Source: Seonamhaeicola sp. (GTDB lineage: Bacteria > Bacteroidota > Bacteroidia > Flavobacteriales > Flavobacteriaceae). Taken from it: a stretch of 64,000 nucleotides of DNA. The stretch's first letter is position 1, and every line of letters begins with the position of its first letter. Below the pieces are notes generated by a model. The model made no database searches. It was not told the DNA's origin and saw nothing but the letters and a program-made list of their open reading frames with translations. The stretch lies in contig NZ_JANQJQ010000030.1 of assembly GCF_028281565.1 (NCBI RefSeq), positions 248,001 through 312,000 of the forward strand. The letters run 5' to 3'. Made by a program: the position numbers and the translations under genes. Of the stretch, positions 1 through 64,000 are shown one piece after another.

Positions 1-67
1 CCACACCGGTCAAAGAAATTTCCTTTCCAATGGTTTTTTGTTTTACATCTGTATTTATTATTCCCAT
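1..67 (-). CDS. lpxC: LpxC (probably LpxC-FabZ fusion), N-terminal fragment
   Basis: The first 22 codons run off the window edge. Reading the minus strand from ATG at 65-67 gives [20 protein letters not shown] and onward. The segment KQKTIxxEISLxGVG is the usual N-terminus of UDP-3-O-acyl-GlcNAc deacetylase, the committed step of lipid A synthesis. In Bacteroidota this protein is normally fused to FabZ, which cannot be seen here. The start overlaps the end of lpxD by 10 nt, so the two are translationally coupled in one lipid A operon. The family call rests on a short stretch plus synteny. Confidence 0.75.
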
Positions 68-1080
68 TTATTTTTTTCTAAATCATTAATATCTTTAACA
101 ATCTTAGGTAGGTTTTTAAAATGAACATACGATTTATTGTAATCCGAATAAGGTAAAGCCGGTGATCCCTGAAGCACTTCATTATCTTTTACATTTCTTA
201 TAATACCGGATTGTGCCTGTATCCTAACGTTATTTCCAATGGTAATATGCCCAACAATACCAACCTGGCCTCCTATTTGACAATTCTCACCTATTTTAGT
301 AGATCCGGCGATTCCGGTTTGTGCAGCTATGACGGTGTTTTTGCCAATCTCAACATTATGGGCAATTTGAATTTGATTATCTAACTTAACGCCTTTACGA
401 ATAATAGTTGAGCCCAATGTGGCTCTATCGATGGTAGTAGCAGCACCAATGTCAACAAAATCTTCTAAAATAACATTTCCTATTTGCGGCACTTTGTTGT
501 ACTCCCCTGCTTCATTAGGCGTAAAACCAAAACCATCGGCTCCAATGATAGCACCTGAATTAACAACACAATAGTTACCAATAACAGTTTCCGAATATAT
601 TTTAGCTCCAGAAAAGATCACCGAGTTATCTCCTATGGTAACGTTATCACCGATATACACATCCGGAAATATCTTGACGTTATGCCCTATGGATACATTA
701 TTACCTAAATAGGAAAACGCTCCTATATAAATATTGTCGCCATAGTTTGCGGTATCTGCTATAAAATTTGGTTCTTCAATACCAACCTTATTGTTTTTTA
801 CCTGGTTGTAGTATTCCAATAATTTTGAAAATGACTTATAGGCATCATCCACTTTAATTAATGTGGTGTCAATGTCATTTTCAGGAATAAAGTTCTTATT
901 TACAATGGCCACAGAGGCTTTTGTAGTATAAATATGCGATGTATATTTAGGATTCGCCAAAAAGGTCAAAGAACCTTCTGTTCCTTCTTCAATTTTAGAT
1001 AGCCTGGATACTTCTGCTTCTGGATTACCCACTACATCGCCTTCTAATATCCCTGCTATTTGTTGTGCTGTAAATTTCAC
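58..1080 (-). CDS. lpxD: UDP-3-O-(3-hydroxyacyl)glucosamine N-acyltransferase LpxD
   Basis: Adds the N-linked hydroxyacyl chain from acyl-ACP to UDP-3-O-acyl-glucosamine in lipid A synthesis, in the cytoplasm. The 340-residue length is normal. Residues about 20-95 form the LpxD-specific uridine-binding domain. Residues about 105-310 are left-handed beta-helix hexapeptide repeats ([24 protein letters not shown]). The catalytic histidine is H241 in QIAHNVEIG. The C-terminal helix holds the [15 protein letters not shown] segment. It overlaps lpxC by 10 nt downstream and has its own upstream -7 element at 1118-1125. Nothing is unusual. Confidence 0.96.
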
Positions 1081-1117
1081 ACTAAGATAAAGTTTGTAGT
1101 TTTTCAGTTTAGTAGCG

Positions 1118-1125
1118 CAAAAATA
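1118..1125 (-). promoter_or_regulatory. Bacteroidota-type -7 element for lpxD
   Basis: The minus strand reads TATTTTTG, matching the Bacteroidota -7 consensus TAnnTTTG, about 38 nt upstream of the lpxD ATG. No clear -33 TTG is seen. It separates lpxD-lpxC transcription from the upstream HD gene, which ends 113 nt away. Confidence 0.5.
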
Positions 1126-1193
1126 GGAAAAATGTACTAAAGTTTTTCATACACCCTACCCTTATTGCTTTTTATTTAAAAGGAGGTTAAAAA

Positions 1194-2426
1194 CTAGTCG
1201 TTTAATTGTAAAAGCTCTTTTGGATAACATATGTAATACTTAGTGACCGGTTTTGATAATGCTTTTAAATTAAGATGGTCTGAAGCTTTAACAATGTCGG
1301 CAATTTTCCCTGACTTAAACAGGATGTTAATGCGTTTCTGTTTTAACTGGTATGCCTGATTGGATATATTACCTGTAAATACGAAATACGCCGCTTCCTC
1401 CCTTTCTATATTATAGGAAGCCATCAACACCTTAATATAACTTTCCAACTTATCATCTTTTATTTTTTTCTTTTTGACTTTTATTTTAAGTAAATTTCTA
1501 TTAACTATCATATTACTTAATTTACTCAAAACAAAATCATCGTCGTGTTGCCAGTGTTTCATGGCTGAAATGATATCATAGTCATCCAACTCTGAAAAAA
1601 CTTCTAAAGTCTCTTTTGTAAAATTCTCTATGGATATTTTATGATCTAAAAAATAGAGCAGCCCTTTACTGGCGTATAATTTGCGACCTTTTTCGTGTAG
1701 TTCTTTAGCGCGTTTTAATACCCTGATCAATAATTGTTCTGCGACCAAACCGGTTTTATGCAAATACACCTGCCAATACATTAAACGCCTGGCAACAATG
1801 AATTTCTCCACACTGTAAATGCCTTTTTCTTCAACAACCAATTCGTCATCTACCACATTTAACATGGTGATTAAACGTTCACTATTTATATTACCTTCCG
1901 CAACACCTGTATAGAAACTGTCTCTTTTTAAATAGTCGGCCCTATCCATATCTAACTGACCAGAAATTAGCTGGCACAAAAAATTTCTGTGATACTCCCC
2001 CTTAAATATTTTGATGGCAAGCGTTAAATTTGAGTTAAATTCTTCATTCAAACGCTCCATGAAAAGCAAGGAGATCTCTTCGTGGGACACATTGTCTACA
2101 ATACTATGTTCCATGGCATGGGAGAATGGCCCATGGCCAATATCATGCAACAAAATAGCAGCATAAAGAGCATTTTCTTCTTCATCGGAAATTGTAACTC
2201 CCTTAAAACGAAGTACATTAACCGCTTGCTGCATTAAATGCACACAACCTATGGCATGGTGAAACCTGGTGTGATGTGCTCCCGGATATACTAAATAAGA
2301 CATGCCCATTTGAGTAATTCGCCTCAATCTTTGGAAGTACCGATGTTGAATTAAATCGAAAATGAGGGAATTTGGAATCGTAATAAATCCGTAAATTGGG
2401 TCGTTTAATATTTTAAGTTTGTTCAA
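1194..2426 (-). CDS. HD superfamily phosphohydrolase (dGTPase-like)
   Basis: A 410-residue HD-domain protein of the YwfO/dNTPase-like family that normally hydrolyses nucleotides or cyclic nucleotides; the substrate is unknown. Metal ligands are visible: HHxxFHH around residues 51-57, HDIGHGPFSH at 94-103, and the later LDMDRADYLKRD block near 158-168. N-terminal IYGFITIP is typical of Bacteroidota members lying next to lpxD. It is divergent from porX across 61 bp and has its own -7 element at 2454-2461. No truncation. Confidence 0.88.
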   Translation of the reverse strand: MNKLKILNDPIYGFITIPNSLIFDLIQHRYFQRLRRITQMGMSYLVYPGAHHTRFHHAIGCVHLMQQAVNVLRFKGVTISDEEENALYAAILLHDIGHGPFSHAMEHSIVDNVSHEEISLLFMERLNEEFNSNLTLAIKIFKGEYHRNFLCQLISGQLDMDRADYLKRDSFYTGVAEGNINSERLITMLNVVDDELVVEEKGIYSVEKFIVARRLMYWQVYLHKTGLVAEQLLIRVLKRAKELHEKGRKLYASKGLLYFLDHKISIENFTKETLEVFSELDDYDIISAMKHWQHDDDFVLSKLSNMIVNRNLLKIKVKKKKIKDDKLESYIKVLMASYNIEREEAAYFVFTGNISNQAYQLKQKRINILFKSGKIADIVKASDHLNLKALSKPVTKYYICYPKELLQLND

Positions 2427-2453
2427 ACTTTAAAAGTTGTGGTTATCTACCCA

Positions 2454-2461
2454 CAAATATA
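2454..2461 (-). promoter_or_regulatory. -7 element for the HD phosphohydrolase gene
   Basis: The minus strand reads TATATTTG, a full match to TAnnTTTG, 28 nt upstream of the HD-gene ATG. It lies in the short divergent region shared with porX. Confidence 0.5.
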
Positions 2462-2487
2462 AGATTAACATTTAATAAAACGCCTTA

Positions 2488-4041
2488 ATGAATACGATAC
2501 AAATACTTTGGGTTGATGACGAAATAGACTTACTGAAACCCCATATTTTATTTTTAGAACAGCGCAATTATAAAGTCACCACCTGCCGAAGTGGCAGTGA
2601 TGCCATTGATATACTTGACGATACTAATTTTGATATTGTATTTTTAGATGAAAACATGCCCGGGTTAACCGGCCTGGAAACTTTGAATGAGATCAAAGAA
2701 AAGCAGGACACCCTACCTGTCGTCATGATTACCAAAAGTGAAGAGGAATATATCATGGAAGAAGCTATTGGCAACAAAATAGCGGATTATTTAATTAAGC
2801 CCGTAAATCCGAATCAGATATTATTAAGTTTAAAAAAGAACCTGGACCATTCCAGGTTGGTATCTGAAAAAACCACGTCTAACTACCAGCAGGAGTTCAG
2901 AAAAATTGCCATGGATATGGCTATGGTGAACTCATATGAAGCCTGGGTAGACCTATATCAAAAACTGATTTACTGGGAAATTCAGCTGGAAGACATTGAA
3001 GACACCGGTATGTTTGAGATATTGGAATCTCAGAAAACGGAGGCTAACATTCAATTTGGTAAGTTTATTGAAAAGAACTATCCAAACTGGTTTAAACCGC
3101 ATACTGATGCTCCCATTATGTCTCACACACTTTTTAAAGAGCGCGTGGTTCCGGAAATAAGTAAGGAGCAACCAACTGTTTTGGTGGTCATTGATAATTT
3201 GCGCTATGACCAGTGGAAAGTTTTTGAACCGGTCATTAATAACTATTACAAAAAGGAAAAAGAAGAAGCTTTTTACAGCATTCTTCCTTCGGCTACTCAA
3301 TATGCCAGGAATGCTATTTTTTCAGGGTTAATGCCAGGTGACATGCAGAAGTTGTATCCGCAATATTGGAAGAACGATACGGATGAAGGCGGGAAAAACC
3401 TCCATGAAGCCGATTTTCTGGACGCTCAAATGAAACGATTGGGATTAAATAATTTAAAATACGAATATCACAAAATAACCAACTTAAGGAACGGTAAAAA
3501 ACTAGCGGATAACTTTAAGACACTTAAAAAGAATGATCTAACGGTTATTGTCTATAATTTTGTTGATATGCTGTCGCATGCCAAAACCGAAATGGAAGTT
3601 GTAAAAGAGCTGGCCTCCAATGATAAAGCTTACAGGTCTTTAACCCTGAGCTGGTTTAAAAACTCACCGCTTTTAGAGATGATCCAGCACGCGCAACAAT
3701 TAGGATTTAAACTAATTTTAACAACAGACCACGGTACCATTAATGTAAAGAATCCATCAAAAGTTATAGGAGACAGGGACACCAGTTTGAATTTAAGATA
3801 CAAAACGGGACGCAGCCTGACCTACGATTCTAAAGATGTTTTAGAAGCCAGAAACCCTAAAGAACTGCATTTACCGTCTATAACTATGAGTAGTTCTTAT
3901 ATATTCGCGAAAGGCGATCTGTTTTTTGCCTACCCCAATAACTACAATCATTATGTTAGTTATTATAGAAATACCTATCAGCACGGTGGTGTGTCTTTAG
4001 AAGAAATGATCATTCCCTATGTGGTTTTTAGTCCTAAGTAG
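2488..4041 (+). CDS. porX: PorX, response regulator with alkaline-phosphatase-like output domain
   Basis: PorX controls type IX secretion genes with sensor kinase PorY and sigma factor SigP in Bacteroidota. The 517-residue protein has a receiver domain (1-125) with acidic pocket D10/D11, phospho-acceptor D54 in VFLDENMPG, and K103 in YLIKPVNP. A helical linker (about 125-200) follows. The C-terminal PglZ/AlkP-superfamily domain (about 205-517) has VVIDNLRYD, ILPSATQYARN and TTDHGT metal-site motifs, plus QHGGVSLEEMIIP at the end. Known PorX acts as a zinc phosphodiesterase on oligonucleotides. porY is not in the window. A single intact gene, divergent from the HD gene. Confidence 0.95.
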   Translation: MNTIQILWVDDEIDLLKPHILFLEQRNYKVTTCRSGSDAIDILDDTNFDIVFLDENMPGLTGLETLNEIKEKQDTLPVVMITKSEEEYIMEEAIGNKIADYLIKPVNPNQILLSLKKNLDHSRLVSEKTTSNYQQEFRKIAMDMAMVNSYEAWVDLYQKLIYWEIQLEDIEDTGMFEILESQKTEANIQFGKFIEKNYPNWFKPHTDAPIMSHTLFKERVVPEISKEQPTVLVVIDNLRYDQWKVFEPVINNYYKKEKEEAFYSILPSATQYARNAIFSGLMPGDMQKLYPQYWKNDTDEGGKNLHEADFLDAQMKRLGLNNLKYEYHKITNLRNGKKLADNFKTLKKNDLTVIVYNFVDMLSHAKTEMEVVKELASNDKAYRSLTLSWFKNSPLLEMIQHAQQLGFKLILTTDHGTINVKNPSKVIGDRDTSLNLRYKTGRSLTYDSKDVLEARNPKELHLPSITMSSSYIFAKGDLFFAYPNNYNHYVSYYRNTYQHGGVSLEEMIIPYVVFSPK

Positions 4042-4155
4042 GATGCTGGTATATATAATTTATAGCTCTCCTCTTAAAATTCAAGAGGGTAATGTGAGTC
4101 GGTTTCCAAAAGAAACACTGGAAGAAAGCAGCGTTTTATTTATTTAACCCTCCGA

Positions 4156-4200
4156 ATCCCGATTGACATCGGGATCCACCTCCCTTTAAAAAAAGGGAGG
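4156..4200. repeat. Double-hairpin intergenic repeat (REP-like)
   Basis: Two perfect 8-bp stems lie side by side. ATCCCGAT/ATCGGGAT closes a TGAC loop (4156-4175), and CCTCCCTT/AAGGGAGG closes a short A/T loop (4179-4200). The segment is more GC-rich than its surroundings and resembles dispersed intergenic repeats common in Flavobacteriia. A related stem, ATCCCGTT/AACGGGAT, is at 8286-8305. Dispersal in the genome cannot be shown from one window. It could also act as a transcript 3-prime end for porX. Confidence 0.5.
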
Positions 4201-4365
4201 AGCAGCTAAAAAGTTAATTATTGCGACAAAAAATAGCCATTAAAGAGGATTTAGAATGACAATTTCAGAACCTTTAAACAGTTTATAGTCAGACTAAATA
4301 ATCTATGTAACGCAAAAAACATCGATGAAATACACTTTTTTCTAGGTTTTTCAAAAATATATTCA

Positions 4366-4373
4366 TAATATTG
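4366..4373 (+). promoter_or_regulatory. Probable -7 element for tsaE
   Basis: TAATATTG matches TAnnTTTG with one mismatch. It lies 10-19 nt before the candidate TTG starts of tsaE, which implies a very short or absent leader. Confidence 0.35.
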
Positions 4374-4382
4374 CACTAAATA

Positions 4383-4814
4383 TTGTTCAGTTTGGAAAAA
4401 AACTATTCATTAGATCATGTAGATGCCGTTGCAAAAGAGATCGTTGAGAGCGTGACTAGCAAAACCATTTTCCTTTACGGAGTCATGGGTGTTGGTAAAA
4501 CCACCTTAATTAAATCTCTTGTTAAATGCCTGGGAAGTACCGATGAAGTTAGCAGTCCTACGTTTTCTATTGTTAATGAATATGAGGCCGGCGAGCAATT
4601 GATCTACCATTTTGATTTGTATAGGATCAACGATTTGGAAGAAGCATTTAACTTCGGAATTGAAGATTATTTATACACTGATAATTGGGTAATTGTAGAA
4701 TGGCCGGAACTGATTGAACAAATAGCCCCTGAACGATTCGACCGAATTGACATTGCCTTAAATGATGACAATTCCAGAACGTTAAAATTGAATTTTAAAC
4801 CAGAATTAACCTAA
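4383..4814 (+). CDS. tsaE: tRNA threonylcarbamoyladenosine biosynthesis ATPase TsaE
   Basis: TsaE (YjeE) is the ATPase partner of TsaB/TsaD in making t6A37 on ANN-decoding tRNAs. The 143-residue length is normal. Walker A is GVMGVGKTT at 33-41. The family blocks SSPTFSIVNEY (58-68), HFDLYR (76-81) and VIVEWPEL (103-110) are all present. The start is TTG. Position 4383 gives MFSLEKNYS; an in-frame TTG at 4392 gives MEKNYSLDH, which fits the usual N-terminus better. No ATG is available in either reading. Confidence 0.92.
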   Translation: MFSLEKNYSLDHVDAVAKEIVESVTSKTIFLYGVMGVGKTTLIKSLVKCLGSTDEVSSPTFSIVNEYEAGEQLIYHFDLYRINDLEEAFNFGIEDYLYTDNWVIVEWPELIEQIAPERFDRIDIALNDDNSRTLKLNFKPELT

Positions 4815-4962
4815 AAAAAGCCCGCTGAAAATAATGCTAAAAACCACTTAAAAGCTCACTGTTTTTGAAGTTTTACGGGAAAACCACATTGCAAAATTGA
4901 CGAAACAGTTCTTTTTAACATTTCTTTAACATTTCGCTGAATAGTACACCCTAGCCTTTAGT

Positions 4963-4970
4963 TAAATTTG
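4963..4970 (+). promoter_or_regulatory. -7 element upstream of the 48-codon exported peptide gene
   Basis: TAAATTTG fully matches TAnnTTTG and lies 29 nt before the ATG at 5000. It suggests that the small gene leads a transcript including the membrane-protein gene at 5085. Confidence 0.5.
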
Positions 4971-4999
4971 GGTAATTAATTAATTAAATCCCTTATAAA

Positions 5000-5146
5000 A
5001 TGAAAACTAAAAAGTACTTAATTGCGATAGCATTACTAGGAGGAATGTTATTTTTAGCACAGGCAGCTGACGCATTCAATCAAAATGGAGAACAAACCGC
5101 AAAAATTGACAAAAGAAAGGTTAAGATTCCAGGACAGCACCAATAA
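5000..5146 (+). CDS. Small exported peptide (48 aa), unknown function
   Basis: ATG at 5000 opens a 48-codon frame. It encodes a lysine-rich N-terminus (MKTKKY), a hydrophobic core (LIAIALLGGMLFLA) and a signal-peptidase-I-like site near AQAADA. A short basic tail ends at KIPGQHQ. It overlaps the next gene by 62 nt in another frame. A promoter element 29 nt upstream and the textbook signal peptide argue that it is translated. The mature part would be only about 23-25 residues. Function unknown. The alternative is an unexpressed chance frame. Confidence 0.5.
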   Translation: MKTKKYLIAIALLGGMLFLAQAADAFNQNGEQTAKIDKRKVKIPGQHQ

Positions 5147-5630
5147 GAAAAACCTTGTTCAAGGTAGTATTATAGCTACTTTTATTGCTATAACACCTTA
5201 TTTATTTACATTATGGAAAAGTGTTCCAGATCAAGCGACCTGGGACACTTTTTTTGGTTCAATAACTAGTAATTATTATGAAAGTGTTCAAGTTTTGGTC
5301 TGGACCTTAATGGGACAACTTATACCATTGGTTCTGTTGTTTGTTTGGGTTTTTACTAATAGACATTGGTGGTATCATGTTATTTTTGTGCCTATAGCCA
5401 TGTATGTCTACCATATAATTGAGATATTAAATGATGAAATTCTTTTTACCGAAACGAATCAAATATTATATCTATTACCTGTAATGGCGGTTATTATACC
5501 TTCCATTTACTTAATAAGAGCCAGAATTTTTAACAAAATAAATGAAGCCAGTAAGACTATGGAAGAATTAGAAGAGGAGTTCAAACTATCTCCAAAAAAC
5601 TTTTGGGCAAAAGTTAAAGATTATTTTTAG
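5085..5630 (+). CDS. Four-helix integral membrane protein, unknown function
   Basis: 181 residues. After a charged N-terminus come hydrophobic segments at about 26-45 (GSIIATFIAITPYLFTLW), 66-90 (VQVLVWTLMGQLIPLVLLFVW), 96-112 (WYHVIFVPIAMYVYHII) and 125-145 (ILYLLPVMAVIIPSIYLI). An acidic/basic cytoplasmic tail follows. Function not recognised. Its start codon lies inside the 48-codon exported peptide gene in another frame, so the two are probably coupled. Its stop overlaps the stop of the convergent receptor gene by 4 nt. Confidence 0.7.
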   Translation: MENKPQKLTKERLRFQDSTNKKNLVQGSIIATFIAITPYLFTLWKSVPDQATWDTFFGSITSNYYESVQVLVWTLMGQLIPLVLLFVWVFTNRHWWYHVIFVPIAMYVYHIIEILNDEILFTETNQILYLLPVMAVIIPSIYLIRARIFNKINEASKTMEELEEEFKLSPKNFWAKVKDYF

Positions 5631-8053
5631 TTTTCTCCGCTTCTTTCTAATCTATCTCGTTCTCTTAGATCAATAGTTTTGTTCTTAGTTTTCAATTTAG
5701 TATTCCCAAACTTATAATTAAAACCAATTGTAAAAAGCCTGTTTTCCATTCTAGATCTCATAAAAATATCCTGATTAAGATATTTGGTAGCTTGATTAAA
5801 GTTTTGAGTATTAAAAACATCTGTAACACCAATACTCAATGAGGCTTTATTATTCCAAAAACTCTTGCGCAAATTGATATCTAAACCCAACCTGTCACTA
5901 ATAATAGAAGGGCCGTCTGCTATAGGAGATATATACAACAATGATACATCTGCATTTAAGCTTTTATCTTTTAACAAAGAAAAGTAATTATTAATTTGAG
6001 TATATACAGACCATTTATCAGTAGTATTCAATTGATTGTTGCTTTCTAGACTTACATATCTATTATCATAATAAAACAAAGAGGATAACACATATAGATC
6101 CCAATCTTTGGCTATGGAACTGTATGTTGTAAAGTCAAACCCATACGAAATACTCCTGTCTATGTTGGTATTTACATATTTCAAAAGGTTGTCATCATTA
6201 TCCTGAAACACTATTTCAATAGCGGGATCATTTTCATAACGGTAATATAGTTCAAATGTATAGGTATTATTTAATGTATAGCCTAGTGTAAATACATTAT
6301 CTATCTGTGGTACTAATTTAGGATCACCAGTTATAAAAGAATTATCGTTTAAAAAGAACTTAAAGGGGTTCAACTGACTGTATCGAGGCCTGAAAATCCT
6401 CTTGCTATAATTGAAATAAACCTCATTATTATCATTGATCCTGTTTGTTATATAAACAGAAGGGAACAGTTTTAAATAATCATTATTATTCACCTCATTT
6501 GCTGAAAGGGAGTTGCCTTTAATATCTGTATATTCGGCTCGTAACCCGGCTTTTAAACTCCATTCGTTCCAATCTTTAGAATAACTCATATAAGCGGCAT
6601 AATTGGTTTCATCATATAGAAAGGTATCTGAATTTTGCAAATCCTCAACCCTGGTATCGCCTTCAAACGTATATTGTGTTAAAACACTCTCCGAATCGAT
6701 ATTGGATACCTTGGCTCCTGCTTCAAATACTGAAACGTCATCAATAGGCAACTCGTAATCTATCTGTCCTGCATTAAGCTTAATTACCTGGCTTGAAAAG
6801 GTTTGAAACCGGTTGTCCCTGATCAAACTTTGATCCGGAAATAAGTAATCCGTATCCACATTTTGAAAATCAGAATAATCATAATTGGTATGATGCATAC
6901 TTATAGATAACTGCTCCCCTGCCCTTTTAAATTTGTGAATATAGTCTAAAGTAAACGCCATGTTAAAAGATTCTAATACGGAACTATTAGCCGTATTGAA
7001 GGTAGAATCTAAAACTTTATCGGCACCAAATACTTCCGTTATAGAGTTGACATCCGTTTGAGAATGCTTTCGGGGTGCTATTAACATGTTGGTGGTAAAC
7101 CCTATACTATTTCTGGCATCAAATTCATAGTCAATATTAGCATTGATAGCGTTGTACCTGGACTCTATGGTTTTCCCATAATCCGTTTCCCAACTGCTAG
7201 TGTTTGAGCCATTATCAATAAAATTTACAAACTCATCTTTTTCCCTGAAATCTTTCCTGGGACTTACGTTATAATTTATATAGGTGCTAAGCTTTTTTGT
7301 TTTAAAAAAATGGCTGGTACCCAAAGCATATTTTGGGTACTCAAATCCCTGTTTGTAATTACCAAACACACTGCCATTATAACCGGCAATGATATTTTTA
7401 CTGGTAACTATATTTAAAACAGCACCACCTTCAGCATCATATTTGGCCGGTGGACTGGTGATCACCTCTACAGCTTTAATATTGTTTGCAGGGGTTGCTT
7501 CCAATAATTGTTGTACTTCTTCGGCGGATAAATACACCCGCCTGTCATTTAAATAAACCATGGGCGTAGCGTTCTTAACAGTTATACTACCATCATATAC
7601 TAACACGCCCGGGGTGTGTTTTAAAACATCCAGCACATTATTATTAGATAACGTAGAGTTCTCCACATTAAACACCAATCGGTCTACCATACGTGTTACA
7701 GTCGGTTTTTTGGCTACTACAGTGACGCCCTTAAGTGTTTCGACATTTTCTTTAAGAATGATGTTTTGAAGTTTGACGTTTGCCTTTATATCAAGGGGCA
7801 TTTCAATGGGTTCATAGCCTAAAAAAGTAACTTTAAGGATGTAATTAGACGCACTTAAGCCTTCTATTGTAAAACTACCGGAGTCATCAGTTGTTGTACC
7901 TGTGATAAGTACATCATTATCGAGCAATACCACGTTTGCAAAGGCCACAGGGTTGTTCTTTTCATCAAAAACACGGCCTTCTAAAACGAAATCTTGAGCA
8001 AAACAAGTTATAGAAAAGAATAAAAATGAGAGCGTTAATAATCTTTTAAACAT
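5627..8053 (-). CDS. TonB-dependent receptor-like outer-membrane beta-barrel protein
   Basis: 808 residues from ATG 8053. A signal peptide (MFKRLLTLSFLFFSITCFAQ) is followed by a CarboxypepD_reg-like beta-sandwich (about 22-105), a plug-like domain (about 115-215, with KHTPGVLVYDG), and an outer-membrane barrel resembling the OMP_b-brl_3 type to the C-terminus. The barrel ends in an unusual charged KTIDLRERDRLERSGEN tail rather than an aromatic residue. Substrate unknown, with no SusD partner adjacent. A start at 8077 adds MFVYTNYC but lies in the -7 element at 8071-8078, so 8053 is preferred. Confidence 0.88.
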   Translation of the reverse strand: MFKRLLTLSFLFFSITCFAQDFVLEGRVFDEKNNPVAFANVVLLDNDVLITGTTTDDSGSFTIEGLSASNYILKVTFLGYEPIEMPLDIKANVKLQNIILKENVETLKGVTVVAKKPTVTRMVDRLVFNVENSTLSNNNVLDVLKHTPGVLVYDGSITVKNATPMVYLNDRRVYLSAEEVQQLLEATPANNIKAVEVITSPPAKYDAEGGAVLNIVTSKNIIAGYNGSVFGNYKQGFEYPKYALGTSHFFKTKKLSTYINYNVSPRKDFREKDEFVNFIDNGSNTSSWETDYGKTIESRYNAINANIDYEFDARNSIGFTTNMLIAPRKHSQTDVNSITEVFGADKVLDSTFNTANSSVLESFNMAFTLDYIHKFKRAGEQLSISMHHTNYDYSDFQNVDTDYLFPDQSLIRDNRFQTFSSQVIKLNAGQIDYELPIDDVSVFEAGAKVSNIDSESVLTQYTFEGDTRVEDLQNSDTFLYDETNYAAYMSYSKDWNEWSLKAGLRAEYTDIKGNSLSANEVNNNDYLKLFPSVYITNRINDNNEVYFNYSKRIFRPRYSQLNPFKFFLNDNSFITGDPKLVPQIDNVFTLGYTLNNTYTFELYYRYENDPAIEIVFQDNDDNLLKYVNTNIDRSISYGFDFTTYSSIAKDWDLYVLSSLFYYDNRYVSLESNNQLNTTDKWSVYTQINNYFSLLKDKSLNADVSLLYISPIADGPSIISDRLGLDINLRKSFWNNKASLSIGVTDVFNTQNFNQATKYLNQDIFMRSRMENRLFTIGFNYKFGNTKLKTKNKTIDLRERDRLERSGEN

Positions 8054-8070
8054 ACAATAGTTTGTATATA

Positions 8071-8078
8071 CAAACATA
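8071..8078 (-). promoter_or_regulatory. -7 element for the outer-membrane receptor gene
   Basis: The minus strand reads TATGTTTG, a full match to TAnnTTTG, with the expected transcript start about 10 nt before ATG 8053. It rules against initiation at 8077. Confidence 0.5.
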
Positions 8079-8369
8079 ACATAATTTAATTAAAAAGCCC
8101 TATGGAAAAACCTCAGGGAATTTAATTAAAATTCCCACAGCCAAACATTTTCTACCAGATAACCAAATCAATTATTTTTTGGTTTTTATCAACATTAGAA
8201 AATTTATTTGTAATTTGATTTTTATTAGTGAAACTCTATTTTGAAAAGTTGCGAAGCAATACATTCAAAATGGCTAGTTAAACTAATCCCGTTGAAAAAC
8301 GGGATCTCAGATAAATTAGCTCAAAGCTCGCATTTTAAGCTTGTTGAGAAAATCATTAACTGAACCATT
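8079..8369. other. Gene-free divergent region with several hairpins, receptor gene / ald
   Basis: No coding frame. Visible structures are: GGGAATTT/AAATTCCC (8116-8136); ATTTTGAA/TTCAAAAT (8238-8271) enclosing a small TTGC-GAA-GCAA hairpin; ATCCCGTT-GAAA-AACGGGAT (8286-8305), a GNRA-capped perfect 8-bp stem; and CTCAA/TTGAG (8320-8348) with inner AAGC/GCTT. The last three sit just before ald and could form a structured leader or a dispersed repeat element. No named riboswitch fits. Confidence 0.4.
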
Positions 8370-9569
8370 ATGTCTAAACAACTTTCTCCGTTCTCTAAAC
8401 AGGAGCTTTTACCTCAAGAAGAAACCCTTGAAATATTTAAGAAAAAAGGCGAGTTATTTATTGGTATTCCAAAAGAAACCGATTTTCAGGAACAACGAAT
8501 TTGTTTAACGCCGGATGCCGTTTTTGCATTGGTTAATAACGGGCACAAAGTTTTACTTGAGTCCGGTGCCGGTGAAGGTGCCAGCTTCAGTGATAAAGAT
8601 TACAGCGAAGCCGGTGCGGAGATCACTAAAGATACGGCCAAGGTCTTTGCCTGTCCCATGATCCTCAAGGTCGAACCGCCTACCCTGGAGCAAATAAAGC
8701 TTATTAATCCACAAGCTATTTTAATTTCGGCATTGCAGTTAAAAACACAAACTAAAAAATATTTTGAGGCCTTAGCTTCCAAACGCATTACAGCCTTAGC
8801 GTTTGAGTTTATCAGAGATGCAGACGGCACTTATCCGGCAGTTAGGTCGTTAAGTGAACTGGCCGGAACCGCATCGGTTTTAATAGCCTCAGAATTGCTA
8901 TCGGATACCAAAAACGGCAACGGGTTGATGTTTGGGAACATTAGTGGTGTACCGCCTTTGGAAGTGGTTATTTTAGGTGCTGGGACCGTAGGAGAATTTG
9001 CCGCCAGAGGTTCCATGGGATTGGGAGCCAATGTCAAGGTTTTTGATAATTCCATTACCAAGCTAAGATGCATTCAAACCAATTTGGGAAGGCCCTTCTT
9101 TACATCCACCATACAACCCAAAAACCTCACCAAGGCCCTGAAACGATGTGATGTGGTTATTGGCGCTGTACGAGGAAAAAACAGGTCCCCCATAGTCGTA
9201 TCAGAAGCCATGGTACAATCCATGAAAAAAGGGTCCATTATTATTGATGTTAGTATAGATATGGGAGGCTGCTTTGAAACCAGTGAAGTCACCTCACATA
9301 AACAACCCACTTTTGTAAAGCACGGTGTTATTCACTATTGTGTCCCCAACATTCCTGCAAGATACCCCAGAACCGCCTCAGTTTCAATCAGTAATATTTT
9401 TACGCCGTATTTAATGCAAATTGCCGAAGACGGTGGCATTGAAAATTCGTTAAGATTTGATAGAGGTTTAAGAAATGGGTTGTATTTTTACCACGGCATT
9501 TTAACCAGTAAACCTGTAGGAGAATGGTTTGATCTGAGCTATAGTGACGCCAACTTGCTCATTTTCTAA
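8370..9569 (+). CDS. ald: Alanine dehydrogenase
   Basis: Interconverts L-alanine and pyruvate plus ammonia with NAD. The 399-residue length is typical of the Bacteroidota form. The N-terminal AlaDh/PNT domain starts at IGIPKETDFQEQRICLTPDAV (about residue 32) with KVEPPTLEQ near 103. The Rossmann domain has VVILGAGTVGEFAARGSMGL near 200, and GGCFETS and CVPNIPARYPRTAS follow. Relatedness to transhydrogenase alpha subunits makes the family call certain but substrate preference less so. A structured leader lies directly upstream. The small gene at 9593 follows by 23 nt and is probably co-transcribed. Confidence 0.9.
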   Translation: MSKQLSPFSKQELLPQEETLEIFKKKGELFIGIPKETDFQEQRICLTPDAVFALVNNGHKVLLESGAGEGASFSDKDYSEAGAEITKDTAKVFACPMILKVEPPTLEQIKLINPQAILISALQLKTQTKKYFEALASKRITALAFEFIRDADGTYPAVRSLSELAGTASVLIASELLSDTKNGNGLMFGNISGVPPLEVVILGAGTVGEFAARGSMGLGANVKVFDNSITKLRCIQTNLGRPFFTSTIQPKNLTKALKRCDVVIGAVRGKNRSPIVVSEAMVQSMKKGSIIIDVSIDMGGCFETSEVTSHKQPTFVKHGVIHYCVPNIPARYPRTASVSISNIFTPYLMQIAEDGGIENSLRFDRGLRNGLYFYHGILTSKPVGEWFDLSYSDANLLIF

Positions 9570-9592
9570 TTAATCTCTGCAAAACAATTCAA

Positions 9593-9946
9593 ATGAAATT
9601 TATTCAACGTTTGGGCTACTATTTAGGTGGCCTCTCTATAGGGCTTATCATTTTGGCATTCTTCTTAAACGGTAAAAAAGTCTCCTGTGATTATGGCCCG
9701 GAAGCCAGAGTTTTAAAGAACATAAACTCGAAACAGCTGTATTACACCAATGCATTTATAAAGGATTCCGCAGTTATAAATCATATTTTAAAATTCGGGG
9801 ATGTTAATTTTTCGGAAAGCCATCCCAGGCAGGAACCTTGCGGCATTTATAAGGTTGAAGGACTTTATAATGATGATACAGCTATTTTAAGTGTTGAAAA
9901 TTGCGATAGTATTGCCAAAATATTAGACCTTAAAATAGAGAAATAA
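9593..9946 (+). CDS. Conserved small membrane-anchored protein, DUF4258-like
   Basis: 117 residues. One N-terminal transmembrane segment (about 9-26, YLGGLSIGLIILAFFLNG) is followed by a soluble domain with three cysteines (CDYGPEAR, EPCGIY, ENCDSI). The pattern HILKFGDVNF...CGIYKVEG resembles DUF4258 proteins, but this is a memory-based and weak assignment. It sits between ald and a sugar transferase, ending 2 nt before the latter. Function unknown. Confidence 0.6.
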   Translation: MKFIQRLGYYLGGLSIGLIILAFFLNGKKVSCDYGPEARVLKNINSKQLYYTNAFIKDSAVINHILKFGDVNFSESHPRQEPCGIYKVEGLYNDDTAILSVENCDSIAKILDLKIEK

Positions 9947-9948
9947 CA

Positions 9949-10542
9949 ATGCTTAAGAGAGGTTTTGATGTTGTTTTTTCCATAATAGGCCTGATAGTTT
10001 TATTCCCTGTTCTGCTGCTGATTTCCATTTTAATTAAGCTAGACTCCAAAGGTCCTGTTCTATTTATTCAAGGTCGCGTGGGCAAAAACAATAAGGATTT
10101 CAACATTTATAAGTTCAGGACCATGCGTATGCTTTCTGAAAAAAAGGGTTTGTTAACCTTGGGAAATAACGACTCAAGGGTCACGAAAGTTGGCTATTTT
10201 CTAAGGCGTTATAAAATTGATGAGTTCCCGCAATTAATAAATATTTTAAAAGGCGACATGAGTTTTGTCGGCCCCAGGCCGGAACTTAGATATTACGTGA
10301 ATTATTATAGTGAAGATGATATGGAGATCTTCTGTGTAAGGCCGGGAATAACCGGACTTGCCTCATTAAAATACAGAAACGAAGTAGAACTTTTGAAAGC
10401 GGCTGACGACCCTGAAGATTTTTTTATTAATACTGTGATCCCGGATAAACTTAGATATAACAAAATGTATATTCAAAAGCAGAATTTCTTTTTTGATCTC
10501 AAGTTAATAGCTCTGACTTTTGTTAAAGTGATCACTAAATAG
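9949..10542 (+). CDS. Bacterial sugar transferase (undecaprenyl-phosphate phosphoglycosyl transferase)
   Basis: 197-residue minimal monotopic phosphoglycosyl transferase. It has an N-terminal re-entrant hydrophobic helix (about 9-32), a GRVGKNNKDFNIYKFRTM block, the catalytic Asp-Glu in KIDEFPQLIN, and GDMSFVGPRPELR and RPGITGLAS. It would transfer a sugar-1-phosphate to undecaprenyl phosphate at the inner membrane. It differs from the PglC-like copy at 39457 in the C-terminal part. It lies 2 nt after the small membrane protein and upstream of a soluble CapD-like gene, an outlying piece of the EPS locus. Confidence 0.9.
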   Translation: MLKRGFDVVFSIIGLIVLFPVLLLISILIKLDSKGPVLFIQGRVGKNNKDFNIYKFRTMRMLSEKKGLLTLGNNDSRVTKVGYFLRRYKIDEFPQLINILKGDMSFVGPRPELRYYVNYYSEDDMEIFCVRPGITGLASLKYRNEVELLKAADDPEDFFINTVIPDKLRYNKMYIQKQNFFFDLKLIALTFVKVITK

Positions 10543-10641
10543 TTCATTTACAGGCACTTTTTTGACATCGTAATTTGGCTTTAAGGCTATTTATTCATAT
10601 TTTGCAAATGTATTTCAACCCCAAAAACAAACTTTTCAACG

Positions 10642-11760
10642 ATGCAGCCTACTGGGATAGATCAAAAATCGGTACAGCAAATCCAAGAATTAATAGATGG
10701 TTCTGATTTATTTCCCGGGAATTCCAGTTCAAAATTACCCCTAGATTTTAATTTTAAAGACGATACCATTCTCATTACCGGAGCAGCAGGGTCTATAGGC
10801 AGTGAAGTTACTAGTCAGTTATTAGGTACCAGGTTCAAAAAACTGGTGTTGATTGACAATGCGGAATCACCTCTTTACAATTTGGTCAAGCAACTGGAAC
10901 TGGATGCCCGTGAAAATGTAGAATTTGTTTTAATAGACATCAGAGACCAGGAGGCCATGCGATGGCTTTTCAATACTTATGCTTTTACGGTCATTTTTCA
11001 TACTGCGGCCTATAAACATGTGCCCTTGATGGAGGAAAATGCCTATGAGGCGGTAAGGCTAAATATTTTTGCCACAAAAATCATAGCTGACCTATCCATG
11101 GAATACAACGTTAAAAAATTTGTTTTTATATCGACCGATAAGGCAGTAAAACCTATTAATGTAATGGGTATGACCAAACGTATAGCCGAATCCTATTTAA
11201 ATTACCTTAACTCTTATGGCAAAACAAATTTTAAATCGGCCAGATTTGGTAATGTTTTTGGTTCAAGCGGATCTGTAGTTCCCATTTTCTTAAAACAAAT
11301 ACATTTAGGCAGGCCTGTTTCTTTAACCAGCTATGATACTACAAGATATTTTATAAGTAAAGTAAAAGCCGGTTATTTGATACTAAAAATGGCTGCCCTT
11401 GATGAAAACGATGGGTGTTTATTTACTTTTAATATGGGAAACCCCATTAAAATAATAGATTTAGCTAAAATCCTAATAAAGCATGTTACAGGAGATAACC
11501 CTCATAAAATTGAAATAATAGGATTAAGGCCCGGTGAGAAGATACATGAAGATCTTTTTTCTGAAAATGAGCATTTAGAACTTACTAAGCATACTGACAT
11601 TTTAAAAGTTAGGCCTCATCATGATTATTCCGAAGAGAAAGTATCTTTCAACCTATTATCAACAGTGAACTCCGAAATGAAAAATACAGAGGTCAAAGCC
11701 ATTTTAGAAGATTGTATCTATCAGCTACAAAATTCGCCTTCGCTTCTTTTCGCTATTTAA
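10642..11760 (+). CDS. Soluble CapD/FlaA1-like nucleotide-sugar dehydratase/epimerase
   Basis: 372 residues of the extended SDR polysaccharide-synthesis family. Glycine motif ILITGAAGSIGSE (about 44-56), AAYKHVPLMEENAYEA, FISTDKAVKPINVMGMTKR (catalytic region) and GLRPGEKIHEDLF are all present. It lacks the four transmembrane helices and first Rossmann domain of the 650-residue paralogue at 18030, so it is a short, soluble form and not a broken long one. Likely substrate is a UDP-HexNAc. Its 3-prime end overlaps the convergent proline dehydrogenase gene by 36 nt. Confidence 0.88.
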   Translation: MQPTGIDQKSVQQIQELIDGSDLFPGNSSSKLPLDFNFKDDTILITGAAGSIGSEVTSQLLGTRFKKLVLIDNAESPLYNLVKQLELDARENVEFVLIDIRDQEAMRWLFNTYAFTVIFHTAAYKHVPLMEENAYEAVRLNIFATKIIADLSMEYNVKKFVFISTDKAVKPINVMGMTKRIAESYLNYLNSYGKTNFKSARFGNVFGSSGSVVPIFLKQIHLGRPVSLTSYDTTRYFISKVKAGYLILKMAALDENDGCLFTFNMGNPIKIIDLAKILIKHVTGDNPHKIEIIGLRPGEKIHEDLFSENEHLELTKHTDILKVRPHHDYSEEKVSFNLLSTVNSEMKNTEVKAILEDCIYQLQNSPSLLFAI

Positions 11761-12903
11761 TAATTTAAGTTCTCTTCCTGTTTGTCCGGCAACAGAGGTA
11801 TTCTCTTCCGCCCTTCTGATTAAATAGGGCATAACATCTCTAACAGGGCCAAAAGGAATATACTTGGCTACATTATAGCCCAAATTAGCAAGATTAAAAC
11901 TTATATGGTCACTCATACCGTACAATTGCCCAAACCAAACCCGGGGATCGTTATTTTTTAATCCTTTGGCTTCCATAAGTTCCATAAGTAAATAAGAACT
12001 TTCTTCATTATGGGTTCCTGAAAAAATCGATATACCATCTAAATGATCAATGACATAGCGTAACCCATTATTAAAGCTTTCATCTGTAGCCAGTTTATTT
12101 TTACATATAGGCGATTCATAACCTAGCTCTTCCGCCCTTTCATTTTCTTTTTCCATATAAGCCCCCCTTACAAGCTTGCAACCAAGAAAATAACCTTCAT
12201 CCATAGCTTTTTTGTGCTCTTTTTTTAAGAACTCTAATCTATCATGTCTATACATTTGAAGCGTATTAAATACTATAGGTTTCTCAGTATTATATTTTTT
12301 CATCATTTGGGTCACCAGATCATCAGCGGCATCCTGCATCCAGCTTTCTTCGGCATCAATTAAAACAGCTACGTCATTTTCTTTCGCCCTTCTACATACT
12401 ATATCAAACCTTTCAACTACTTTTTGCCACTCGCTTTGCTCTTTATTTGTTAGGGCTATACCGCTTCCTACTTTTTCATATAAATCAAACCTGCCAAAAC
12501 CGGTCGGTTTAAATACAGCAATGGGAATAGCATCGATGTTTTTAGCAAAATCAATTATTTTAAGGACCTTTCTGGCGGCAGCATCAAATTCCCCTTCCTC
12601 TTCCTTACCCTCAACAGAATAGTCTAAAACAGAACTCACCCCCTTTTTGAACATTTTATCTATAACCGGCAAACAGTCATCCTCATTAACGCCTCCGCAA
12701 AAATGGTCAAATACCGTAGAACGAATCAAACCCTCTATTGGTAGTCTGGCTTTAATGGCAAAATTAGTAGCCGCTGTACCAATCCTAACCAGGGGCTCAA
12801 TAGAAATCATTTTAAATAAAAAATAGGCTCTTTCCAGTTCAGAATCGTTTTTTAACGAAAAAGCAATTTCGGTATTATCAAAAATTCGCTCGTTTTTTTG
12901 CAT
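11725..12903 (-). CDS. Proline dehydrogenase
   Basis: 392-residue monofunctional FAD-dependent proline dehydrogenase, oxidising proline to pyrroline-5-carboxylate. The PRODH TIM barrel covers about 90-380, with VAVLIDAEESWMQ, GCKLVRGAYMEKE, FGQLYGMSDHISF and the C-terminal YLIRRAEENTSV substrate loop. It lacks the P5C dehydrogenase and DNA-binding parts of large PutA. It converges with and overlaps the CapD-like gene by 36 nt. A TATATTTG promoter element lies about 19 nt upstream, and aroB is divergent. Confidence 0.93.
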   Translation of the reverse strand: MQKNERIFDNTEIAFSLKNDSELERAYFLFKMISIEPLVRIGTAATNFAIKARLPIEGLIRSTVFDHFCGGVNEDDCLPVIDKMFKKGVSSVLDYSVEGKEEEGEFDAAARKVLKIIDFAKNIDAIPIAVFKPTGFGRFDLYEKVGSGIALTNKEQSEWQKVVERFDIVCRRAKENDVAVLIDAEESWMQDAADDLVTQMMKKYNTEKPIVFNTLQMYRHDRLEFLKKEHKKAMDEGYFLGCKLVRGAYMEKENERAEELGYESPICKNKLATDESFNNGLRYVIDHLDGISIFSGTHNEESSYLLMELMEAKGLKNNDPRVWFGQLYGMSDHISFNLANLGYNVAKYIPFGPVRDVMPYLIRRAEENTSVAGQTGRELKLLNSEKKRRRIL

Positions 12904-12921
12904 TATCTTTAAAATTTAGTG

Positions 12922-12929
12922 CAAATATA
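12922..12929 (-). promoter_or_regulatory. -7 element for proline dehydrogenase
   Basis: The minus strand reads TATATTTG (full TAnnTTTG match), 18 nt before the ATG at 12903, in the divergent region shared with aroB. Confidence 0.5.
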
Positions 12930-12998
12930 ATTAACCATATGTTATCATTTTATATAAAATCTCCTTAATTTCACAGCCTTAAAAAATGCTATTATTTT

Positions 12999-14066
12999 AT
13001 GGATTCTATTACTTATAAAGATTGTACAATTCATTTTAATAACGACTGCTATTTAGCTATTAATAAACATCTTAAGAAGCATAATTTTTCAAAGATATTT
13101 ATTTTGGTTGATGAAAACACACATCAACATTGCTTGCCTATTTTCTTAGAAAAACTTGAGGCAAACGCAGAAATTGAGATTATTGAAATAGAATCCGGCG
13201 AAGAAAATAAAAACATTGACACTTGTGTTGGGGTTTGGAATACACTTTCTGACCTTGACGCGGACAGAAAAAGTTTGGTAATCAATATTGGTGGTGGGGT
13301 TATAACCGATTTGGGCGGATTTGTAGCCTGTACTTTTAAGAGAGGTATTGCCTATATAAATGTGCCTACAACACTTCTTTCTATGGTTGATGCATCTGTA
13401 GGTGGTAAAACGGGGGTTGACCTGGGGCATTTAAAAAACCAAATTGGTGTTATCAGTGATCCGGACCTGGTGCTTATAGATTCTTATTTTTTAAATACTC
13501 TTCCGGCAAATCAAATGCGGTCCGGTCTGGCAGAAATGCTAAAACACGGTTTAATAAGTGATGAAGCTTACTGGAATAGGTTTCAGGATCTATCAGCACT
13601 TAATCTGGCTGATTTGGACGAATTAATTCACCAATCTGTCATTATTAAAAAGGACGTAGTTGAAGCCGACCCATTTGAAGATGGCTTGCGCAAAACTTTA
13701 AATTTCGGACATACATTAGGCCATGCCATAGAGTCCTACTTTTTGAGCAACCCTAATAAATACACGTTATTACATGGAGAAGCCATCATAGTAGGCATGA
13801 TATTAGCTTGTTACATTTCTTCGGAATTATCAGGTTTTCCAAAAGAAGCTACGAATAGCATCAAGGCCTTATTCCTTGGGTATTATGGTAAGGTGACCAT
13901 TGACAAAGAGGAATATGGACCAATAATTGAATTGCTTAAATACGACAAGAAGAATAATCACGGTAACATCAATTTTGTATTGCTTGAAGCTATAGGAAAG
14001 CCAAAAATTGATTGTAAAGTAGATGACGATATCATAATTGATGCTTTTGAATTTTATGCTAGTTAA
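12999..14066 (+). CDS. aroB: 3-dehydroquinate synthase
   Basis: Second step of the shikimate pathway, converting DAHP to 3-dehydroquinate with NAD and a divalent metal. The 355-residue length is normal. Motifs: NIGGGVITDLGGFVACTFKRG near 96-115, VPTTLLSMVDASVGGKTGVD near 124-143, metal-site LNFGHTLGHAIES near 233-245, and LLHGEAIIVGM near 255. The gene is divergent from proline dehydrogenase and followed 12 nt later by the PHP phosphatase of the EPS system. Confidence 0.95.
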   Translation: MDSITYKDCTIHFNNDCYLAINKHLKKHNFSKIFILVDENTHQHCLPIFLEKLEANAEIEIIEIESGEENKNIDTCVGVWNTLSDLDADRKSLVINIGGGVITDLGGFVACTFKRGIAYINVPTTLLSMVDASVGGKTGVDLGHLKNQIGVISDPDLVLIDSYFLNTLPANQMRSGLAEMLKHGLISDEAYWNRFQDLSALNLADLDELIHQSVIIKKDVVEADPFEDGLRKTLNFGHTLGHAIESYFLSNPNKYTLLHGEAIIVGMILACYISSELSGFPKEATNSIKALFLGYYGKVTIDKEEYGPIIELLKYDKKNNHGNINFVLLEAIGKPKIDCKVDDDIIIDAFEFYAS

Positions 14067-14078
14067 TGGTAGTTATTA

Positions 14079-14831
14079 ATGTTTCATTTTTTCTCTAAAA
14101 AATTATTCTTAAAAGATTTACTTGAAGGTTTTGTAGATATACATAATCATATACTTCCCGGAATTGATGATGGGGCTAAAACAGTTCATGAGTCTATAGA
14201 CTTAATTCTTAGCCTTAAAGAGTTGGGAGCAAAAGAATTCATCCCAACGCCTCACGTCATGCAGGATTTTTATCCTAACACAGATGAAACTATTGGAGAT
14301 TCGTATGGAAGACTATTAGAGGCACTAAATAAAACCAAATTGCTTTCTGAGGTCACAATTAATCCTGCAGCCGAATACATGCTTGATGATAATTTTGAAA
14401 AATTATTAAAAACCAAAGATTTATATACCCTTAAGAAAAGTTATGTTTTGGTTGAAATATCATATTTCCAGCCACCGCTTAATTTAGAAGACATTATATT
14501 TGATATTAAGACCCATGGTTATTTACCTGTTTTAGCGCATCCGGAACGTTATGCTTATTATCATAAGAAATTGGATTATTATAAGAGACTAAAACAATTA
14601 GGGTGTTTTTTTCAGCTTAACTTATTGTCGTTAACTAACCATTATGGAAATAATGTAGAAAAAACCGCCAAACGTTTGATTGAAGAAAATTTAATCGACT
14701 TTATTGGTTCTGACGTTCACAATAAAAACCACGTAATGAAGCTTTCAAAATCAACAATAAGCAACAATAAGATTTTTGATTCTTTAAAACAGGTAATTAG
14801 GAATACTAATACTGTGTTTTCAGTTACTTAA
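14079..14831 (+). CDS. PHP-type tyrosine-protein phosphatase (CpsB/YwqE-like)
   Basis: 250 residues. The PHP metal site is seen in DIHNHILPGIDDGAKT (HxH, about 20-35), TPHV (about 57), AHPERY (about 155) and the terminal GSDVHN (about 210). Members of this family dephosphorylate the bacterial tyrosine kinase that controls capsule chain length. The match with the Wzc-like kinase encoded convergently right next door (stop codons overlap by 4 nt) makes that its likely partner. A histidinol-phosphatase activity is the weaker alternative. Confidence 0.88.
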   Translation: MFHFFSKKLFLKDLLEGFVDIHNHILPGIDDGAKTVHESIDLILSLKELGAKEFIPTPHVMQDFYPNTDETIGDSYGRLLEALNKTKLLSEVTINPAAEYMLDDNFEKLLKTKDLYTLKKSYVLVEISYFQPPLNLEDIIFDIKTHGYLPVLAHPERYAYYHKKLDYYKRLKQLGCFFQLNLLSLTNHYGNNVEKTAKRLIEENLIDFIGSDVHNKNHVMKLSKSTISNNKIFDSLKQVIRNTNTVFSVT

Positions 14832-17197
14832 GCCTTAATTCTACCAAAAAGGCCTTTCCTTTTGGAAGCACCATAATATCCATATTTGGCACCATATCCA
14901 AAGTTAGACTCTTTCACATCATTTACTATAAGCATCATACCGTTAAGCTTTTCTTCTGTGTGAAGCTCTCTTGCATAGTTAAGGATTCGCTTTTCAGTAT
15001 ATCCGGCTCTTGTTACATAAATAGTATGCCCCGCATATTGACTAATTAATAAGGTATCTGTCACCAGCATAGCCGGAGCAGTATCAACTATAACGTAATC
15101 ATACTGATCTGAAGCTGCATCAAACAGTGTTTTCATCCTGTCGTTCATCAAAAGTTCCGCTGGGTTTGGAGGTACTTTACCGGAAAGCATAATGTCTATT
15201 GATATATCATTTATACTATAAGAATTTATAGCTTCTCCAAGTATAATTGATTTATCAACTAAATATTCTGTTAACCCCACTTTAGATTGATTGGTATCTT
15301 TTTTATTCTTGATTGCCGAATATATTTGAGGGTTTCTGATATCTGCTCCAACTAACAACACTCTTTTTCCTGTATTGGCCAAAGTTAATGCTGTATTTAA
15401 ACTAACAAAAGATTTTCCTTCACTATTAATAGTTGAAGTAACAAATATGACATTGTCATAATTTTTCACATTTCTCCCTCTTTTAACATAATCAAAATTA
15501 GTACGTATAATTCTGAAAGACTCGGACATGATAGATCTATCATTTCTTTTAATCAACCCGTTTTCTTTCTTACCAAAATTTGGGATCTCACCTAAAACGG
15601 AAATGTTATTGATTTCATTCTGTAAATCTTCCTTATTATGGATTTTTGTATCAAAAAGGTCTTTAATATAAATAACTCCGAAAGGAATAAACAAGCCAAT
15701 AAATAGTGCCCCAAGATACATGACCATAGGCTTTGGAGAAATTTCGCTTCCTAAACTATAGGCTTCTTCAACTACCTTAACAGTTGGAGAAATTGATGAA
15801 ATAGATATTGTGGCCTCTTCTCTTTTTTCTAATAAATATATATATAAAGCTTCTTTAATGGATTGGGTTCTTTCAATAGAACGAAGTGTTCTTTCTTGAT
15901 CCGGTGCAGAGTATAATTTGGAATTAATTCTTCTGGATGAGTTATTGAGAACACCAAGCTGAATATTGAGAGTTTGCTTGGTATTGTCTATACTTTGTCT
16001 TAAACTATTTCTAATTTGTGAAAGGGTATTATCAAGCTCTACAACAACCGTATTATTCTCTCCGGCACTTTTTAAATAATTTTCTCTTTGCACCAATAAC
16101 TCATTGTACCGATTAGCCAAACCACTAATAGCCACATCACCTCCTCCCAAATTTGACGGAATACTTTCAAATGGATTATCTCCCAAAGTTTCATTCATAT
16201 ATTCAAGCATACTAATTTGAGTGGTAACTTCTTGTATAAGTTGTTCGTTTTGTACACTGGAAGAAAAAGCTTGAGTAGCGGTCGATGCAATATCTGCTAT
16301 TCTATTTCTGGACTTATACCCAACAATACTGTCATCAACACTTTCTAAGTCTGAAGAAATTGATTTAACACGGTCATTAATAAAATTTGCAGTATTAATA
16401 GCTTGTTTTCGTTTTTTATCAATTGTAGAGAAGTTATATTCATCAATTAAAGAACTGACAACATCAATAGCCTTTCGCTCTACAGGGTCATCCATTGTAA
16501 TATTTATAACTTTCGACGACTCTCTTGACGGATACACATCTATGCTCTCCTTTAAGTATTGCGCCATATCTTCTACCGGAGAAATTCTTATTCTGATAGC
16601 CTGGTTAATATATCTGCTTATTCTTTTTTCCGAAGGTGTTAGAATGATACCTCCAAAATCAGTTTCTATTTTCTCTCCAAATGATATTTTTTTTCGAACA
16701 TCATCTTCGTATTCCCAAAAATTGAATTCCGTAGATGAAATAGGCTCAATGTAACAGCTGAAACGGGTCTGGTTAATTACTGAATCAGATTCAATAAAGT
16801 TAACCTTTACAGGAGTACGCTTATAGATTTCATGCTCATTGACTCTACCTTGTACAAAAAATTGAACATTTAAATTAAGTTTCTCTACTATATTTGTTAA
16901 AAAACCTCTGGACAGTATAACTTGAATCTCATCTTCAATTTCAGCTTCCTGATTCCCTGAAAAAATGGTTAAGTCTTTAATTACTCCCTTGCCTGATTCA
17001 TTCTCAGTATCATCAAGTATCATTACTTTCGCTTTGGCAGTAAACTCAGGTATAGTGGATCTTAATTTATAATACGCCCCTCCTAAACATATAATTACAC
17101 ACAAAACAAACCATTTCCATTGCTTTAAGTATAAGGATAAGGCCTTCTTAATATCAAAATTTTGAAACCCAGATGTTTTTTGTTCTAAACTTTCCAT
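14828..17197 (-). CDS. Wzc-like tyrosine autokinase / polysaccharide co-polymerase
   Basis: 789-residue inner-membrane protein. A Wzz domain follows the first transmembrane segment (about 31-48). A long periplasmic coiled-coil region (about 265-460) and a second transmembrane segment (about 505-525) come next. The cytoplasmic BY-kinase domain has Walker A-like TSTINSEGKSFVSLN, Walker A-prime LLVGADIRNPQ and Walker B YVIVDTAPAML. The tail carries a tyrosine cluster (FGYGAKYGYYG) for autophosphorylation. It controls chain length and export with Wza, encoded 12 nt upstream. The counteracting phosphatase is convergent at 14079. Confidence 0.95.
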   Translation of the reverse strand: MESLEQKTSGFQNFDIKKALSLYLKQWKWFVLCVIICLGGAYYKLRSTIPEFTAKAKVMILDDTENESGKGVIKDLTIFSGNQEAEIEDEIQVILSRGFLTNIVEKLNLNVQFFVQGRVNEHEIYKRTPVKVNFIESDSVINQTRFSCYIEPISSTEFNFWEYEDDVRKKISFGEKIETDFGGIILTPSEKRISRYINQAIRIRISPVEDMAQYLKESIDVYPSRESSKVINITMDDPVERKAIDVVSSLIDEYNFSTIDKKRKQAINTANFINDRVKSISSDLESVDDSIVGYKSRNRIADIASTATQAFSSSVQNEQLIQEVTTQISMLEYMNETLGDNPFESIPSNLGGGDVAISGLANRYNELLVQRENYLKSAGENNTVVVELDNTLSQIRNSLRQSIDNTKQTLNIQLGVLNNSSRRINSKLYSAPDQERTLRSIERTQSIKEALYIYLLEKREEATISISSISPTVKVVEEAYSLGSEISPKPMVMYLGALFIGLFIPFGVIYIKDLFDTKIHNKEDLQNEINNISVLGEIPNFGKKENGLIKRNDRSIMSESFRIIRTNFDYVKRGRNVKNYDNVIFVTSTINSEGKSFVSLNTALTLANTGKRVLLVGADIRNPQIYSAIKNKKDTNQSKVGLTEYLVDKSIILGEAINSYSINDISIDIMLSGKVPPNPAELLMNDRMKTLFDAASDQYDYVIVDTAPAMLVTDTLLISQYAGHTIYVTRAGYTEKRILNYARELHTEEKLNGMMLIVNDVKESNFGYGAKYGYYGASKRKGLFGRIKA

Positions 17198-17209
17198 GGT
17201 TACAACAAA

Positions 17210-17986
17210 TTATCTTCTTGTGAAAATCAAAGCTAAACTCACGGCAATACTAGCCAAAGACGAAATTAAACCAATTCTCGAATCTCCCGATGCCGCACTA
17301 ATGGCTCCGCTATTTGGGTGTACATATACAATATCATTCTGCGTTAAATAGTAAACCGGTGAGTTAAAAACTTCCTTACTGGTAAGATCTATTCTGGTAT
17401 AAGTCTTAGTGCCGTTAAAATCCCTAATTACAGTAACGTCTTTCCGTTTTCCACTAATTTGTAAATCTCCTGCCATTGCTATTGCCTGTAAAATTGATAT
17501 ACGCTCTCCTGAAATAGGATAAACACCAGCATTGCCAACCCAACCTAATATAGTAACTGTGTAATTCTTAATTCTAATAATTACAACCGGATCTTTCAAT
17601 AAATTACCTTCTTCAAATTTCTTTTTTAATAGTTGCTTGGCTTCTTCAACAGTCAATCCAAGAAGCTTTACTTTTCCCAGTACAGGATAGTCTATATTAC
17701 CGTCTGAGTCAATTAAATAATCTATTAATTGTCCACCACCACCTTCGCCACCGGTACCATCAACTATATTATAAGGTTTTGTAACTTCAGGGTTTATTGT
17801 AGAAACATAAATACTTAATACATCACCTATTTTAAGTTTTGCCCTAAAGGTGTCTGTATCAACTATGGTTTCAAAATCTTTAGCATCCTGGAAATATACA
17901 ATATCCTTTTTGGTATAACAGGAAGTTAAAATCAAAAAAGAAACTACCACGTAAGCAGCCTTACTTTTGAAAAAATAGTGGTTCAT
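17210..17986 (-). CDS. Wza-like polysaccharide export lipoprotein
   Basis: 258 residues. Lipoprotein signal with lipobox LTSC (C23). The poly_export/SLBB core runs about 45-210 (LKIGDVLSIYVSTINPEV, VLGWVGNAGVYPISGERIS altered to TILGWVGNAG, and VHPNSGA). A C-terminal hydrophobic helix (about 237-255) ends in RR, as in outer-membrane-anchored exporters of Bacteroidota. It forms the outer-membrane channel for the EPS made here. It lies between the FlaA1-like dehydratase and the Wzc-like kinase in one minus-strand operon. Confidence 0.93.
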   Translation of the reverse strand: MNHYFFKSKAAYVVVSFLILTSCYTKKDIVYFQDAKDFETIVDTDTFRAKLKIGDVLSIYVSTINPEVTKPYNIVDGTGGEGGGGQLIDYLIDSDGNIDYPVLGKVKLLGLTVEEAKQLLKKKFEEGNLLKDPVVIIRIKNYTVTILGWVGNAGVYPISGERISILQAIAMAGDLQISGKRKDVTVIRDFNGTKTYTRIDLTSKEVFNSPVYYLTQNDIVYVHPNSGAISAASGDSRIGLISSLASIAVSLALIFTRR

Positions 17987-18029
17987 AGTAAAAATTATTT
18001 GGGGAAAGTAATAAAAATTTAATTATTTA

Positions 18030-19982
18030 TTAAAGGTTGCCATAAGTTTTACTGGACTTTTCCTCTGAAATGCCCTTAACTTTCTTGTAAATTTGAACTC
18101 TTTTGTCAAAACGTTCATAGTCTGAGTTATTAGACTTATATTCAGGTATTAACTGCTTCATTTTCATCACAATATTATTACTTTGAAAACGATTTGTTAT
18201 GCAAAGTTCTTCTATTGAAGCTTTAACCTTTTCATAATCAAGATCTCTAGTCTTGCTTATCATAATTTTTTTGTGATAAGTAGATAACGTATTTTCACCA
18301 TTAGCCAAAAGTTCTTCATAAAGCTTCTCTCCAGGTCTTAATCCGGTAATTCTAATATCAATATCCTCAGGGTAACGTAACCCGGATAATTTGATCATGT
18401 TTTTAGCTAAATCATAAATCTTAACACATTCTCCCATATCAAAGATAAATATCTCACCACCCTTACCCATGGTTCCGGCTTCTAAAACCAGTTGTGAAGC
18501 TTCAGGGATGGTCATAAAATATCTGGTAATATCTTTATGGGTTAAAGTTAATGGGCCACCTTCCTCGATCTGCTTTTTAAATAATGGTATAACAGATCCA
18601 TTTGAGCCTAAAACATTTCCAAATCTTGTTGTTATGAACTTGGTTTTACTTTCTTTTTGAAGGCAACTAATATACATTTCTGCCATTCTTTTTGTAGCTC
18701 CCATTACACTAGTTGGGTTAACAGCTTTGTCTGTTGAAACGAAAACAAACTTCTTAACATTGTATCTCGATGCTGTATCCGCAAGAAGTTTTGTTCCGTT
18801 TACATTAATTTTTATGGCCTCATAGGGAGATTTTTCCATTAAGGGCACATGCTTATAAGCAGCTGCATGAAATACCATGGTTGGTTTGTGATATTGGAAA
18901 ATGATATCAATTCTTAAACCGTCTCTAATATCAGCAACTATAGCAGTGAAATTATGCTTACCAGAACGCTTTAGGTCTTGTTGAACATCATATAAGGCAG
19001 ATTCTGCCTGATCAATAAGTATTAAATGCTTAACATCAAATTTAGATAATTGGTTAACTAATTCACTACCTATAGATCCGGCTGCACCAGTTACTACAAT
19101 GGTTTCTCCTTTAAATTCGTTGATTAGATTTGGATTGTCAATTTCAATAGGCGGACGCCCAAGTAAATCTTCAATCTGAACTTGTTTTATTTGATTAGCA
19201 CTAAATTCTCCGTCAATCCATTTTTCAATAGGTGGTACTTTTTTCACCTGTACATCCAAATCAATCAAACTATCCACTAACTTTATAAGCCTCTTTGGTT
19301 CAATGGTTTGAGAGGCAACAATTATTTCATCAATACGATTGGTTCTTATGAACTTCTCATTGATTTCTTTTGATGAAATAATGTTAATGCCATTAATCAG
19401 TTTTCCGCGCTTTTTAATATCATCATCAATAAAGTTGATAATATTGAAACTTTTATCGGTACCATTTAATAAAGCATTGTAAGTTATAATACCAGAATCT
19501 CCAGCACCGTATATTAATATATTCTTCGAAGTTTTAAATTTACATTTTAAGTAATTATAACCCAATTTGAATATCAACCTACTACCGGCTAGAGCTACAA
19601 AACTCAATAAAGAATGTATTACGATTATGGAAAAAGGAATGGTAAAACTTGGCATCAATGAAGTTGTTCTATTAATAAATACGCCAACCGAAGCTATTGT
19701 GGCAATTAATACCACGGATTTAAAAACATTTACCACATCGGTAAAGCCGGTATGTCTAATAACACTTTTGTGGGAGCCAACTACCAAAAAGCTGGTAGCC
19801 GCTACAATAGCCATAAACGGTAATTGAACGAAAAATTGCTGAGTATCAAAATTCAATGTAAAATTAAACCTAATTAAATAAGCCGAAAAAAGGGTTATTA
19901 GTACAATGGTTAAATCAATACAAAAAACAAGCCACTTAGAGGCGTATCTTTGTGAAAGATTAGAAAAGTAGTCTCTTATCAT
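18030..19982 (-). CDS. FlaA1/PglF/WbpM-type membrane-bound UDP-HexNAc 4,6-dehydratase
   Basis: 650 residues. Four N-terminal transmembrane helices (about 15-130), a first nucleotide-binding fold (KNILIYGAGDSG near 153-164), then the catalytic SDR domain (TIVVTGAAGSIGSELVNQL near 295). AAYKHVPLMEKSPYEA, STDKAVNPTSVMGATKR and GLRPGEKLYEELL are present. It makes a UDP-4-keto-6-deoxy sugar. The aminotransferase gene overlaps its start by 4 nt, so a 4-amino-4,6-dideoxy sugar is the expected product. A C-terminal extension of about 50 residues follows the family core. Confidence 0.93.
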   Translation of the reverse strand: MIRDYFSNLSQRYASKWLVFCIDLTIVLITLFSAYLIRFNFTLNFDTQQFFVQLPFMAIVAATSFLVVGSHKSVIRHTGFTDVVNVFKSVVLIATIASVGVFINRTTSLMPSFTIPFSIIVIHSLLSFVALAGSRLIFKLGYNYLKCKFKTSKNILIYGAGDSGIITYNALLNGTDKSFNIINFIDDDIKKRGKLINGINIISSKEINEKFIRTNRIDEIIVASQTIEPKRLIKLVDSLIDLDVQVKKVPPIEKWIDGEFSANQIKQVQIEDLLGRPPIEIDNPNLINEFKGETIVVTGAAGSIGSELVNQLSKFDVKHLILIDQAESALYDVQQDLKRSGKHNFTAIVADIRDGLRIDIIFQYHKPTMVFHAAAYKHVPLMEKSPYEAIKINVNGTKLLADTASRYNVKKFVFVSTDKAVNPTSVMGATKRMAEMYISCLQKESKTKFITTRFGNVLGSNGSVIPLFKKQIEEGGPLTLTHKDITRYFMTIPEASQLVLEAGTMGKGGEIFIFDMGECVKIYDLAKNMIKLSGLRYPEDIDIRITGLRPGEKLYEELLANGENTLSTYHKKIMISKTRDLDYEKVKASIEELCITNRFQSNNIVMKMKQLIPEYKSNNSDYERFDKRVQIYKKVKGISEEKSSKTYGNL

Positions 19983-21109
19983 AGGTAAGGGGATTTTAAT
20001 ATTATATTTAGAATTCGGTCTAAATCGTCTTGACTTAAATTAGATCCACTTGGCAAACAAAGCCCTTTTTCAAAAAGATCTTCTGAAATACCATTAGTGA
20101 AATGTAAATAATCTTTAAAAACCGGTTGCATATGCATAGGCTTCCAAAGCGGTCTTGATTCTATATCTTCTTCTGATAAAGCAAGACGTATTTGTTCACG
20201 CATATCATATGAACTGGTCTTTATACAAGTTAGCCATCTGTTAGAATAAAAGCCAATTGGTTCTTCTAAGAAACTAATTGAACTGTATTTAGATAGATTA
20301 GCCTTATAAAATTCAAAATTCTTTCTTCTGGCCGCTACTCTATCATCTAGCACTTCCATTTGACCACGGCCAATACCAGCAACAACATTACTCATTCTAT
20401 AGTTAAAGCCTATGGACGAGTGCTGATAATGAGGGGCGTTGTCTCTTGCTTGAGTAGACAAGAAAACAGCTTTGTTCTTTAATTCTACGCTATCTGTAAT
20501 CAAAGCGCCTCCACCAGAAGTGGTAATTATCTTGTTTCCGTTAAAAGATAGGATAGCCATATCTGATAGTGTTCCACAGGCCTGATTAAAATAGGTACTT
20601 CCAAAAGCTTCGGCACTATCTTCAATAACAGGGATTTCATATTTCCTGGCTATATCATTAATTTCGTTTACTTTATACGGCATTCCATACAGATGTACGG
20701 CAATTATGGCTTTTGGCTTTCTGTATTTTTCAATTCTATCTTTAATAGCTATTTCGAGTAATTCCGGGGATATATTCCAGGTGTCTTGTTCACTATCTAT
20801 AAACACCGGTGTGGCTCCCTGGTATATAATTGGATTAGCAGAAGCCGAAAAAGTAAAACTTTGGCATAACACTTCATCTCCGGCTGAAACATTTAATAAT
20901 TGAAGTGCTAAATGAATAGCGGCAGTACCTGAACTCAAAGCAGCTACATGCTTGTTGCCTCCTAAATATTCCTGTATATCATTTTCAAAGCCATCCACAT
21001 TAGGTCCTAATGGTGCTATCCAATTTGTATCAAAGGCCTCTTCTACAAACTTTCGCTCCGAACCTCCCATATGAGGTGATGATAAATATATTTTTGTCTT
21101 AGTCAACAT
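19979..21109 (-). CDS. DegT/DnrJ/EryC1-family PLP sugar aminotransferase (PglE/WbpE-like)
   Basis: 376 residues, starting KIYLSSPHMGGSERKFVEEAF. The PLP Lys is in LSFNGNKIITTSGGGA (about residue 184). VIEDSAEAFGSTY and SFTFSASANPIIYQG are family blocks. It transfers an amino group to C4 of a UDP-4-keto sugar. It directly precedes and overlaps (4 nt) the FlaA1-type dehydratase, forming a standard pair for UDP-bacillosamine-like or UDP-QuiNAc4N-like sugars. It is the first gene of the minus-strand block, reading away from the main EPS promoter region. Confidence 0.93.
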   Translation of the reverse strand: MLTKTKIYLSSPHMGGSERKFVEEAFDTNWIAPLGPNVDGFENDIQEYLGGNKHVAALSSGTAAIHLALQLLNVSAGDEVLCQSFTFSASANPIIYQGATPVFIDSEQDTWNISPELLEIAIKDRIEKYRKPKAIIAVHLYGMPYKVNEINDIARKYEIPVIEDSAEAFGSTYFNQACGTLSDMAILSFNGNKIITTSGGGALITDSVELKNKAVFLSTQARDNAPHYQHSSIGFNYRMSNVVAGIGRGQMEVLDDRVAARRKNFEFYKANLSKYSSISFLEEPIGFYSNRWLTCIKTSSYDMREQIRLALSEEDIESRPLWKPMHMQPVFKDYLHFTNGISEDLFEKGLCLPSGSNLSQDDLDRILNIILKSPYL

Positions 21110-21771
21110 TTAAATTTTCTTAAATTTAGAGCATACAAATCCATTACAGGTTTTCTACCTATACAACATTATTGAATAAACGTCATGGATTTCCCTCTAA
21201 ACATCAAAACAAAATCAATTTTCATTATTAGCTTAACAATCAACTTGTATTAAAACTGTTTCTTAAAAACATTTTAATTAATTAATCCTTTTATTTTATT
21301 CAGACTAATTAAGAGAGATTTTTAAAGAATAAATTTTCAATAAACCTTTTTAATACAATTAAATCAACTTGCTATTAATCAATTCAATTTTGTATTTTAC
21401 GGGGTAAATTTAGTAATTGTTTTAAAGCAAAGAGATTAGATTTAGGTTATTTCGCTAAAAGAGTAATAATATTCGGTTAACTACATAAATCATTTTAGTT
21501 AAAAGTAAAACTGTGCAGATTATCGATTTATTAGGTTTTATTCGACATATTGGCTGTAATACTACATTAACAAATAGTTAATATTCTATAGTTAAAATGT
21601 CTTGTTTATATATTTTAATTTGCGAAACTATCAGGAAAATGTTTTATTCATCGATAATTTTAACACCTTTCTGAATTTCATCGGAAAAAATATAACCTTA
21701 ATATAAATAGTTAATTGTTTTAAATTAATTTTTTTCATATTTGCCGCTAATAAAACAAGCCCTAATTTACT
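21110..21771. other. Gene-free divergent control region of the EPS locus
   Basis: 662 bp, strongly AT-rich, with no credible coding frame. It holds the plus-strand promoter candidate at 21715-21743. On the minus strand, TTG-N20-TGGATTTG (21136-21166) is a one-mismatch promoter for the aminotransferase operon. The rest shows only A/T-rich runs such as repeated TTAAT. The length suggests regulatory input to both operons, but no specific operator could be identified. Confidence 0.55.
21715..21743 (+). promoter_or_regulatory. Promoter candidate of the plus-strand EPS operon
   Basis: TTG (21715-21717), an 18-nt spacer, then CATATTTG (21736-21743), which is TAnnTTTG with one mismatch. Expected transcript start near 21750, giving a leader of roughly 20 nt before ATG 21772. 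Confidence 0.5.
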
Positions 21772-22770
21772 ATGACCGACCAACAGCTTAATATTTTAAA
21801 AGGAAAACAGGTCCTTGTTACCGGAGGAGCCGGCTTTATTGGTTCTAACTTGTGCGAAACGCTTCTGGATAACAATATCGACGTTATTTGTTTAGATAAC
21901 TTTTCTACAGGAAAACGGGAAAACATTACTCCCTTTGTCGACCTTAAAAACTTCAAGTTAATTGAAGGTGATATTAGAAATTTAAATGACTGTAAAAAAG
22001 CTTGTGAAAATGCGGATTACGTTTTGCATCAAGCCGCTTTAGGTTCTGTTCCCAGATCTATTAATGACCCCATTACTACCAATGATGTTAATGTCTCAGG
22101 GTTTTTAAATATGCTTATTGCATCCAGAGATGCCGGAGTTAATAGATTTGTTTATGCTGCCAGTTCTTCTACTTATGGTGATCATGAAGCATTACCAAAA
22201 GTTGAAGATGTTATTGGAAAACCACTATCTCCCTATGCTATTACAAAGTATGTAAATGAATTATATGCTGATATTTTTCATAGCACTTATGGTTTAGATT
22301 CTATTGGTTTAAGGTATTTTAATGTTTTTGGAAGAAGGCAGGACCCTGACGGAGCCTATGCCGCAGTAATACCTAAGTTTGTGCAACAATTAATCAAGCG
22401 CGAATCCCCGGTAATTAATGGTGATGGAAGCTATTCCAGGGATTTTACATATATTGACAATGTAGTGCAAATGAATATTAACGCACTAACTACTCAAAAC
22501 GAAAAAGCGCTAAATACGGTATATAATGTGGCTTATGGTGAAAGAACTACATTAAAACAATTGGCCGCTTTGTTAAAAGAAAACTTATCTAAATTTGACC
22601 CGCAAATAGGTAATATTGAAATTAAGCACAGAGACAAAAGAGTTGGAGACATTCCGCACTCTTTAGCTTCCATTGACAAGGCAAAAAAATTATTAGATTA
22701 TAATCCAAAATTTGATATCAGTAAAGGGTTAAGTGAGGCTGTTGACTGGTATTGGAAAAATTTAAAATAA
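21772..22770 (+). CDS. NAD-dependent UDP-HexNAc 4-epimerase (WbpP/TviC-like)
   Basis: 332-residue extended SDR. Glycine motif [16 protein letters not shown] (about 15-30), catalytic SSSTYG and YAITKYVNE (YxxxK, about 161-169), and [23 protein letters not shown], typical of WbpP/TviC. It likely interconverts UDP-GlcNAc and UDP-GalNAc (or their uronic acids). It is first in the long EPS operon and 2 nt before the matching UDP-sugar dehydrogenase. Confidence 0.9.
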
Positions 22771-22772
22771 GA

Positions 22773-24053
22773 ATGAACGATATAAAAATAGCAGTTATAG
22801 GTTTAGGGTATGTAGGCTTGCCTTTGGCCAGGCTTTTTGCTACTAAATACCCTGTTGTTGGGTTTGATATAAATCAGAACAGGATTGATGAATTAATGAG
22901 AGGTATTGATTCTACGCTTGAAGTTGATGAACATGAATTGAAATCCGTTTTAACAGAAACATTAAATAATAGTATTGGATTATTTTGTTCAACAGATATT
23001 GAAGCTATCAAAGATTGCAATTACTACATAGTTACCGTCCCTACACCAATAGATAAAAATAACAGACCGGATTTAACCCCTTTATATAAATCAAGTGAGG
23101 CGGTAGGGAAAGTCCTTAAAAAAGGGGATATTGTAATTTATGAATCTACTGTTTATCCAGGTGTAACTGAAGACGAATGTGTACCTGTACTTGAAAAGAT
23201 AAGTGGACTTAAGTTTAATAAAGACTTTTTCGCAGGCTATTCTCCGGAAAGAATAAATCCAGGTGACAAATTACATACAGTAGATAAAATTCTAAAAGTA
23301 ACGGCAGGTTCAACTCCTGAAATAGGCAAAAAAGTTGATGCGCTGTATGCGAGCGTTATTACTGCTGGCACCCACTTGGCTCCCACTATCAAAGTTGCCG
23401 AGGCAGCTAAGGTAATTGAAAATTCACAGCGTGATATTAATATTGCGTTTGTTAACGAACTTGCCAAGATATTTAACAGATTAGAGATTGATACTCATGA
23501 TGTTTTAGCTGCGGCTGGAACCAAATGGAATTTCTTGCCTTTCAAACCGGGCTTGGTTGGTGGACATTGTATTGGAGTTGACCCCTATTATCTGGCACAA
23601 AAAGCTCAGGAAGTTGGCTATCACCCCGAAATTATATTGGCTGGCAGACGAGTTAATGATGGTATGGGACAATATGTTGCATCTGAAATCATCAAACTCA
23701 TGCTACATAATGATTTAAAGGTAAAAGGGAGTAATATATTAGCATTGGGAATTACTTTTAAGGAAAATTGTCCTGATGTAAGAAATACAAAGGCTGTTGA
23801 TGTTATTGAAGAAATAAAAAGTTATGGTGCCCATGTTACCATATACGATCCATGGGCCAACCCTGAAGAGGTCGAACATGAATATAATTTGGAAACCGTA
23901 AGGGAGCTTCCAAATAAAAAATTTGATGCCATTGTTTTAACCGTAGCTCATAAGGAGTTTTTAAACAAAGAGCTCTCTTCCCTCTTAAATCCCAATGGCA
24001 TTATATACGACGTTAAGGGGGTCATTGAAGAAAAGGTTGATGGACGCCTTTAA
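22773..24053 (+). CDS. UDP-N-acetyl-hexosamine 6-dehydrogenase (WbpO/WbpA/TviB-like)
   Basis: 426 residues from ATG 22773. A start at 22752 would add seven residues and overlap the epimerase by 19 nt; [15 protein letters not shown] at 22773 is the usual N-terminus. NAD motif [42 protein letters not shown] and the catalytic cysteine in [13 protein letters not shown] are all present. It oxidises UDP-HexNAc to the uronic acid. With the preceding epimerase it forms the Vi-antigen-like UDP-GalNAcA route. Confidence 0.93.
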
Positions 24054-24072
24054 GTATTAAAATTTAGAAGTT

Positions 24073-25599
24073 TTGAGCCAGCTAAAAAAAGGAGCATTTT
24101 TAAATTACACAACAATTTTTCTTACGAATATTGTAGGCTTACTTCTGACTCCTTTCATTTTAAATCATTTGGGAAAGTCAGAATACGGTGTATATATTAC
24201 CATAGGAGCCTTAGTAGGCACTATTGGCATCTTAGATTTTGGCTTAAATAACACTATCATTAGATTTGTAGCTAAATACAAAGCCGAAAAAGACAGAAGA
24301 AGCGAAGAAAATTTTTTGGCAACAGTAATGCTTATCTATTTTGCTATTTCAGTCATAGCCATTATAATTGGAGTAATTTTCTATGGTTATATTGATTCCT
24401 ACTTCACTAAAATGGATCCGGAGGAAATACGGATAGCCAAGGTTATATTCGCGCTGTTAATACTTAATATGGCAATAGGCTTGCCTGGTGGCACCTTTGT
24501 AGGTGTTTGTTATGGTTACGAGTCTTTCGTTTTCCCTAAATCACTAAATATAATTAGATATTGTTTAAGGTCGTTAACGGTTGTTGGAATCTTACTACTT
24601 GGCGGAAAGGCAATAGCTCTGGTAGTTATTGATACAATATATAATATTGTTGTAATATCTATTCAAGCCCATTTTGTATTTACAAAATTAGATGTAAGAT
24701 TTAAATTGCATGAATTAAGTAAACGGTTTATAATAGAAATTTTTAGCTACTCCATCTGGATATTTGTTTTTTCATTGGTTAAGGTCTTTCAGTGGAAAGC
24801 CGGCCACTGGGTACTAGGACGATTGGCTACTCCCGAAGTTCTTACCATTTATGGCATTGGTATTACATTGGGAACTTATTACGGAGCCTTTTCAACGGCA
24901 ATTTCAAGTGTGTTTTTGCCAAGAGCCACCAAAATGACCGTTGGTAATGCCAGTGGGGAAGAATTAACGTCTATGATGATTAAGATCGGAAGAGTGTCTT
25001 TTATTGTTTTAATGTACATTTTAGGCGCATTTTATCTATTCGGAAATCAATTTGTAATGATGTGGGTTGGAGGTGAATTGGGTCAAAGCGGAAGCTACGA
25101 ATCATGGCTCATAGCATTTATCATTATGTTAGCCTATACTTTACCTCTAATTCAAGGTTTTGGAAATTCCATCTTAGAAGCCAAAAATAAACTAAGATTT
25201 AAAGCTACGCTATACCTGTCATTTATGATTGTTGGCGCCGGTTTGGGTGCGCTACTGGCCTATTATTATGGTGCCGTAGGAATGATTATAGGTACGGTAA
25301 CCGGTTGGTTGATTGTACAAAATGTTATGAATTTTTATTATCATCGGGTCATTGGATTAAACATTATCAGATTCTTTAAGGAGTTATTGAACAGAACCAT
25401 AATTTCTTTTGGCTTAACACTTCTAGTTGGGTATTTCATTAATATGATACCAGGTGTAGGATGGACTAATTTTATCCTTAAAGCCGTTTGTTATTCCATC
25501 GTATATTTCTTAACTACCTATTACATTGGAACCATTGAATTTGAGAAAAGATTATTTAAAGACACACTCTCACCAATTTTATCAAAAATTAAAAGTTGA
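24073..25599 (+). CDS. Wzx-type oligosaccharide flippase (MOP superfamily)
   Basis: 508 residues with 12-14 predicted transmembrane helices and the MOP-family N-terminus (LKKGAFLNYTTIFLTNIVGLLLTPFILNHLGKSEYG). It should flip undecaprenyl-linked repeat units across the inner membrane, in partnership with the Wzy-like gene at 30854. TTG start 19 nt after the dehydrogenase stop; no closer ATG fits the family N-terminus. Its TGA stop overlaps the next gene's ATG by one base. Confidence 0.9.
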   Translation: MSQLKKGAFLNYTTIFLTNIVGLLLTPFILNHLGKSEYGVYITIGALVGTIGILDFGLNNTIIRFVAKYKAEKDRRSEENFLATVMLIYFAISVIAIIIGVIFYGYIDSYFTKMDPEEIRIAKVIFALLILNMAIGLPGGTFVGVCYGYESFVFPKSLNIIRYCLRSLTVVGILLLGGKAIALVVIDTIYNIVVISIQAHFVFTKLDVRFKLHELSKRFIIEIFSYSIWIFVFSLVKVFQWKAGHWVLGRLATPEVLTIYGIGITLGTYYGAFSTAISSVFLPRATKMTVGNASGEELTSMMIKIGRVSFIVLMYILGAFYLFGNQFVMMWVGGELGQSGSYESWLIAFIIMLAYTLPLIQGFGNSILEAKNKLRFKATLYLSFMIVGAGLGALLAYYYGAVGMIIGTVTGWLIVQNVMNFYYHRVIGLNIIRFFKELLNRTIISFGLTLLVGYFINMIPGVGWTNFILKAVCYSIVYFLTTYYIGTIEFEKRLFKDTLSPILSKIKS

Positions 25600-26873
25600 T
25601 GTTTAAATTACATGACATATCGTTTCAGGAGCATGGCAAAAAAATAGCTTATGACTATACTATTGATGATAAAATCAGAAGTTACTTTAATGTCAACAAC
25701 CTGTATTATGTCTATTACGATCAGGATGTTAGCACCACCCCAATGAGTCTGGCGGTCATTCCTTTATTAGCCAATATAATGCCACTTTCCTGGTTTATTG
25801 GTTTTGATGTTTATATAGATGAAATTGATGAAACTTTCTATAAATCACTACAAATATTGAAAGAACAGTTTATCAAGTTTCATCCCAATAATACCTTAGG
25901 AGGTAATTTGCATGTCAATAAAATTGTTAAGAATGAAATAAATGGAAATGGTACCTCACTACTGTTTAGCGGTGGTTTGGATTCCTTTGATTCGCTAACT
26001 CGTCAATACAGTAAAAAACCTTTTTTGATTTCTATTCATGGCGCTGATGTTGAGATTAATGATAGAGAGCGCTGGAACGAATTTAAAAAGTTTAATTCTG
26101 AAGAAACCATATTGGATCAATCCAGGCTATTCTATATTGAATCTAATCTTAGAGAGTTCTATACATACAAAGTAGACTTATTAGTAGACCACTTAGGTTG
26201 GTGGGGAGCTGTACAGCATGGTATGGCACTGATAGGCGTATTAGCTCCGTTAAGTTATAAACATGGTTTTACCAATCTTAATATAGCTGCTTCGGCAACC
26301 AACGAAATAAGTTATAGCTGGGGGTCTTCTCCATATATCGATGAAAACATGAAGTGGGCTAACACAACAGTCACACATGAAGGGTATCAATTTAAAAGAA
26401 CGGATAAGACCGATAATGTAGTCAAATTTGTTAACGATACGGGATATAATATTAAGCTTCGTGTTTGCTATGCAGATGAAAGACAAGGCTACAATTGCAA
26501 CAGGTGCCATAAATGCCAAAGAACCATTTTGAGTCTGATTTTGGCGGGAGCTAATCCGGAAGACTACGGATTTAAAGTTCCTAATGATTTCTATAAACTC
26601 ATATTCAGAAACTTTGGTGATGATTGCATAATGACCAAGGGCATCAAATACCAATGGACATGTATCCAGGACAAAGCAGCAAGCGTAGACCGTTTTTTTG
26701 TTCTTAATGATGAGCTTACAGAAAGTGATGCCATTAAGAGATTTGCATCCTTAGATTTGGATAAAATAGTAAATAAAAACGAATCAAAAGTTAAACAAAA
26801 TAAAAAACGTAGGCATATATTAAGAAATAAATTCCCGATACTTTATAAAATTTACCAAAAACTTAAATCATAA
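25599..26873 (+). CDS. QueC-like PP-loop ATPase with four-cysteine zinc-type site, unknown role
   Basis: 424 residues from ATG 25599, which overlaps the flippase stop as TGATG; a TTG at 25596 is the alternative. A 110-residue N-terminal region of unknown fold precedes the PP-loop LLFSGGLDSFDSL (SGGLDS at 124-129), the ATP-pyrophosphatase signature. C290, C300, C303 and C306 (C-x9-C-x2-C-x2-C, in the NCNRCHKC region) closely copy the zinc site of QueC. It is not WbpG, the usual PP-loop amidotransferase of O-antigen loci. It may adenylate a carboxylate for amide or nitrile formation on a sugar or protein (inference). Sits between flippase and pyruvyl transferase. Confidence 0.75.
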   Translation: MFKLHDISFQEHGKKIAYDYTIDDKIRSYFNVNNLYYVYYDQDVSTTPMSLAVIPLLANIMPLSWFIGFDVYIDEIDETFYKSLQILKEQFIKFHPNNTLGGNLHVNKIVKNEINGNGTSLLFSGGLDSFDSLTRQYSKKPFLISIHGADVEINDRERWNEFKKFNSEETILDQSRLFYIESNLREFYTYKVDLLVDHLGWWGAVQHGMALIGVLAPLSYKHGFTNLNIAASATNEISYSWGSSPYIDENMKWANTTVTHEGYQFKRTDKTDNVVKFVNDTGYNIKLRVCYADERQGYNCNRCHKCQRTILSLILAGANPEDYGFKVPNDFYKLIFRNFGDDCIMTKGIKYQWTCIQDKAASVDRFFVLNDELTESDAIKRFASLDLDKIVNKNESKVKQNKKRRHILRNKFPILYKIYQKLKS

Positions 26874-26875
26874 TC

Positions 26876-27841
26876 ATGAAATACGGACTACTTACATATC
26901 AGGAACGCAAAGAAAAATACAATGTTGGAGACTATGTTCAAAGTCTGGCAGCAAAACAGTTTCTTCCCCAGACCGACCTGTTTATGAATAGAGAAAAACT
27001 GGGAGAGTATGATAGTGATACTATTAAACTAATAATGAATGGATGGTTTACGCATAATACCCATCATTGGGTGCCATCGGAGTACATTCTGCCTTTATTC
27101 GTTTCATTCCATATGAACTCTACTGCTGCTCCTTTTATGTTATCAGAAAAAGGGATTGCGTACCTAAAAGCACATGAACCAATTGGATGTCGCGACAAAT
27201 TCACTGTGAAATTATTACATGAAAAAGGAATTGATGCTTATTTTTCTGGTTGCTTGACTTTAACTTTAGACAACTATAAGGTAGACGATTCTTTGAGAGG
27301 TGATGACATTTACATTGTAGATCCATTTTACAATTATCCTACTACGGATAAACTCTTCTTAACACCAAAGTCCTTTGTTCGTGGCGTTTTAAATGGAGAT
27401 ACTTTCAATCTTGGTAAAATCAAAAAGCAATTAAAGAAAGTAATTGATAAAGACTTATTGGAAAGTGCCAATTATGTGACTCAAGTTTTACCAGTAGGAA
27501 AACAGACTGATGAGGAAAAGTTTGCTTATGCCGAAGAATGTTTAAAAAAATATGCCAAGGCCAAACTGGTAATTACTTCTAGAATACATTGTGCTTTACC
27601 TTGTCTTGCAATGGGAACTCCCGTTATTTTCCTGAATTCTTTTAACACGTTTGTTGATACCTGTAGGTTTGATGGTATCATTGAATTATTCAATCGAATT
27701 GATGTAGCTGATGATGGGAGTTTTACAAACAACTTCGGGCTGGAAGGTAAAATAACTAAAGATACCATGGTCACGAATTTAGGTTTGCATCACAAATTGG
27801 CTGAACCTTTAAAGAAAAAATGTAAAGACTTCATACTTTAA
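26876..27841 (+). CDS. Polysaccharide pyruvyl transferase family protein
   Basis: 321 residues. N-terminal NVGDYVQSLAAKQFLP, the middle GCRDKFTVKLLHEKGIDAYFSGCLTLTL, and VITSRIHCALPCLAMGTPVIFLNS are family blocks of PssM/CsaB-type enzymes, which move pyruvate from phosphoenolpyruvate onto a glycan as a ketal. It starts 2 nt after the QueC-like gene. The acceptor cannot be deduced, and some members of this fold have other functions. Confidence 0.82.
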   Translation: MKYGLLTYQERKEKYNVGDYVQSLAAKQFLPQTDLFMNREKLGEYDSDTIKLIMNGWFTHNTHHWVPSEYILPLFVSFHMNSTAAPFMLSEKGIAYLKAHEPIGCRDKFTVKLLHEKGIDAYFSGCLTLTLDNYKVDDSLRGDDIYIVDPFYNYPTTDKLFLTPKSFVRGVLNGDTFNLGKIKKQLKKVIDKDLLESANYVTQVLPVGKQTDEEKFAYAEECLKKYAKAKLVITSRIHCALPCLAMGTPVIFLNSFNTFVDTCRFDGIIELFNRIDVADDGSFTNNFGLEGKITKDTMVTNLGLHHKLAEPLKKKCKDFIL

Positions 27842-27863
27842 AATATACTAACTACTACTAGCG

Positions 27864-28985
27864 ATGAGTAAAAAAATACTGATTTGTTTTGGAACCAGAC
27901 CGGAAGCAATAAAAATGGGTTCATTGGTTCATGAACTGAAAAAAGAAAAGGCCTATAATGTAAAAATATGTGCTACAGCTCAGCATAGGGAAATGTTGGA
28001 TCAGGTTCTTAGTTTTTTTGAAATTGTTCCTGATTTTGATCTGGATATTATGAAAGCCAATCAATCACTTAATGAATTAAGCAGTCGTATATTTATAAAA
28101 ATAGACGCTATACTTTTAGATTTTGAACCAGATTTGGTTCTTGTGCATGGAGACACTACTACTTCAAGTGTGTGTGCCTGGGCAGCTTTTCATAGAGGAA
28201 TAAAAGTGGGACATGTTGAAGCGGGGTTAAGAACTTTTAATAAACACTCTCCTTTTCCTGAAGAAATTAATAGACAGATAACGGGAAGAATTGCAGATTA
28301 CCATTTTGCTCCCACAGATATTTCCAGGAACAATTTACTTCAGGAAAAAAATTCATCTGAAAACATTGCTGTTACGGGAAATACGGTTATTGATTCGTTA
28401 TTATGGACGGTTAACAAATTAAATAATAATTTCACTAATGAATCCATCCTTAATTTAACCTCTAAAATAAATCCTGATAAAAAAATTATTTTGGTTACCG
28501 GGCATCGAAGGGAAAATTTTGGTCAGGGTTTCCTAAATATATGTAAATCCTTAATTTCTATTTCAGAGAATACCGATGTTGAAATAGTTTTCCCTGTCCA
28601 TTTAAATCCTAATGTACAAAAACCAGTTACTGAACTTCTGTCTGATTACGATAATATTCATTTGGTTGCCCCTATGGACTACCCTACATTTGTTTGGATA
28701 ATGATGAAATCGTATTTAATAATTACAGATTCAGGCGGAGTTCAAGAAGAAGCACCTTCTTTAGGGAAACCAGTTCTGGTAATGAGAGATACTACCGAAA
28801 GACCCGAAGCGGTGGATGCCGGAACAGTGAAGCTAGTTGGTACAGATTTCGAAAAAATAACCTCCGAAGCTTTTAGTTTATTAAACAATTCTAAGTTATA
28901 CGAAAAAATGTCAAAAGCCCATAACCCATATGGGGATGGTAAGGCAAACAAAAGAATAGTAAATTTCATAAATAAGAACTTATGA
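27864..28985 (+). CDS. wecB: UDP-N-acetylglucosamine 2-epimerase (non-hydrolysing)
   Basis: Makes UDP-ManNAc from UDP-GlcNAc. 373 residues of normal length, with CFGTRPEAIKM, LVHGDTTTSS, HVEAGLRTFNKHSPFPEEINR, VTGHRRENFGQG and TDSGGVQEEAPSLGKPVLVMRDTTERPE. It supplies a ManNAc-type donor for the EPS. With the dehydrogenase at 22773, UDP-ManNAcA is also conceivable. Its stop overlaps the next gene by 4 nt (ATGA). Confidence 0.95.
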   Translation: MSKKILICFGTRPEAIKMGSLVHELKKEKAYNVKICATAQHREMLDQVLSFFEIVPDFDLDIMKANQSLNELSSRIFIKIDAILLDFEPDLVLVHGDTTTSSVCAWAAFHRGIKVGHVEAGLRTFNKHSPFPEEINRQITGRIADYHFAPTDISRNNLLQEKNSSENIAVTGNTVIDSLLWTVNKLNNNFTNESILNLTSKINPDKKIILVTGHRRENFGQGFLNICKSLISISENTDVEIVFPVHLNPNVQKPVTELLSDYDNIHLVAPMDYPTFVWIMMKSYLIITDSGGVQEEAPSLGKPVLVMRDTTERPEAVDAGTVKLVGTDFEKITSEAFSLLNNSKLYEKMSKAHNPYGDGKANKRIVNFINKNL

Positions 28986-29704
28986 TTCCTAAGATAATAC
29001 ATTATTGTTGGTTTGGTGGTAATCCGCTTCCTGCACTGGCTGTGAAATGCATTGATTCTTGGAAAAAATTTCTTCCGGAATACGAAATTATTGAATGGAA
29101 TGAAAGCAATTTCCCCATTGAAAGTTTCAGGTTTGCTAAGGAGGCATTAGATCACAAAAAATTCGCGTTTATTTCAGATGTTTGTCGGCTTTATGCTTTA
29201 AAGAAACATGGAGGAGTTTATATGGATACGGATGTGGAAGTATTGAAACCTCTTGATGATTTTTTAAATAAAGCAGCGTTTTCAGGTTTTGAAAATGACG
29301 ATTTTGTTCCTACGGGAATCATGGCTAGTGTAAAAGATGGTATATGGGTTGAGGAGTTGCTTAAATATTACGATAATCGTCCTTTCGTCAAAGAAAATGG
29401 TGAATTAGATATTGTTTCTAATACGTATATCATAACTGCTATGATGAAAGAGAAAGGGTTTATTATGAATAATAGTTTTCAGGAAATTGACGGATATGTT
29501 ACCTTTTATCCTAACGACTATTTTTGCCCTAAAAGTTATAAAACTGGAAAAATTGAATTAACTAAAAACTCGTACTGTATCCATCACTTTTCGAAATCCT
29601 GGGTCCCATTAAGAAAAAAATGGAGAAACATTTTGAAAATGAAAATGATGAACCTATTTGGTCATAAGAATGTTCAAAGGTTAATTAATTTAATTGGAAA
29701 ATAA
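28982..29704 (+). CDS. Glycosyltransferase of the GT32/capsular type
   Basis: 240 residues. Starts IPKIIHYCWFGGNPLP, with IIEWNESNFP, SDVCRLYALKKHGGVYMDTDVEVLKPLD (the DxD donor-metal motif) and IHHFSKSW near the end. These are the standard blocks of GT32-like (OCH1/Gly_transf_sug) enzymes. Cytoplasmic, membrane-associated. It overlaps wecB by 4 nt and the next GT by 1 nt (TAATG). Donor and acceptor sugars unknown. Confidence 0.92.
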   Translation: MIPKIIHYCWFGGNPLPALAVKCIDSWKKFLPEYEIIEWNESNFPIESFRFAKEALDHKKFAFISDVCRLYALKKHGGVYMDTDVEVLKPLDDFLNKAAFSGFENDDFVPTGIMASVKDGIWVEELLKYYDNRPFVKENGELDIVSNTYIITAMMKEKGFIMNNSFQEIDGYVTFYPNDYFCPKSYKTGKIELTKNSYCIHHFSKSWVPLRKKWRNILKMKMMNLFGHKNVQRLINLIGK

Positions 29705-30834
29705 TGAAGGTTATTTATATAACTGAGCAGGTTTACTTGTATGGTGGCGCCGAAAAAATCCTTATACAAAAGCTTAATTATTGGGCTGACATATATGGAT
29801 ATGATGTATTATTGATCACCTCGGAACAAAGGAACAGGGAAGTATGTTATCCGCTATCAAAAAAAGTTTCTCATATCGATTTAGATGTGGGGTATAAAGA
29901 AGACGTGAGTTATTTTAAGTGGGTAAATCTAACAAAATTCCCCAAACATTATAAAGCTTTGAAAAAAGCTATAAAGGAATTTAATCCTGATGCCATTTTT
30001 CTAATTTCATTATCTTGGATCAGACTAGTTTTACCTTTTTTAACAAAAAAGCCCACTTATAATGAGTACCATACCTCCTATTATGGGTTTCATTTAAAAT
30101 TACAAAGCAAGTCTTTTGTCGGTAAGCTTAAAAAGAAGCTTTGGGATTTAGTAATCAATGTTGTCGAAAATTATTATACGAACATTGTATTTCTAAATAG
30201 TGAAGAATTAAATTTTTATAAAAGAAAGAATGGAGTTATCATTCCCAATTTTTTTGAAAGGGTTGATTTTATAGAAAAAACGGAGAAAAAGAAACAAATC
30301 ATTTCTTTAGGGAGAATGAGTTATCAAAAAGGTTATGATCTTCTAATAAAGGCATGGGCGAAAATAGATAATAAAATTGAAGGTTGGACTTTGCAGGTTT
30401 ACGGAGATGGAGAAAATAAAGAAGCCTTGTTAAAAGAACTAAACTCCTATAATTTCAAGAACAAAATGTACTTAAATGATGCCATCCCTGATGTAAATAT
30501 CAAATTAGCCGAATCTGAATTCTATGTGATGAGTTCTAGATTTGAAACATTTCCTATGGTATTACTTGAAGCGCTTTCGCATGGGTTGCCTATTGTGTCT
30601 TTTGATTGTCCAACCGGACCTAGAAGCATTATGATTGAGAACGAGGATGGTATATTAGCCAAGCCTGATGATGTGGAAGATTTGGCTAAAAAAATGTTAT
30701 TACTAATTACCGATGAAGAGTTACGTGGAAGCATGTCAAAAAAAGCCATAGTCAATATCAATAGGTTTAAACCTGAATATGTTATGGATTTATGGGATAA
30801 GTTAATTAAAAAAAACAGTAAAGTAACCCAATGA
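29704..30834 (+). CDS. Glycosyltransferase family 4
   Basis: 376-residue GT-B fold enzyme. N-terminal MKVIYITEQVYLYGGAEKIL. The C-terminal nucleotide-binding half has ISLGRMSYQKGYDLLIKAWA, VYGDGENKEAL, SSRFETFPMVLLEALSHGLPIVSFDCPTGP (the EX7E-like region). A retaining glycosyltransferase of the EPS pathway with unknown linkage. One-base overlap with the preceding gene; the Wzy-like gene follows 19 nt later. Confidence 0.93.
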   Translation: MKVIYITEQVYLYGGAEKILIQKLNYWADIYGYDVLLITSEQRNREVCYPLSKKVSHIDLDVGYKEDVSYFKWVNLTKFPKHYKALKKAIKEFNPDAIFLISLSWIRLVLPFLTKKPTYNEYHTSYYGFHLKLQSKSFVGKLKKKLWDLVINVVENYYTNIVFLNSEELNFYKRKNGVIIPNFFERVDFIEKTEKKKQIISLGRMSYQKGYDLLIKAWAKIDNKIEGWTLQVYGDGENKEALLKELNSYNFKNKMYLNDAIPDVNIKLAESEFYVMSSRFETFPMVLLEALSHGLPIVSFDCPTGPRSIMIENEDGILAKPDDVEDLAKKMLLLITDEELRGSMSKKAIVNINRFKPEYVMDLWDKLIKKNSKVTQ

Positions 30835-30853
30835 AAGATTAATAAAATTTTGA

Positions 30854-31957
30854 ATGATTGAGTTTATACCATTAAAACATTATTACGCTGTATATATGTA
30901 TAGCTGTTTAGCTATTGTCCTGTTTTCAATAATTCATACTTGGGTATTGAAAATGGATGATAGAAAAAATATAGCCTATATTAATGTAGTGGGTGTACTC
31001 ATATTAACTTTATTCATTTTTTACATTGGACTAAGACCTGTTAGTGGACGCTATTTTACTGATATGCGCACTTATGCAAATCATTTTAACTACTATGCTG
31101 CTGGTGGAGAGCTTTTAATGGAAAAAGATGTTGTTTTTCATTTTTTCATGAAAACTTGTTCTAGTTTTTTATCCATAAACGTATTCTTTTTGCTGTGTGC
31201 CTTTTTGTACATTTTCCCCATGTATAAAATATCAAAGGCCTTTTTTAAAGACTACTGGTATTATTGTTTTTTGATGTTCATTGTATCATTCTCATTTTGG
31301 TCTTATGCTGTTAATGGTATAAGAAATGGCATTGCAACATCAATATTCTTATGGGGTATATCTTATCAAGAAAATAAAGTTAAAATGGCAGTCTTATTAT
31401 TGCTGTCTACTTTGTTTCATAAATCAATGTTATTACCAATTTTTGCATATGTTATCTCTATGCTATATAATAACCCGAAGTTCTACTTATTATGCTGGTT
31501 AAGTGCTATACCTCTTTCAATTGCTCTGGGAGGTGTTTGGGAATCCCTATTTACAGCACTAGGTTTTGGGGGTGACAGGCTAGGAGGCTATTTATCAAGT
31601 GGAGGCGGACAAGGGAGTCCTGGATTTAGATTTGACTTTTTGTTTTATAGCAGCTTTGCCGTTTTTGCCGGATGGTATTTTATTTTTAGAAAAAAATTTA
31701 AGGATAACATTTACAATCTCCTTTTTAACACTTACCTAATAACCAATGCATTTTGGATTTTGGTTATTAGAGCACACTTTTCAAATAGATTTGCTTATCT
31801 ATCTTGGTTCATGATGGCAATTGTTATTGTATATCCATTATTAAAAGAAGTACTTTTCAAAAGACAACATGTAAAGCTTGGAAACATCTATTTTGTGTAT
31901 TTTTCATTTACATTTTTTATGTGGTCTATTTATTATTCTGATTTATTTGGTTCATGA
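30854..31957 (+). CDS. EpsG/Wzy-like polysaccharide polymerase
   Basis: 367 residues with about ten transmembrane helices and the EpsG-family pattern GLRPVSGRYFTDMRTYANHF near residue 55, followed by VNGIRNGIATSIFLWGISY and LSTLFHKSMLLP. It likely polymerises flipped repeat units in the periplasm, completing the Wzx/Wzy pair with 24073. Overlaps the next GT by 4 nt. Assignment rests on topology, EpsG motifs and context. Confidence 0.85.
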   Translation: MIEFIPLKHYYAVYMYSCLAIVLFSIIHTWVLKMDDRKNIAYINVVGVLILTLFIFYIGLRPVSGRYFTDMRTYANHFNYYAAGGELLMEKDVVFHFFMKTCSSFLSINVFFLLCAFLYIFPMYKISKAFFKDYWYYCFLMFIVSFSFWSYAVNGIRNGIATSIFLWGISYQENKVKMAVLLLLSTLFHKSMLLPIFAYVISMLYNNPKFYLLCWLSAIPLSIALGGVWESLFTALGFGGDRLGGYLSSGGGQGSPGFRFDFLFYSSFAVFAGWYFIFRKKFKDNIYNLLFNTYLITNAFWILVIRAHFSNRFAYLSWFMMAIVIVYPLLKEVLFKRQHVKLGNIYFVYFSFTFFMWSIYYSDLFGS

Positions 31958-32946
31958 TTAAAGTTAGTGTTATTATACCAATGTATAACGTTGCACACTA
32001 TCTTGATAGATGTGTAAATTCTGTTATAGAACAAAACTTAAAGCCCGATTCGTTTGAGGTTTTAATGATTGATGATGAATCTCCTGACAACAGTCGTGAG
32101 GTAGCTAATCAACTTTCAAAGAAGTTTAGTTTTATAAGAGTTTTTTCCCAAAAAAATAAGGGGTTAGGAGGTGCCAGAAATACAGGCATTCAAAATTCCA
32201 AAGGAGCATACATTCTATTTTTAGATGCTGATGATTGGTTATTACCGAATAGTTTAAAAGATCTTATTTCTACTTCTGATGAGTATGGATTAGATATTCT
32301 TGAGTTTGGAGCGAATCGCGTTGCTGAAAACGGAAATACTATAAATACCCTATCTATAAGTACGAATAGAGTATATAGTGGTATTGAGTATTATAATACT
32401 ATTAAATATTCTGGATCTGCCTGTAATAAGTTATATTCAAGATTATTTCTTCAATCTAATGGTTTATTGTTTTTAGAAAAAATTTATGGCGAAGATTTTG
32501 AATTTAATACCCGCGCTTTATTTCATGCAAAAAAAATATTGGCTATAAAAAATGTCTGTGCAGCTTTTTTGCAGTCTCCAAATTCCATAACCAGAAATAG
32601 AGATAAAGTAAAAAAAGACAAATACCTTAATGATTTTGTTATAATACTTTCGAGTATTTCAAATTTTTGGAAAAGTCTTTCTGATGTTCAAAATGATGAG
32701 GCTAAGACTGCCTTTTTTAGAGAGCGCTTAACTATGGTGAATATCAATGCTTTCTACCAAATGTTCAAAAACAATTATTCCTATGATGAAATTAACAACT
32801 ATAGGAAGAAACTAAAGAGTAAAGATTTATTTTATATAAACCATCCGGTTGCAATTAAAAAGAAAGATCTGTTTAGAAAAGTAATGCTTAAAAACTTTTT
32901 CCTGTTTAGAATTAGCCAACCTATAAAAAGAGTGATTAAAAAATAG
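31954..32946 (+). CDS. Glycosyltransferase family 2
   Basis: 330 residues. GT-A N-terminus VSVIIPMYNVAHYLDRCVNSVIEQ, VLMIDDESPDNS, NKGLGGARNTGIQNSKGAYILFLDADDWL (DxD), then a helical C-terminal region. Inverting transferase of the EPS pathway, specificity unknown. Its start overlaps the polymerase stop by 4 nt. Confidence 0.93.
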   Translation: MIKVSVIIPMYNVAHYLDRCVNSVIEQNLKPDSFEVLMIDDESPDNSREVANQLSKKFSFIRVFSQKNKGLGGARNTGIQNSKGAYILFLDADDWLLPNSLKDLISTSDEYGLDILEFGANRVAENGNTINTLSISTNRVYSGIEYYNTIKYSGSACNKLYSRLFLQSNGLLFLEKIYGEDFEFNTRALFHAKKILAIKNVCAAFLQSPNSITRNRDKVKKDKYLNDFVIILSSISNFWKSLSDVQNDEAKTAFFRERLTMVNINAFYQMFKNNYSYDEINNYRKKLKSKDLFYINHPVAIKKKDLFRKVMLKNFFLFRISQPIKRVIKK

Positions 32947-32950
32947 AAAT

Positions 32951-33355
32951 ATGGAGGAAAGAAAGATCATCTTTTTTGACGGCGTTTGTAACTTATGTAA
33001 CGGCTTTATTGATTATGTAATTAATAGAGATAAAAATAAATCTATTTTCTATACCACATTGCAATCAGATTTGGCTAAGGCAAAACTTAAGGATTATAAT
33101 ATTTCATTAGAAACGGAATATACTACTATTTACTACTACGCTAACAATAAGTTGTACAGTAAGTCTTCTGCTATTTTACAAATATTTTTACAGTTGTCTA
33201 CTTTCCATAAGATAACCTCCAGAATCTTTTGGATAATTCCAAAGTTCATAAGGGATGGTTTTTATAGCTTCATAGCTAAAAACAGATACAGGTTTTTTGG
33301 AAAGAAGGAAACTTGTAGATTACCAACCGAACAAGAGAAAAAACAATTTTTATAA
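32951..33355 (+). CDS. DCC-family (DUF393) thiol-disulfide oxidoreductase-like protein
   Basis: 134 residues. The DCC signature FFDGVCNLCNGFIDYVI carries the CxxC at C13/C16, with a central YYYANNKLYSKSSAIL and C-terminal AKNRYRFFGKKETCRLP, all typical of DUF393. The family is predicted thioredoxin-like and is often found beside HTTM-type membrane proteins, as here with 33828. It lies 4 nt after the GT2 gene, at the end of the EPS operon. Confidence 0.9.
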   Translation: MEERKIIFFDGVCNLCNGFIDYVINRDKNKSIFYTTLQSDLAKAKLKDYNISLETEYTTIYYYANNKLYSKSSAILQIFLQLSTFHKITSRIFWIIPKFIRDGFYSFIAKNRYRFFGKKETCRLPTEQEKKQFL

Positions 33356-33367
33356 AATCAATTAAAT

Positions 33368-33844
33368 ATGAAAACAAAGAAAATAGTTATTAGGTATTTT
33401 ATTCCTTTAGTTATGCTCTTCTTTTTTGTAAGAAACATAGTTCTGGTAGAAACTCATGATTTAGACAGCTGGATGGGAGGAGGCATGCGTATGTTTGGTA
33501 AAATAGATAAAATGCTGTATCGCGTATCAGGTTTTAATGTTGAATATAATAATAAGGGTTACTTTGTGAATCTTAGAAACATCAAAGAATTAGAAGATCA
33601 ATACGTTGAAAGTAAAATTCTTCCAAGCGAAAGTAGATTACAAGAAATTCTGGAAGAAATTAAAGACTATAATTGGTGTTATAATGAATCCACTGATAAG
33701 ATCACGATTAGCGTAAATGAAGAAACATGTAATCATCCTATTCCATCTGGAAACATTAAAAATATTGAAGTTTACAAGATTCAATATAATGCAGAAAGTA
33801 AAGAAGTAACATTAAAATTAATTAATAATGTCAAAAGTTTATAG
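33368..33844 (+). CDS. Small membrane-anchored protein, HTTM-associated type
   Basis: 158 residues. One N-terminal transmembrane segment (about 9-26), then GGMRMFGKIDKMLYRVSG and a soluble, lysine/glutamate-rich domain ending in a beta-rich CNHPIPSGNIKNIEVYKI segment. The MFG-x2-I...LY motif is also found in the 170-residue protein at 51972 (PMFGHYIDNNTNLY), and both genes directly precede a membrane protein of HTTM type. Function unknown. It overlaps the next gene by 17 nt, suggesting coupled translation and a complex. Confidence 0.65.
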   Translation: MKTKKIVIRYFIPLVMLFFFVRNIVLVETHDLDSWMGGGMRMFGKIDKMLYRVSGFNVEYNNKGYFVNLRNIKELEDQYVESKILPSESRLQEILEEIKDYNWCYNESTDKITISVNEETCNHPIPSGNIKNIEVYKIQYNAESKEVTLKLINNVKSL

Positions 33845-34763
33845 TACAAAATCAATTTTAGGTCTATTTTCCAAAGTGAAAGAAAATGCTTTATCCTTAA
33901 AATCGGACGATTTAACAATTTTAATATTAAAAATGATATTGATAATATTGCTGATCTTAATGAAAGATAACGCTGTATTATCTATATTAATGCCTGTAAT
34001 TATTGTTCCGGGTTTACTTTTTAAGGCAGTAACATTGAACAAATATTATTGGTTACTATTATCCTTATTTAGTGCTATTCCCTATTTAATACTGGATCTT
34101 GTGGGCTATGTCCCAAACCATAAACATATTTTTGCTTATGTGATTTTGGCCGTGACCATAATTTTGTTTTTATCGAAAGAAGAAGATATCCTTGAAAATT
34201 TAAGACATCAGTCTAAATATATTATTGGGTTATGTTTCTTATTTGCTGTAGCTGGAAAATTCCTGGCACCGGAATTTATGGATGGAAGATTTTTTGAATT
34301 CACGAATACAGCTGATCCCAGATTTTACGGTTTTACTTCATTTATTGCAGATGTTGATCCGTTAGCTTTGAAAGCTAATGAAACTAATATAGAGAACCTA
34401 ATGAGTACGACAAATCCGAACACAGTTTTCACCTTAAATGGAGCTCAAAACCTTCACTCAATAGGATTAATGATATCTTATTGGACCATTTTTATTGAAG
34501 GTATGATCGCTATATCATTTTGTCTTCCAGGTTCATTCTTATTATCGAAATACAGAAATATCTTCTTAATTGCTTTCGTACTGACTACCTACCCTATTGC
34601 AACGGTGTATGGTTTTGCAATAATCCTGACTACACTTGGTTTTATCCAGTCCACAACTAAGAAGAACCAATTGACCAAATACTCATTATTCTATTTAATT
34701 GTGTTTATTTTTCTACCACTAATTAAAATTCCATTTATTCGTGTTTTAAGCTCTATCTTTTAA
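33828..34763 (+). CDS. HTTM-like polytopic membrane protein
   Basis: 311 residues with about eight transmembrane helices. The segment VAGKFLAPEFMDGRFFEF corresponds in position and pattern to TAGLSKIRYGGLKWMDGSTLSFYL of the clearer HTTM-like protein at 52487. HTTM proteins resemble the membrane part of vitamin-K-dependent gamma-carboxylase, but bacterial roles are mostly unknown. The residues needed for carboxylation cannot be confirmed here. Last gene before the terminator at 34785-34820. Confidence 0.6.
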   Translation: MSKVYSTKSILGLFSKVKENALSLKSDDLTILILKMILIILLILMKDNAVLSILMPVIIVPGLLFKAVTLNKYYWLLLSLFSAIPYLILDLVGYVPNHKHIFAYVILAVTIILFLSKEEDILENLRHQSKYIIGLCFLFAVAGKFLAPEFMDGRFFEFTNTADPRFYGFTSFIADVDPLALKANETNIENLMSTTNPNTVFTLNGAQNLHSIGLMISYWTIFIEGMIAISFCLPGSFLLSKYRNIFLIAFVLTTYPIATVYGFAIILTTLGFIQSTTKKNQLTKYSLFYLIVFIFLPLIKIPFIRVLSSIF

Positions 34764-34784
34764 TTACACTGAATTAACTTAAAT

Positions 34785-34820
34785 AAAAAAGAGATGCTAT
34801 TAATTTAGCATCTCTTTTTT
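34785..34820. terminator. Strong bidirectional intrinsic terminator
   Basis: A perfect 9-bp stem GAGATGCTA/TAGCATCTC closes a 6-nt loop. It is flanked by A6 on the left and T6 on the right, so it works in both directions. It ends the plus-strand EPS operon (stop at 34763) and the convergent beta-helix lipoprotein gene (stop at 34844). Confidence 0.92.
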
Positions 34821-34843
34821 ATTCTAATTATAAATCCTAATAA

Positions 34844-36841
34844 TTAAAAACAATTATTATTGCTGTCAGCTATCTCACTGCTATTTGTTGTTGAATCAAT
34901 TCTTATACAAGTTTTATTCGAAGCCACATCAATTGCATTATTTGAAATACTAATGTCCGTATTAACCCTTCTTAAATATATACCATCATGGTTTGGAGTA
35001 GTAATTTCATTATTATTAAAGGTAATATCATTAGAATCGTATAGTTCAATACCATGATTAAATTTATTGTTTTCAAAAACAAGACCATGGGAATCAATAA
35101 TTTGAGAGTATCTTGGACCATAGAATTCATTATTCTTTATAAGAACAGTGTTATTAATTGATTCAGATGCTGTATTACATCTATTAATTTTTATAGAGTT
35201 TTGCACGGCAGTAATACTGTTTCCTTCTATTGTAACATTATTTAACTCGGTTATATTTATTGCCATACCCTTACTGCTATCTACATCGCTATCAATAGTG
35301 TTATTATAAATATCAGAGTTTGTCAATGAAATTGGAACAATTCCAACAACATTATTTAGTATTGTATTGTTAAATACTTGAGTCTCTGTATTCTTAACAT
35401 TAATACCTACGTTAAAACCAGTTACAGTATTACCTGAAATTTCATTATTTCTTGTAGATTTTGAACTGCTTTTACCTCCATCAATTCCAGTAGTACTATA
35501 ACTAGAAGGGGTTGAGGTTATAACGTTGTTTATTATTTTTGTTCCTTCAGTATATGAATATCCAATACTGTTTTCTGTTATATTGCTGTCAATAGTTACA
35601 TTAAAACCTATATGAACCGTTAATCCGCCACGTGCACTTCCTCGTTCAGTATTATTTCGTATTAAAATATTTTCGGCCCTTTCAAGATATACATATCCTC
35701 CATTACCATCTGAATTTCTTGTTGATTCAACATCTAATCCGTATCTTGGATTTGTACCTAAAGACTTTTGTGTATCCACTCCAGCATTCAAAAGCAAATT
35801 ATTTTCAATTGTAATATTCATTCCTCCTGTAATAGAAATATTGTTTCTTCTATTACTATCAAATGTACAATCTCGTACAATAACATTATTTGAAGGTCTG
35901 TAATCAACATCATACGTAAAATTTAATGAAGATATTTTAACACCGTCTCCAGCACCATACATCATGCGAACATTAGAAACAGTAGTATTCACAGCTGCTT
36001 TTAATTCCATAACATGTCCCCATTCATGCGAGCCTCCACTTGAATAATCATGTTCATCCCGATCTCCAATTAAATTACCTCCTGTAATGGTAACATTTTT
36101 AGCATCATAAACGGACATTAGCGAATAACGGTCTCTACTATTTGGAAACACTCTAAGATTTGTATTGTCTGTCATTATTAAATTGAAATCAGAAGGTACA
36201 TTAATAGCTTCAACCCATGGATAAAAATTTTGATTTGAAGTACCGCTGGTTACTTTGCTTACTTCAAAATAGGCATCTATTTCATCAATAATGAATTCAG
36301 TAATTCCTAATTCTTTGATTTCATTCATAATAGACTCAAGAATGTCTCTGTTTCTAAGAGCTATCTCCGAGGTAGTCTCTCCCTGAACAATCTCCCAACG
36401 CTCTGGAACAAAATTAAAAGCAGGGTCTTTTAATTGAGGGGTAGATCCTGTTATGGTTAATGCAACATTTAAAAGATCTCCATCTATAACAGATCCTTCA
36501 GAAAAATTAAGTGTTCCATTAATAATCTCACCACCTTCATATAGTATAGTTACATTTGCCGGTAAGTTTACCGTTGCACCACCTAAATCCATCACACAAT
36601 CTATAACGACGGTGGAATTGGGCTCTATATCATTTAAAGAAAATTCACAGGGTAAACTGGGATCAGCAGAAGTTGTAGTATCATCCGGAGTATCAATTTC
36701 CTCTTCTTCCTCCACTGGTGTTTCCTCTTCTTCTACTTCAGTAACAGGTTCAACAAATAACTCTTCATTGTTGCAGGATACGACGGTTAGTGTGAATCCT
36801 AATAGTAAAAAAAATAGCGTAGCTTTAATTGTCTCTTTCAT
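34844..36841 (-). CDS. Right-handed parallel beta-helix lipoprotein (possible EPS lyase/epimerase)
   Basis: 665 residues from ATG 36841; the upstream start at 36862 adds seven residues before the signal peptide. Lipobox VVSC (C23) is followed by NNEE, so surface export is possible. A Glu/Pro/Thr linker (about 28-60) leads to a beta-helix (about 65-665) with many NNxI and ISxNxI rungs, like pectate lyase-type and NosD-like proteins. It could be a polysaccharide lyase or C5-epimerase acting on the local EPS, but no catalytic residues can be named. Monocistronic, convergent to the EPS operon. Confidence 0.85.
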   Translation of the reverse strand: MKETIKATLFFLLLGFTLTVVSCNNEELFVEPVTEVEEEETPVEEEEEIDTPDDTTTSADPSLPCEFSLNDIEPNSTVVIDCVMDLGGATVNLPANVTILYEGGEIINGTLNFSEGSVIDGDLLNVALTITGSTPQLKDPAFNFVPERWEIVQGETTSEIALRNRDILESIMNEIKELGITEFIIDEIDAYFEVSKVTSGTSNQNFYPWVEAINVPSDFNLIMTDNTNLRVFPNSRDRYSLMSVYDAKNVTITGGNLIGDRDEHDYSSGGSHEWGHVMELKAAVNTTVSNVRMMYGAGDGVKISSLNFTYDVDYRPSNNVIVRDCTFDSNRRNNISITGGMNITIENNLLLNAGVDTQKSLGTNPRYGLDVESTRNSDGNGGYVYLERAENILIRNNTERGSARGGLTVHIGFNVTIDSNITENSIGYSYTEGTKIINNVITSTPSSYSTTGIDGGKSSSKSTRNNEISGNTVTGFNVGINVKNTETQVFNNTILNNVVGIVPISLTNSDIYNNTIDSDVDSSKGMAINITELNNVTIEGNSITAVQNSIKINRCNTASESINNTVLIKNNEFYGPRYSQIIDSHGLVFENNKFNHGIELYDSNDITFNNNEITTPNHDGIYLRRVNTDISISNNAIDVASNKTCIRIDSTTNSSEIADSNNNCF

Positions 36842-37342
36842 AATAATAATAATTTGGGGCATTCAATAATTTGTTCAATAGTAATTTTTTTTTTAGTCAT
36901 AATCGCTATAAAACATTTTTTTTCGATGAAATACGAAAGCTGTTTCCTACTTGATCGATTAAAAGTTGTTTTTTTACGATTAAATGCTTTTTTTAAATAT
37001 TTATATATACGCTAATTCAATAAATTTAGATTTGCACATACCCATAAAATTTTAAAAGCTGTCAAAAATATATTGAAATAACAAAAATTCAATAAATTGT
37101 TAATAACTTTTAATAACTAATTGGTTAAAAACCAATATGTTAAGGTTTTTTTTACAATTACTAAACTTAATAGTAACTTAAGTATTAATACTTTATCTAA
37201 CATTTGCAATACATTTTATTCCTTGAGCAATTAATGGTTTAAGCAATTGTTAAACGAATTTATGTTCCATATAGCCTATATAACTGAAGTGATTGTAAAA
37301 ATTTATTATGTTTGCTAACGACAAAAACAGCTTAACCTTTTT
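36842..37342. other. Gene-free divergent region, beta-helix gene / GT4
   Basis: 501 bp, very AT-rich, no coding frame. TATGTTTG at 37307-37314 is a full TAnnTTTG match 29 nt before the GT4 start and is the likely promoter of the 37-44 kb operon. No clear promoter for the beta-helix gene was found, and there is no terminator-like hairpin. Confidence 0.55.
37307..37314 (+). promoter_or_regulatory. -7 element for the GT4-led second glycan operon
   Basis: TATGTTTG fully matches TAnnTTTG. The expected transcript start near 37321 gives a leader of about 22 nt. No -33 TTG at canonical spacing is seen. Confidence 0.5.
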
Positions 37343-38494
37343 ATGCAAAAAAAACTTATCCGAATAACAACTGTCCCTAGATCTATGGCAGGGTTATTAA
37401 ATGGACAGCTCAAGTTCATGACAAATTATTTCAAGGTTATAGGCATCTCATCATCATCTGATGGTTTTCTGGACCAAGTAGCTATATTGCAGGCTATTAA
37501 AACCATTCCAGTTGAGATGACCCGTAAAATTACTCCTGTAAAAGATTTGATAGCCGTTTTGAAACTGTTTAGGATTTTTAAAAGAGAACAACCCTTTATT
37601 GTACATACGCATACACCCAAGGCCGGAACTCTCGGAATGTTGGCCGCAAGATTAGCAGGTGTTCCAAACAGATTGCATACCATTGCAGGACTGCCTTTAG
37701 TAGAGGCAACAGGATTTAAGCGTGCTTTGTTAAATTTTGTAGAAAAAATAACCTATGCATGTGCCACCAAAATATACCCTAATTCATATGGCTTACAAGA
37801 AATTATATTGGAAAACAAATTTACAACCAAATCCAAATTAAAAGTTATAGGAAACGGAAGTTCAAACGGTATAGATACCTCCTACTATGATACTAAACTT
37901 ATTAGTGAATCAGAAAAACTAAAACTCAAAGAAAAGTTAGAAATTGCACCAAACGATTTTGTATTTGTTTTTGCTGGGAGGTTGGTGACGGACAAAGGTA
38001 TTAATGAACTCATAAGGGCATTCGTTAATATTAATGACGAATTTAATAATACAAAACTTTTATTATTAGGGCCGTATGAAACGGCCATAGATCCGTTAAG
38101 TGATACCACATTAGAAATAATAAAACAACATAAAAATATTATAACCACAGGCTGGGTAGATGACATAAGGCCCTTTTTTGCAATATCAAATGCATTAGCG
38201 TTTCCAAGTTACCGGGAAGGGTTTCCTAATGTTGTATTACAGGCAGGGGCTATGAAATTGCCATGTATAGCAACGGATATAAACGGCTGTAATGAAATCA
38301 TTATTAATAATGAAAATGGTATAATTATTCCGGTAAAAAATACTAAGGCTCTATTTGATAGTATGAAAGCAATGTACATGTTACCTAAAAAAGTACAAAG
38401 ACAAATGGGTGAAAGATCGAGAAAAACAATTGTTTCAAAATTTGAACAGCAATTTGTTTGGGAAGCAATCCTCAAAGAATACGAAACATTATAG
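37343..38494 (+). CDS. Glycosyltransferase family 4 (PglA/WbpH-type context)
   Basis: 383-residue GT-B enzyme. N-terminal RITTVPRSMAGLLNGQLKFM, VHTHTPKAGTLGMLAARLAGVPNRLHTIAGLP, and VFVFAGRLVTDKGINELIRAF, then FPSYREGFPNVVLQAGAMKLPCIATDINGCNE. This subtype usually sits next to a minimal phosphoglycosyl transferase and adds the second sugar to an undecaprenyl-diphospho-linked sugar. That matches the PglC-like gene at 39457. First gene of a separate plus-strand operon. Confidence 0.93.
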   Translation: MQKKLIRITTVPRSMAGLLNGQLKFMTNYFKVIGISSSSDGFLDQVAILQAIKTIPVEMTRKITPVKDLIAVLKLFRIFKREQPFIVHTHTPKAGTLGMLAARLAGVPNRLHTIAGLPLVEATGFKRALLNFVEKITYACATKIYPNSYGLQEIILENKFTTKSKLKVIGNGSSNGIDTSYYDTKLISESEKLKLKEKLEIAPNDFVFVFAGRLVTDKGINELIRAFVNINDEFNNTKLLLLGPYETAIDPLSDTTLEIIKQHKNIITTGWVDDIRPFFAISNALAFPSYREGFPNVVLQAGAMKLPCIATDINGCNEIIINNENGIIIPVKNTKALFDSMKAMYMLPKKVQRQMGERSRKTIVSKFEQQFVWEAILKEYETL

Positions 38495-38557
38495 ATTGTT
38501 TAACAAACAATTTAAGCGGAAATTACTTTTTACCCTATCATTAGATAATAAAAAGAT

Positions 38558-39430
38558 ATGATTCAAAAAATACATAGTGAATTTGCCATTTTCAGAGATG
38601 ACAATTATCCTTTTTTGGCAGGTGGAAATAAGGCAAGAAAAATGATGGCTCTTCACAAAACAATAGAAGACAATAAATATAATGCCATAGTAACTACCGG
38701 TGGAATACAATCTAATCATTGCCGGGTAACAGCGCTTTATTGCCATAAATATAATTTAGACTGCACGCTTGTTTTGCATGGTGATGAAGAGGCGTTTTTA
38801 ACAGAATCGGGAAATGCAAAAATAATTAGAAACACTTCTACTAATATTATTTTTTCCGAACCGGATGAAATTTCCTTTAATATGGATAGTGCTATTGATA
38901 GCTATAAAACTAGGGGTTTTAACCCATTTTATCTATACGGAGGCGGTCATACTCTTGAAGGCACTAAAGCTTATATCGATGTTATAGAAGAATTACTTGA
39001 TGAAGATTATGTACCAGATTATATTTTTATTGCCAACGGTACAGGTTCTACGCATGCAGGCCTTTTGTGTGGCCTGGCAAAATTTAAATTAAAAACTAAA
39101 GTCATTGGTATTTCTGTTGGCAGAACTAAAAGTAGAGCAGAACAAGTTGTTGAATCATTCTGTGTAGAATTATGTGAAAAATATAACATTACAAATAAAA
39201 TTGGGAAGATTGAAGTTAATGATACATTTTTATGCGGTGGCTATGGAAAATACAATGATGAGATTGATACCATTTCTAAATATTCCTTAAGCGACCATAA
39301 TATTTTTCTGGACACAACCTATACCGGCAAAACATTTTATGGAATGAAAAAATATATTGAACAAAATGCAATTAAAGGTAAAATATTATTTTGGTATACA
39401 GGGGGTATATATAACTACCTTGCCAGGTAA
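38558..39430 (+). CDS. Fold-type II PLP enzyme (ACC deaminase / D-cysteine desulfhydrase family)
   Basis: 290 residues. The PLP lysine is K25 in LAGGNKARK. GGIQSNHCRV (about 48-57) is the family substrate motif, and NGTGSTHAGLLCGL (about 154-167) binds the phosphate. Relatives are D-cysteine desulfhydrase, ACC deaminase and amino-acid racemase-like enzymes, acting on small amino acids. Shorter than the usual 320-340 residues, mainly at the N-terminus. Its place between a glycosyltransferase and a phosphoglycosyl transferase suggests it makes an amino acid for glycan decoration (inference). Confidence 0.85.
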   Translation: MIQKIHSEFAIFRDDNYPFLAGGNKARKMMALHKTIEDNKYNAIVTTGGIQSNHCRVTALYCHKYNLDCTLVLHGDEEAFLTESGNAKIIRNTSTNIIFSEPDEISFNMDSAIDSYKTRGFNPFYLYGGGHTLEGTKAYIDVIEELLDEDYVPDYIFIANGTGSTHAGLLCGLAKFKLKTKVIGISVGRTKSRAEQVVESFCVELCEKYNITNKIGKIEVNDTFLCGGYGKYNDEIDTISKYSLSDHNIFLDTTYTGKTFYGMKKYIEQNAIKGKILFWYTGGIYNYLAR

Positions 39431-39456
39431 AATATTTTTAAATTTAACAACACATT

Positions 39457-40089
39457 ATGCTATACAAGAACATATTTAAAAGAGTAATTGACTTTTTTCT
39501 CTCAATAATAGGAATGTTGATCCTTTCCCCTGCTTTCTTGGTCATATACCTAGTTCTTTATTTTTCAAATGACAAAAAGGTATTTTTTTACCAGATTAGA
39601 CCCGGATTAAATGACAAGCTTTTTAAAATAATCAAGTTCAAAACAATGAATGACAAAAAAGATGAAAACGGTATATTATTACCGGATATTAAAAGGGTCA
39701 CAAAGTTTGGTAAAATTTTAAGAAAAACATCATTAGATGAAATACCTCAGCTAATTAATGTTTTTAGAGGCGATATGAGTTTAGTTGGCCCAAGACCCTT
39801 ATTACCTCAATACTTGCCTTACTATACAGAACGGGAAAAACTTAGGCATACTGTCCGCCCGGGTATAACAGGCTATTCTCAAGTTAATGGCAGAAATAAT
39901 CTGCCATGGGATGAGAGATTAGAAATGGATGCGCAATACACCGAAAAAATATCACTGATTTTTGATATTAAAATTTTATTCAAAACTGTTCTTAAAGTTA
40001 TAAAGAGAAAAGATGTGGTAATTTTGTCAAGCGAATTCAATACAACAACTTTAGATTATTACAGATCACAAAATGAAAATGCTAATTAA
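39457..40089 (+). CDS. PglC-like undecaprenyl-phosphate phosphoglycosyl transferase
   Basis: 210 residues. Re-entrant N-terminal helix (about 9-33), FYQIRPGLNDKLFKIIKFKTMND, catalytic Asp-Glu in SLDEIPQLIN, GDMSLVGPRPLLPQYLPYY and HTVRPGITGYSQVNGRNNLPW. The pattern is closer to Campylobacter PglC than to the WcaJ-like protein at 9949, pointing to a bacillosamine-like phosphosugar. The dehydratase and aminotransferase for such a donor are at 18030 and 19979. It overlaps the following GNAT by 17 nt. Confidence 0.92.
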   Translation: MLYKNIFKRVIDFFLSIIGMLILSPAFLVIYLVLYFSNDKKVFFYQIRPGLNDKLFKIIKFKTMNDKKDENGILLPDIKRVTKFGKILRKTSLDEIPQLINVFRGDMSLVGPRPLLPQYLPYYTEREKLRHTVRPGITGYSQVNGRNNLPWDERLEMDAQYTEKISLIFDIKILFKTVLKVIKRKDVVILSSEFNTTTLDYYRSQNENAN

Positions 40090-40615
40090 ATATTTTTCAA
40101 AAGAACATATAAATGCCCGTGTTAATTTAATTAATAATCCTTTAGTTAATAACAGTATGTTTTTCAATTTACCGGCTACTATAGAAGAAACTACTAAATG
40201 GTTTAACAACAAAAATAATGCTGTAAGAGTAGATTTAACATTTTTAAACAACAACAACGAGATTGTGGCCATGGGGGGAATCACAAATATAAGCCTAACA
40301 GACAGGATGGGAGAATTATATGTATTTGTGGACCCTGTTTTTCACGGAAAAGGAATAGGATCAAAAGCAACAAAGTGGATTGTAAATTATGGGTTTTTAA
40401 AACTCAACCTAAATAAAATATACTTGTCGACCAACGACGATAATATTGCCGCTTATAAAATTTATGAAAATTTAGGTTTTAAGCTAGAAGGATTACTAAG
40501 AAGTCATAAATGGAAAAATAACCGTTTTGTAGACAGAAAATTTTATGGCCTTTTAAAATCCGAATGGGAACATCAAGATTATAAAGAACAAAAAGTAAAT
40601 TACATTCTCACATAA
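40073..40615 (+). CDS. RimJ/RimL-type GNAT acetyltransferase
   Basis: 180 residues. ATG at 40073; an in-frame ATG at 40079 is also possible. Acetyltransf_3-type fold with GGITNISLTDRMGELYVFVDP, acetyl-CoA loop GKGIGSKATKWIV and NIAAYKIYENLGF. In amino-sugar loci such enzymes acetylate the 4-amino group (as PseH-type enzymes do), which would complete a diNAc sugar from the DegT product, since no PglD hexapeptide acetyltransferase is present. Overlaps the PglC-like gene by 17 nt. Confidence 0.85.
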   Translation: MKMLIKYFSKEHINARVNLINNPLVNNSMFFNLPATIEETTKWFNNKNNAVRVDLTFLNNNNEIVAMGGITNISLTDRMGELYVFVDPVFHGKGIGSKATKWIVNYGFLKLNLNKIYLSTNDDNIAAYKIYENLGFKLEGLLRSHKWKNNRFVDRKFYGLLKSEWEHQDYKEQKVNYILT

Positions 40616-40647
40616 TTTTCAAAATAAACTACTAACCTTAATTAATC

Positions 40648-42717
40648 ATGAATATTTTATTTACTTGTGCAGGAAGACGCAATTATTTAATCAACTACTT
40701 TAAAGAAGCTTTAAATGGCGATGGAAAGGTTATAGCTGTAGACCAAAGTACTTTAGCACCTGCATTGGTTGATGCCGATATAGCTATTGAGGTCCCCGAT
40801 ATATATAAGAAAAAATATTTAAAAACAATCCTGAAAATAGCTAAATCAAACTCGGTTGCTGCCATCATATCTTTAAATGATTTAGAATTGCCAATTCTAT
40901 CAAAAAACAAATCACTTTTTGAAAAGGAAGGCATAAAAGTTATTGTGTCAAATGAAATGGTTATAGATATTGGATTTGACAAGTTAAAGACCTTTAATTA
41001 TTTTAACAGTTTAGGTTTAAAAACCCCAAAGACTTTTACAAAAATTGAAGAGGCTAAACAAGCGATCAAATCTGGAGCTTTGAAATTTCCTGTAGTTTTA
41101 AAACCTCGCTGGGGAAGTGCTTCCATTGGAATTGATTTCCCTGAAACGATTGAGGAGCTTGAGCTATCCTTTAAACTACAAAAAATAAAAATCACTAAAT
41201 CGATATTGGGATTAGTTAGCAGTGAAGACATTGAAAATTCAATTTTAATTCAAGAAAAAGTTGATGGAAAGGAGTTTGGTTTAGATGTTGTGAATGATTT
41301 TGACGGGATGTACTTTGGTACTTTTGCCAGAGAGAAGTTATCCATGCGATCTGGTGAAACAGACAAGGCAATATCAGTTATTGACCCCCGCTTGGAAAAA
41401 CTTGGAGAGAAACTGGGAAAGGCCTTGAAGCATATAGGAAATATGGATTGTGATGCCTTTGTAACTAAAGATGATGTACATATATTAGAAATAAATCCAA
41501 GGTTTGGAGGTGGTTATCCGTTTTCTCATGAGGCAGGAGTGAATTTAGCCTCTATATATTTAGGATGGCTGAGAGGAGAAACAAATGAAAATCTTGCAAA
41601 GTTTAATAATTATAAAGAAGGGATAATTTTTTCAAAATGTGACAGGTTAATAGAAATTGGAAAACCTGAGGACTCAACCAAAAACTTAATTGAAGAAATA
41701 ACCCAAAAAGAAAAATGGGATGAACTGTTAGGAGAAATAGGTAGTTATGATTTTTATCATACCTACGATTATCACATGCTAGCAAGGAAAGACAATGAAA
41801 TACCGGTAATTCTTAAATATACTGAAAACGATGTTATTATAGCCTTACCCATACTTATTAGAGAAATTCCGGGAACAAAATATAAAGACGCTACCTCCGT
41901 TTATGGGTACGCCGGACCAATTAATAAAGGAATTAATGGTAATTTTAATAATAAACACTTTATAAAAAGTTTAATAGGCTATTTTAAAGAAAAAAATATT
42001 GTATCTGTTTTTTCAAGATTAAACCCATTTATTTTAGGGCAGGATAAAACCTTAATCAATTTAGGAAATTTAGTAAATCAGGGAAAAGTAGTTAATATTG
42101 ATCTAAAATTGGATTTAGATGTTCAGAAACAACATATTCAAAAACGTTTAAAAACGAACATCAATAGATTAAGAAAGCTTTGTTCAATTAAAAAGGCTAG
42201 TAATCAGGAAGGTCTGAAACAGTTCATTGAGATTTACTATGATAATTTAAATCGCGTAAACGCTACAAGATTTTATTATTTTAATTCGTTGTACTTTCAA
42301 AAATTACTATCTACCAATGATTTCAAATCTGAAATATTATTGGCTGTGGATAATGAAACAGGAGAAACAATTGGAGGGTGTTTATTTGTATTCACAAATT
42401 CAATTGTCCAATATCATTTATCTGGTGTTAAGAAAGCTTTTTTACATAAAAATCCAACAAAGCTATTAATTGATGAAATGAGAATTATTGCCACAGAGAA
42501 AGGGTACAAATACTTTAACCTAGGAGGTGGTTTAGGAGGACGGGATAATGATTCTCTGTTTCGTTTTAAATCATTATTTTCTAGTAATTATAGAGAATTC
42601 AAACTTTGGGAACTTATTATAAACCAGGAGGTGTATGACGAATTGGTTAAACAAAACAATATTACCGAAGGCTCCAGTTTTTTTCCACTATACAGGCTTA
42701 ACGAAAAGAACGCTTAG
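40648..42717 (+). CDS. ATP-grasp ligase fused to FemAB-like GNAT domain
   Basis: 689 residues with two enzymatic halves. N-terminal pre-ATP-grasp MNILFTCAGRRNYLI, then ATP-grasp (about 110-310) with FPVVLKPRWGSASIGID (K152), IQEKVDGKEFGLDV and the metal-binding EINPRFGGGYPFSHEAG (280-296). The C-terminal half (about 350-689) is FemAB/Acetyltransf_6-like: YHTYDYHMLA, KTNINRLRKL, NLGGGLGGRDNDSLFRFKSLF. ATP-grasp would activate a carboxylate and the FemAB half could transfer an aminoacyl or acyl group. Separate genes are usual; the fusion is notable. Followed 2 nt later by the first GNAT paralogue. Confidence 0.88.
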   Translation: MNILFTCAGRRNYLINYFKEALNGDGKVIAVDQSTLAPALVDADIAIEVPDIYKKKYLKTILKIAKSNSVAAIISLNDLELPILSKNKSLFEKEGIKVIVSNEMVIDIGFDKLKTFNYFNSLGLKTPKTFTKIEEAKQAIKSGALKFPVVLKPRWGSASIGIDFPETIEELELSFKLQKIKITKSILGLVSSEDIENSILIQEKVDGKEFGLDVVNDFDGMYFGTFAREKLSMRSGETDKAISVIDPRLEKLGEKLGKALKHIGNMDCDAFVTKDDVHILEINPRFGGGYPFSHEAGVNLASIYLGWLRGETNENLAKFNNYKEGIIFSKCDRLIEIGKPEDSTKNLIEEITQKEKWDELLGEIGSYDFYHTYDYHMLARKDNEIPVILKYTENDVIIALPILIREIPGTKYKDATSVYGYAGPINKGINGNFNNKHFIKSLIGYFKEKNIVSVFSRLNPFILGQDKTLINLGNLVNQGKVVNIDLKLDLDVQKQHIQKRLKTNINRLRKLCSIKKASNQEGLKQFIEIYYDNLNRVNATRFYYFNSLYFQKLLSTNDFKSEILLAVDNETGETIGGCLFVFTNSIVQYHLSGVKKAFLHKNPTKLLIDEMRIIATEKGYKYFNLGGGLGGRDNDSLFRFKSLFSSNYREFKLWELIINQEVYDELVKQNNITEGSSFFPLYRLNEKNA

Positions 42718-42719
42718 CC

Positions 42720-43976
42720 ATGCTAATCAACAACCCTTTTACTTCAGGAATTTTTACAAGTGTATGGAGAACACATTTCGCTAAAAGAAAACCTTCTGAG
42801 ACTTACGGCATTTTTAACGATGTTTCGTTCGTTAAGTATAGCTTATGGCCCATTTTAATAAATACGGGAAAGAACCTAACCAAAGGAATAGCCTACACCA
42901 TTAATTCAACAGAAACAGAAACAAATACAATTAAAAACAAAGTATTTTTAATTTTAGATGTAGCCTCCTATTTTGATGTACCGCGTATCAATTGGTCTAC
43001 ACCTTTAAGGCAAAAAAGGATTAAGCAATACCCGGGATATCTCATAAATTTAAAAAACTACGAAGATTTTTCGTCATACCTCTCCTCTACATTTAGTAAA
43101 AAAAGCATTCAAAAATTCAACAGATACAGGAGAAGGCTGGAACAATGTTTCGATATCACCTATAAAATCTATCATGGCGAGATAGATAAGGCCAACTATG
43201 ATTTTATCTTTGATAGTTTTAAAAACTTGCTTGTTAAAAGATTTGATGATAAAAGAATAACAAATAACAATCTTAACCCTGAAGAATGGAATTTTTATAA
43301 AGATGTTGCCTACCCACTTATTCTTGAAAAGAAAGCATCCCTATTTGTAGTTTACAATGGGGAAACACCTATAGCGGTAAGATTGAACTACTACTCTGAC
43401 ACGGTTATTTTTGACGCAATTACCGTTTTTGACATAGACTACGACAAATTTCATTTAGGTAAAATATCACTCTATAACATGCTAGTTTGGGCCTTTGATA
43501 CAGACTACAGTATATTTGATTTCTCAAAAGGTTATTTTGATTATAAAGAAAGTTGGAGTGATACCAAGTATGATTTCGAATACCATATAGTTTATAATTC
43601 GAAATCCCTTATAGCCAATCTAATTGCTAATGGTGTTTCATCACTTTACAAATTGAAGCAATATTTAAGAGAGAAAGCCATTAACAAAAAAATGCATCGG
43701 TTAACATTTATTCTTAAGAAAACACCAAAAAAACAAAAGTTTTCCCGTTTTAAAGCAAGTGAAAACAATGAAGAATTTAACATCAATGTATTAAGCGAAA
43801 TAAATATTTCCGATCAACATTATGCATTCATAAAAAAGTATGTATACGATTTTTTATATCTTAAAAGCGAGCATTATAAAAATCTGAAAATTTATAAACT
43901 TCCTGATTCCAAAAATCGCTCCTTTTTAGTTAAAGGTAGCACTGCCTCAGTAATTTTATCAGAAGTAAATAAATAA
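42720..43976 (+). CDS. CelD/FemAB-like GNAT paralogue 1 with C-terminal module
   Basis: 418 residues. Acetyltransf_6-type GNAT: block 1 YRRRLEQCF (136-144) with YKIYHGEI; block 2 KRFDDKR...W190; block 3 KKASLFVVYNGETPIAVRLNYY (204-225); block 4 FDIDYDKFHLGKISLY...FDFSKGYFDYKESWS (237-280). The last matches the DxxxGxxxYKxxW acyl-CoA/acceptor core. A separate C-terminal module (about 370-418) ends YDFLYLKSEHYKNLKIYKL. It is the most divergent of six paralogues, with RLNYY where the others have SLNxH, and is detached from them by the inverted cupin gene. Substrate unknown. Confidence 0.85.
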   Translation: MLINNPFTSGIFTSVWRTHFAKRKPSETYGIFNDVSFVKYSLWPILINTGKNLTKGIAYTINSTETETNTIKNKVFLILDVASYFDVPRINWSTPLRQKRIKQYPGYLINLKNYEDFSSYLSSTFSKKSIQKFNRYRRRLEQCFDITYKIYHGEIDKANYDFIFDSFKNLLVKRFDDKRITNNNLNPEEWNFYKDVAYPLILEKKASLFVVYNGETPIAVRLNYYSDTVIFDAITVFDIDYDKFHLGKISLYNMLVWAFDTDYSIFDFSKGYFDYKESWSDTKYDFEYHIVYNSKSLIANLIANGVSSLYKLKQYLREKAINKKMHRLTFILKKTPKKQKFSRFKASENNEEFNINVLSEINISDQHYAFIKKYVYDFLYLKSEHYKNLKIYKLPDSKNRSFLVKGSTASVILSEVNK

Positions 43977-44024
43977 AACTTTAGCAAACAATAGGTATCA
44001 ATAGTCCAAATTAATGAACTAAGG

Positions 44025-44891
44025 TCAACTTCTACCCAACCAAATTCGCTTACCCTCCACTGTTTTATGACAAGTACAATCTTGTGTTCTATAATAACCA
44101 CGCATATGCAGCCTATATTCCACAAATTCCTTATAATACGTAAAATCTTTTTTATAGCGCCCAAAGTTACTCACACTGATTGAAGTATCAAGAGACTTTA
44201 CATAATGCCACCATTTCCGTGGATTATAAAGTGTATCACCGGGTTCCAGTATAACCTTGTAAACAACGGCGTCTCTAAACTTTGGAAATTTAGCTTCATC
44301 AAAATTATTGATATCAACCATACTGCCATGAGCATCATAATCATACTTTTTACTCTCGTACATTTTGGAACTGTCCTTTGGTGCAACCAGAAGAACTAAT
44401 TTGCGTCCTTTAACCTGAGTCAGTATATTGTCAGTTGAATCCCAGTGAAATCCAGTCACTGTTCCCGCAGGACCTATCCATCCTCCAGGTGTATTGTACT
44501 TGGTATAATCTGATAAAATGGATAAATCAACATCCTTAAACAACTCCGGGAAATGACCAAAAATATTAAACATTGACAGATAGGGTCTTTCACTTTCTGG
44601 TTTCTCCTCGTAATCTTTTAGTTTTTTTAAATAAGTACTGAAGTCAAACCGTTCTACATTAATTTCATTTTGAATCACATTGCCTACTTCAACCCGAACG
44701 CTCTCTTCCAGTTTTAAACCTGATAAAAATTCAAAATCCCATTTTTTTAAAGCGGGCCAATTTTTAGCATATCCCTTCAATAAAACCGGTTTTCGTTTCT
44801 TGATGAAATTTTTATGAAATAATTTGTGATCAAATTCCTTGCTTTCCTCTAAAGGAATAGCGCTTTTAACGATATCATCTAAAATATCCAT
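44025..44891 (-). CDS. JmjC/cupin-8 hydroxylase-like protein, copy 1 (inverted)
   Basis: 288 residues from ATG 44891, matching the MDILxDI start of its paralogue at 51125; the frame stays open upstream to 44927. Fe(II)/2-oxoglutarate facial triad H149-x-D151 in GFHWDS and H229 in KWWHYVKS. VLLKGYAKNWPALKKWDF and GWIGPAGT are FIH-like. A C-terminal CTC motif (C272, C274) is conserved in the paralogue (C269, C271, C272). A protein or peptide hydroxylase or demethylase fold; substrate unknown. Reads against the surrounding GNAT genes. Confidence 0.85.
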   Translation of the reverse strand: MDILDDIVKSAIPLEESKEFDHKLFHKNFIKKRKPVLLKGYAKNWPALKKWDFEFLSGLKLEESVRVEVGNVIQNEINVERFDFSTYLKKLKDYEEKPESERPYLSMFNIFGHFPELFKDVDLSILSDYTKYNTPGGWIGPAGTVTGFHWDSTDNILTQVKGRKLVLLVAPKDSSKMYESKKYDYDAHGSMVDINNFDEAKFPKFRDAVVYKVILEPGDTLYNPRKWWHYVKSLDTSISVSNFGRYKKDFTYYKEFVEYRLHMRGYYRTQDCTCHKTVEGKRIWLGRS

Positions 44892-45174
44892 AAGTATATA
44901 GGTTAGGTAATTAATAGTTGACGACAATATACATATGATATATATATGTTTAAAAAAAAGGCGGTAAAAAAACAGCTTATCACGTTAAATTACATTATCA
45001 TGGGAATAGCCAAAATTACTCAAATTAATATACTATTTGGTTCAGGGCATCAATCTGTTCGTTTACCAAGAATTACTGGCCTTTTGTCTATTAAAAAAAA
45101 TAATCGTGCTTAAAATATTTAATTTAGAAGCTGTAAAACCCAAAATCTTTAACTTAAACCTTAACCAAAAGCAA

Positions 45175-46377
45175 TTGAAAACACTTGTTAACGTTGTACA
45201 TTATAGCTTAAATTTCTTTCAAAAAAGAAGCTTACCAGACATTTACCGGGATATTTCAATTGAATGGAGTCAATACAGGGAATCGGCTGTAAACTTCAAA
45301 GCAGAAGATTCAATCAAGAATCGAGGCTTAGTTAGAATTTATCGTATACCACCTTATTTTAAACTAGAGCTAAACAATCAGTATTACAGGAAGTTCGGGT
45401 TGAAGGAGATTGATAAAGGTTATTTAATTGATCTTACATCATACAACACAATTGACGACTATACGATTGATCAACTCAGTTCCAGAAAACGCAAACAAAT
45501 GCGCTCTGCAATTAACAGGTTGGAAAGTTGCCTGGATATCTCATATAAATTCTATTTTGGAAACATCGCTCCTGAAACTTACAATAAACTTATGGATCGG
45601 GCTAAGGTATTTGCTTCCGAAAGGTTTAATCAGGTAAACAAAAGGCATCATCATCTTGGTATATGGAAAAATTTAAAACAAAGGTTTTACGATTTGATCC
45701 TAGAGAAAAAAGCTTCCATATTTGTGATTTATGATGGCGAGAATCCAATCGACATATGTTTGAATTATCATTTAAAGGGTGTAACCTGTAATATATTTAC
45801 GAGCTTTGACATTAACTATTCGAAATTTGGTTTAGGCTCTATCGATCTGTACAAACAATTGGAATGGAACATCAATAACAATTATAGCATATTTGATATG
45901 TGCATGGGTGAATCCAATTATAAAAAAACCTGGAGTAATACCCCTTACGAACTAAAGCACCATGTTATAATTAAAAAAGGCTCCTGGTTAAGTCATTTAA
46001 TAGCAATTCCCTTATTAGTTTATTTAAAACTCAGATTTAAACTGTACCGATATTCCTATGAGAATCCAAATAACTGGATTTTAAAACGTCTGGGGTTATC
46101 CAGTAGTGATTTGGATAAAACGACAAAATCGATCGAAACTGACAAAGCACCATTTGAATTAATGGAGCATGAGGTTTTTAAGATTAAGCTTGACAGAACA
46201 CAAGAATTAGATATGACCTCGGATGAAAATCTGTTTTTGAAGAAATCATATTTAGACTATTTACATCGCCAAAAGGTACACAAGAATGGCACTAAAGCTT
46301 ATCAATCATTGGATAATAAGGACACTTACTACATTAAAAGTGCCAACAATATTTTAGAAATAAATGTAAAACGGTAA
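45175..46377 (+). CDS. CelD/FemAB-like GNAT paralogue 2 with C-terminal module
   Basis: 400 residues if started at TTG 45175. The frame is open from 45037, and GTG 45106 is an alternative. Start 45175 puts LPDIY at residue 20, aligned with LPTHI of paralogue 3; no ATG exists near. The four family blocks are present: RKQMRSAINRLESCLDISYKFYFG, SERFNQVNKR, KKASIFVIYDGENPIDICLNYH, and FDINYSKFGLGSIDLY...DMCMGESNYKKTWS. The C-terminal module ends near LDYLHRQKVHK. First gene of the five-gene tandem run. The degenerate start beside the inverted cupin gene suggests rearrangement damage. Confidence 0.82.
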   Translation: MKTLVNVVHYSLNFFQKRSLPDIYRDISIEWSQYRESAVNFKAEDSIKNRGLVRIYRIPPYFKLELNNQYYRKFGLKEIDKGYLIDLTSYNTIDDYTIDQLSSRKRKQMRSAINRLESCLDISYKFYFGNIAPETYNKLMDRAKVFASERFNQVNKRHHHLGIWKNLKQRFYDLILEKKASIFVIYDGENPIDICLNYHLKGVTCNIFTSFDINYSKFGLGSIDLYKQLEWNINNNYSIFDMCMGESNYKKTWSNTPYELKHHVIIKKGSWLSHLIAIPLLVYLKLRFKLYRYSYENPNNWILKRLGLSSSDLDKTTKSIETDKAPFELMEHEVFKIKLDRTQELDMTSDENLFLKKSYLDYLHRQKVHKNGTKAYQSLDNKDTYYIKSANNILEINVKR

Positions 46378-46390
46378 TTTTAACTATAAC

Positions 46391-47539
46391 ATGTCCTATT
46401 TAATACATAAAAGGAATATTTATAAAGCACTTTTTGAAGAGCAAGAGCTTCCAACCCATATTCGGAAAGTAGCTTTTAATACCACTGATGTTAGCTTACC
46501 TAATTTAAATAGGTACCAAGATAAGATTGGCGTTTTTAATTTATATCCGGATTATTTGAAGTTAACTACCCCGGATGGTTACCATAGTAGTTTTATCTAC
46601 CAAAAGCCTGGGTTTGCAATTAATCTTAAGCCTTTTGATTCTTTCGAAGGTTTTGTGAAACAACTGAAACCCAACTTTAGAAAAGTTGTAAGAAGATCGG
46701 TAAAACGCTTAGAATCATGTTTCAATATTTCCTATCAGATGTATTATGGTGATATAGATAAAACTACCTATAATCTATTAATGGAACGCCTTATTGATAT
46801 GATAGAACAGCGGTTTTCCCAACGTGAAGGAAGAAATCGTGTTTTGGAGGAATGGGACTACTATCATGGTTTTGCTTATGCTAATATTTTGAACAAAAAA
46901 GCCTCATTATTTGTAATTTACAACGAAAATGAACCTATAGAGATATCGCTTAATTTTCATCTGGGAAACATGATGTATAGTTCTATTTCTTCGTACGACC
47001 TCGATTATGGAAAATTTAGTCTTGGAAATATTGAGATATTCATGCAATTGGAATGGTGTTTCAATAATGATATTATTTTGTTCGATATGGGTTATGGAGA
47101 TTTTGATTACAAGAGACGGTGGAGTAATCTAACCTATCAGTTCAAGACACTGATCATCTCAAAAAAGAACAATTTTATTTCCAAGACAGTCTGTTTTTGG
47201 AACCTCTTGAAATTTAAGACGATTAACTATTTAATAGCAAAGAAACTAAATAACAGATATAATAGCCTTTTAGGTTTTTTAAAAGGTAAAAAGGAAACGA
47301 AAGTAGAGACTGAGTATACCCTGAGCCCTATTGATGAGCTTCCGGAAGATGTCCGCCCAATAGATTTTAAAAGCTTTGAAAATCCGTCGTTAAAAAAGCC
47401 GATCTACGACTTTTTATATAGTAATTCTGAATTTGTCGACAAGGTAAAAGCCTATTCGATTCTTAGTGATACCAATAGCTTCATCATTGAAGGCAGTAAG
47501 ATTAACTCAAAAATAACATTTGAAAATGCCTCAAATTAA
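46391..47539 (+). CDS. CelD/FemAB-like GNAT paralogue 3 with C-terminal module
   Basis: 382 residues, ATG 13 nt after paralogue 2. Blocks: KRLESCFNISYQMYYGDI (105-122), EQRFSQREGRNRVLEEWDYY (139-158), KKASLFVIYNENEPIEISLNFH (169-190), SYDLDYGKFSLGNIEIF and FDMGYGDFDYKRRWSN (200-246). The C-terminal module has KPIYDFLYSNSEFVDKVKAY and FIIEGSK. No signal peptide or membrane helix, so probably cytoplasmic. The next gene starts within its last 14 nt. Confidence 0.87.
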   Translation: MSYLIHKRNIYKALFEEQELPTHIRKVAFNTTDVSLPNLNRYQDKIGVFNLYPDYLKLTTPDGYHSSFIYQKPGFAINLKPFDSFEGFVKQLKPNFRKVVRRSVKRLESCFNISYQMYYGDIDKTTYNLLMERLIDMIEQRFSQREGRNRVLEEWDYYHGFAYANILNKKASLFVIYNENEPIEISLNFHLGNMMYSSISSYDLDYGKFSLGNIEIFMQLEWCFNNDIILFDMGYGDFDYKRRWSNLTYQFKTLIISKKNNFISKTVCFWNLLKFKTINYLIAKKLNNRYNSLLGFLKGKKETKVETEYTLSPIDELPEDVRPIDFKSFENPSLKKPIYDFLYSNSEFVDKVKAYSILSDTNSFIIEGSKINSKITFENASN

Positions 47540-48671
47540 ACGTTATCAATTTTTATGGAATTATTTTAAAAGAAGCCAGGGCATTATCCCTGATTGCTAT
47601 GCTAATCTCTATTTTAATGATAAGACCTTTTCAAACAAGCGTTCCAGGAATCAATTGGATGCTGTAAACTATATTAGCCTGTTCCCCAATTTTTTCCGGG
47701 CTGAATTGACCAAAGAAGCGTATAAACTTATCAAGGTTCCCCATTATGGTATGGATGGCTTAGGGATTTTACTTAATAAAGACTACACTTACGATAGTTA
47801 TAAAAATGAACATATTAAGAAGTCGTTTTTAAAGGGGTTTAGACGCTCTCTAAGAAGGCTTGAAACCTGTTTAAATATTAGATACGAATATAATTATGGT
47901 AGTATTTCTGAAGAGAAATTAAAGCTTATTCTAAGTCACCTATATACAATGCTGAATGTCAGGTTTAAGGAAAAAGACACGAACAGTGTTTTTATGGACG
48001 AATGGGATATAAACACAGAAAATCTTAAGCAATTAATTGAACAAAAAAGATCGTCTTTATTTGTTGTCTACCATAATGATGATCCTATTAGCATATCTAT
48101 TAACAGGCATGTTAATAATGATATTTTTCTTAGTGAATGTCATGCTTATGATACAGATTTCAGTAAGTTCGGTTTAGGGCATATCGATAATTATATGCTA
48201 CTGAATTGGAGTATAGACAACAAGGTATATTTTTTAGATCTAGGCCTGGGAAGCGCAAGTTACAAAAACAAATGGTGCAATTTTGACTATAATTTAGAGT
48301 ATCAAATCTATTATAAGAAAGGCATGATTTCGGCCAGGCTCGTGGCCAATTTTGAAGCCCTTAAAATCCATATTAAAAATAGGATAAAAAAGCTAAAACT
48401 TGATGAAGCCGCTTCCAGGTTAAAAAAAAGAAGTCCTAATGACAAGCCAGTTGCTTACACAACAGAGGCTATCAGCCTTGATGAAGCAGTCCGTAAAACT
48501 AAGAGCTTAAATTGTCTTAACAATTATGAGTCCGGCAAACTTACCAGAAGAATGGTAGTAGATTTTGTTTATACCTATGAAGAACATTTAGACAAGGTTT
48601 CCGCATTTAAAGTACATGAAAATTTATTTGTAATTAAAGGAGAAAAAAAGGCCATAGAGATTAAATTTTGA
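47526..48671 (+). CDS. CelD/FemAB-like GNAT paralogue 4 with C-terminal module
   Basis: 381 residues from ATG 47526 (MPQIKRYQFLWNYF); a TTG at 47520 is possible but unneeded. Blocks: RRLETCLNIRYEYNYGSI, NVRFKEKDTNSVFMDEWD, KRSSLFVVYHNDDPISISINRH, and HAYDTDFSKFGLGHIDNY...LDLGLGSASYKNKWCN. The usual acidic GD of the core is replaced by GSAS. The C-terminal module VVDFVYTYEEHLDKVSAFKV...FVIKGEKK closes the protein. Overlaps paralogue 3 by 14 nt and lies 1 nt before paralogue 5. Confidence 0.87.
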   Translation: MPQIKRYQFLWNYFKRSQGIIPDCYANLYFNDKTFSNKRSRNQLDAVNYISLFPNFFRAELTKEAYKLIKVPHYGMDGLGILLNKDYTYDSYKNEHIKKSFLKGFRRSLRRLETCLNIRYEYNYGSISEEKLKLILSHLYTMLNVRFKEKDTNSVFMDEWDINTENLKQLIEQKRSSLFVVYHNDDPISISINRHVNNDIFLSECHAYDTDFSKFGLGHIDNYMLLNWSIDNKVYFLDLGLGSASYKNKWCNFDYNLEYQIYYKKGMISARLVANFEALKIHIKNRIKKLKLDEAASRLKKRSPNDKPVAYTTEAISLDEAVRKTKSLNCLNNYESGKLTRRMVVDFVYTYEEHLDKVSAFKVHENLFVIKGEKKAIEIKF

Positions 48672-48672
48672 T

Positions 48673-49857
48673 ATGAACAGACGTAACGGGTTATTTACTT
48701 TAGATTTTTATGGTTCTTTTTTTCTTAAAAATGCCATTCCTCCTATCTATGAGTCTATAGATTATACCCATAATAATAAGCCTTTTTACGAAAAACCGGA
48801 AAAAAATAGTCAGGAAAAAGAAAGCCTGGTATATTACAACAAATTGTTCCCTAAATACATTAATCCTACAAAAATATCTGATGATTATAAACTCAAAAAG
48901 CTGGAGCAATCCAAATTAGACGGTTTTGGAATCAATATCACAGGGACCGATAGCATTGAAACCTATTTAACCAATAACATTAAACCCAGTTCCAGATCTC
49001 CAATAAAAAGAAAAATTAAGAGGTTGGAATTATGTTTTAAAATTCGGAGCGAATTCTATTTTGGAAAGAATTTATCTAAAGAAACATTCAACAATGTTAT
49101 ACCGGAATTAAAGCGACTGTTGGAACGCAGATTTGCCCAAAGAAACGACAGAAATGAGGCTTTGGAAAACTGGGATAATTATGTTTCGGAAACGTATCAA
49201 AGGATTCGCAATAAAGAAGCAATGCTTTATGTAATGTATGCCAATGATACCGTTATTGGCATATCGCTCAATTTTAGCATTAAAGCTATTTTAATAGGGC
49301 ACATTATTGCCTATGATATCGATTATGCCAAATTTGGCCTGGGTAATACCATAGTTTATAAAATATTGGAATGGTGCATTGCTAACAATTATAGCATACT
49401 AGATATGGGTAACGGAGAGATGGAATATAAATCTATCTGGTGTAATGCCATCTATCAATACGACTATCATTTTGTTTATAAAAAAAAATCACTCCCGGCC
49501 TATATAATCGCATATATCCAAATAGTAAAAATGAAGTTTAAAAACTTCTTAAAAGTTATCAAGTTCGACCTGGTGTTCAAAACAATTAAAAACAAAATCC
49601 AGGGAAGGAAACCACCAGTCTATGCAGTAGCACAACAATTCAAACTAGAGAAAATACCGCCTGATACTAAAGTCCCGGAAAAGTCCGTTAAGTTAGATTT
49701 TTTCCATGCTGACACTAATCACATAAGAAAATGGATTGTCGATTTTGTATTTCTGTCAAAAGAATCTTTGGAGTATATTGGTGTCTACAAACTTTCTGAA
49801 AGCCATTTTTTGATCAAAGGGCGGAACAATGCCGGACAAATAACGCTTGAGCATTAA
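48673..49857 (+). CDS. CelD/FemAB-like GNAT paralogue 5 with C-terminal module
   Basis: 394 residues, ATG one base after the preceding stop. Blocks: KRLELCFKIRSEFYFG-like (RLELC where others have RLESC), ERRFAQRNDRNEALENWDNY, KEAMLYVMYANDTVIGISLNFS (His replaced by Ser), and AYDIDYAKFGLGNTIVY...LDMGNGEMEYKSIWCN. The C-terminal module has IVDFVFLSKESLEYIGVYKL and FLIKGRNN. These changes at conserved positions suggest a different acceptor from paralogues 3 and 6. Confidence 0.87.
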   Translation: MNRRNGLFTLDFYGSFFLKNAIPPIYESIDYTHNNKPFYEKPEKNSQEKESLVYYNKLFPKYINPTKISDDYKLKKLEQSKLDGFGINITGTDSIETYLTNNIKPSSRSPIKRKIKRLELCFKIRSEFYFGKNLSKETFNNVIPELKRLLERRFAQRNDRNEALENWDNYVSETYQRIRNKEAMLYVMYANDTVIGISLNFSIKAILIGHIIAYDIDYAKFGLGNTIVYKILEWCIANNYSILDMGNGEMEYKSIWCNAIYQYDYHFVYKKKSLPAYIIAYIQIVKMKFKNFLKVIKFDLVFKTIKNKIQGRKPPVYAVAQQFKLEKIPPDTKVPEKSVKLDFFHADTNHIRKWIVDFVFLSKESLEYIGVYKLSESHFLIKGRNNAGQITLEH

Positions 49858-49869
49858 ATATGAATTGGA

Positions 49870-51036
49870 ATGGTAGATAAACTTGATTTCTATAATACGC
49901 TCACCGAAAGGCATAAAGTACTTAGTCTTTACAGCAAACTAGAACTAAATACCTCTGCAAGATGTTTAAGTTTTGAACGAAACGAAGAAGTAGAATTCAG
50001 CAAAAATAAAGCTGTTTCTGTAAAGTTATTTCCTTCTTACTTATCTCCTGCTTTTAAGAACGAACCTGAACTAAACATCCTTAAAATACCTCAAAGTAAG
50101 ATTAACGGATATGCTGTGGTTATTAATGAGAAAACTGATATTCAGAGTTTTTTAAAGGACCAATACAGCAAAAGCTTCAAGCAAAATATTAACCGGTTTG
50201 TAAACAGATTGGAAAGCTGCTTTAATATTCAGTACAAAATGTACTATGGCAGTATTACTTCAGATGATTATCAAAAATACATGTTGATGCTACACGACAT
50301 GCTGGTAACTCGATTTAAGCAACGTAATGAAAAGAATGATATACTGGAAAACTGGCCTTTTTATCTCGATAGCACTTACGATTTAATTAATTCTAAAAAA
50401 GCGTCCCTGTTTGTTATTTACAGTGATAACACCCCTATTCATATATGTGTTAACCACCATTTCGACAAACTTTTTTTTGTGTCAATCCCCTCGTTTGATT
50501 TAGATTACACCAAATTTGCCCTCGGTAATATTTCTATATATAAACTATTGGAGTGGGCTCTTGATAATGACTATAATCTGTTAGATATGGCCTATGGTGA
50601 TTTGGAATACAAACGGCGTTGGAGCACTTTAATTTACAAGTTTGATCATCATATTGTCTATCCGAAAAATATTTTTAAAGTAGGTGTTTTGGCTAAAATT
50701 GAGTATAACATCATAGCCTTTAAAAATGTCTTAAAAAAATATAGGGTGGATAAAAAAGTGAAGCAATTAAAATCCTTGGTTCGGGGAAAAAAGGCGCAAT
50801 TAAGACTATCAACCTATTCTACAATAGACAATATAGATTTAAGCCAATTGAAACAATTAACCCCTGTGGATATGAATTCCGAAGAAGGATGTATGCTTAA
50901 AAGGCCCTTATTTGATTTCCTTTTTAAACAGAAGGAACATATTTCGAACATCAACCTATTCAAGAATGAATCTGATAATGAATACGTTATAATTGGAAAA
51001 AATGCCAATCAAAAAATCAGTATTCAAAACACCTAA
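49870..51036 (+). CDS. CelD/FemAB-like GNAT paralogue 6 with C-terminal module
   Basis: 388 residues, ATG 12 nt after paralogue 5. Blocks: NRFVNRLESCFNIQYKMYYGSI, VTRFKQRNEKNDILENWPFY, KKASLFVIYSDNTPIHICVNHH, and SFDLDYTKFALGNISIY...LDMAYGDLEYKRRWST. It is closest in motif to paralogue 3. The C-terminal module has RPLFDFLFKQKEHISNINLF and YVIIGKNA. Last of the tandem run; the second cupin-8 gene follows after 88 nt. Confidence 0.87.
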   Translation: MVDKLDFYNTLTERHKVLSLYSKLELNTSARCLSFERNEEVEFSKNKAVSVKLFPSYLSPAFKNEPELNILKIPQSKINGYAVVINEKTDIQSFLKDQYSKSFKQNINRFVNRLESCFNIQYKMYYGSITSDDYQKYMLMLHDMLVTRFKQRNEKNDILENWPFYLDSTYDLINSKKASLFVIYSDNTPIHICVNHHFDKLFFVSIPSFDLDYTKFALGNISIYKLLEWALDNDYNLLDMAYGDLEYKRRWSTLIYKFDHHIVYPKNIFKVGVLAKIEYNIIAFKNVLKKYRVDKKVKQLKSLVRGKKAQLRLSTYSTIDNIDLSQLKQLTPVDMNSEEGCMLKRPLFDFLFKQKEHISNINLFKNESDNEYVIIGKNANQKISIQNT

Positions 51037-51124
51037 AACCTAAAAACTTACGATTTATCGATTTTAATATCTTAAAAAGAAAATTTACAGGATATTTATA
51101 GTCCAAATTTAAAACCTTGCTTAA

Positions 51125-51946
51125 ATGGATATTTTAAACGACATATTAGAGCGTAGTAAAGCCATTGAAGAACTTAACGATATTGATCCCAAGATCTTTA
51201 AATCTAAATATTTTAACAAAAAGCCTGTAGTTTTAAGAGGTTTTGCCAAAGATTGGGGAGCCACCAAGAAATGGGATTTTGATTTCTTGTTAAATCTGGA
51301 ATCTGATAAAGATATCGATCTGTTATCCGGTAATTTTATTCAGGATGATAACCGATATAAAAAATCTTCGTTTAAAGATTATATACAGAAACTAAAAGAT
51401 GCTGAGATTAACAAAGATAATTTCAAAGACTACCTGACAACCTTAGATATCTTTAAAACTTATCCTCACCTTAAAGAGGATATCGATTTTTCCATATTTG
51501 AAGGCCTTAATGCAGTTAATGATGTTACCGCGTGGATAGGTCCCGCAGGAACAATTTCGGGTTTTCATGCCGATACCGGAAAAAATATGTATGCTCAGGT
51601 CAAAGGACGAAAGATGTTTATTTTGGCCTCTACCAAATTCAACAGTAAAATGTATCCCAGCAGCAAATATATAAATGGTGCTGTTGCCAGTAAGGTAAAT
51701 ATCAACGACATTATTCCGGAGGACTTTCCAAAGTTAAACGATGTTGAGTTTATTAAGGTCATTTTGGAACCCGGCGATGTACTTCATGTACCGTCAAAAT
51801 GGTGGCATTATGTGCAATCTCTTGATACATCAATTAGTATTAGCGATTTCGGTTTTTCAAAATTTGAAATGTTCAGTATAAAAGCAATAGATTATCTGCA
51901 TCGTAGAGGCTATTATAAATCTAAAAATTGCTTCTGCTGTAATTAA
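51125..51946 (+). CDS. JmjC/cupin-8 hydroxylase-like protein, copy 2
   Basis: 273 residues, clearly paralogous to the gene at 44025. Shared features are MDILNDI, PVVLRGFAKDWGATKKWDFDF, WIGPAGTISGFHAD (H148, D150), ILEPGDVLHVPSKWWHYVQSLDTSIS (H228) and a cysteine-ended tail FCCN (C269, C271, C272). The facial triad predicts Fe(II)/2OG chemistry; the second position after His is Ala here and Trp in copy 1. Same strand as the GNAT array. Possible targets are an array product, a peptide or a protein (inference). Confidence 0.87.
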   Translation: MDILNDILERSKAIEELNDIDPKIFKSKYFNKKPVVLRGFAKDWGATKKWDFDFLLNLESDKDIDLLSGNFIQDDNRYKKSSFKDYIQKLKDAEINKDNFKDYLTTLDIFKTYPHLKEDIDFSIFEGLNAVNDVTAWIGPAGTISGFHADTGKNMYAQVKGRKMFILASTKFNSKMYPSSKYINGAVASKVNINDIIPEDFPKLNDVEFIKVILEPGDVLHVPSKWWHYVQSLDTSISISDFGFSKFEMFSIKAIDYLHRRGYYKSKNCFCCN

Positions 51947-51971
51947 ACCATCCCCCTAAATCCAAGACAAA

Positions 51972-52484
51972 ATGAACCTCCTGAAAAAGTGGTATAAACA
52001 TCTTATTGTTTTTGTTGTTCTGGCTCCCAACCTATTCGTTGTGGCGTTTGGTATTGAAAGCTTTCCGTTTACTTGTGCTCCTATGTTTGGTCATTATATT
52101 GACAACAATACCAATTTGTATATATTTAAATTTGAAGGTGTCAGGAAGGGGATCAAAACGGATCTATCTAATTATTATAACAAGCCTGAGGATTGCTTTA
52201 TAAGGCACTTTTTTAGTAAAGTGTATGGTTCTGCAGAGGCTATCTCTCCTTTCACACACAAATTAACCGAAAGCCCCGAGGCCTTCAACCAAAGAATGAA
52301 TGCCTTTTTTGAGGACTATACAGCGTTCCTTAAAAAAGAACACCAAATGACTTTCGACAGAATTGACATTTCAGTTAAGTCTGTTGATCAGAACAGAAAC
52401 GTTTTAATGGATTATAAAATCTTAGGGAGTTTTATAAGTTCTAACAGCAGTTATGTGTCAGTCTATAAGCCTAAAAATAAATAA
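51972..52484 (+). CDS. Small membrane-anchored protein, HTTM-associated type
   Basis: 170 residues. N-terminal transmembrane segment (about 11-28), then FPFTCAPMFGHYIDNNTNLYIFKFEG and a soluble domain. The PMFG...LY motif matches RMFGKIDKMLY of the protein at 33368, and again the gene directly precedes an HTTM-like gene (2-nt gap). The pair may form a complex. Function unknown. Confidence 0.68.
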   Translation: MNLLKKWYKHLIVFVVLAPNLFVVAFGIESFPFTCAPMFGHYIDNNTNLYIFKFEGVRKGIKTDLSNYYNKPEDCFIRHFFSKVYGSAEAISPFTHKLTESPEAFNQRMNAFFEDYTAFLKKEHQMTFDRIDISVKSVDQNRNVLMDYKILGSFISSNSSYVSVYKPKNK

Positions 52485-52486
52485 TA

Positions 52487-53536
52487 GTGGTAGCTTTAAC
52501 AAATAAACTAATACAATTAATTAGATACGTCCTTAGCTATCCCTTAAGCCTTATTAGGATTACTCTGCCGGTTTTTATAGGTAAAAAGGTTTATGGGAGT
52601 TCAAGTTATGAGTTTTATTTAGAGTTTAATTCAAGCTATATTAATGGCAAAACCTGGTTTCTGGAAATGTTACCAGACTTTGTTTTTAATTTAGATTATA
52701 GTCAATTCATTTTTTTCAAATACTTCCTAATTATTGTCATATTATGCTCAAGTATTGGTTTATTAGGAAGGCTAAATTTGTTGATTCTGGCAGGTTATTC
52801 ATATTTGCTTTTTGGTATAGGAGAAGGTTATGGTATTTTTGACCACCACACTTCGCTACCTGCCCAGGTACTTTTTGCCTTAGCCCTGGTACCGGGATCA
52901 ATGAAATTATCCGTAGATAATATCTTAGTGACTTTTATTAGGAAAAGAAAAAACCTATTTTCCTATAATCCCACTCCAAAATGGGGGTTTAACCTGGTAT
53001 TAGCTTTAGTAGCAGTAACCTATTTTACAGCAGGTCTGTCAAAAATCCGATATGGCGGATTAAAATGGATGGATGGTTCTACGTTAAGTTTCTATTTAAA
53101 AGAACGTACGGATAACTATGCAAAGCAAGGTGAGGCGCAATTGGTTATTGGAGATGCCACTATGCCTTCTAATAAAAAATGGAAGGATCCTTTTGGTTTT
53201 GTTGCCCACACCTATGGTAATTATCAAACTGTTAAAAGCAAAAATGCCATGGCAGACTATGTTGCTAATAACGGGTTCCTGGTTGCACTTTTATCTATTG
53301 GTAGTTTATTATTTGAACTATTGGCTTTCATTGTCTTCATTAATTCCAGATATAGAAACATGTTCTTGATTACAGCAATTCTGTTTCATCTATCAATTGG
53401 CGAACTTATGGGTATATCGTTTAGGCAGTATAGATTAATTTGTTTATTTTTAATAGACTGGAAACTAATTTTTGATACTGTTATTGGCATAGCGCAACAG
53501 AAAAAATTAAAATTGATCAGGGTTAGGTCGAACTAA
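52487..53536 (+). CDS. HTTM-like polytopic membrane protein
   Basis: 349 residues, GTG start 2 nt after the small partner gene; no ATG fits better. At least six to eight transmembrane helices. FTAGLSKIRYGGLKWMDGSTLSFYL and FRQYRLICLFLIDW are typical of the HTTM / vitamin-K-carboxylase-like membrane domain. A DHHTSLPAQVLFAL segment lies in the middle. Chemistry in bacteria is unproven. With 51972 it forms the second module of this type in the window. Confidence 0.75.
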   Translation: MVALTNKLIQLIRYVLSYPLSLIRITLPVFIGKKVYGSSSYEFYLEFNSSYINGKTWFLEMLPDFVFNLDYSQFIFFKYFLIIVILCSSIGLLGRLNLLILAGYSYLLFGIGEGYGIFDHHTSLPAQVLFALALVPGSMKLSVDNILVTFIRKRKNLFSYNPTPKWGFNLVLALVAVTYFTAGLSKIRYGGLKWMDGSTLSFYLKERTDNYAKQGEAQLVIGDATMPSNKKWKDPFGFVAHTYGNYQTVKSKNAMADYVANNGFLVALLSIGSLLFELLAFIVFINSRYRNMFLITAILFHLSIGELMGISFRQYRLICLFLIDWKLIFDTVIGIAQQKKLKLIRVRSN

Positions 53537-53549
53537 CTAATTAAGTACA

Positions 53550-54506
53550 ATGAAAAAATTAATTGTCAAGTCTATTATTTACAGTGTTTTGATTCTGTTA
53601 GCTTTAGAATTAATGGTTCGGGCTTTTCATCTATACCAACAGTACCCTCCCTATATTATAGACGATAAAAATGTTGAAGTAAATGCACCTAATCAAAACG
53701 GGTATTACGTAACCGGAAACCGGCGAATGAATTTTGCCGAATACTATATCAATAAATCCGGGTTTAATTCTTATCGTGAATTTGAGCCCACTGCCGATGG
53801 TATTGAGGTTGCTTTAATTGGCGATTCGTTTATTGAAGGGTTTCACCAAAACTATTATAACTCTACGGGAAGAAAAATTGAGAACCTACTGGAAGAAAAA
53901 GTCCAGGTCTATGAATATGGTTACTCCGGATATGACTTTGCTGACCAGGTGCATTTAATATCTGCTTATAAAGAACAATTTGAGCTAATTGATCATGTTA
54001 TTATTTATTTAAAATTTTATATGGATCTTGAAAGAGGCACTTATGAACCAAATCATTATAGGGTTGATCTACAGAATTCATTAAGCTTTAGACTACAGGA
54101 TAATATTAAACTAATTGCTTATGCAAAAGGCATCGGTGTTTTGCGTCCGTTTAGAAACTTAAAGGATAGAATTCTGGGTACTCAAAGAGTACATCGGGAA
54201 TATATTGATGATCACGCTTCTGAAGAAGACACCAAAAAGTATTTGGACAATTTTAAAACACTTGTAAAAACATATAATATTGATAAAACCAAAACAACAT
54301 TCTTGTTAGATGGTAAAAAAACAAGTCCCCTGTTTCTGGACTATTGCAATTCTAATGGATATAAGTATGTGGATTACGGACCAACTTTAGACAATTCCAA
54401 AACGCCTACAACACTTATTTATGATCAGCATTGGAATAATCATGGCAGGAATTTAATAGCTGAAGTTCTGGCAAAATATATTCGAAATCATTTATCAATT
54501 CAATAA
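53550..54506 (+). CDS. Membrane-anchored SGNH-hydrolase-like protein, copy 1
   Basis: 318 residues. N-terminal signal anchor (about 5-23), then GNRRMNFAEYYINKSGFNSYREF. Block I LIGDSFIEGF has nucleophile S93; block V YDQHWNNHGR has D292/H294. AlgJ/AlgX- and WcfL-like SGNH proteins with this topology act in the periplasm in glycan O-acetylation, with an MBOAT partner such as the one at 55498. Shares the same architecture with the convergent copy at 54529. Confidence 0.85.
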   Translation: MKKLIVKSIIYSVLILLALELMVRAFHLYQQYPPYIIDDKNVEVNAPNQNGYYVTGNRRMNFAEYYINKSGFNSYREFEPTADGIEVALIGDSFIEGFHQNYYNSTGRKIENLLEEKVQVYEYGYSGYDFADQVHLISAYKEQFELIDHVIIYLKFYMDLERGTYEPNHYRVDLQNSLSFRLQDNIKLIAYAKGIGVLRPFRNLKDRILGTQRVHREYIDDHASEEDTKKYLDNFKTLVKTYNIDKTKTTFLLDGKKTSPLFLDYCNSNGYKYVDYGPTLDNSKTPTTLIYDQHWNNHGRNLIAEVLAKYIRNHLSIQ

Positions 54507-54528
54507 TTTCAATAGCAATCCCTTCAAA

Positions 54529-55488
54529 TTATTTACCCTTTAACGCTTCTTGCTCTTTAACATAATTGGCTATTACTGTTGCTACCAGCGTTCTTCCTAA
54601 ATTGTTCCAATGTCTGTCATATATTAAATCTGTGGGTCTGGTAGCTTTTTCAAAAGATTCACCAAAGTCTAAATATTTGTATCCCATTTCATCACAATGA
54701 TCTAAAAAGAGTTTATTAGTCTTTCTTTTGTCAAACAAAAAAATAGTTTTTTCTTTATCAAATCCATAAGTCTTAACTAAACTTTTAAAGTTTTCCATAT
54801 ATTTAAGCTCTAGTTTTTTCTTGTCAACTTCAGGAGCCTTATAATTATGGTTTCCTTGAGTTAGTCTGCTTCTTATATCTCTAAAACCATCAAAAAGTCC
54901 AATGGCATTAGCATATTTGAGCACCCTTATATACCTCTTAATTTGAAATTTGAACGTATGTTTTAAGTTTACTAAATCATGATCCGGTTTTATTTTAGTT
55001 CTTCTTAAATCATTCTTAAACTTCATATAAATAAATATGTAGTCTATGAGTTCAAATTGTTCTTTATAAGAATTTATTATGTGAAGCTGATCCGCCATAT
55101 CATATCCTCCTCTTCCATATTCATAAACCTCTACTTCGTTATTTAGGATAACTTCAATTTTTTTGCCGGTTGAGTCGTAATAATGCTGATTAAAGCCTTC
55201 AATATAAGAATCTCCAATTAGTGCTACCTCAATTTTATCTGCTGAAGGAGTAAATTCTCTATAAGAGTTATAACCAAAACTATTTATATTAAACTCTGCA
55301 AAGTTTTGTCTTCTGTTACCTGTTACAGAAAATCCTCTTTGTCCCGGTTCAGTTTTTTGTATATCATATTCATCAATAAACAACAGTAAGGGAACATCGT
55401 TATATAAATGAAACATGCGTACTAAAATTTCCAATGCTAGTACAATTAGAAAAAAATATATGATGATATTTAAGAAGAACTTCTTCAA
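54529..55488 (-). CDS. Membrane-anchored SGNH-hydrolase-like protein, copy 2
   Basis: 319 residues, paralogue of 53550: signal anchor (about 6-24), TGNRRQNFAEFNINSFGYNSYREF, block I LIGDSYIEGF (S94), block V YDRHWNNLGR (D291/H293). It is 9 nt downstream of the MBOAT gene, so it is the operonic partner for acyl transfer. The two copies converge tail-to-tail with a 22-nt gap, as expected from an inverted duplication. Confidence 0.85.
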   Translation of the reverse strand: MKKFFLNIIIYFFLIVLALEILVRMFHLYNDVPLLLFIDEYDIQKTEPGQRGFSVTGNRRQNFAEFNINSFGYNSYREFTPSADKIEVALIGDSYIEGFNQHYYDSTGKKIEVILNNEVEVYEYGRGGYDMADQLHIINSYKEQFELIDYIFIYMKFKNDLRRTKIKPDHDLVNLKHTFKFQIKRYIRVLKYANAIGLFDGFRDIRSRLTQGNHNYKAPEVDKKKLELKYMENFKSLVKTYGFDKEKTIFLFDKRKTNKLFLDHCDEMGYKYLDFGESFEKATRPTDLIYDRHWNNLGRTLVATVIANYVKEQEALKGK

Positions 55489-55497
55489 TTTGACATA

Positions 55498-56949
55498 TTA
55501 AAATTGGAAATAGATAAATGATCGATCCACACCATCATCATAGAAAAGCATCATCAATAGGATAATTATAGTATAAGCAACAAATCTTACCCCTTTAGAC
55601 TTGAATTTAAAAGGAGCACGCGGGTCTTTTCGCATTCTATATTCGTATAACACAAATAATACCAAAAGCAAATAATAATCTATCATTCTATAGCCCATGG
55701 GATGATAATAAGTTTCAAATGAAAAATTATTAATCATGTTGCTAATAAAGCCAAAAGCATCTGTGATAGATTCTGATCTAAAAAATATCCTTGAAAATGT
55801 AACTATACCAAACGTAAGCAGCATTTGACCAATTTCAATAAATGAAGGAAATATAGAGTTCTCCCCTACCACACTATTCTTATAAATGGTATTTCTTCCC
55901 ATTAAAAAAACAGGAATAAATGCTAGTGCATGAAATGCGCCCCAGAAAATAAAAGTCCAGTTAGCACCATGCCAAAACCCACTAACCAAAAATATTATGA
56001 TAATATTTCGTACTGATTTTAGTTTGCTAACTCGGGATCCACCTAAAGGTATATAAACATAATGTCTAAACCATGTTGAAAGTGATACATGCCATCGTTG
56101 CCAATATTCAGCCACATTTCGCGAGAAAACTGGAAATTTAAAGTTAGACATTAGTTCAATACCAAATAATTTTGCCGTACCAATAGCTATATCCGAATAT
56201 CCGCTAAAATCTCCATAAACTTGAAAACTAAACAATGTAACTCCTAAAATAAGTGTTGAAGCCGGATAGGTTGAATAATTAGCAAAAATATCATCAACCA
56301 TAGGAGCCAAAGCATCTGCAATAACAACCTTTTTAAATAGCCCCCATAAAATTAATTTCAATCCACTCACAGATTGTTCGTAGCTAAAACTTCTTTTATT
56401 TAAAATTTGGGAAAGCAGATTAGAAGCCCGTTCAATAGGACCGGCAACCAATTGAGGAAAAAAGCTAACAAAAGTAGCAAATGATAAAAAATCTTTGGTT
56501 GGCTGTAGTCGTTTATAATATATATCAAACGAGTAAGACATGGTTTGAAAAGTATAAAACGAAATACCCACCGGCAAAATAATCCTCAATGTCCAGGTAC
56601 TCTTAATGTCATACCCCAAGACAGAAACCATATCAATCCAGGAATCGACAAAGAAATTATAATACTTAAAAAAGCCTAATAAGCCTACATTAAAAATAAC
56701 ACTTACCCAAAGCCATAATTTCCGAGTTGATTTTTTCTCATTAGAATAAATCCTCTGTCCAACAAAAAAATCAACTAGAGTACTTAAAAAGATTAAAGAA
56801 AGGAATCTCCAATCCCAACAACCATAAAAAAAGTAACTGGCAATAAGGATTAAGACATTTTGAGATTTTGCACTTTTTTTAAAGACAAACCAATAAAAAA
56901 CAAATACTATTGGAAGAAATATAAAAAAATCAAGGGAATTAAATACCAT
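55498..56949 (-). CDS. MBOAT-family O-acyltransferase (AlgI-like)
   Basis: 483 residues with about ten membrane segments. AlgI/DltB-like N-terminus MVFNSLDFFIFLPIVFVFYW, ILPVGISFYTFQTMSYSFDIYY, VAGPIERASNLLSQI, FAVYGDFSGYSDIAIG-type motif (FQVYGDFSGYSDIAIGTAKLFG) and catalytic His in SGFWHGANWTFIFWGAFHAL. It moves acyl groups across the inner membrane for O-acetylation of exported glycan, with the SGNH protein at 54529. Confidence 0.94.
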   Translation of the reverse strand: MVFNSLDFFIFLPIVFVFYWFVFKKSAKSQNVLILIASYFFYGCWDWRFLSLIFLSTLVDFFVGQRIYSNEKKSTRKLWLWVSVIFNVGLLGFFKYYNFFVDSWIDMVSVLGYDIKSTWTLRIILPVGISFYTFQTMSYSFDIYYKRLQPTKDFLSFATFVSFFPQLVAGPIERASNLLSQILNKRSFSYEQSVSGLKLILWGLFKKVVIADALAPMVDDIFANYSTYPASTLILGVTLFSFQVYGDFSGYSDIAIGTAKLFGIELMSNFKFPVFSRNVAEYWQRWHVSLSTWFRHYVYIPLGGSRVSKLKSVRNIIIIFLVSGFWHGANWTFIFWGAFHALAFIPVFLMGRNTIYKNSVVGENSIFPSFIEIGQMLLTFGIVTFSRIFFRSESITDAFGFISNMINNFSFETYYHPMGYRMIDYYLLLVLFVLYEYRMRKDPRAPFKFKSKGVRFVAYTIIILLMMLFYDDGVDRSFIYFQF

Positions 56950-57507
56950 ATTTAGAGTTGTCTAGATCTTATTTTATTTACATTCAGTTCTTTAATACTT
57001 GCTATAATCCCTTCATCTGTTCACCTAACAAAGCTAAAATCTTAATGGGGCATTCCACTATATTGTCGTTAATTTTTAAATTTTGTGGATTTGTATTTCA
57101 CAATGAATCACACAAGATGCTCCTCAACCAAATGGCTCTTTAGTGGTATAAAAATGAGAATGCTTACAGTTTTGACAAAAATTATTCCTTGAATTACCAT
57201 AATAATCTATTATAGGCAAAACCCATACGCATTAAAGGCAAAATTATCTGATTAGTAAGAAAAAACCCGAACAATTATAGGGTTACTCTTATTGGCTCCC
57301 ATGAATCGGGTAATTAAATTTAGATCCATAAATTACTGCAATACCTCTAAAAATATAAGATTTAACTATTCATCCAACAGAAAGCCATCCGAATCTCGCA
57401 AAAAGAAATGCTATTTGAGTACTTAAAATGAATAAAGTTATATTTCATCGAAAAAAAGAAAGTCAAAACAAAAAAGACTTCTATTTTTATGGCCATATTT
57501 CATTTTT
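56950..57507. other. Gene-free region between MBOAT and XrtF genes
   Basis: 558 bp without a credible gene. ACCCGA/TCGGGT repeats near 57277-57314 could pair over a long loop. The minus strand has short broken peptide-like stretches (for example FLRDSDGFLLDE near 57385-57415), interrupted by stops, which may be a decayed gene, but this is too weak to call. Confidence 0.4.
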
Positions 57508-58098
57508 ATGATAAAAAGCCTCAAATCATTAAAAAGTAAAATCCCCTATCAAATTAGATCTTTTTTAAAAAAAGCATTATTGTTTTTTTTAGTTTGGAAA
57601 GTACTATACACCTTTTTTTTATTCAACTCTAATCTTGTTGACCGGCCATTAACAGCACATGTAGGAAACGCTTCGGCATTTGTTCTCAATTTTTTAGGGA
57701 ACACCAAAGACTTTAGGGCTGAAACTATGACTGTTAAAGATTATCATGAAGGAAACATAACTTACCTGGAAGCATCGGTTATTTATCATCACGATAATAT
57801 TATTTTAAATATAGCGAATGTTTGCAACGGCCTTGAATTAATTATTCTATATATAGGCTTTATTGTTTGTATGCCTTCAAGCTTTTGGCGAAAAGTAAAG
57901 TATCTTGTTTTAGGTACGCTTATTATAGATTTTATCAATATTTTAAGATGCGTAGGACTCATATATTTACGTGAATATTACGAGTTGTACTTTGATTTTG
58001 CGCACCATTACTTATTTAAGGCTATAGTTTATTCAACAACATTTTTAATGTGGTATGTTTATTCTAGGAAAATTCAGTTAAAAAATGAAACTATATAA
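57508..58098 (+). CDS. xrtF: Exosortase family protein, XrtF type
   Basis: 196 residues with an N-terminal and several later transmembrane helices. Exosortase catalytic residues: C106 in NVCNGLELI, R147 in INILRCVG, and H166/H167 in FAHHYLFK. Exosortases cleave and likely anchor C-terminally tagged exported proteins and are usually found at EPS loci, as here. Short size and the overlapping partner gene at 58085 point to the flavobacterial XrtF system. No target tag protein was identified in the window. Confidence 0.9.
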   Translation: MIKSLKSLKSKIPYQIRSFLKKALLFFLVWKVLYTFFLFNSNLVDRPLTAHVGNASAFVLNFLGNTKDFRAETMTVKDYHEGNITYLEASVIYHHDNIILNIANVCNGLELIILYIGFIVCMPSSFWRKVKYLVLGTLIIDFINILRCVGLIYLREYYELYFDFAHHYLFKAIVYSTTFLMWYVYSRKIQLKNETI

Positions 58099-58516
58099 AT
58101 CTGATAAATTACGCTTTATTCTTGGATTAGTTTTTATAATAATTATTTACAGCTGCTATTATGTGTTTTTTGTAGAAAATAGAATTTCAGCATCTTTATC
58201 AAAAAGACTCGTACATTTCATAAAGTTTGCAATCACTGTTCTGGTCTATATAATTGGATCAATTCATTTAGGAAAACTAAAAGATCAATGGTTATCAACA
58301 CTTTGGCATTTTGTACACATATCCGGGTTACTTATAATAACTTCAATTGGGTTGTTTGATTGGTTTATTGCAGACACTAGTTTAAAAGTCAAGTTATTTG
58401 CCCGTAGTGTTCAGGAAATGTTAATATCTCCTATTTTATATGTAGGCATGGGATTATTAAATAGAAGCCTTAATAAAGCGTCTAACAAAAATAACGATAG
58501 TTTTTCCGGAAAATAA
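58085..58516 (+). CDS. Exosortase F-associated membrane protein
   Basis: 143 residues with four transmembrane segments (about 10-28, 44-62, 73-93, 107-130). FRFIL-type start, SASLSKRLVHFIKFAITVLVYIIGSIHL and ARSVQEMLISPILYVGMGLL resemble the small protein that accompanies XrtF. It overlaps xrtF by 14 nt, consistent with obligate co-expression. Exact role unknown. The assignment relies strongly on context. Confidence 0.78.
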   Translation: MKLYKSDKLRFILGLVFIIIIYSCYYVFFVENRISASLSKRLVHFIKFAITVLVYIIGSIHLGKLKDQWLSTLWHFVHISGLLIITSIGLFDWFIADTSLKVKLFARSVQEMLISPILYVGMGLLNRSLNKASNKNNDSFSGK

Positions 58517-58520
58517 AGTA

Positions 58521-58547
58521 ATAAAAAAGCCCTTATTTAAAGGGCTT
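58521..58547. terminator. Intrinsic terminator between exosortase pair and Lrp gene
   Basis: Perfect 8-bp stem AAGCCCTT/AAGGGCTT with a 5-nt loop. The minus-strand side is followed by TTTTTTAT, so it best terminates the Lrp gene (stop at 58569). On the plus strand the following AATAACGTTTT is a weak tract for the exosortase operon. Confidence 0.82.
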
Positions 58548-58568
58548 AATAACGTTTTACTGTAAACT

Positions 58569-59051
58569 TTAGTTCATATCATTAAAAATGGAATGCATCA
58601 AACGCTTTTTGTCATTAATGCTTTCTTCTAACGAAATCATGGTTTCCGTCCTGTAAACCCCCTCTATATCATCTAAAAGGAATATAACCTCCTTTGCATG
58701 CTCCGTGCTTCTTGCCCTGATCTTGCAGAAAATATTGAACTTTCCGGTTGTAATATGTGCAACTGTTACATAAGGAATTTCATTGATCCGTTCTAATACA
58801 AACTTTGTTTGAGAGGTATTGTTTAAATATACACCAACATAAGCAATGAAAGAATATCCCAGTTTTTTATAATCCAGCATTAAAGAGGACCCTTTAATGA
58901 TTCCTGATTCTTCCATTTTTTTTACACGTACATGAACCGTACCTGCAGATATTAATAACTTTTTTGCTATGTCAGTAAAAGGAATTCTTGTGTTATCAAT
59001 TAACATATCAAGAATTTGATGGTCGATTTCGTCTAATTTAATTTTTCCCAT
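58569..59051 (-). CDS. Lrp/AsnC-family transcriptional regulator
   Basis: 160 residues. N-terminal HTH KLDEIDHQILDMLIDNTRIPFTDIAKKL with recognition helix SAGTVHVRVKKMEESGII, then the RAM ligand domain with YVGVYLNN and GKFNIFCKIRARSTEHA. It probably senses an amino acid and controls amino-acid metabolism; ald and proline dehydrogenase in this window are conceivable targets but no shared site was found. Monocistronic with its own -7 element and terminator. Confidence 0.93.
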   Translation of the reverse strand: MGKIKLDEIDHQILDMLIDNTRIPFTDIAKKLLISAGTVHVRVKKMEESGIIKGSSLMLDYKKLGYSFIAYVGVYLNNTSQTKFVLERINEIPYVTVAHITTGKFNIFCKIRARSTEHAKEVIFLLDDIEGVYRTETMISLEESINDKKRLMHSIFNDMN

Positions 59052-59075
59052 AATTAGCTTTTCTTAGATAAAAGC

Positions 59076-59083
59076 CAAAAATA
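59076..59083 (-). promoter_or_regulatory. -7 element for the Lrp/AsnC regulator gene
   Basis: The minus strand reads TATTTTTG (full TAnnTTTG match), 24 nt upstream of the ATG at 59051. Confidence 0.5.
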
Positions 59084-59121
59084 ATACATTTTTATTAATA
59101 ATTACGCATAATCAATACGTT

Positions 59122-60273
59122 TTATTTTGGAATTAATGCGATTTTTTCATTTTTCAATATTACGAAAACGTTTTCGTTATTAATTGTTAGCCTTTTGGCG
59201 CCTTCAGCTAACACTTTTTCTCCTTTTGCATCAATTTCACGATGACCATAAACCCCATCCAGCTTCTCAATTTTTTCCACAATTGGGACAAATTCAATAT
59301 GGTTTTCCACTAATGTTTCTTTAAATTGAATACCTATATCTACCAGGCTATCCTTTGCATAGCCGCTGACATTACGAATGATTATATCTAAAAAACACTT
59401 TTCATTTTCAGGGATATCAAAATACGGATCGCTGTTAACACCATCTACATCAACCTTAGCCACATAATCTAGTGATCGCACATACGATATAAAAATGAGT
59501 TCCCTTGTATATTCTCTGTCATAATCATGAACGAAATGACCAGCTTCAAATAGTATTGTTGGTGCGTTTTCACTTTGAAACGTATCCCCTACACAGTTTA
59601 TATTAAATGCATCGTCATAAACACCTACCTGGTTGGGAATTACCTTTTGCAAAGTAGTATTCATAACCCCAATTACTTCCATAGCCACCCTTCTGTTTGG
59701 AGTGACAGTACATGCTTTATCCTGGGCAGGAGCTAAAAATGATACAGTGGCCGGCATATTTGTTTTGCCAGCACTGAAAATAGTGCGTTGTCCGTGCAAA
59801 TTATAACAAAATTGAGGTCTAAACGCTTCAAATGTTTTGCGAAGCACTAAACTCTCAGGTTGTGTTAAATTTTGAGCATCTCTGTTTAAATCCACTTCAT
59901 TAGCGTTAATCCTTGTATAAGCTTCTGCACCGTCCGGGTTCAAAATAGGGATAATATACAAAGTACAGGCCTCCAAAATATGCTTCAGACTACTTTTATC
60001 ATCCGAAAAAGAATTTAAGAGATCAAATAAAGCCTTTGTCGTGGTTGATTCATTTCCATGCATCTGAGACCACATCAAAATTCTTTTGTTACCGGTTCCC
60101 AATTTTATACCATAAATCGGATTGTTTAAAACCGAATATCCAATAGTTTCAACACTAAAAAAATTACTTAGATTTTTAAGCAAAGGGTCAATATGATTAT
60201 TGGTAATATACCGACCAAAAAGCGACTTCTCCTTGTAACTTGAAAAGAGCGACTTTATATCTTCAATTTGCAT
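59122..60273 (-). CDS. M14-family zinc carboxypeptidase-like protein
   Basis: 383 residues from ATG 60273; the frame opens at 60303 but that start lies upstream of the -7 element at 60291-60298. Zinc ligands H72 and E75 in QMHGNEST and a later His in YNLHGQR; NPDGAEAYTRINANEVDLNRDAQ is the substrate block and ILFEAGHF provides the catalytic Glu. No signal peptide, so cytoplasmic, perhaps acting on peptidoglycan peptides or modified amino acids. Divergent from the XRE regulator, with shared palindromes. Confidence 0.88.
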   Translation of the reverse strand: MQIEDIKSLFSSYKEKSLFGRYITNNHIDPLLKNLSNFFSVETIGYSVLNNPIYGIKLGTGNKRILMWSQMHGNESTTTKALFDLLNSFSDDKSSLKHILEACTLYIIPILNPDGAEAYTRINANEVDLNRDAQNLTQPESLVLRKTFEAFRPQFCYNLHGQRTIFSAGKTNMPATVSFLAPAQDKACTVTPNRRVAMEVIGVMNTTLQKVIPNQVGVYDDAFNINCVGDTFQSENAPTILFEAGHFVHDYDREYTRELIFISYVRSLDYVAKVDVDGVNSDPYFDIPENEKCFLDIIIRNVSGYAKDSLVDIGIQFKETLVENHIEFVPIVEKIEKLDGVYGHREIDAKGEKVLAEGAKRLTINNENVFVILKNEKIALIPK

Positions 60274-60288
60274 ACTTTTTATTTTGGC

Positions 60289-60324
60289 TACAAATGTAAA
60301 CATTTACAATTTTACAATTGTAAA
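60289..60324 (-). promoter_or_regulatory. M14-gene promoter with palindromic operator candidates
   Basis: On the minus strand TACATTTG (60298-60291) is a full -7 match. It is overlapped by TGTAAA-CA-TTTACA (60295-60308) and followed upstream by the perfect 14-bp palindrome TTTACAATTGTAAA (60311-60324). A near-identical palindrome covers the XRE start codon (60551-60564), so both are probably bound by the XRE regulator. Confidence 0.55.
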
Positions 60325-60516
60325 CACTGTTTTTGATCATTTATCGTTACATTTGTATACAGGAATTGCCCGAAATAACTCAATATTGATGGTGAATTCA
60401 ATTTTAAATATATAATATTTTTAATTTCAGATAGTTACGATTATTTATATAAAGTTATAAGTTACATAAAATTCAACTTTGTTACTATATATCAGGCATC
60501 ATATAGTTTTATTTGC

Positions 60517-60524
60517 TACATTTG
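60517..60524 (+). promoter_or_regulatory. -7 element for the XRE regulator gene
   Basis: TACATTTG, a full TAnnTTTG match, 33 nt before ATG 60557. The same octamer is at 60348-60355 facing the same way, a possible alternative start with a long leader. No -33 TTG at canonical spacing. Confidence 0.5.
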
Positions 60525-60550
60525 TAACACCAAATCACAATACTACTCTA

Positions 60551-60564
60551 TTTACAATGGTAAA
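60551..60564 (+). promoter_or_regulatory. Operator candidate over the XRE start codon
   Basis: TTTACAATGGTAAA has perfect 5-bp arms (TTTAC/GTAAA) and differs by one base from the perfect palindrome at 60311-60324. It spans the ATG at 60557, suggesting autoregulation. Confidence 0.45.
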
Positions 60565-60937
60565 CACTAAAGAATTTGCAGATAGGTTAAAAAAAGTAAT
60601 GGATTACTACGGTGAATCCGCCTCTTCTTTTGCTGAAAAAATCAGTGTACAGCGCTCCAGTATTTCACATATATTATCCGGAAGAAATAAGCCGAGTTTA
60701 GAATTTGTTTTAAAAATACTTTCCTCCTTTCCCGAAGTTGAATTGTATTGGTTATTAAACGGCAAAGGAACATTCCCTGCTTCTCAAAGAACTTTAGATT
60801 TAAAAAATGAAACACAACAAGTTATTCCTGACGAAAAAACAGAAACAAAAATTAATTCTGAATTAGATGACAACAAAACCATAGAGCGTATTGTTATATT
60901 TTATTCTGACGGAACTTTCAAAAACTTTCAGAATTAA
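60557..60937 (+). CDS. XRE-family helix-turn-helix regulator
   Basis: 126 residues from ATG 60557. Longer starts up to 60479 lie upstream of the -7 element at 60517 and lack homology. HTH_3 domain (about 5-62): FADRLKKVMDYYGESASSFAEKISVQRSSISHILSGRNKPSLEFVLKILSSFP, followed by a WLLNGKGTFP cap. An acidic, low-complexity linker leads to a short IERIVIFYSDGTFKNF tail, common in flavobacterial single-copy regulators. Divergent from the M14 gene. Confidence 0.9.
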   Translation: MVNTKEFADRLKKVMDYYGESASSFAEKISVQRSSISHILSGRNKPSLEFVLKILSSFPEVELYWLLNGKGTFPASQRTLDLKNETQQVIPDEKTETKINSELDDNKTIERIVIFYSDGTFKNFQN

Positions 60938-60973
60938 CCCATTCTTTAGTAGTTTTGCCTGAAACTACCTTTT

Positions 60974-61342
60974 ATGCGCTTTCAGTACCTCTTATTTTTT
61001 ATCCTTTTATTTAATTGTTACCATACAGAACGAAACTGTAATGACTTTAAAACCGGAAAATTTTACAGCGAAGTTACCATCAACGGCGTTGTTTTTAAAT
61101 CTGAATTCAAAAGAACCGAAAACCTTCAGGTAGAAGTTTATGATAACAAAGTAGATTCCTCCCAATTACGCTGGATAAATGATTGTGAAGTGATTTTTAG
61201 AACCATCAACCCGAAAAACATGGCAGAACAAAAGGATGTTCATTTAAAAATACTAACAACTACCGATAGCTCTTATACTTTTGAATATTCCTATGTGGGT
61301 GAAACCAAAAAACAAAAAGGGATTGCTTATACTGCTAAATAA
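60974..61342 (+). CDS. Small lipoprotein, unknown function
   Basis: 122 residues. N-terminal MRFQYLLFFILLFNCYHTERNC has a short hydrophobic core and a lipobox-like LFNC (C15). The mature part is beta-rich (GKFYSEVTINGVVFKSEF, QVEVYDNKVDSSQLRWINDCEVIFRTI). Close relatives are, as I recall, sometimes mislabelled as a topoisomerase IV in databases; nothing in the sequence supports that. Starts 36 nt after the XRE gene. Confidence 0.7.
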   Translation: MRFQYLLFFILLFNCYHTERNCNDFKTGKFYSEVTINGVVFKSEFKRTENLQVEVYDNKVDSSQLRWINDCEVIFRTINPKNMAEQKDVHLKILTTTDSSYTFEYSYVGETKKQKGIAYTAK

Positions 61343-61343
61343 T

Positions 61344-61844
61344 TCAGTATAAGGGATAAAGAAAAGATTCTACTAATTTGAATTTTAGTTCTTTATCATC
61401 TGTAATTTCATAAGTTAAAAAGATCTCACCCCAAAATTCACCATCTGAAAAATCGGCTATGATCCACTTATGATTTAACATTTTTATAGTGTTAATCATC
61501 ATTTTGCGCCCTTCACTGGAGTCATAAGGCACTAAGGGATGTTCGCCTTTTGCTTCATTCAACTTATACAATTCGTCTTTTATAAAAGGAATTAATTCGT
61601 CTACTTTATAACCGTCTCTTTCAAAATAACTTATAGCATCTTCATTTCTGTCTAAATTGAAATGTGATACATCTAAAAAGGCATCTTCCAATACATCTAA
61701 AGAATCTTTATACGCTTTGATCTTTGATTCGTTTTTCTCCAGCTTACTATTTAAATCCTCAAAAACACGTTTGGAATTTACATATTGAAACAGCACCAAA
61801 AGTGTTGAAAAAATAAACAGATACATAAAAATTCTTTGTTTCAT
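61344..61844 (-). CDS. Conserved membrane-anchored protein, unknown function
   Basis: 166 residues. N-terminal transmembrane segment (about 5-22), a short coiled-coil (LNSKLEKNESKIKAYKDSLD, about 31-50) and a soluble domain ending KHKWIIADFSDGEFWGE-like (NHKWIIADFSDGEFWGEIFLTYE). The C-terminal domain should face the periplasm. Usually found near the MBL gene in Flavobacteriia, which here lies 88 nt upstream. Function not recognised. Confidence 0.7.
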   Translation of the reverse strand: MKQRIFMYLFIFSTLLVLFQYVNSKRVFEDLNSKLEKNESKIKAYKDSLDVLEDAFLDVSHFNLDRNEDAISYFERDGYKVDELIPFIKDELYKLNEAKGEHPLVPYDSSEGRKMMINTIKMLNHKWIIADFSDGEFWGEIFLTYEITDDKELKFKLVESFLYPLY

Positions 61845-61932
61845 TTCTATAAAATTTCAAAAACCATTGCTAATCTAATTCGTATTATTTCGATTGGCAA
61901 TGGCTTTAGTTTGCCAAATGCCCATTGTGGGC

Positions 61933-62694
61933 TTAAATTGTTATTTGTAATTCATCATATGCCAAAAATACATTTTCCGGCAATGTTTTTTCTACTTCGT
62001 CATGAAAACCCAATAAATGACTAATATGCGTTAAATACGCTTTTTCAGGGTTTACTTTCTTTATGAACTCCAGAGCTTCCTCTAAATTAAAATGAGAACG
62101 ATGCGGATCTATACGTAAAGCATTAACTACTAAAACCTTTACATTTTTAATCTTTTCAACCTCTTTGTCTTTAACGGTTTTCATATCAGTTAAGTATGCA
62201 AAATCATTAAACTTAAATCCAAAAACCTGCAACCTATCGTGTTTTCCGTTTACAGGTATAACCTTTAATCCGCTTATTTCAAAAGGCTCATTTTTAATCC
62301 TGTTTAAAATAACGGAGGGAGCTCCGGCATATTTGTTTTTTGTTTTAAAAACATAATCGAATCGCTTCTTCAGCGAATTTAAAACACGCTTATGCCCATA
62401 AACCGGGATATCTCCTTGTCTGAAATAAAATGGCCTGATATCATCTAAACCCAAAACATGGTCGGCATGTTCATGGGTAAACAAAATACCGTTTATTTTT
62501 TCAACACCGGCCCTAAGCATTTGATATCTGAAATCCGGACCACAGTCAACAACATAAGTATACGCATCCCATTCAACCAAAACAGAGACGCGTAATCTTC
62601 TATCTTTAGGATTGTTGCTTAAGCAGACAGGGTGTTTGCTTCCAATTATCGGAATACCTTGTGATGTACCGGTACCTAAAAAAGTAACTTTCAA
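61933..62694 (-). CDS. MBL-fold metallo-hydrolase, PhnP-like
   Basis: 253 residues from TTG 62694 (LKVTFLGTGTSQGIP, the usual family start). The frame is open up to 62775, but those starts precede the -7 element at 62712-62719. Metal site THEHADHVLGLDD, GTGTSQGIPIIG and CLSNNPKDRRLRVSVLVE are PhnP/RNase Z-like; C-terminal HRSHFNLEEAL and YLTHISHLLGFHDEV complete the metal site. Probably a phosphodiesterase; cyclic phosphate substrates are likely by family. Confidence 0.9.
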   Translation of the reverse strand: MKVTFLGTGTSQGIPIIGSKHPVCLSNNPKDRRLRVSVLVEWDAYTYVVDCGPDFRYQMLRAGVEKINGILFTHEHADHVLGLDDIRPFYFRQGDIPVYGHKRVLNSLKKRFDYVFKTKNKYAGAPSVILNRIKNEPFEISGLKVIPVNGKHDRLQVFGFKFNDFAYLTDMKTVKDKEVEKIKNVKVLVVNALRIDPHRSHFNLEEALEFIKKVNPEKAYLTHISHLLGFHDEVEKTLPENVFLAYDELQITI

Positions 62695-62711
62695 TTGCGT
62701 TAAGATTTGCA

Positions 62712-62719
62712 CAAAAATA
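62712..62719 (-). promoter_or_regulatory. -7 element for the MBL hydrolase gene
   Basis: The minus strand reads TATTTTTG (full match), 17 nt before TTG 62694, overlapping one arm of the palindrome AATAACGTTATT (62716-62727). It supports the short start of the MBL gene. Confidence 0.45.
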
Positions 62720-62730
62720 ACGTTATTTTT

Positions 62731-62759
62731 TTGTTTGCTATACTTATTTAATACCTTTG
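62731..62759 (+). promoter_or_regulatory. Promoter of the conserved Bacteroidota protein gene at 62788
   Basis: TTG (62731-62733), an 18-nt spacer and TACCTTTG (62752-62759), both matching the Bacteroidota consensus. Predicted transcript start near 62766, 22 nt before ATG 62788. The best-formed promoter in the window. Confidence 0.65.
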
Positions 62760-62787
62760 CATATAACGCATACAACCTAGAAATGAT

Positions 62788-64000
62788 ATGGAAATAACCA
62801 TAAAAGGAGATAGAGAATTTGATGATGTTCCCTCAATAAAGTCGAAAGCACTTCGCATAAATTTAAATAAGAATATTTACGGGACTTTTGCCGAAATTGG
62901 TGCTGGACAAGAAACCTGCAGGCAGTTTTTCAGAGCTGGTGGTGCTTCCGGAACCATTGCCAAGGCCATGTCGGCTTACGACAAAGATTTTAGTGATGCC
63001 ATTTACGGTGCTGAAGACGACGGCAGATATGTAACACAATCCCGTTTACGCAAAATGCTTACTCATGAGATGAATCTTATGGAAAAGCGTATTACGCGTG
63101 ACAAACACCCGGATAAGATTTTCTTTTGTTATGCAAACACGGTTGCCACAATAGATTTTGCAAAACAGTTTAAAGGCCATGGTTGGGTAGGGATTAAATA
63201 TCAGGTTGAAGCAGACCAGGACTATAATGAAATTATCCTTCACTTAAGGTTTAAAGAAACCGATGCAAGATTGCAACAGGAAACGCTTGGTACCCTGGGA
63301 ACCAATCTGATTTATGGTGCTTTTTATAAATATAATGAGCCTAAAAAATTACTAAGGTATTTATATGACCACTTAGATAAAGATCAGCTGGAAATTGATA
63401 CCATTAACTTCTCCGGTCCTGTATTTAAAAATGTGGATAATCGTTTAATGAGTTTACAACTTGTTAAAAATGAAATGACCGATGCCGTAGTTTTTGGTCC
63501 GGACGGCACCAACGTATTACCGGCCAGAGTGTTCTATAAGAAAAATATTTTAGCACTTCGTGGTAGCTTCAGACCTGTTACCAAGGTAAATATGGCCATG
63601 TACGAAAAGTCTTATGAAATGTTTACAAACGAAAGGAAGGTTGACTCTAACAACACCATGGTGGTGTTTGAAATTACGCTTTCTAATTTACGTGCCGAAG
63701 GTGAGATTGACGAACAGGATTTTATTGATAGAGCTGATTTATTGTGCGCTCTGGGGCATTCGGTAATGATCTCCAATTTCCAGGAATATTACAAAGTTGT
63801 TGAATACTTCTCTAATTATACCAAGGCCAGAATGGGATTAGCCATGGGCGTTAGTAACCTGGTTGATATTTTTGACGAGAAATATTACAGACACATCAGT
63901 GGTGGTATTTTAGAAGCCTTTGGTAAGCTTTTCTTTAAAGATTTAAAAGTATATCTGTACCCAATGCTCGATCCGGAAACAGGAGAGCTTATCAATAGTG
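62788..64000 (+). CDS. Conserved Bacteroidota protein, N-terminal part (runs off window)
   Basis: At least 404 codons, open at the right edge. ATG 62788 is chosen; an ATG at 62783 meets a stop after four codons. It begins MEITIKGDREFDDVPSIKSK and continues FAEIGAGQETCRQFFRAGGASGTIAKAMSAYDKDFSDAIYG, a highly conserved protein in Bacteroidota that as I recall is given inconsistent names (including nicotinate-nucleotide adenylyltransferase and TonB-dependent receptor); there is no signal peptide or barrel signature here. Function unknown, soluble. Confidence 0.85.
   Translation, partial: MEITIKGDREFDDVPSIKSKALRINLNKNIYGTFAEIGAGQETCRQFFRAGGASGTIAKAMSAYDKDFSDAIYGAEDDGRYVTQSRLRKMLTHEMNLMEKRITRDKHPDKIFFCYANTVATIDFAKQFKGHGWVGIKYQVEADQDYNEIILHLRFKETDARLQQETLGTLGTNLIYGAFYKYNEPKKLLRYLYDHLDKDQLEIDTINFSGPVFKNVDNRLMSLQLVKNEMTDAVVFGPDGTNVLPARVFYKKNILALRGSFRPVTKVNMAMYEKSYEMFTNERKVDSNNTMVVFEITLSNLRAEGEIDEQDFIDRADLLCALGHSVMISNFQEYYKVVEYFSNYTKARMGLAMGVSNLVDIFDEKYYRHISGGILEAFGKLFFKDLKVYLYPMLDPETGELINS

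Follow-up and report, generated by a model that had tools for sequence, protein, structure and literature searches.

In peptidoglycan synthesis, the paralogous tRNA-dependent transferases FemX, FemA, and FemB add residues in series, over a few steps. FemX is described as a double GNAT (PMC12945691), and HfsK of Caulobacter indirectly appears to modify the holdfast (PMC5362036). Here we analyze a locus in which six paralogous genes stand in an exopolysaccharide (EPS) setting. It lies in a stretch of 64,000 nucleotides (the window) from Seonamhaeicola sp., in the Flavobacteriaceae. The genes of the locus, with positions counted in the window, are as follows.

39457–40089, + strand: initiating sugar-phosphate transferase (Bac_transf), with its cluster in 36 of 45 fetched regions
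40073–40615, + strand: single-domain GNAT (Acetyltransf_3, by Pfam)
40648–42717, + strand: fusion of a PylC-like/ATP-grasp ligase (residues ~1–340) and a FemX-like protein (~341–689), by Pfam/NCBIfam and profile
42720–43976, + strand: alpha class PF13480 protein, 418 aa (Pfam, tree, AlphaFold, Foldseek)
44025–44891, − strand: Cupin_8 (JMJD5-like) predicted Fe/2OG hydroxylase, between alpha and beta and antisense to the array
45175–46377, + strand: beta class PF13480 protein of 400 aa if started at ATG, or 446 aa with the TTG at 45037
46391–47539, + strand: gamma class PF13480 protein, 382 aa
47526–48671, + strand: delta class PF13480 protein of 381 aa if started at ATG; a TTG start at 47520 is possible
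48673–49857, + strand: epsilon class PF13480 protein, 394 aa
49870–51036, + strand: zeta class PF13480 protein, 388 aa (Pfam, tree, AlphaFold, Foldseek)
51125–51946, + strand: Cupin_8 (JMJD5-like) predicted Fe/2OG hydroxylase, near the zeta-class gene
51972–52484, + strand: 170-aa protein with no Pfam match above cut-off, paired with the 52487 gene
52487–53536, + strand: HTTM-like protein (27.0 bits, just below the Pfam cut-off of 27.7)
53550–54506, + strand: SGNH/AlgX-like protein (19.7 bits, below the cut-off of 26.5)
54529–55488, − strand: second member of the cluster of the 53550 protein, with no Pfam match of its own
55498–56949, − strand: MBOAT O-acyltransferase, scoring 141 bits with the DltB model (below its cut-off of 375)

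An earlier note on this DNA had described an array of six paralogous genes, and all six are present as intact, open frames at the positions listed above, five of them packed between the two Cupin_8/JmjC genes. With ATG starts at 45175 and 47526, the five-gene run has the tight spacing reported for it, with a 13 nt gap, a 14 nt overlap, a 1 nt gap, and a 12 nt gap; TTG starts (45037 and 47520) lie upstream of the ATG in the longest open reading frames of the beta and delta genes. The six proteins share 31 invariant columns, which include most of the motif blocks that had been read as common to them. All six belong to PF13480 (Acetyltransf_6, CelD/BcsL-like), scoring 30–51 bits against a curated Pfam cut-off of 22, and the other copies are 27–36% identical to the protein encoded at 46391. 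A search of the whole genome with a profile of the six returned exactly those six and none further (E 0.001).

The proposal of a GNAT fold is supported by the two of the six proteins that were modelled. The AlphaFold models of zeta and alpha (pLDDT 93–95) are double GNATs, as FemABX proteins are, and Foldseek aligned them with FemX at E 9e-8 and E 1e-8, respectively. The Foldseek lists are headed by FemX, MprF, A-PGS/L-PGS, Sbb17/Sba18, FemA, and ATE1; 2hqy and 3frm, whose functions are unknown, also stand among the leading entries. TM-scores are modest, at 0.40–0.57 on FemX, 2hqy, and Sba18 and lower on FemA and ATE1. As modelled, the two members are nearest in fold to aminoacyl-tRNA-dependent transferases (FemX, MprF). 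At the level of sequence, neither PF02388, the family test for FemABX, nor TIGR03019 (cut-off 260 bits) matched any of the six array proteins, and a search of solved chains with the array profile found no relative (best E 0.32). The protein at 46391 gave weak matches to FemAB_like and ATE_C, both below cut-off.

The same Foldseek lists contain CoA-using double-GNAT enzymes, namely VipF from rank 14 for zeta and, in the alpha list, a clavulanic-acid tandem GNAT from rank 33. These fit a different explanation, in which each protein would be an acyl-CoA-dependent N- or O-acyltransferase with its own site on the EPS repeat, with no peptide being made. HfsK, which has two GNAT domains and FemX as its closest solved homolog, is needed for a proper holdfast (PMC5362036) and offers a possible parallel; the class-specific motifs described below would also fit different acceptors. 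We consider this explanation rather unlikely, as both lists are led by aminoacyl-tRNA enzymes (the first entry titled N-acetyltransferase for alpha has rank 32), and the array ends and glycosyltransferase numbers presented below also speak against it.

Conserved residues were assessed in an alignment on the zeta structure of the six window proteins and 95 of the 124 listed ones, where R148, G219, and K248 are invariant in 101 of 101 array-family proteins. K248 can be tentatively paired with Lys305 of FemX by its motif and by a non-significant profile alignment (hhalign probability 0.3%), and this YK lysine by itself cannot separate aminoacyl-tRNA users from CoA users. Two basic stretches, positive in all 101 proteins, fit aminoacyl-tRNA use and are not specific to it. 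The argument from a basic surface is weak because the neighbors are about equally basic (median pI of 9.4 for array proteins, compared with 9.7 for Bac_transf, 9.5 for MBOAT, and 9.2 for GT4) and the FemX-like protein is not (pI 6.7–7.7).

The FemX-like gene (40648–42717), which the earlier note did not count among its six, lies immediately upstream of the array. Of 84 non-redundant regions, 68 encode such a protein, and in 48 of these its gene immediately precedes one of the array family. A search with the profile of the FemX-like protein recovers FemX at E 7e-9, its invariant lysine aligned with FemX Lys305; the match covers profile positions 138–325 only, the first half being not recognizably FemX. 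The PF02388 score is 23.3 for the window protein (cut-off 24) and 28.6–36.4 for the three relatives tested, and TIGR03019 gives 19–31 bits for the window protein and two relatives against its cut-off of 260. The array and FemX-like profiles showed no significant alignment with each other (hhalign probability 0.3%). In some relatives the place of the GNAT gene at 40073–40615 is taken by what, judged by eye, resembles a NeuD/PglD protein with hexapeptide repeats, and in others a NeuD domain is fused to the FemX-like protein instead.

The array recurs across the family, by a survey of the kind that the earlier note had proposed as a check. Far from being a decaying run confined to one strain, runs of at least three such genes were found 44 times in the fetched Flavobacteriaceae regions (34 non-redundant) and in 20 genera. 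The arrays of related bacteria hold about three to seven sister genes in nearly constant order; fragments enter the member counts of two arrays, one of 119 aa in the first and two of 154 and 160 aa in the second. Across a phylum sample of 395 genomes, for which the split between Flavobacteriaceae and other families is not shown, five match at E 1e-15, all of them Flavobacteriaceae, and a deeper profile matches 13 at E 1e-6, where the eight matches outside the family are weak (best 1e-12). Full-text literature searches, which mostly do not extend to subscription papers, yielded no paper on such arrays among the matches listed.

The six window copies fall into separate classes of the tree. The first tree was built from 145 of 164 matches (330 aa or longer and part of the retained gene set), and a larger one from 280 of 329 proteins (at least 290 aa, below 97% identity). 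Support for the alpha clade is 99 in the smaller tree and 45 for a wide alpha clade in the larger, gamma is a single clade in the smaller tree only (support 91) and not in the larger, and one type II class has support of 71 in the larger tree. Recent local amplification was rejected as the origin of the copies, the nearest neighbor lying within the same genome for only 4 of 145 proteins. The view that the copies are specialized is upheld by classes common to several genera, by class-specific motifs, kept across genera within several classes, and by the conserved order. The alpha class occurs also in single-copy genomes.

Order statistics were computed on 34 of the 44 arrays (below 80% identity). 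Among 2020 ortholog pairs, 1935 are concordant and 85 discordant (∼96%), compared with a mean concordance of 0.499 in 300 shuffles (sd 0.013, maximum 0.543). Where an array has the alpha class (42720), that class comes first in 30 of 31 cases; the zeta class (49870) closes all 12 non-redundant arrays in which it occurs, and a type II terminal class is last in 14 of 14. Independent decorations by acyl-CoA-dependent enzymes would leave such fixed ends unexplained. The order may partly stem from shared operon descent. Taken further, it could be a mere remnant of an ancestral operon inherited whole, its copies redundant or in flux. Other locus genes keep their order too, in 78–87% of pairs (concordance 0.775, and 0.868 in array regions), the beta class shifts position among arrays, and short members and fragments occur. 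Nevertheless, a pure relic seems quite improbable when order is 96% concordant despite a median identity of 41% between orthologs, the terminal classes stay put, motifs persist within several classes across genera, and all six frames of the window are open.

The Fe/2OG-type pair said to bracket the five-gene run is real in so far as both are Cupin_8 proteins (E 3e-45 for 44025–44891 and E 1e-37 for 51125–51946) with 45% identity, but the first is antisense to the array. The 44025 protein aligned with JMJD5 across the HxD...H positions, presumably the iron ligands of JMJD5-like proteins, and the same positions are kept in 51125; both are predicted hydroxylases. Co-occurrence with the cupin genes, also anticipated in the earlier note, holds for a JmjC gene, which recurs alongside the larger arrays (in 13 of the 39 non-redundant regions that have at least three array genes, versus 2 of 44 with fewer), but not for two per region, found only in the window. 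Placement near the zeta-class gene recurs in other genera, and no JmjC gene lies between alpha and beta, as 44025 does, in the other regions compared.

The neighborhood bears out an EPS locus as the setting of the array, with genes for DegT aminotransferase, Polysacc_synt_2, and Bac_transf in array loci. The exosortase link drawn earlier did not hold: relatives of the XrtX of the window occur in just 3 of 95 regions, the window included (a search from XrtX would miss more divergent exosortases), and an exosortase/PEP-CTERM system was set aside as the frame. The gene pair at 51972 and 52487 is found in 5 of 95 regions, every one with a zeta-type array. Dedicated tRNA genes were also discarded as a candidate, ARAGORN having found none in the window or in 41 fetched loci.

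Hand counts of glycosyltransferases covered two families, PF00534 and PF00535, within 30 kb on either side. In six array genomes there are 5, 4, 5, 6, 4, and 5 for 5, 6, 7, 4, 8, and 8 array-family genes, respectively, so that array-family genes outnumber them in four of the six and not in the other two. Two one-gene genomes have 8 and 5, and four more have at least 5 (G040), 5 (G255), 6 (G080), and 0 (G157). Glycosyltransferase number is flat, and array gene number therefore does not track sugar number, as far as these two families show, which argues against acyl-CoA-dependent decoration of different repeat positions.

Another possible source of donors appears beside some arrays, where inspection by eye picked out an AMP-forming ligase and a carrier protein of 81 aa, whose clusters occur in 9 and 7 of 45 regions, respectively. 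Amino acids or acyl groups might be loaded on a Dlt- or NRPS-like carrier, to be moved or O-transferred by the MBOAT, which resembles DltB. These clusters have no member in the window or in most regions and so cannot be the general donor system, which makes this explanation highly doubtful.

We tentatively favor, at somewhat less than an even chance, a reading of the array as a series of position-specific, tRNA-dependent aminoacyl transferases that extend a peptide on an exopolysaccharide precursor. Its computed basis is the fold, the paralogy, the classes, the conserved order, the EPS context, and the recurrent FemX-like protein. The double-GNAT, FemABX-like transferases would act successively. 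The first step would fall to the alpha protein (42720) together with the FemX-like portion of 40648, with an amino sugar of the exopolysaccharide, linked to a lipid or a nucleotide, as their acceptor; beta through epsilon would add one further residue each, and zeta the final one. The donor would most likely be aminoacyl-tRNA, by analogy with FemX, FemA, and FemB, and residue order would be set by class specificity and mirrored in gene order. Hydroxylation of a product residue may be the task of the JmjC protein encoded beside zeta (51125), and O-acylation of the glycan that of the MBOAT and SGNH genes.

In its strongest form, which we think unlikely, this would be a ribosome-free and template-free line in which as many as seven aminoacyl-tRNA transferases, each specific to one position and with the first and last members fixed, write a defined oligopeptide on an exopolysaccharide precursor, gene order being residue order. 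If true, such enzymes, up to seven of them encoded in order within EPS loci, would offer a new route to defined peptides, and their product would found a new class among bacterial glycopeptide polymers. With its order conserved, the array opens stepwise action to a direct test, and the many natural members of its family lend themselves to comparisons of donor and acceptor specificity.

Among described systems, TIGR03019 (FemAB family XrtA/PEP-CTERM-associated) is by name a FemAB-like protein of exosortase/EPS systems; the FemX-like protein of this locus matches it weakly, below its 260-bit cut-off, and XrtX-like genes are as rare as noted above. The Sbb17/Sba18-type enzymes are, like the array, FemX-like GNATs outside peptidoglycan and are among the Foldseek matches, but in the passages of PMC12945691 consulted their products are small molecules and ordered arrays are not described. 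HfsK is alike, by its description in PMC5362036, in having two GNAT domains, in that its closest solved homolog is FemX, and in its role in an EPS adhesin; it is described there as a single c-di-GMP effector. FemABX (Weissella viridescens FemX; staphylococcal FemX, FemA, and FemB) has the double-GNAT fold and supplies the top structural neighbors of the array proteins, and a sequence match to FemX, Lys305 included, is given by the FemX-like protein of this locus. The array differs from FemABX in that its six proteins have no PF02388 match and lie in an EPS locus, not a peptidoglycan one, which suggests an acceptor other than UDP-MurNAc-peptide or lipid II, and in that three to seven specialized paralogs form an ordered run.

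The six array genes and both Cupin_8 genes lie in the window as an earlier note had reported, and 6/6 array proteins pass the PF13480 cut-off. Within the host genome (5.27 Mb in 48 contigs), a profile built from the six array proteins matched only those six at E 0.001. By gene content, the surroundings of the array look like a Wzx/Wzy-type exopolysaccharide locus, with a Polysacc_synt flippase-type protein, an EpsG-family protein, glycosyltransferases, UDP-sugar enzymes, a Poly_export protein, a chain-length/kinase-type protein and an initiating sugar-phosphate transferase. The features that concern us here are as follows.

40648-42717, PylC-like ATP-grasp ligase fused to a FemX-like protein, directly upstream of the array
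42720, 45175, 46391, 47526, 48673 and 49870, array genes alpha, beta, gamma, delta, epsilon and zeta
44025-44891 (-), Cupin_8 gene between alpha and beta
51125-51946 (+), Cupin_8 gene beside zeta
51972 and 52487, pair encoding a 170-aa protein and an HTTM-like protein
57508-58516, exosortase XrtX-like protein (117 bits, below the cut-off of 170) with a 143-aa partner

Elsewhere in the window, a DCC1-like protein forms a set with a 158-aa and a 311-aa protein (32951-34763), with relatives in one other region (G120_C1); a right-handed beta-helix protein (34844-36862, minus strand) belongs to a cluster present in 15/45 regions. The PALP-family PLP-dependent enzyme at 38558-39430, within the exopolysaccharide locus, had no relative among the other regions' ORFs at E 1e-6. 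At 53550-56949 lie two genes of SGNH type and a DltB-like MBOAT gene, whose clusters occur in 26/45 (SGNH) and 27/45 (MBOAT) regions. Beside some arrays (L051:18484-19794, L073:4715-5758 and related regions) there also recur adenylate-forming ligase-like proteins and an 81-aa carrier-like protein, both judged by eye, together with a sugar-transfer-associated ATP-grasp protein (PF14397); the window holds no member of these clusters.

The array is widespread. At least one match at E 1e-15 was found in 68/299 genomes of the same family, Flavobacteriaceae, and three or more in 25/299 (counted by hand, scoring no more than six candidates in each genome). Four of the seven genomes of the same genus have matches: the window genome has six genes, another has five, and the remaining two have a single gene each. 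Named relatives with matches include Mariniflexile, Zobellia, Arenibacter, Maribacter, Cellulophaga, Tamlana, Flavivirga and Allomuricauda. We compared 45 regions (the window and regions picked for having matches) and 50 named loci; these 95 regions contain 44 runs of at least three array genes, or 34 non-redundant arrays once those with members at ≥80% identity were removed. The 34 arrays hold 3 to 7 genes each, with a median intergenic gap of 13 bp (≤50 bp in 116/148 gaps), and the 23 that come from the 45-region set represent 20 genera by a hand count of labels. The observation made in the earlier note holds, and more strongly than the note had put it.

A tree of 145 proteins places each of the six window copies in a class of its own (class support 91 to 100), and only 4/145 proteins have their nearest neighbour within the same genome. 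Median identity is 40.8% for orthologs between arrays and 32.4% for paralogs within them. Gene order is kept in 1935/2020 reciprocal-best-hit pairs between arrays, in 457/486 when only interior genes are counted, and in 792/838 for the 23 arrays of the 45-region set, window included; in shuffled arrays (n=300) concordance averaged 0.499 and never exceeded 0.543. Order is tighter within the array than around it: single-copy non-array genes keep their order in 2334/3011 pairs across the 45 regions, or 683/787 in the 24 with three or more array genes. Part of the array order could be inherited.

Two types of array were distinguished. The window array is of type I, in which the order is alpha, (beta), gamma, delta, epsilon, zeta; delta precedes gamma in G061, and beta comes late in G134, L111 and G015. 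In type II, alpha is followed by II2, then by one or two members of a third class and by three further classes. The alpha class comes first in 30/31 arrays that hold it (the exception is G133), and the last place is taken by zeta in 12/12 arrays with zeta and by the type II terminal class in 14/14. The II2 class, mostly short proteins, is second in 14/16. Some array members of ~300-310 aa end before the C-terminal beta-rich part, such as L072:2799-5970 (G017) and L045:235-1161 (G209); these are either a genuine short form or truncated copies. Among the divergent sites that had been taken to indicate copy-specific acceptors, some are class markers in the alpha, epsilon and zeta sets: 9/9 alpha proteins carry DFSKGYFDYK or a sequence close to it, 5/5 epsilon proteins carry DMGNG, and DMAYG and NHH occur in at least 6/10 and at least 7/10 zeta proteins. 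Beta varies at the second site. These markers support functional specialisation of several classes.

Among non-redundant regions, Cupin_8 (JmjC) relatives were found in 13/39 of those with at least three array genes and in 2/44 of those with fewer (Fisher p 0.001); they were found in 8/15 regions with the zeta class against 7/68 without it (p 0.0006). Both p-values are rough because the flanks vary in length and the regions are interrelated. The gene at 51125 conforms to this pattern. Five regions, each with a zeta-type array, contain the 170-aa and HTTM-like pair. For the antisense gene at 44025 there is no counterpart at the same place in the regions compared; in G141 an antisense Cupin_8 gene lies 280 bp upstream of an alpha-class gene. 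The twin JmjC feature is given less weight than in the earlier note. Among the regions, just G302 and L129 contain relatives of both the XrtX-like protein and its partner, and the proposed exosortase link was dropped; the earlier interpretation is otherwise right in outline.

AlphaFold models of zeta (pLDDT 94.5, pTM 0.92) and alpha (pLDDT 93.2, pTM 0.91) were compared with the PDB by Foldseek. Zeta matched Weissella FemX (E 9e-8), MprF, Sbb17, Sba18, 2hqy (Bacteroides) and 3frm (staphylococcal), the last two of unknown function, and also lysyl/alanyl-phosphatidylglycerol synthases, ATE1 and FemA; the CoA-using VipF first appears at rank 14 among the best 50. MprF and FemX head the alpha list, where the first entry titled N-acetyltransferase is at rank 32 among the best 50. 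The TM-scores are modest, so these matches give the fold and a tendency but no function. The array sequence profile found no relative in the PDB.

A FemX-like protein of ~349 aa, alone or as the C-terminal part of a larger protein, is present in 77/95 regions (68/84 after dropping redundant named copies), with an array-family gene immediately downstream in 48/84 non-redundant regions; where there are three or more array genes, it occurs in 33/39 and is adjacent in 19. The match of its profile to FemX (E 7e-9) is confined to profile positions 138-325, and its invariant FK lysine aligns with FemX Lys305. Tested examples of its fusions join it to a NeuD-type sugar acetyltransferase (L107), an FAD/NAD-binding domain (L150) and, in the window, ATP-grasp. 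Together with the window's Bac_transf, DegT aminotransferase and Polysacc_synt_2 genes, these fusions suggest that an amino sugar may stand near the start of the pathway.

Use of aminoacyl-tRNA might be read from the charge of the array proteins, which have two positively charged stretches in 101/101 cases and a median pI of 9.4. Against this simple argument, neighbouring Bac_transf, MBOAT and GT4 proteins are similarly basic, the pI of the FemX-like protein is close to neutral, and no significant alignment was obtained between the array and FemX-like profiles. No dedicated tRNA gene was found in the window or in 41 of the fetched loci.

The array genes might act as a series, or each might decorate one sugar. 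Array-family genes and glycosyltransferase matches (PF00534 + PF00535, within 30 kb) number 5 and 5 in G301, 6 and 4 in G209, 7 and 5 in G061, 4 and 6 in G159, 8 and 4 in G240, and 8 and 5 in G070, so that array genes outnumber these glycosyltransferases in 4/6 array genomes. Genomes with one array-family gene have 8 (G044) and 5 (G302) such matches, and four more have at least 5, 5, 6 and 0. In this small sample, limited to two families, array gene number does not follow glycosyltransferase number.

Full-text literature searches, most subscription journals lying outside their coverage, brought no account of such arrays among the papers listed. What is new, and open to test, is the ordered series of FemX-like transferases, in which the first and last members are fixed; its donor and product are putative. 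PMC4431377 states that linked peptide ligases commonly carry out one ligation after another, O-antigen and teichuronopeptides included.
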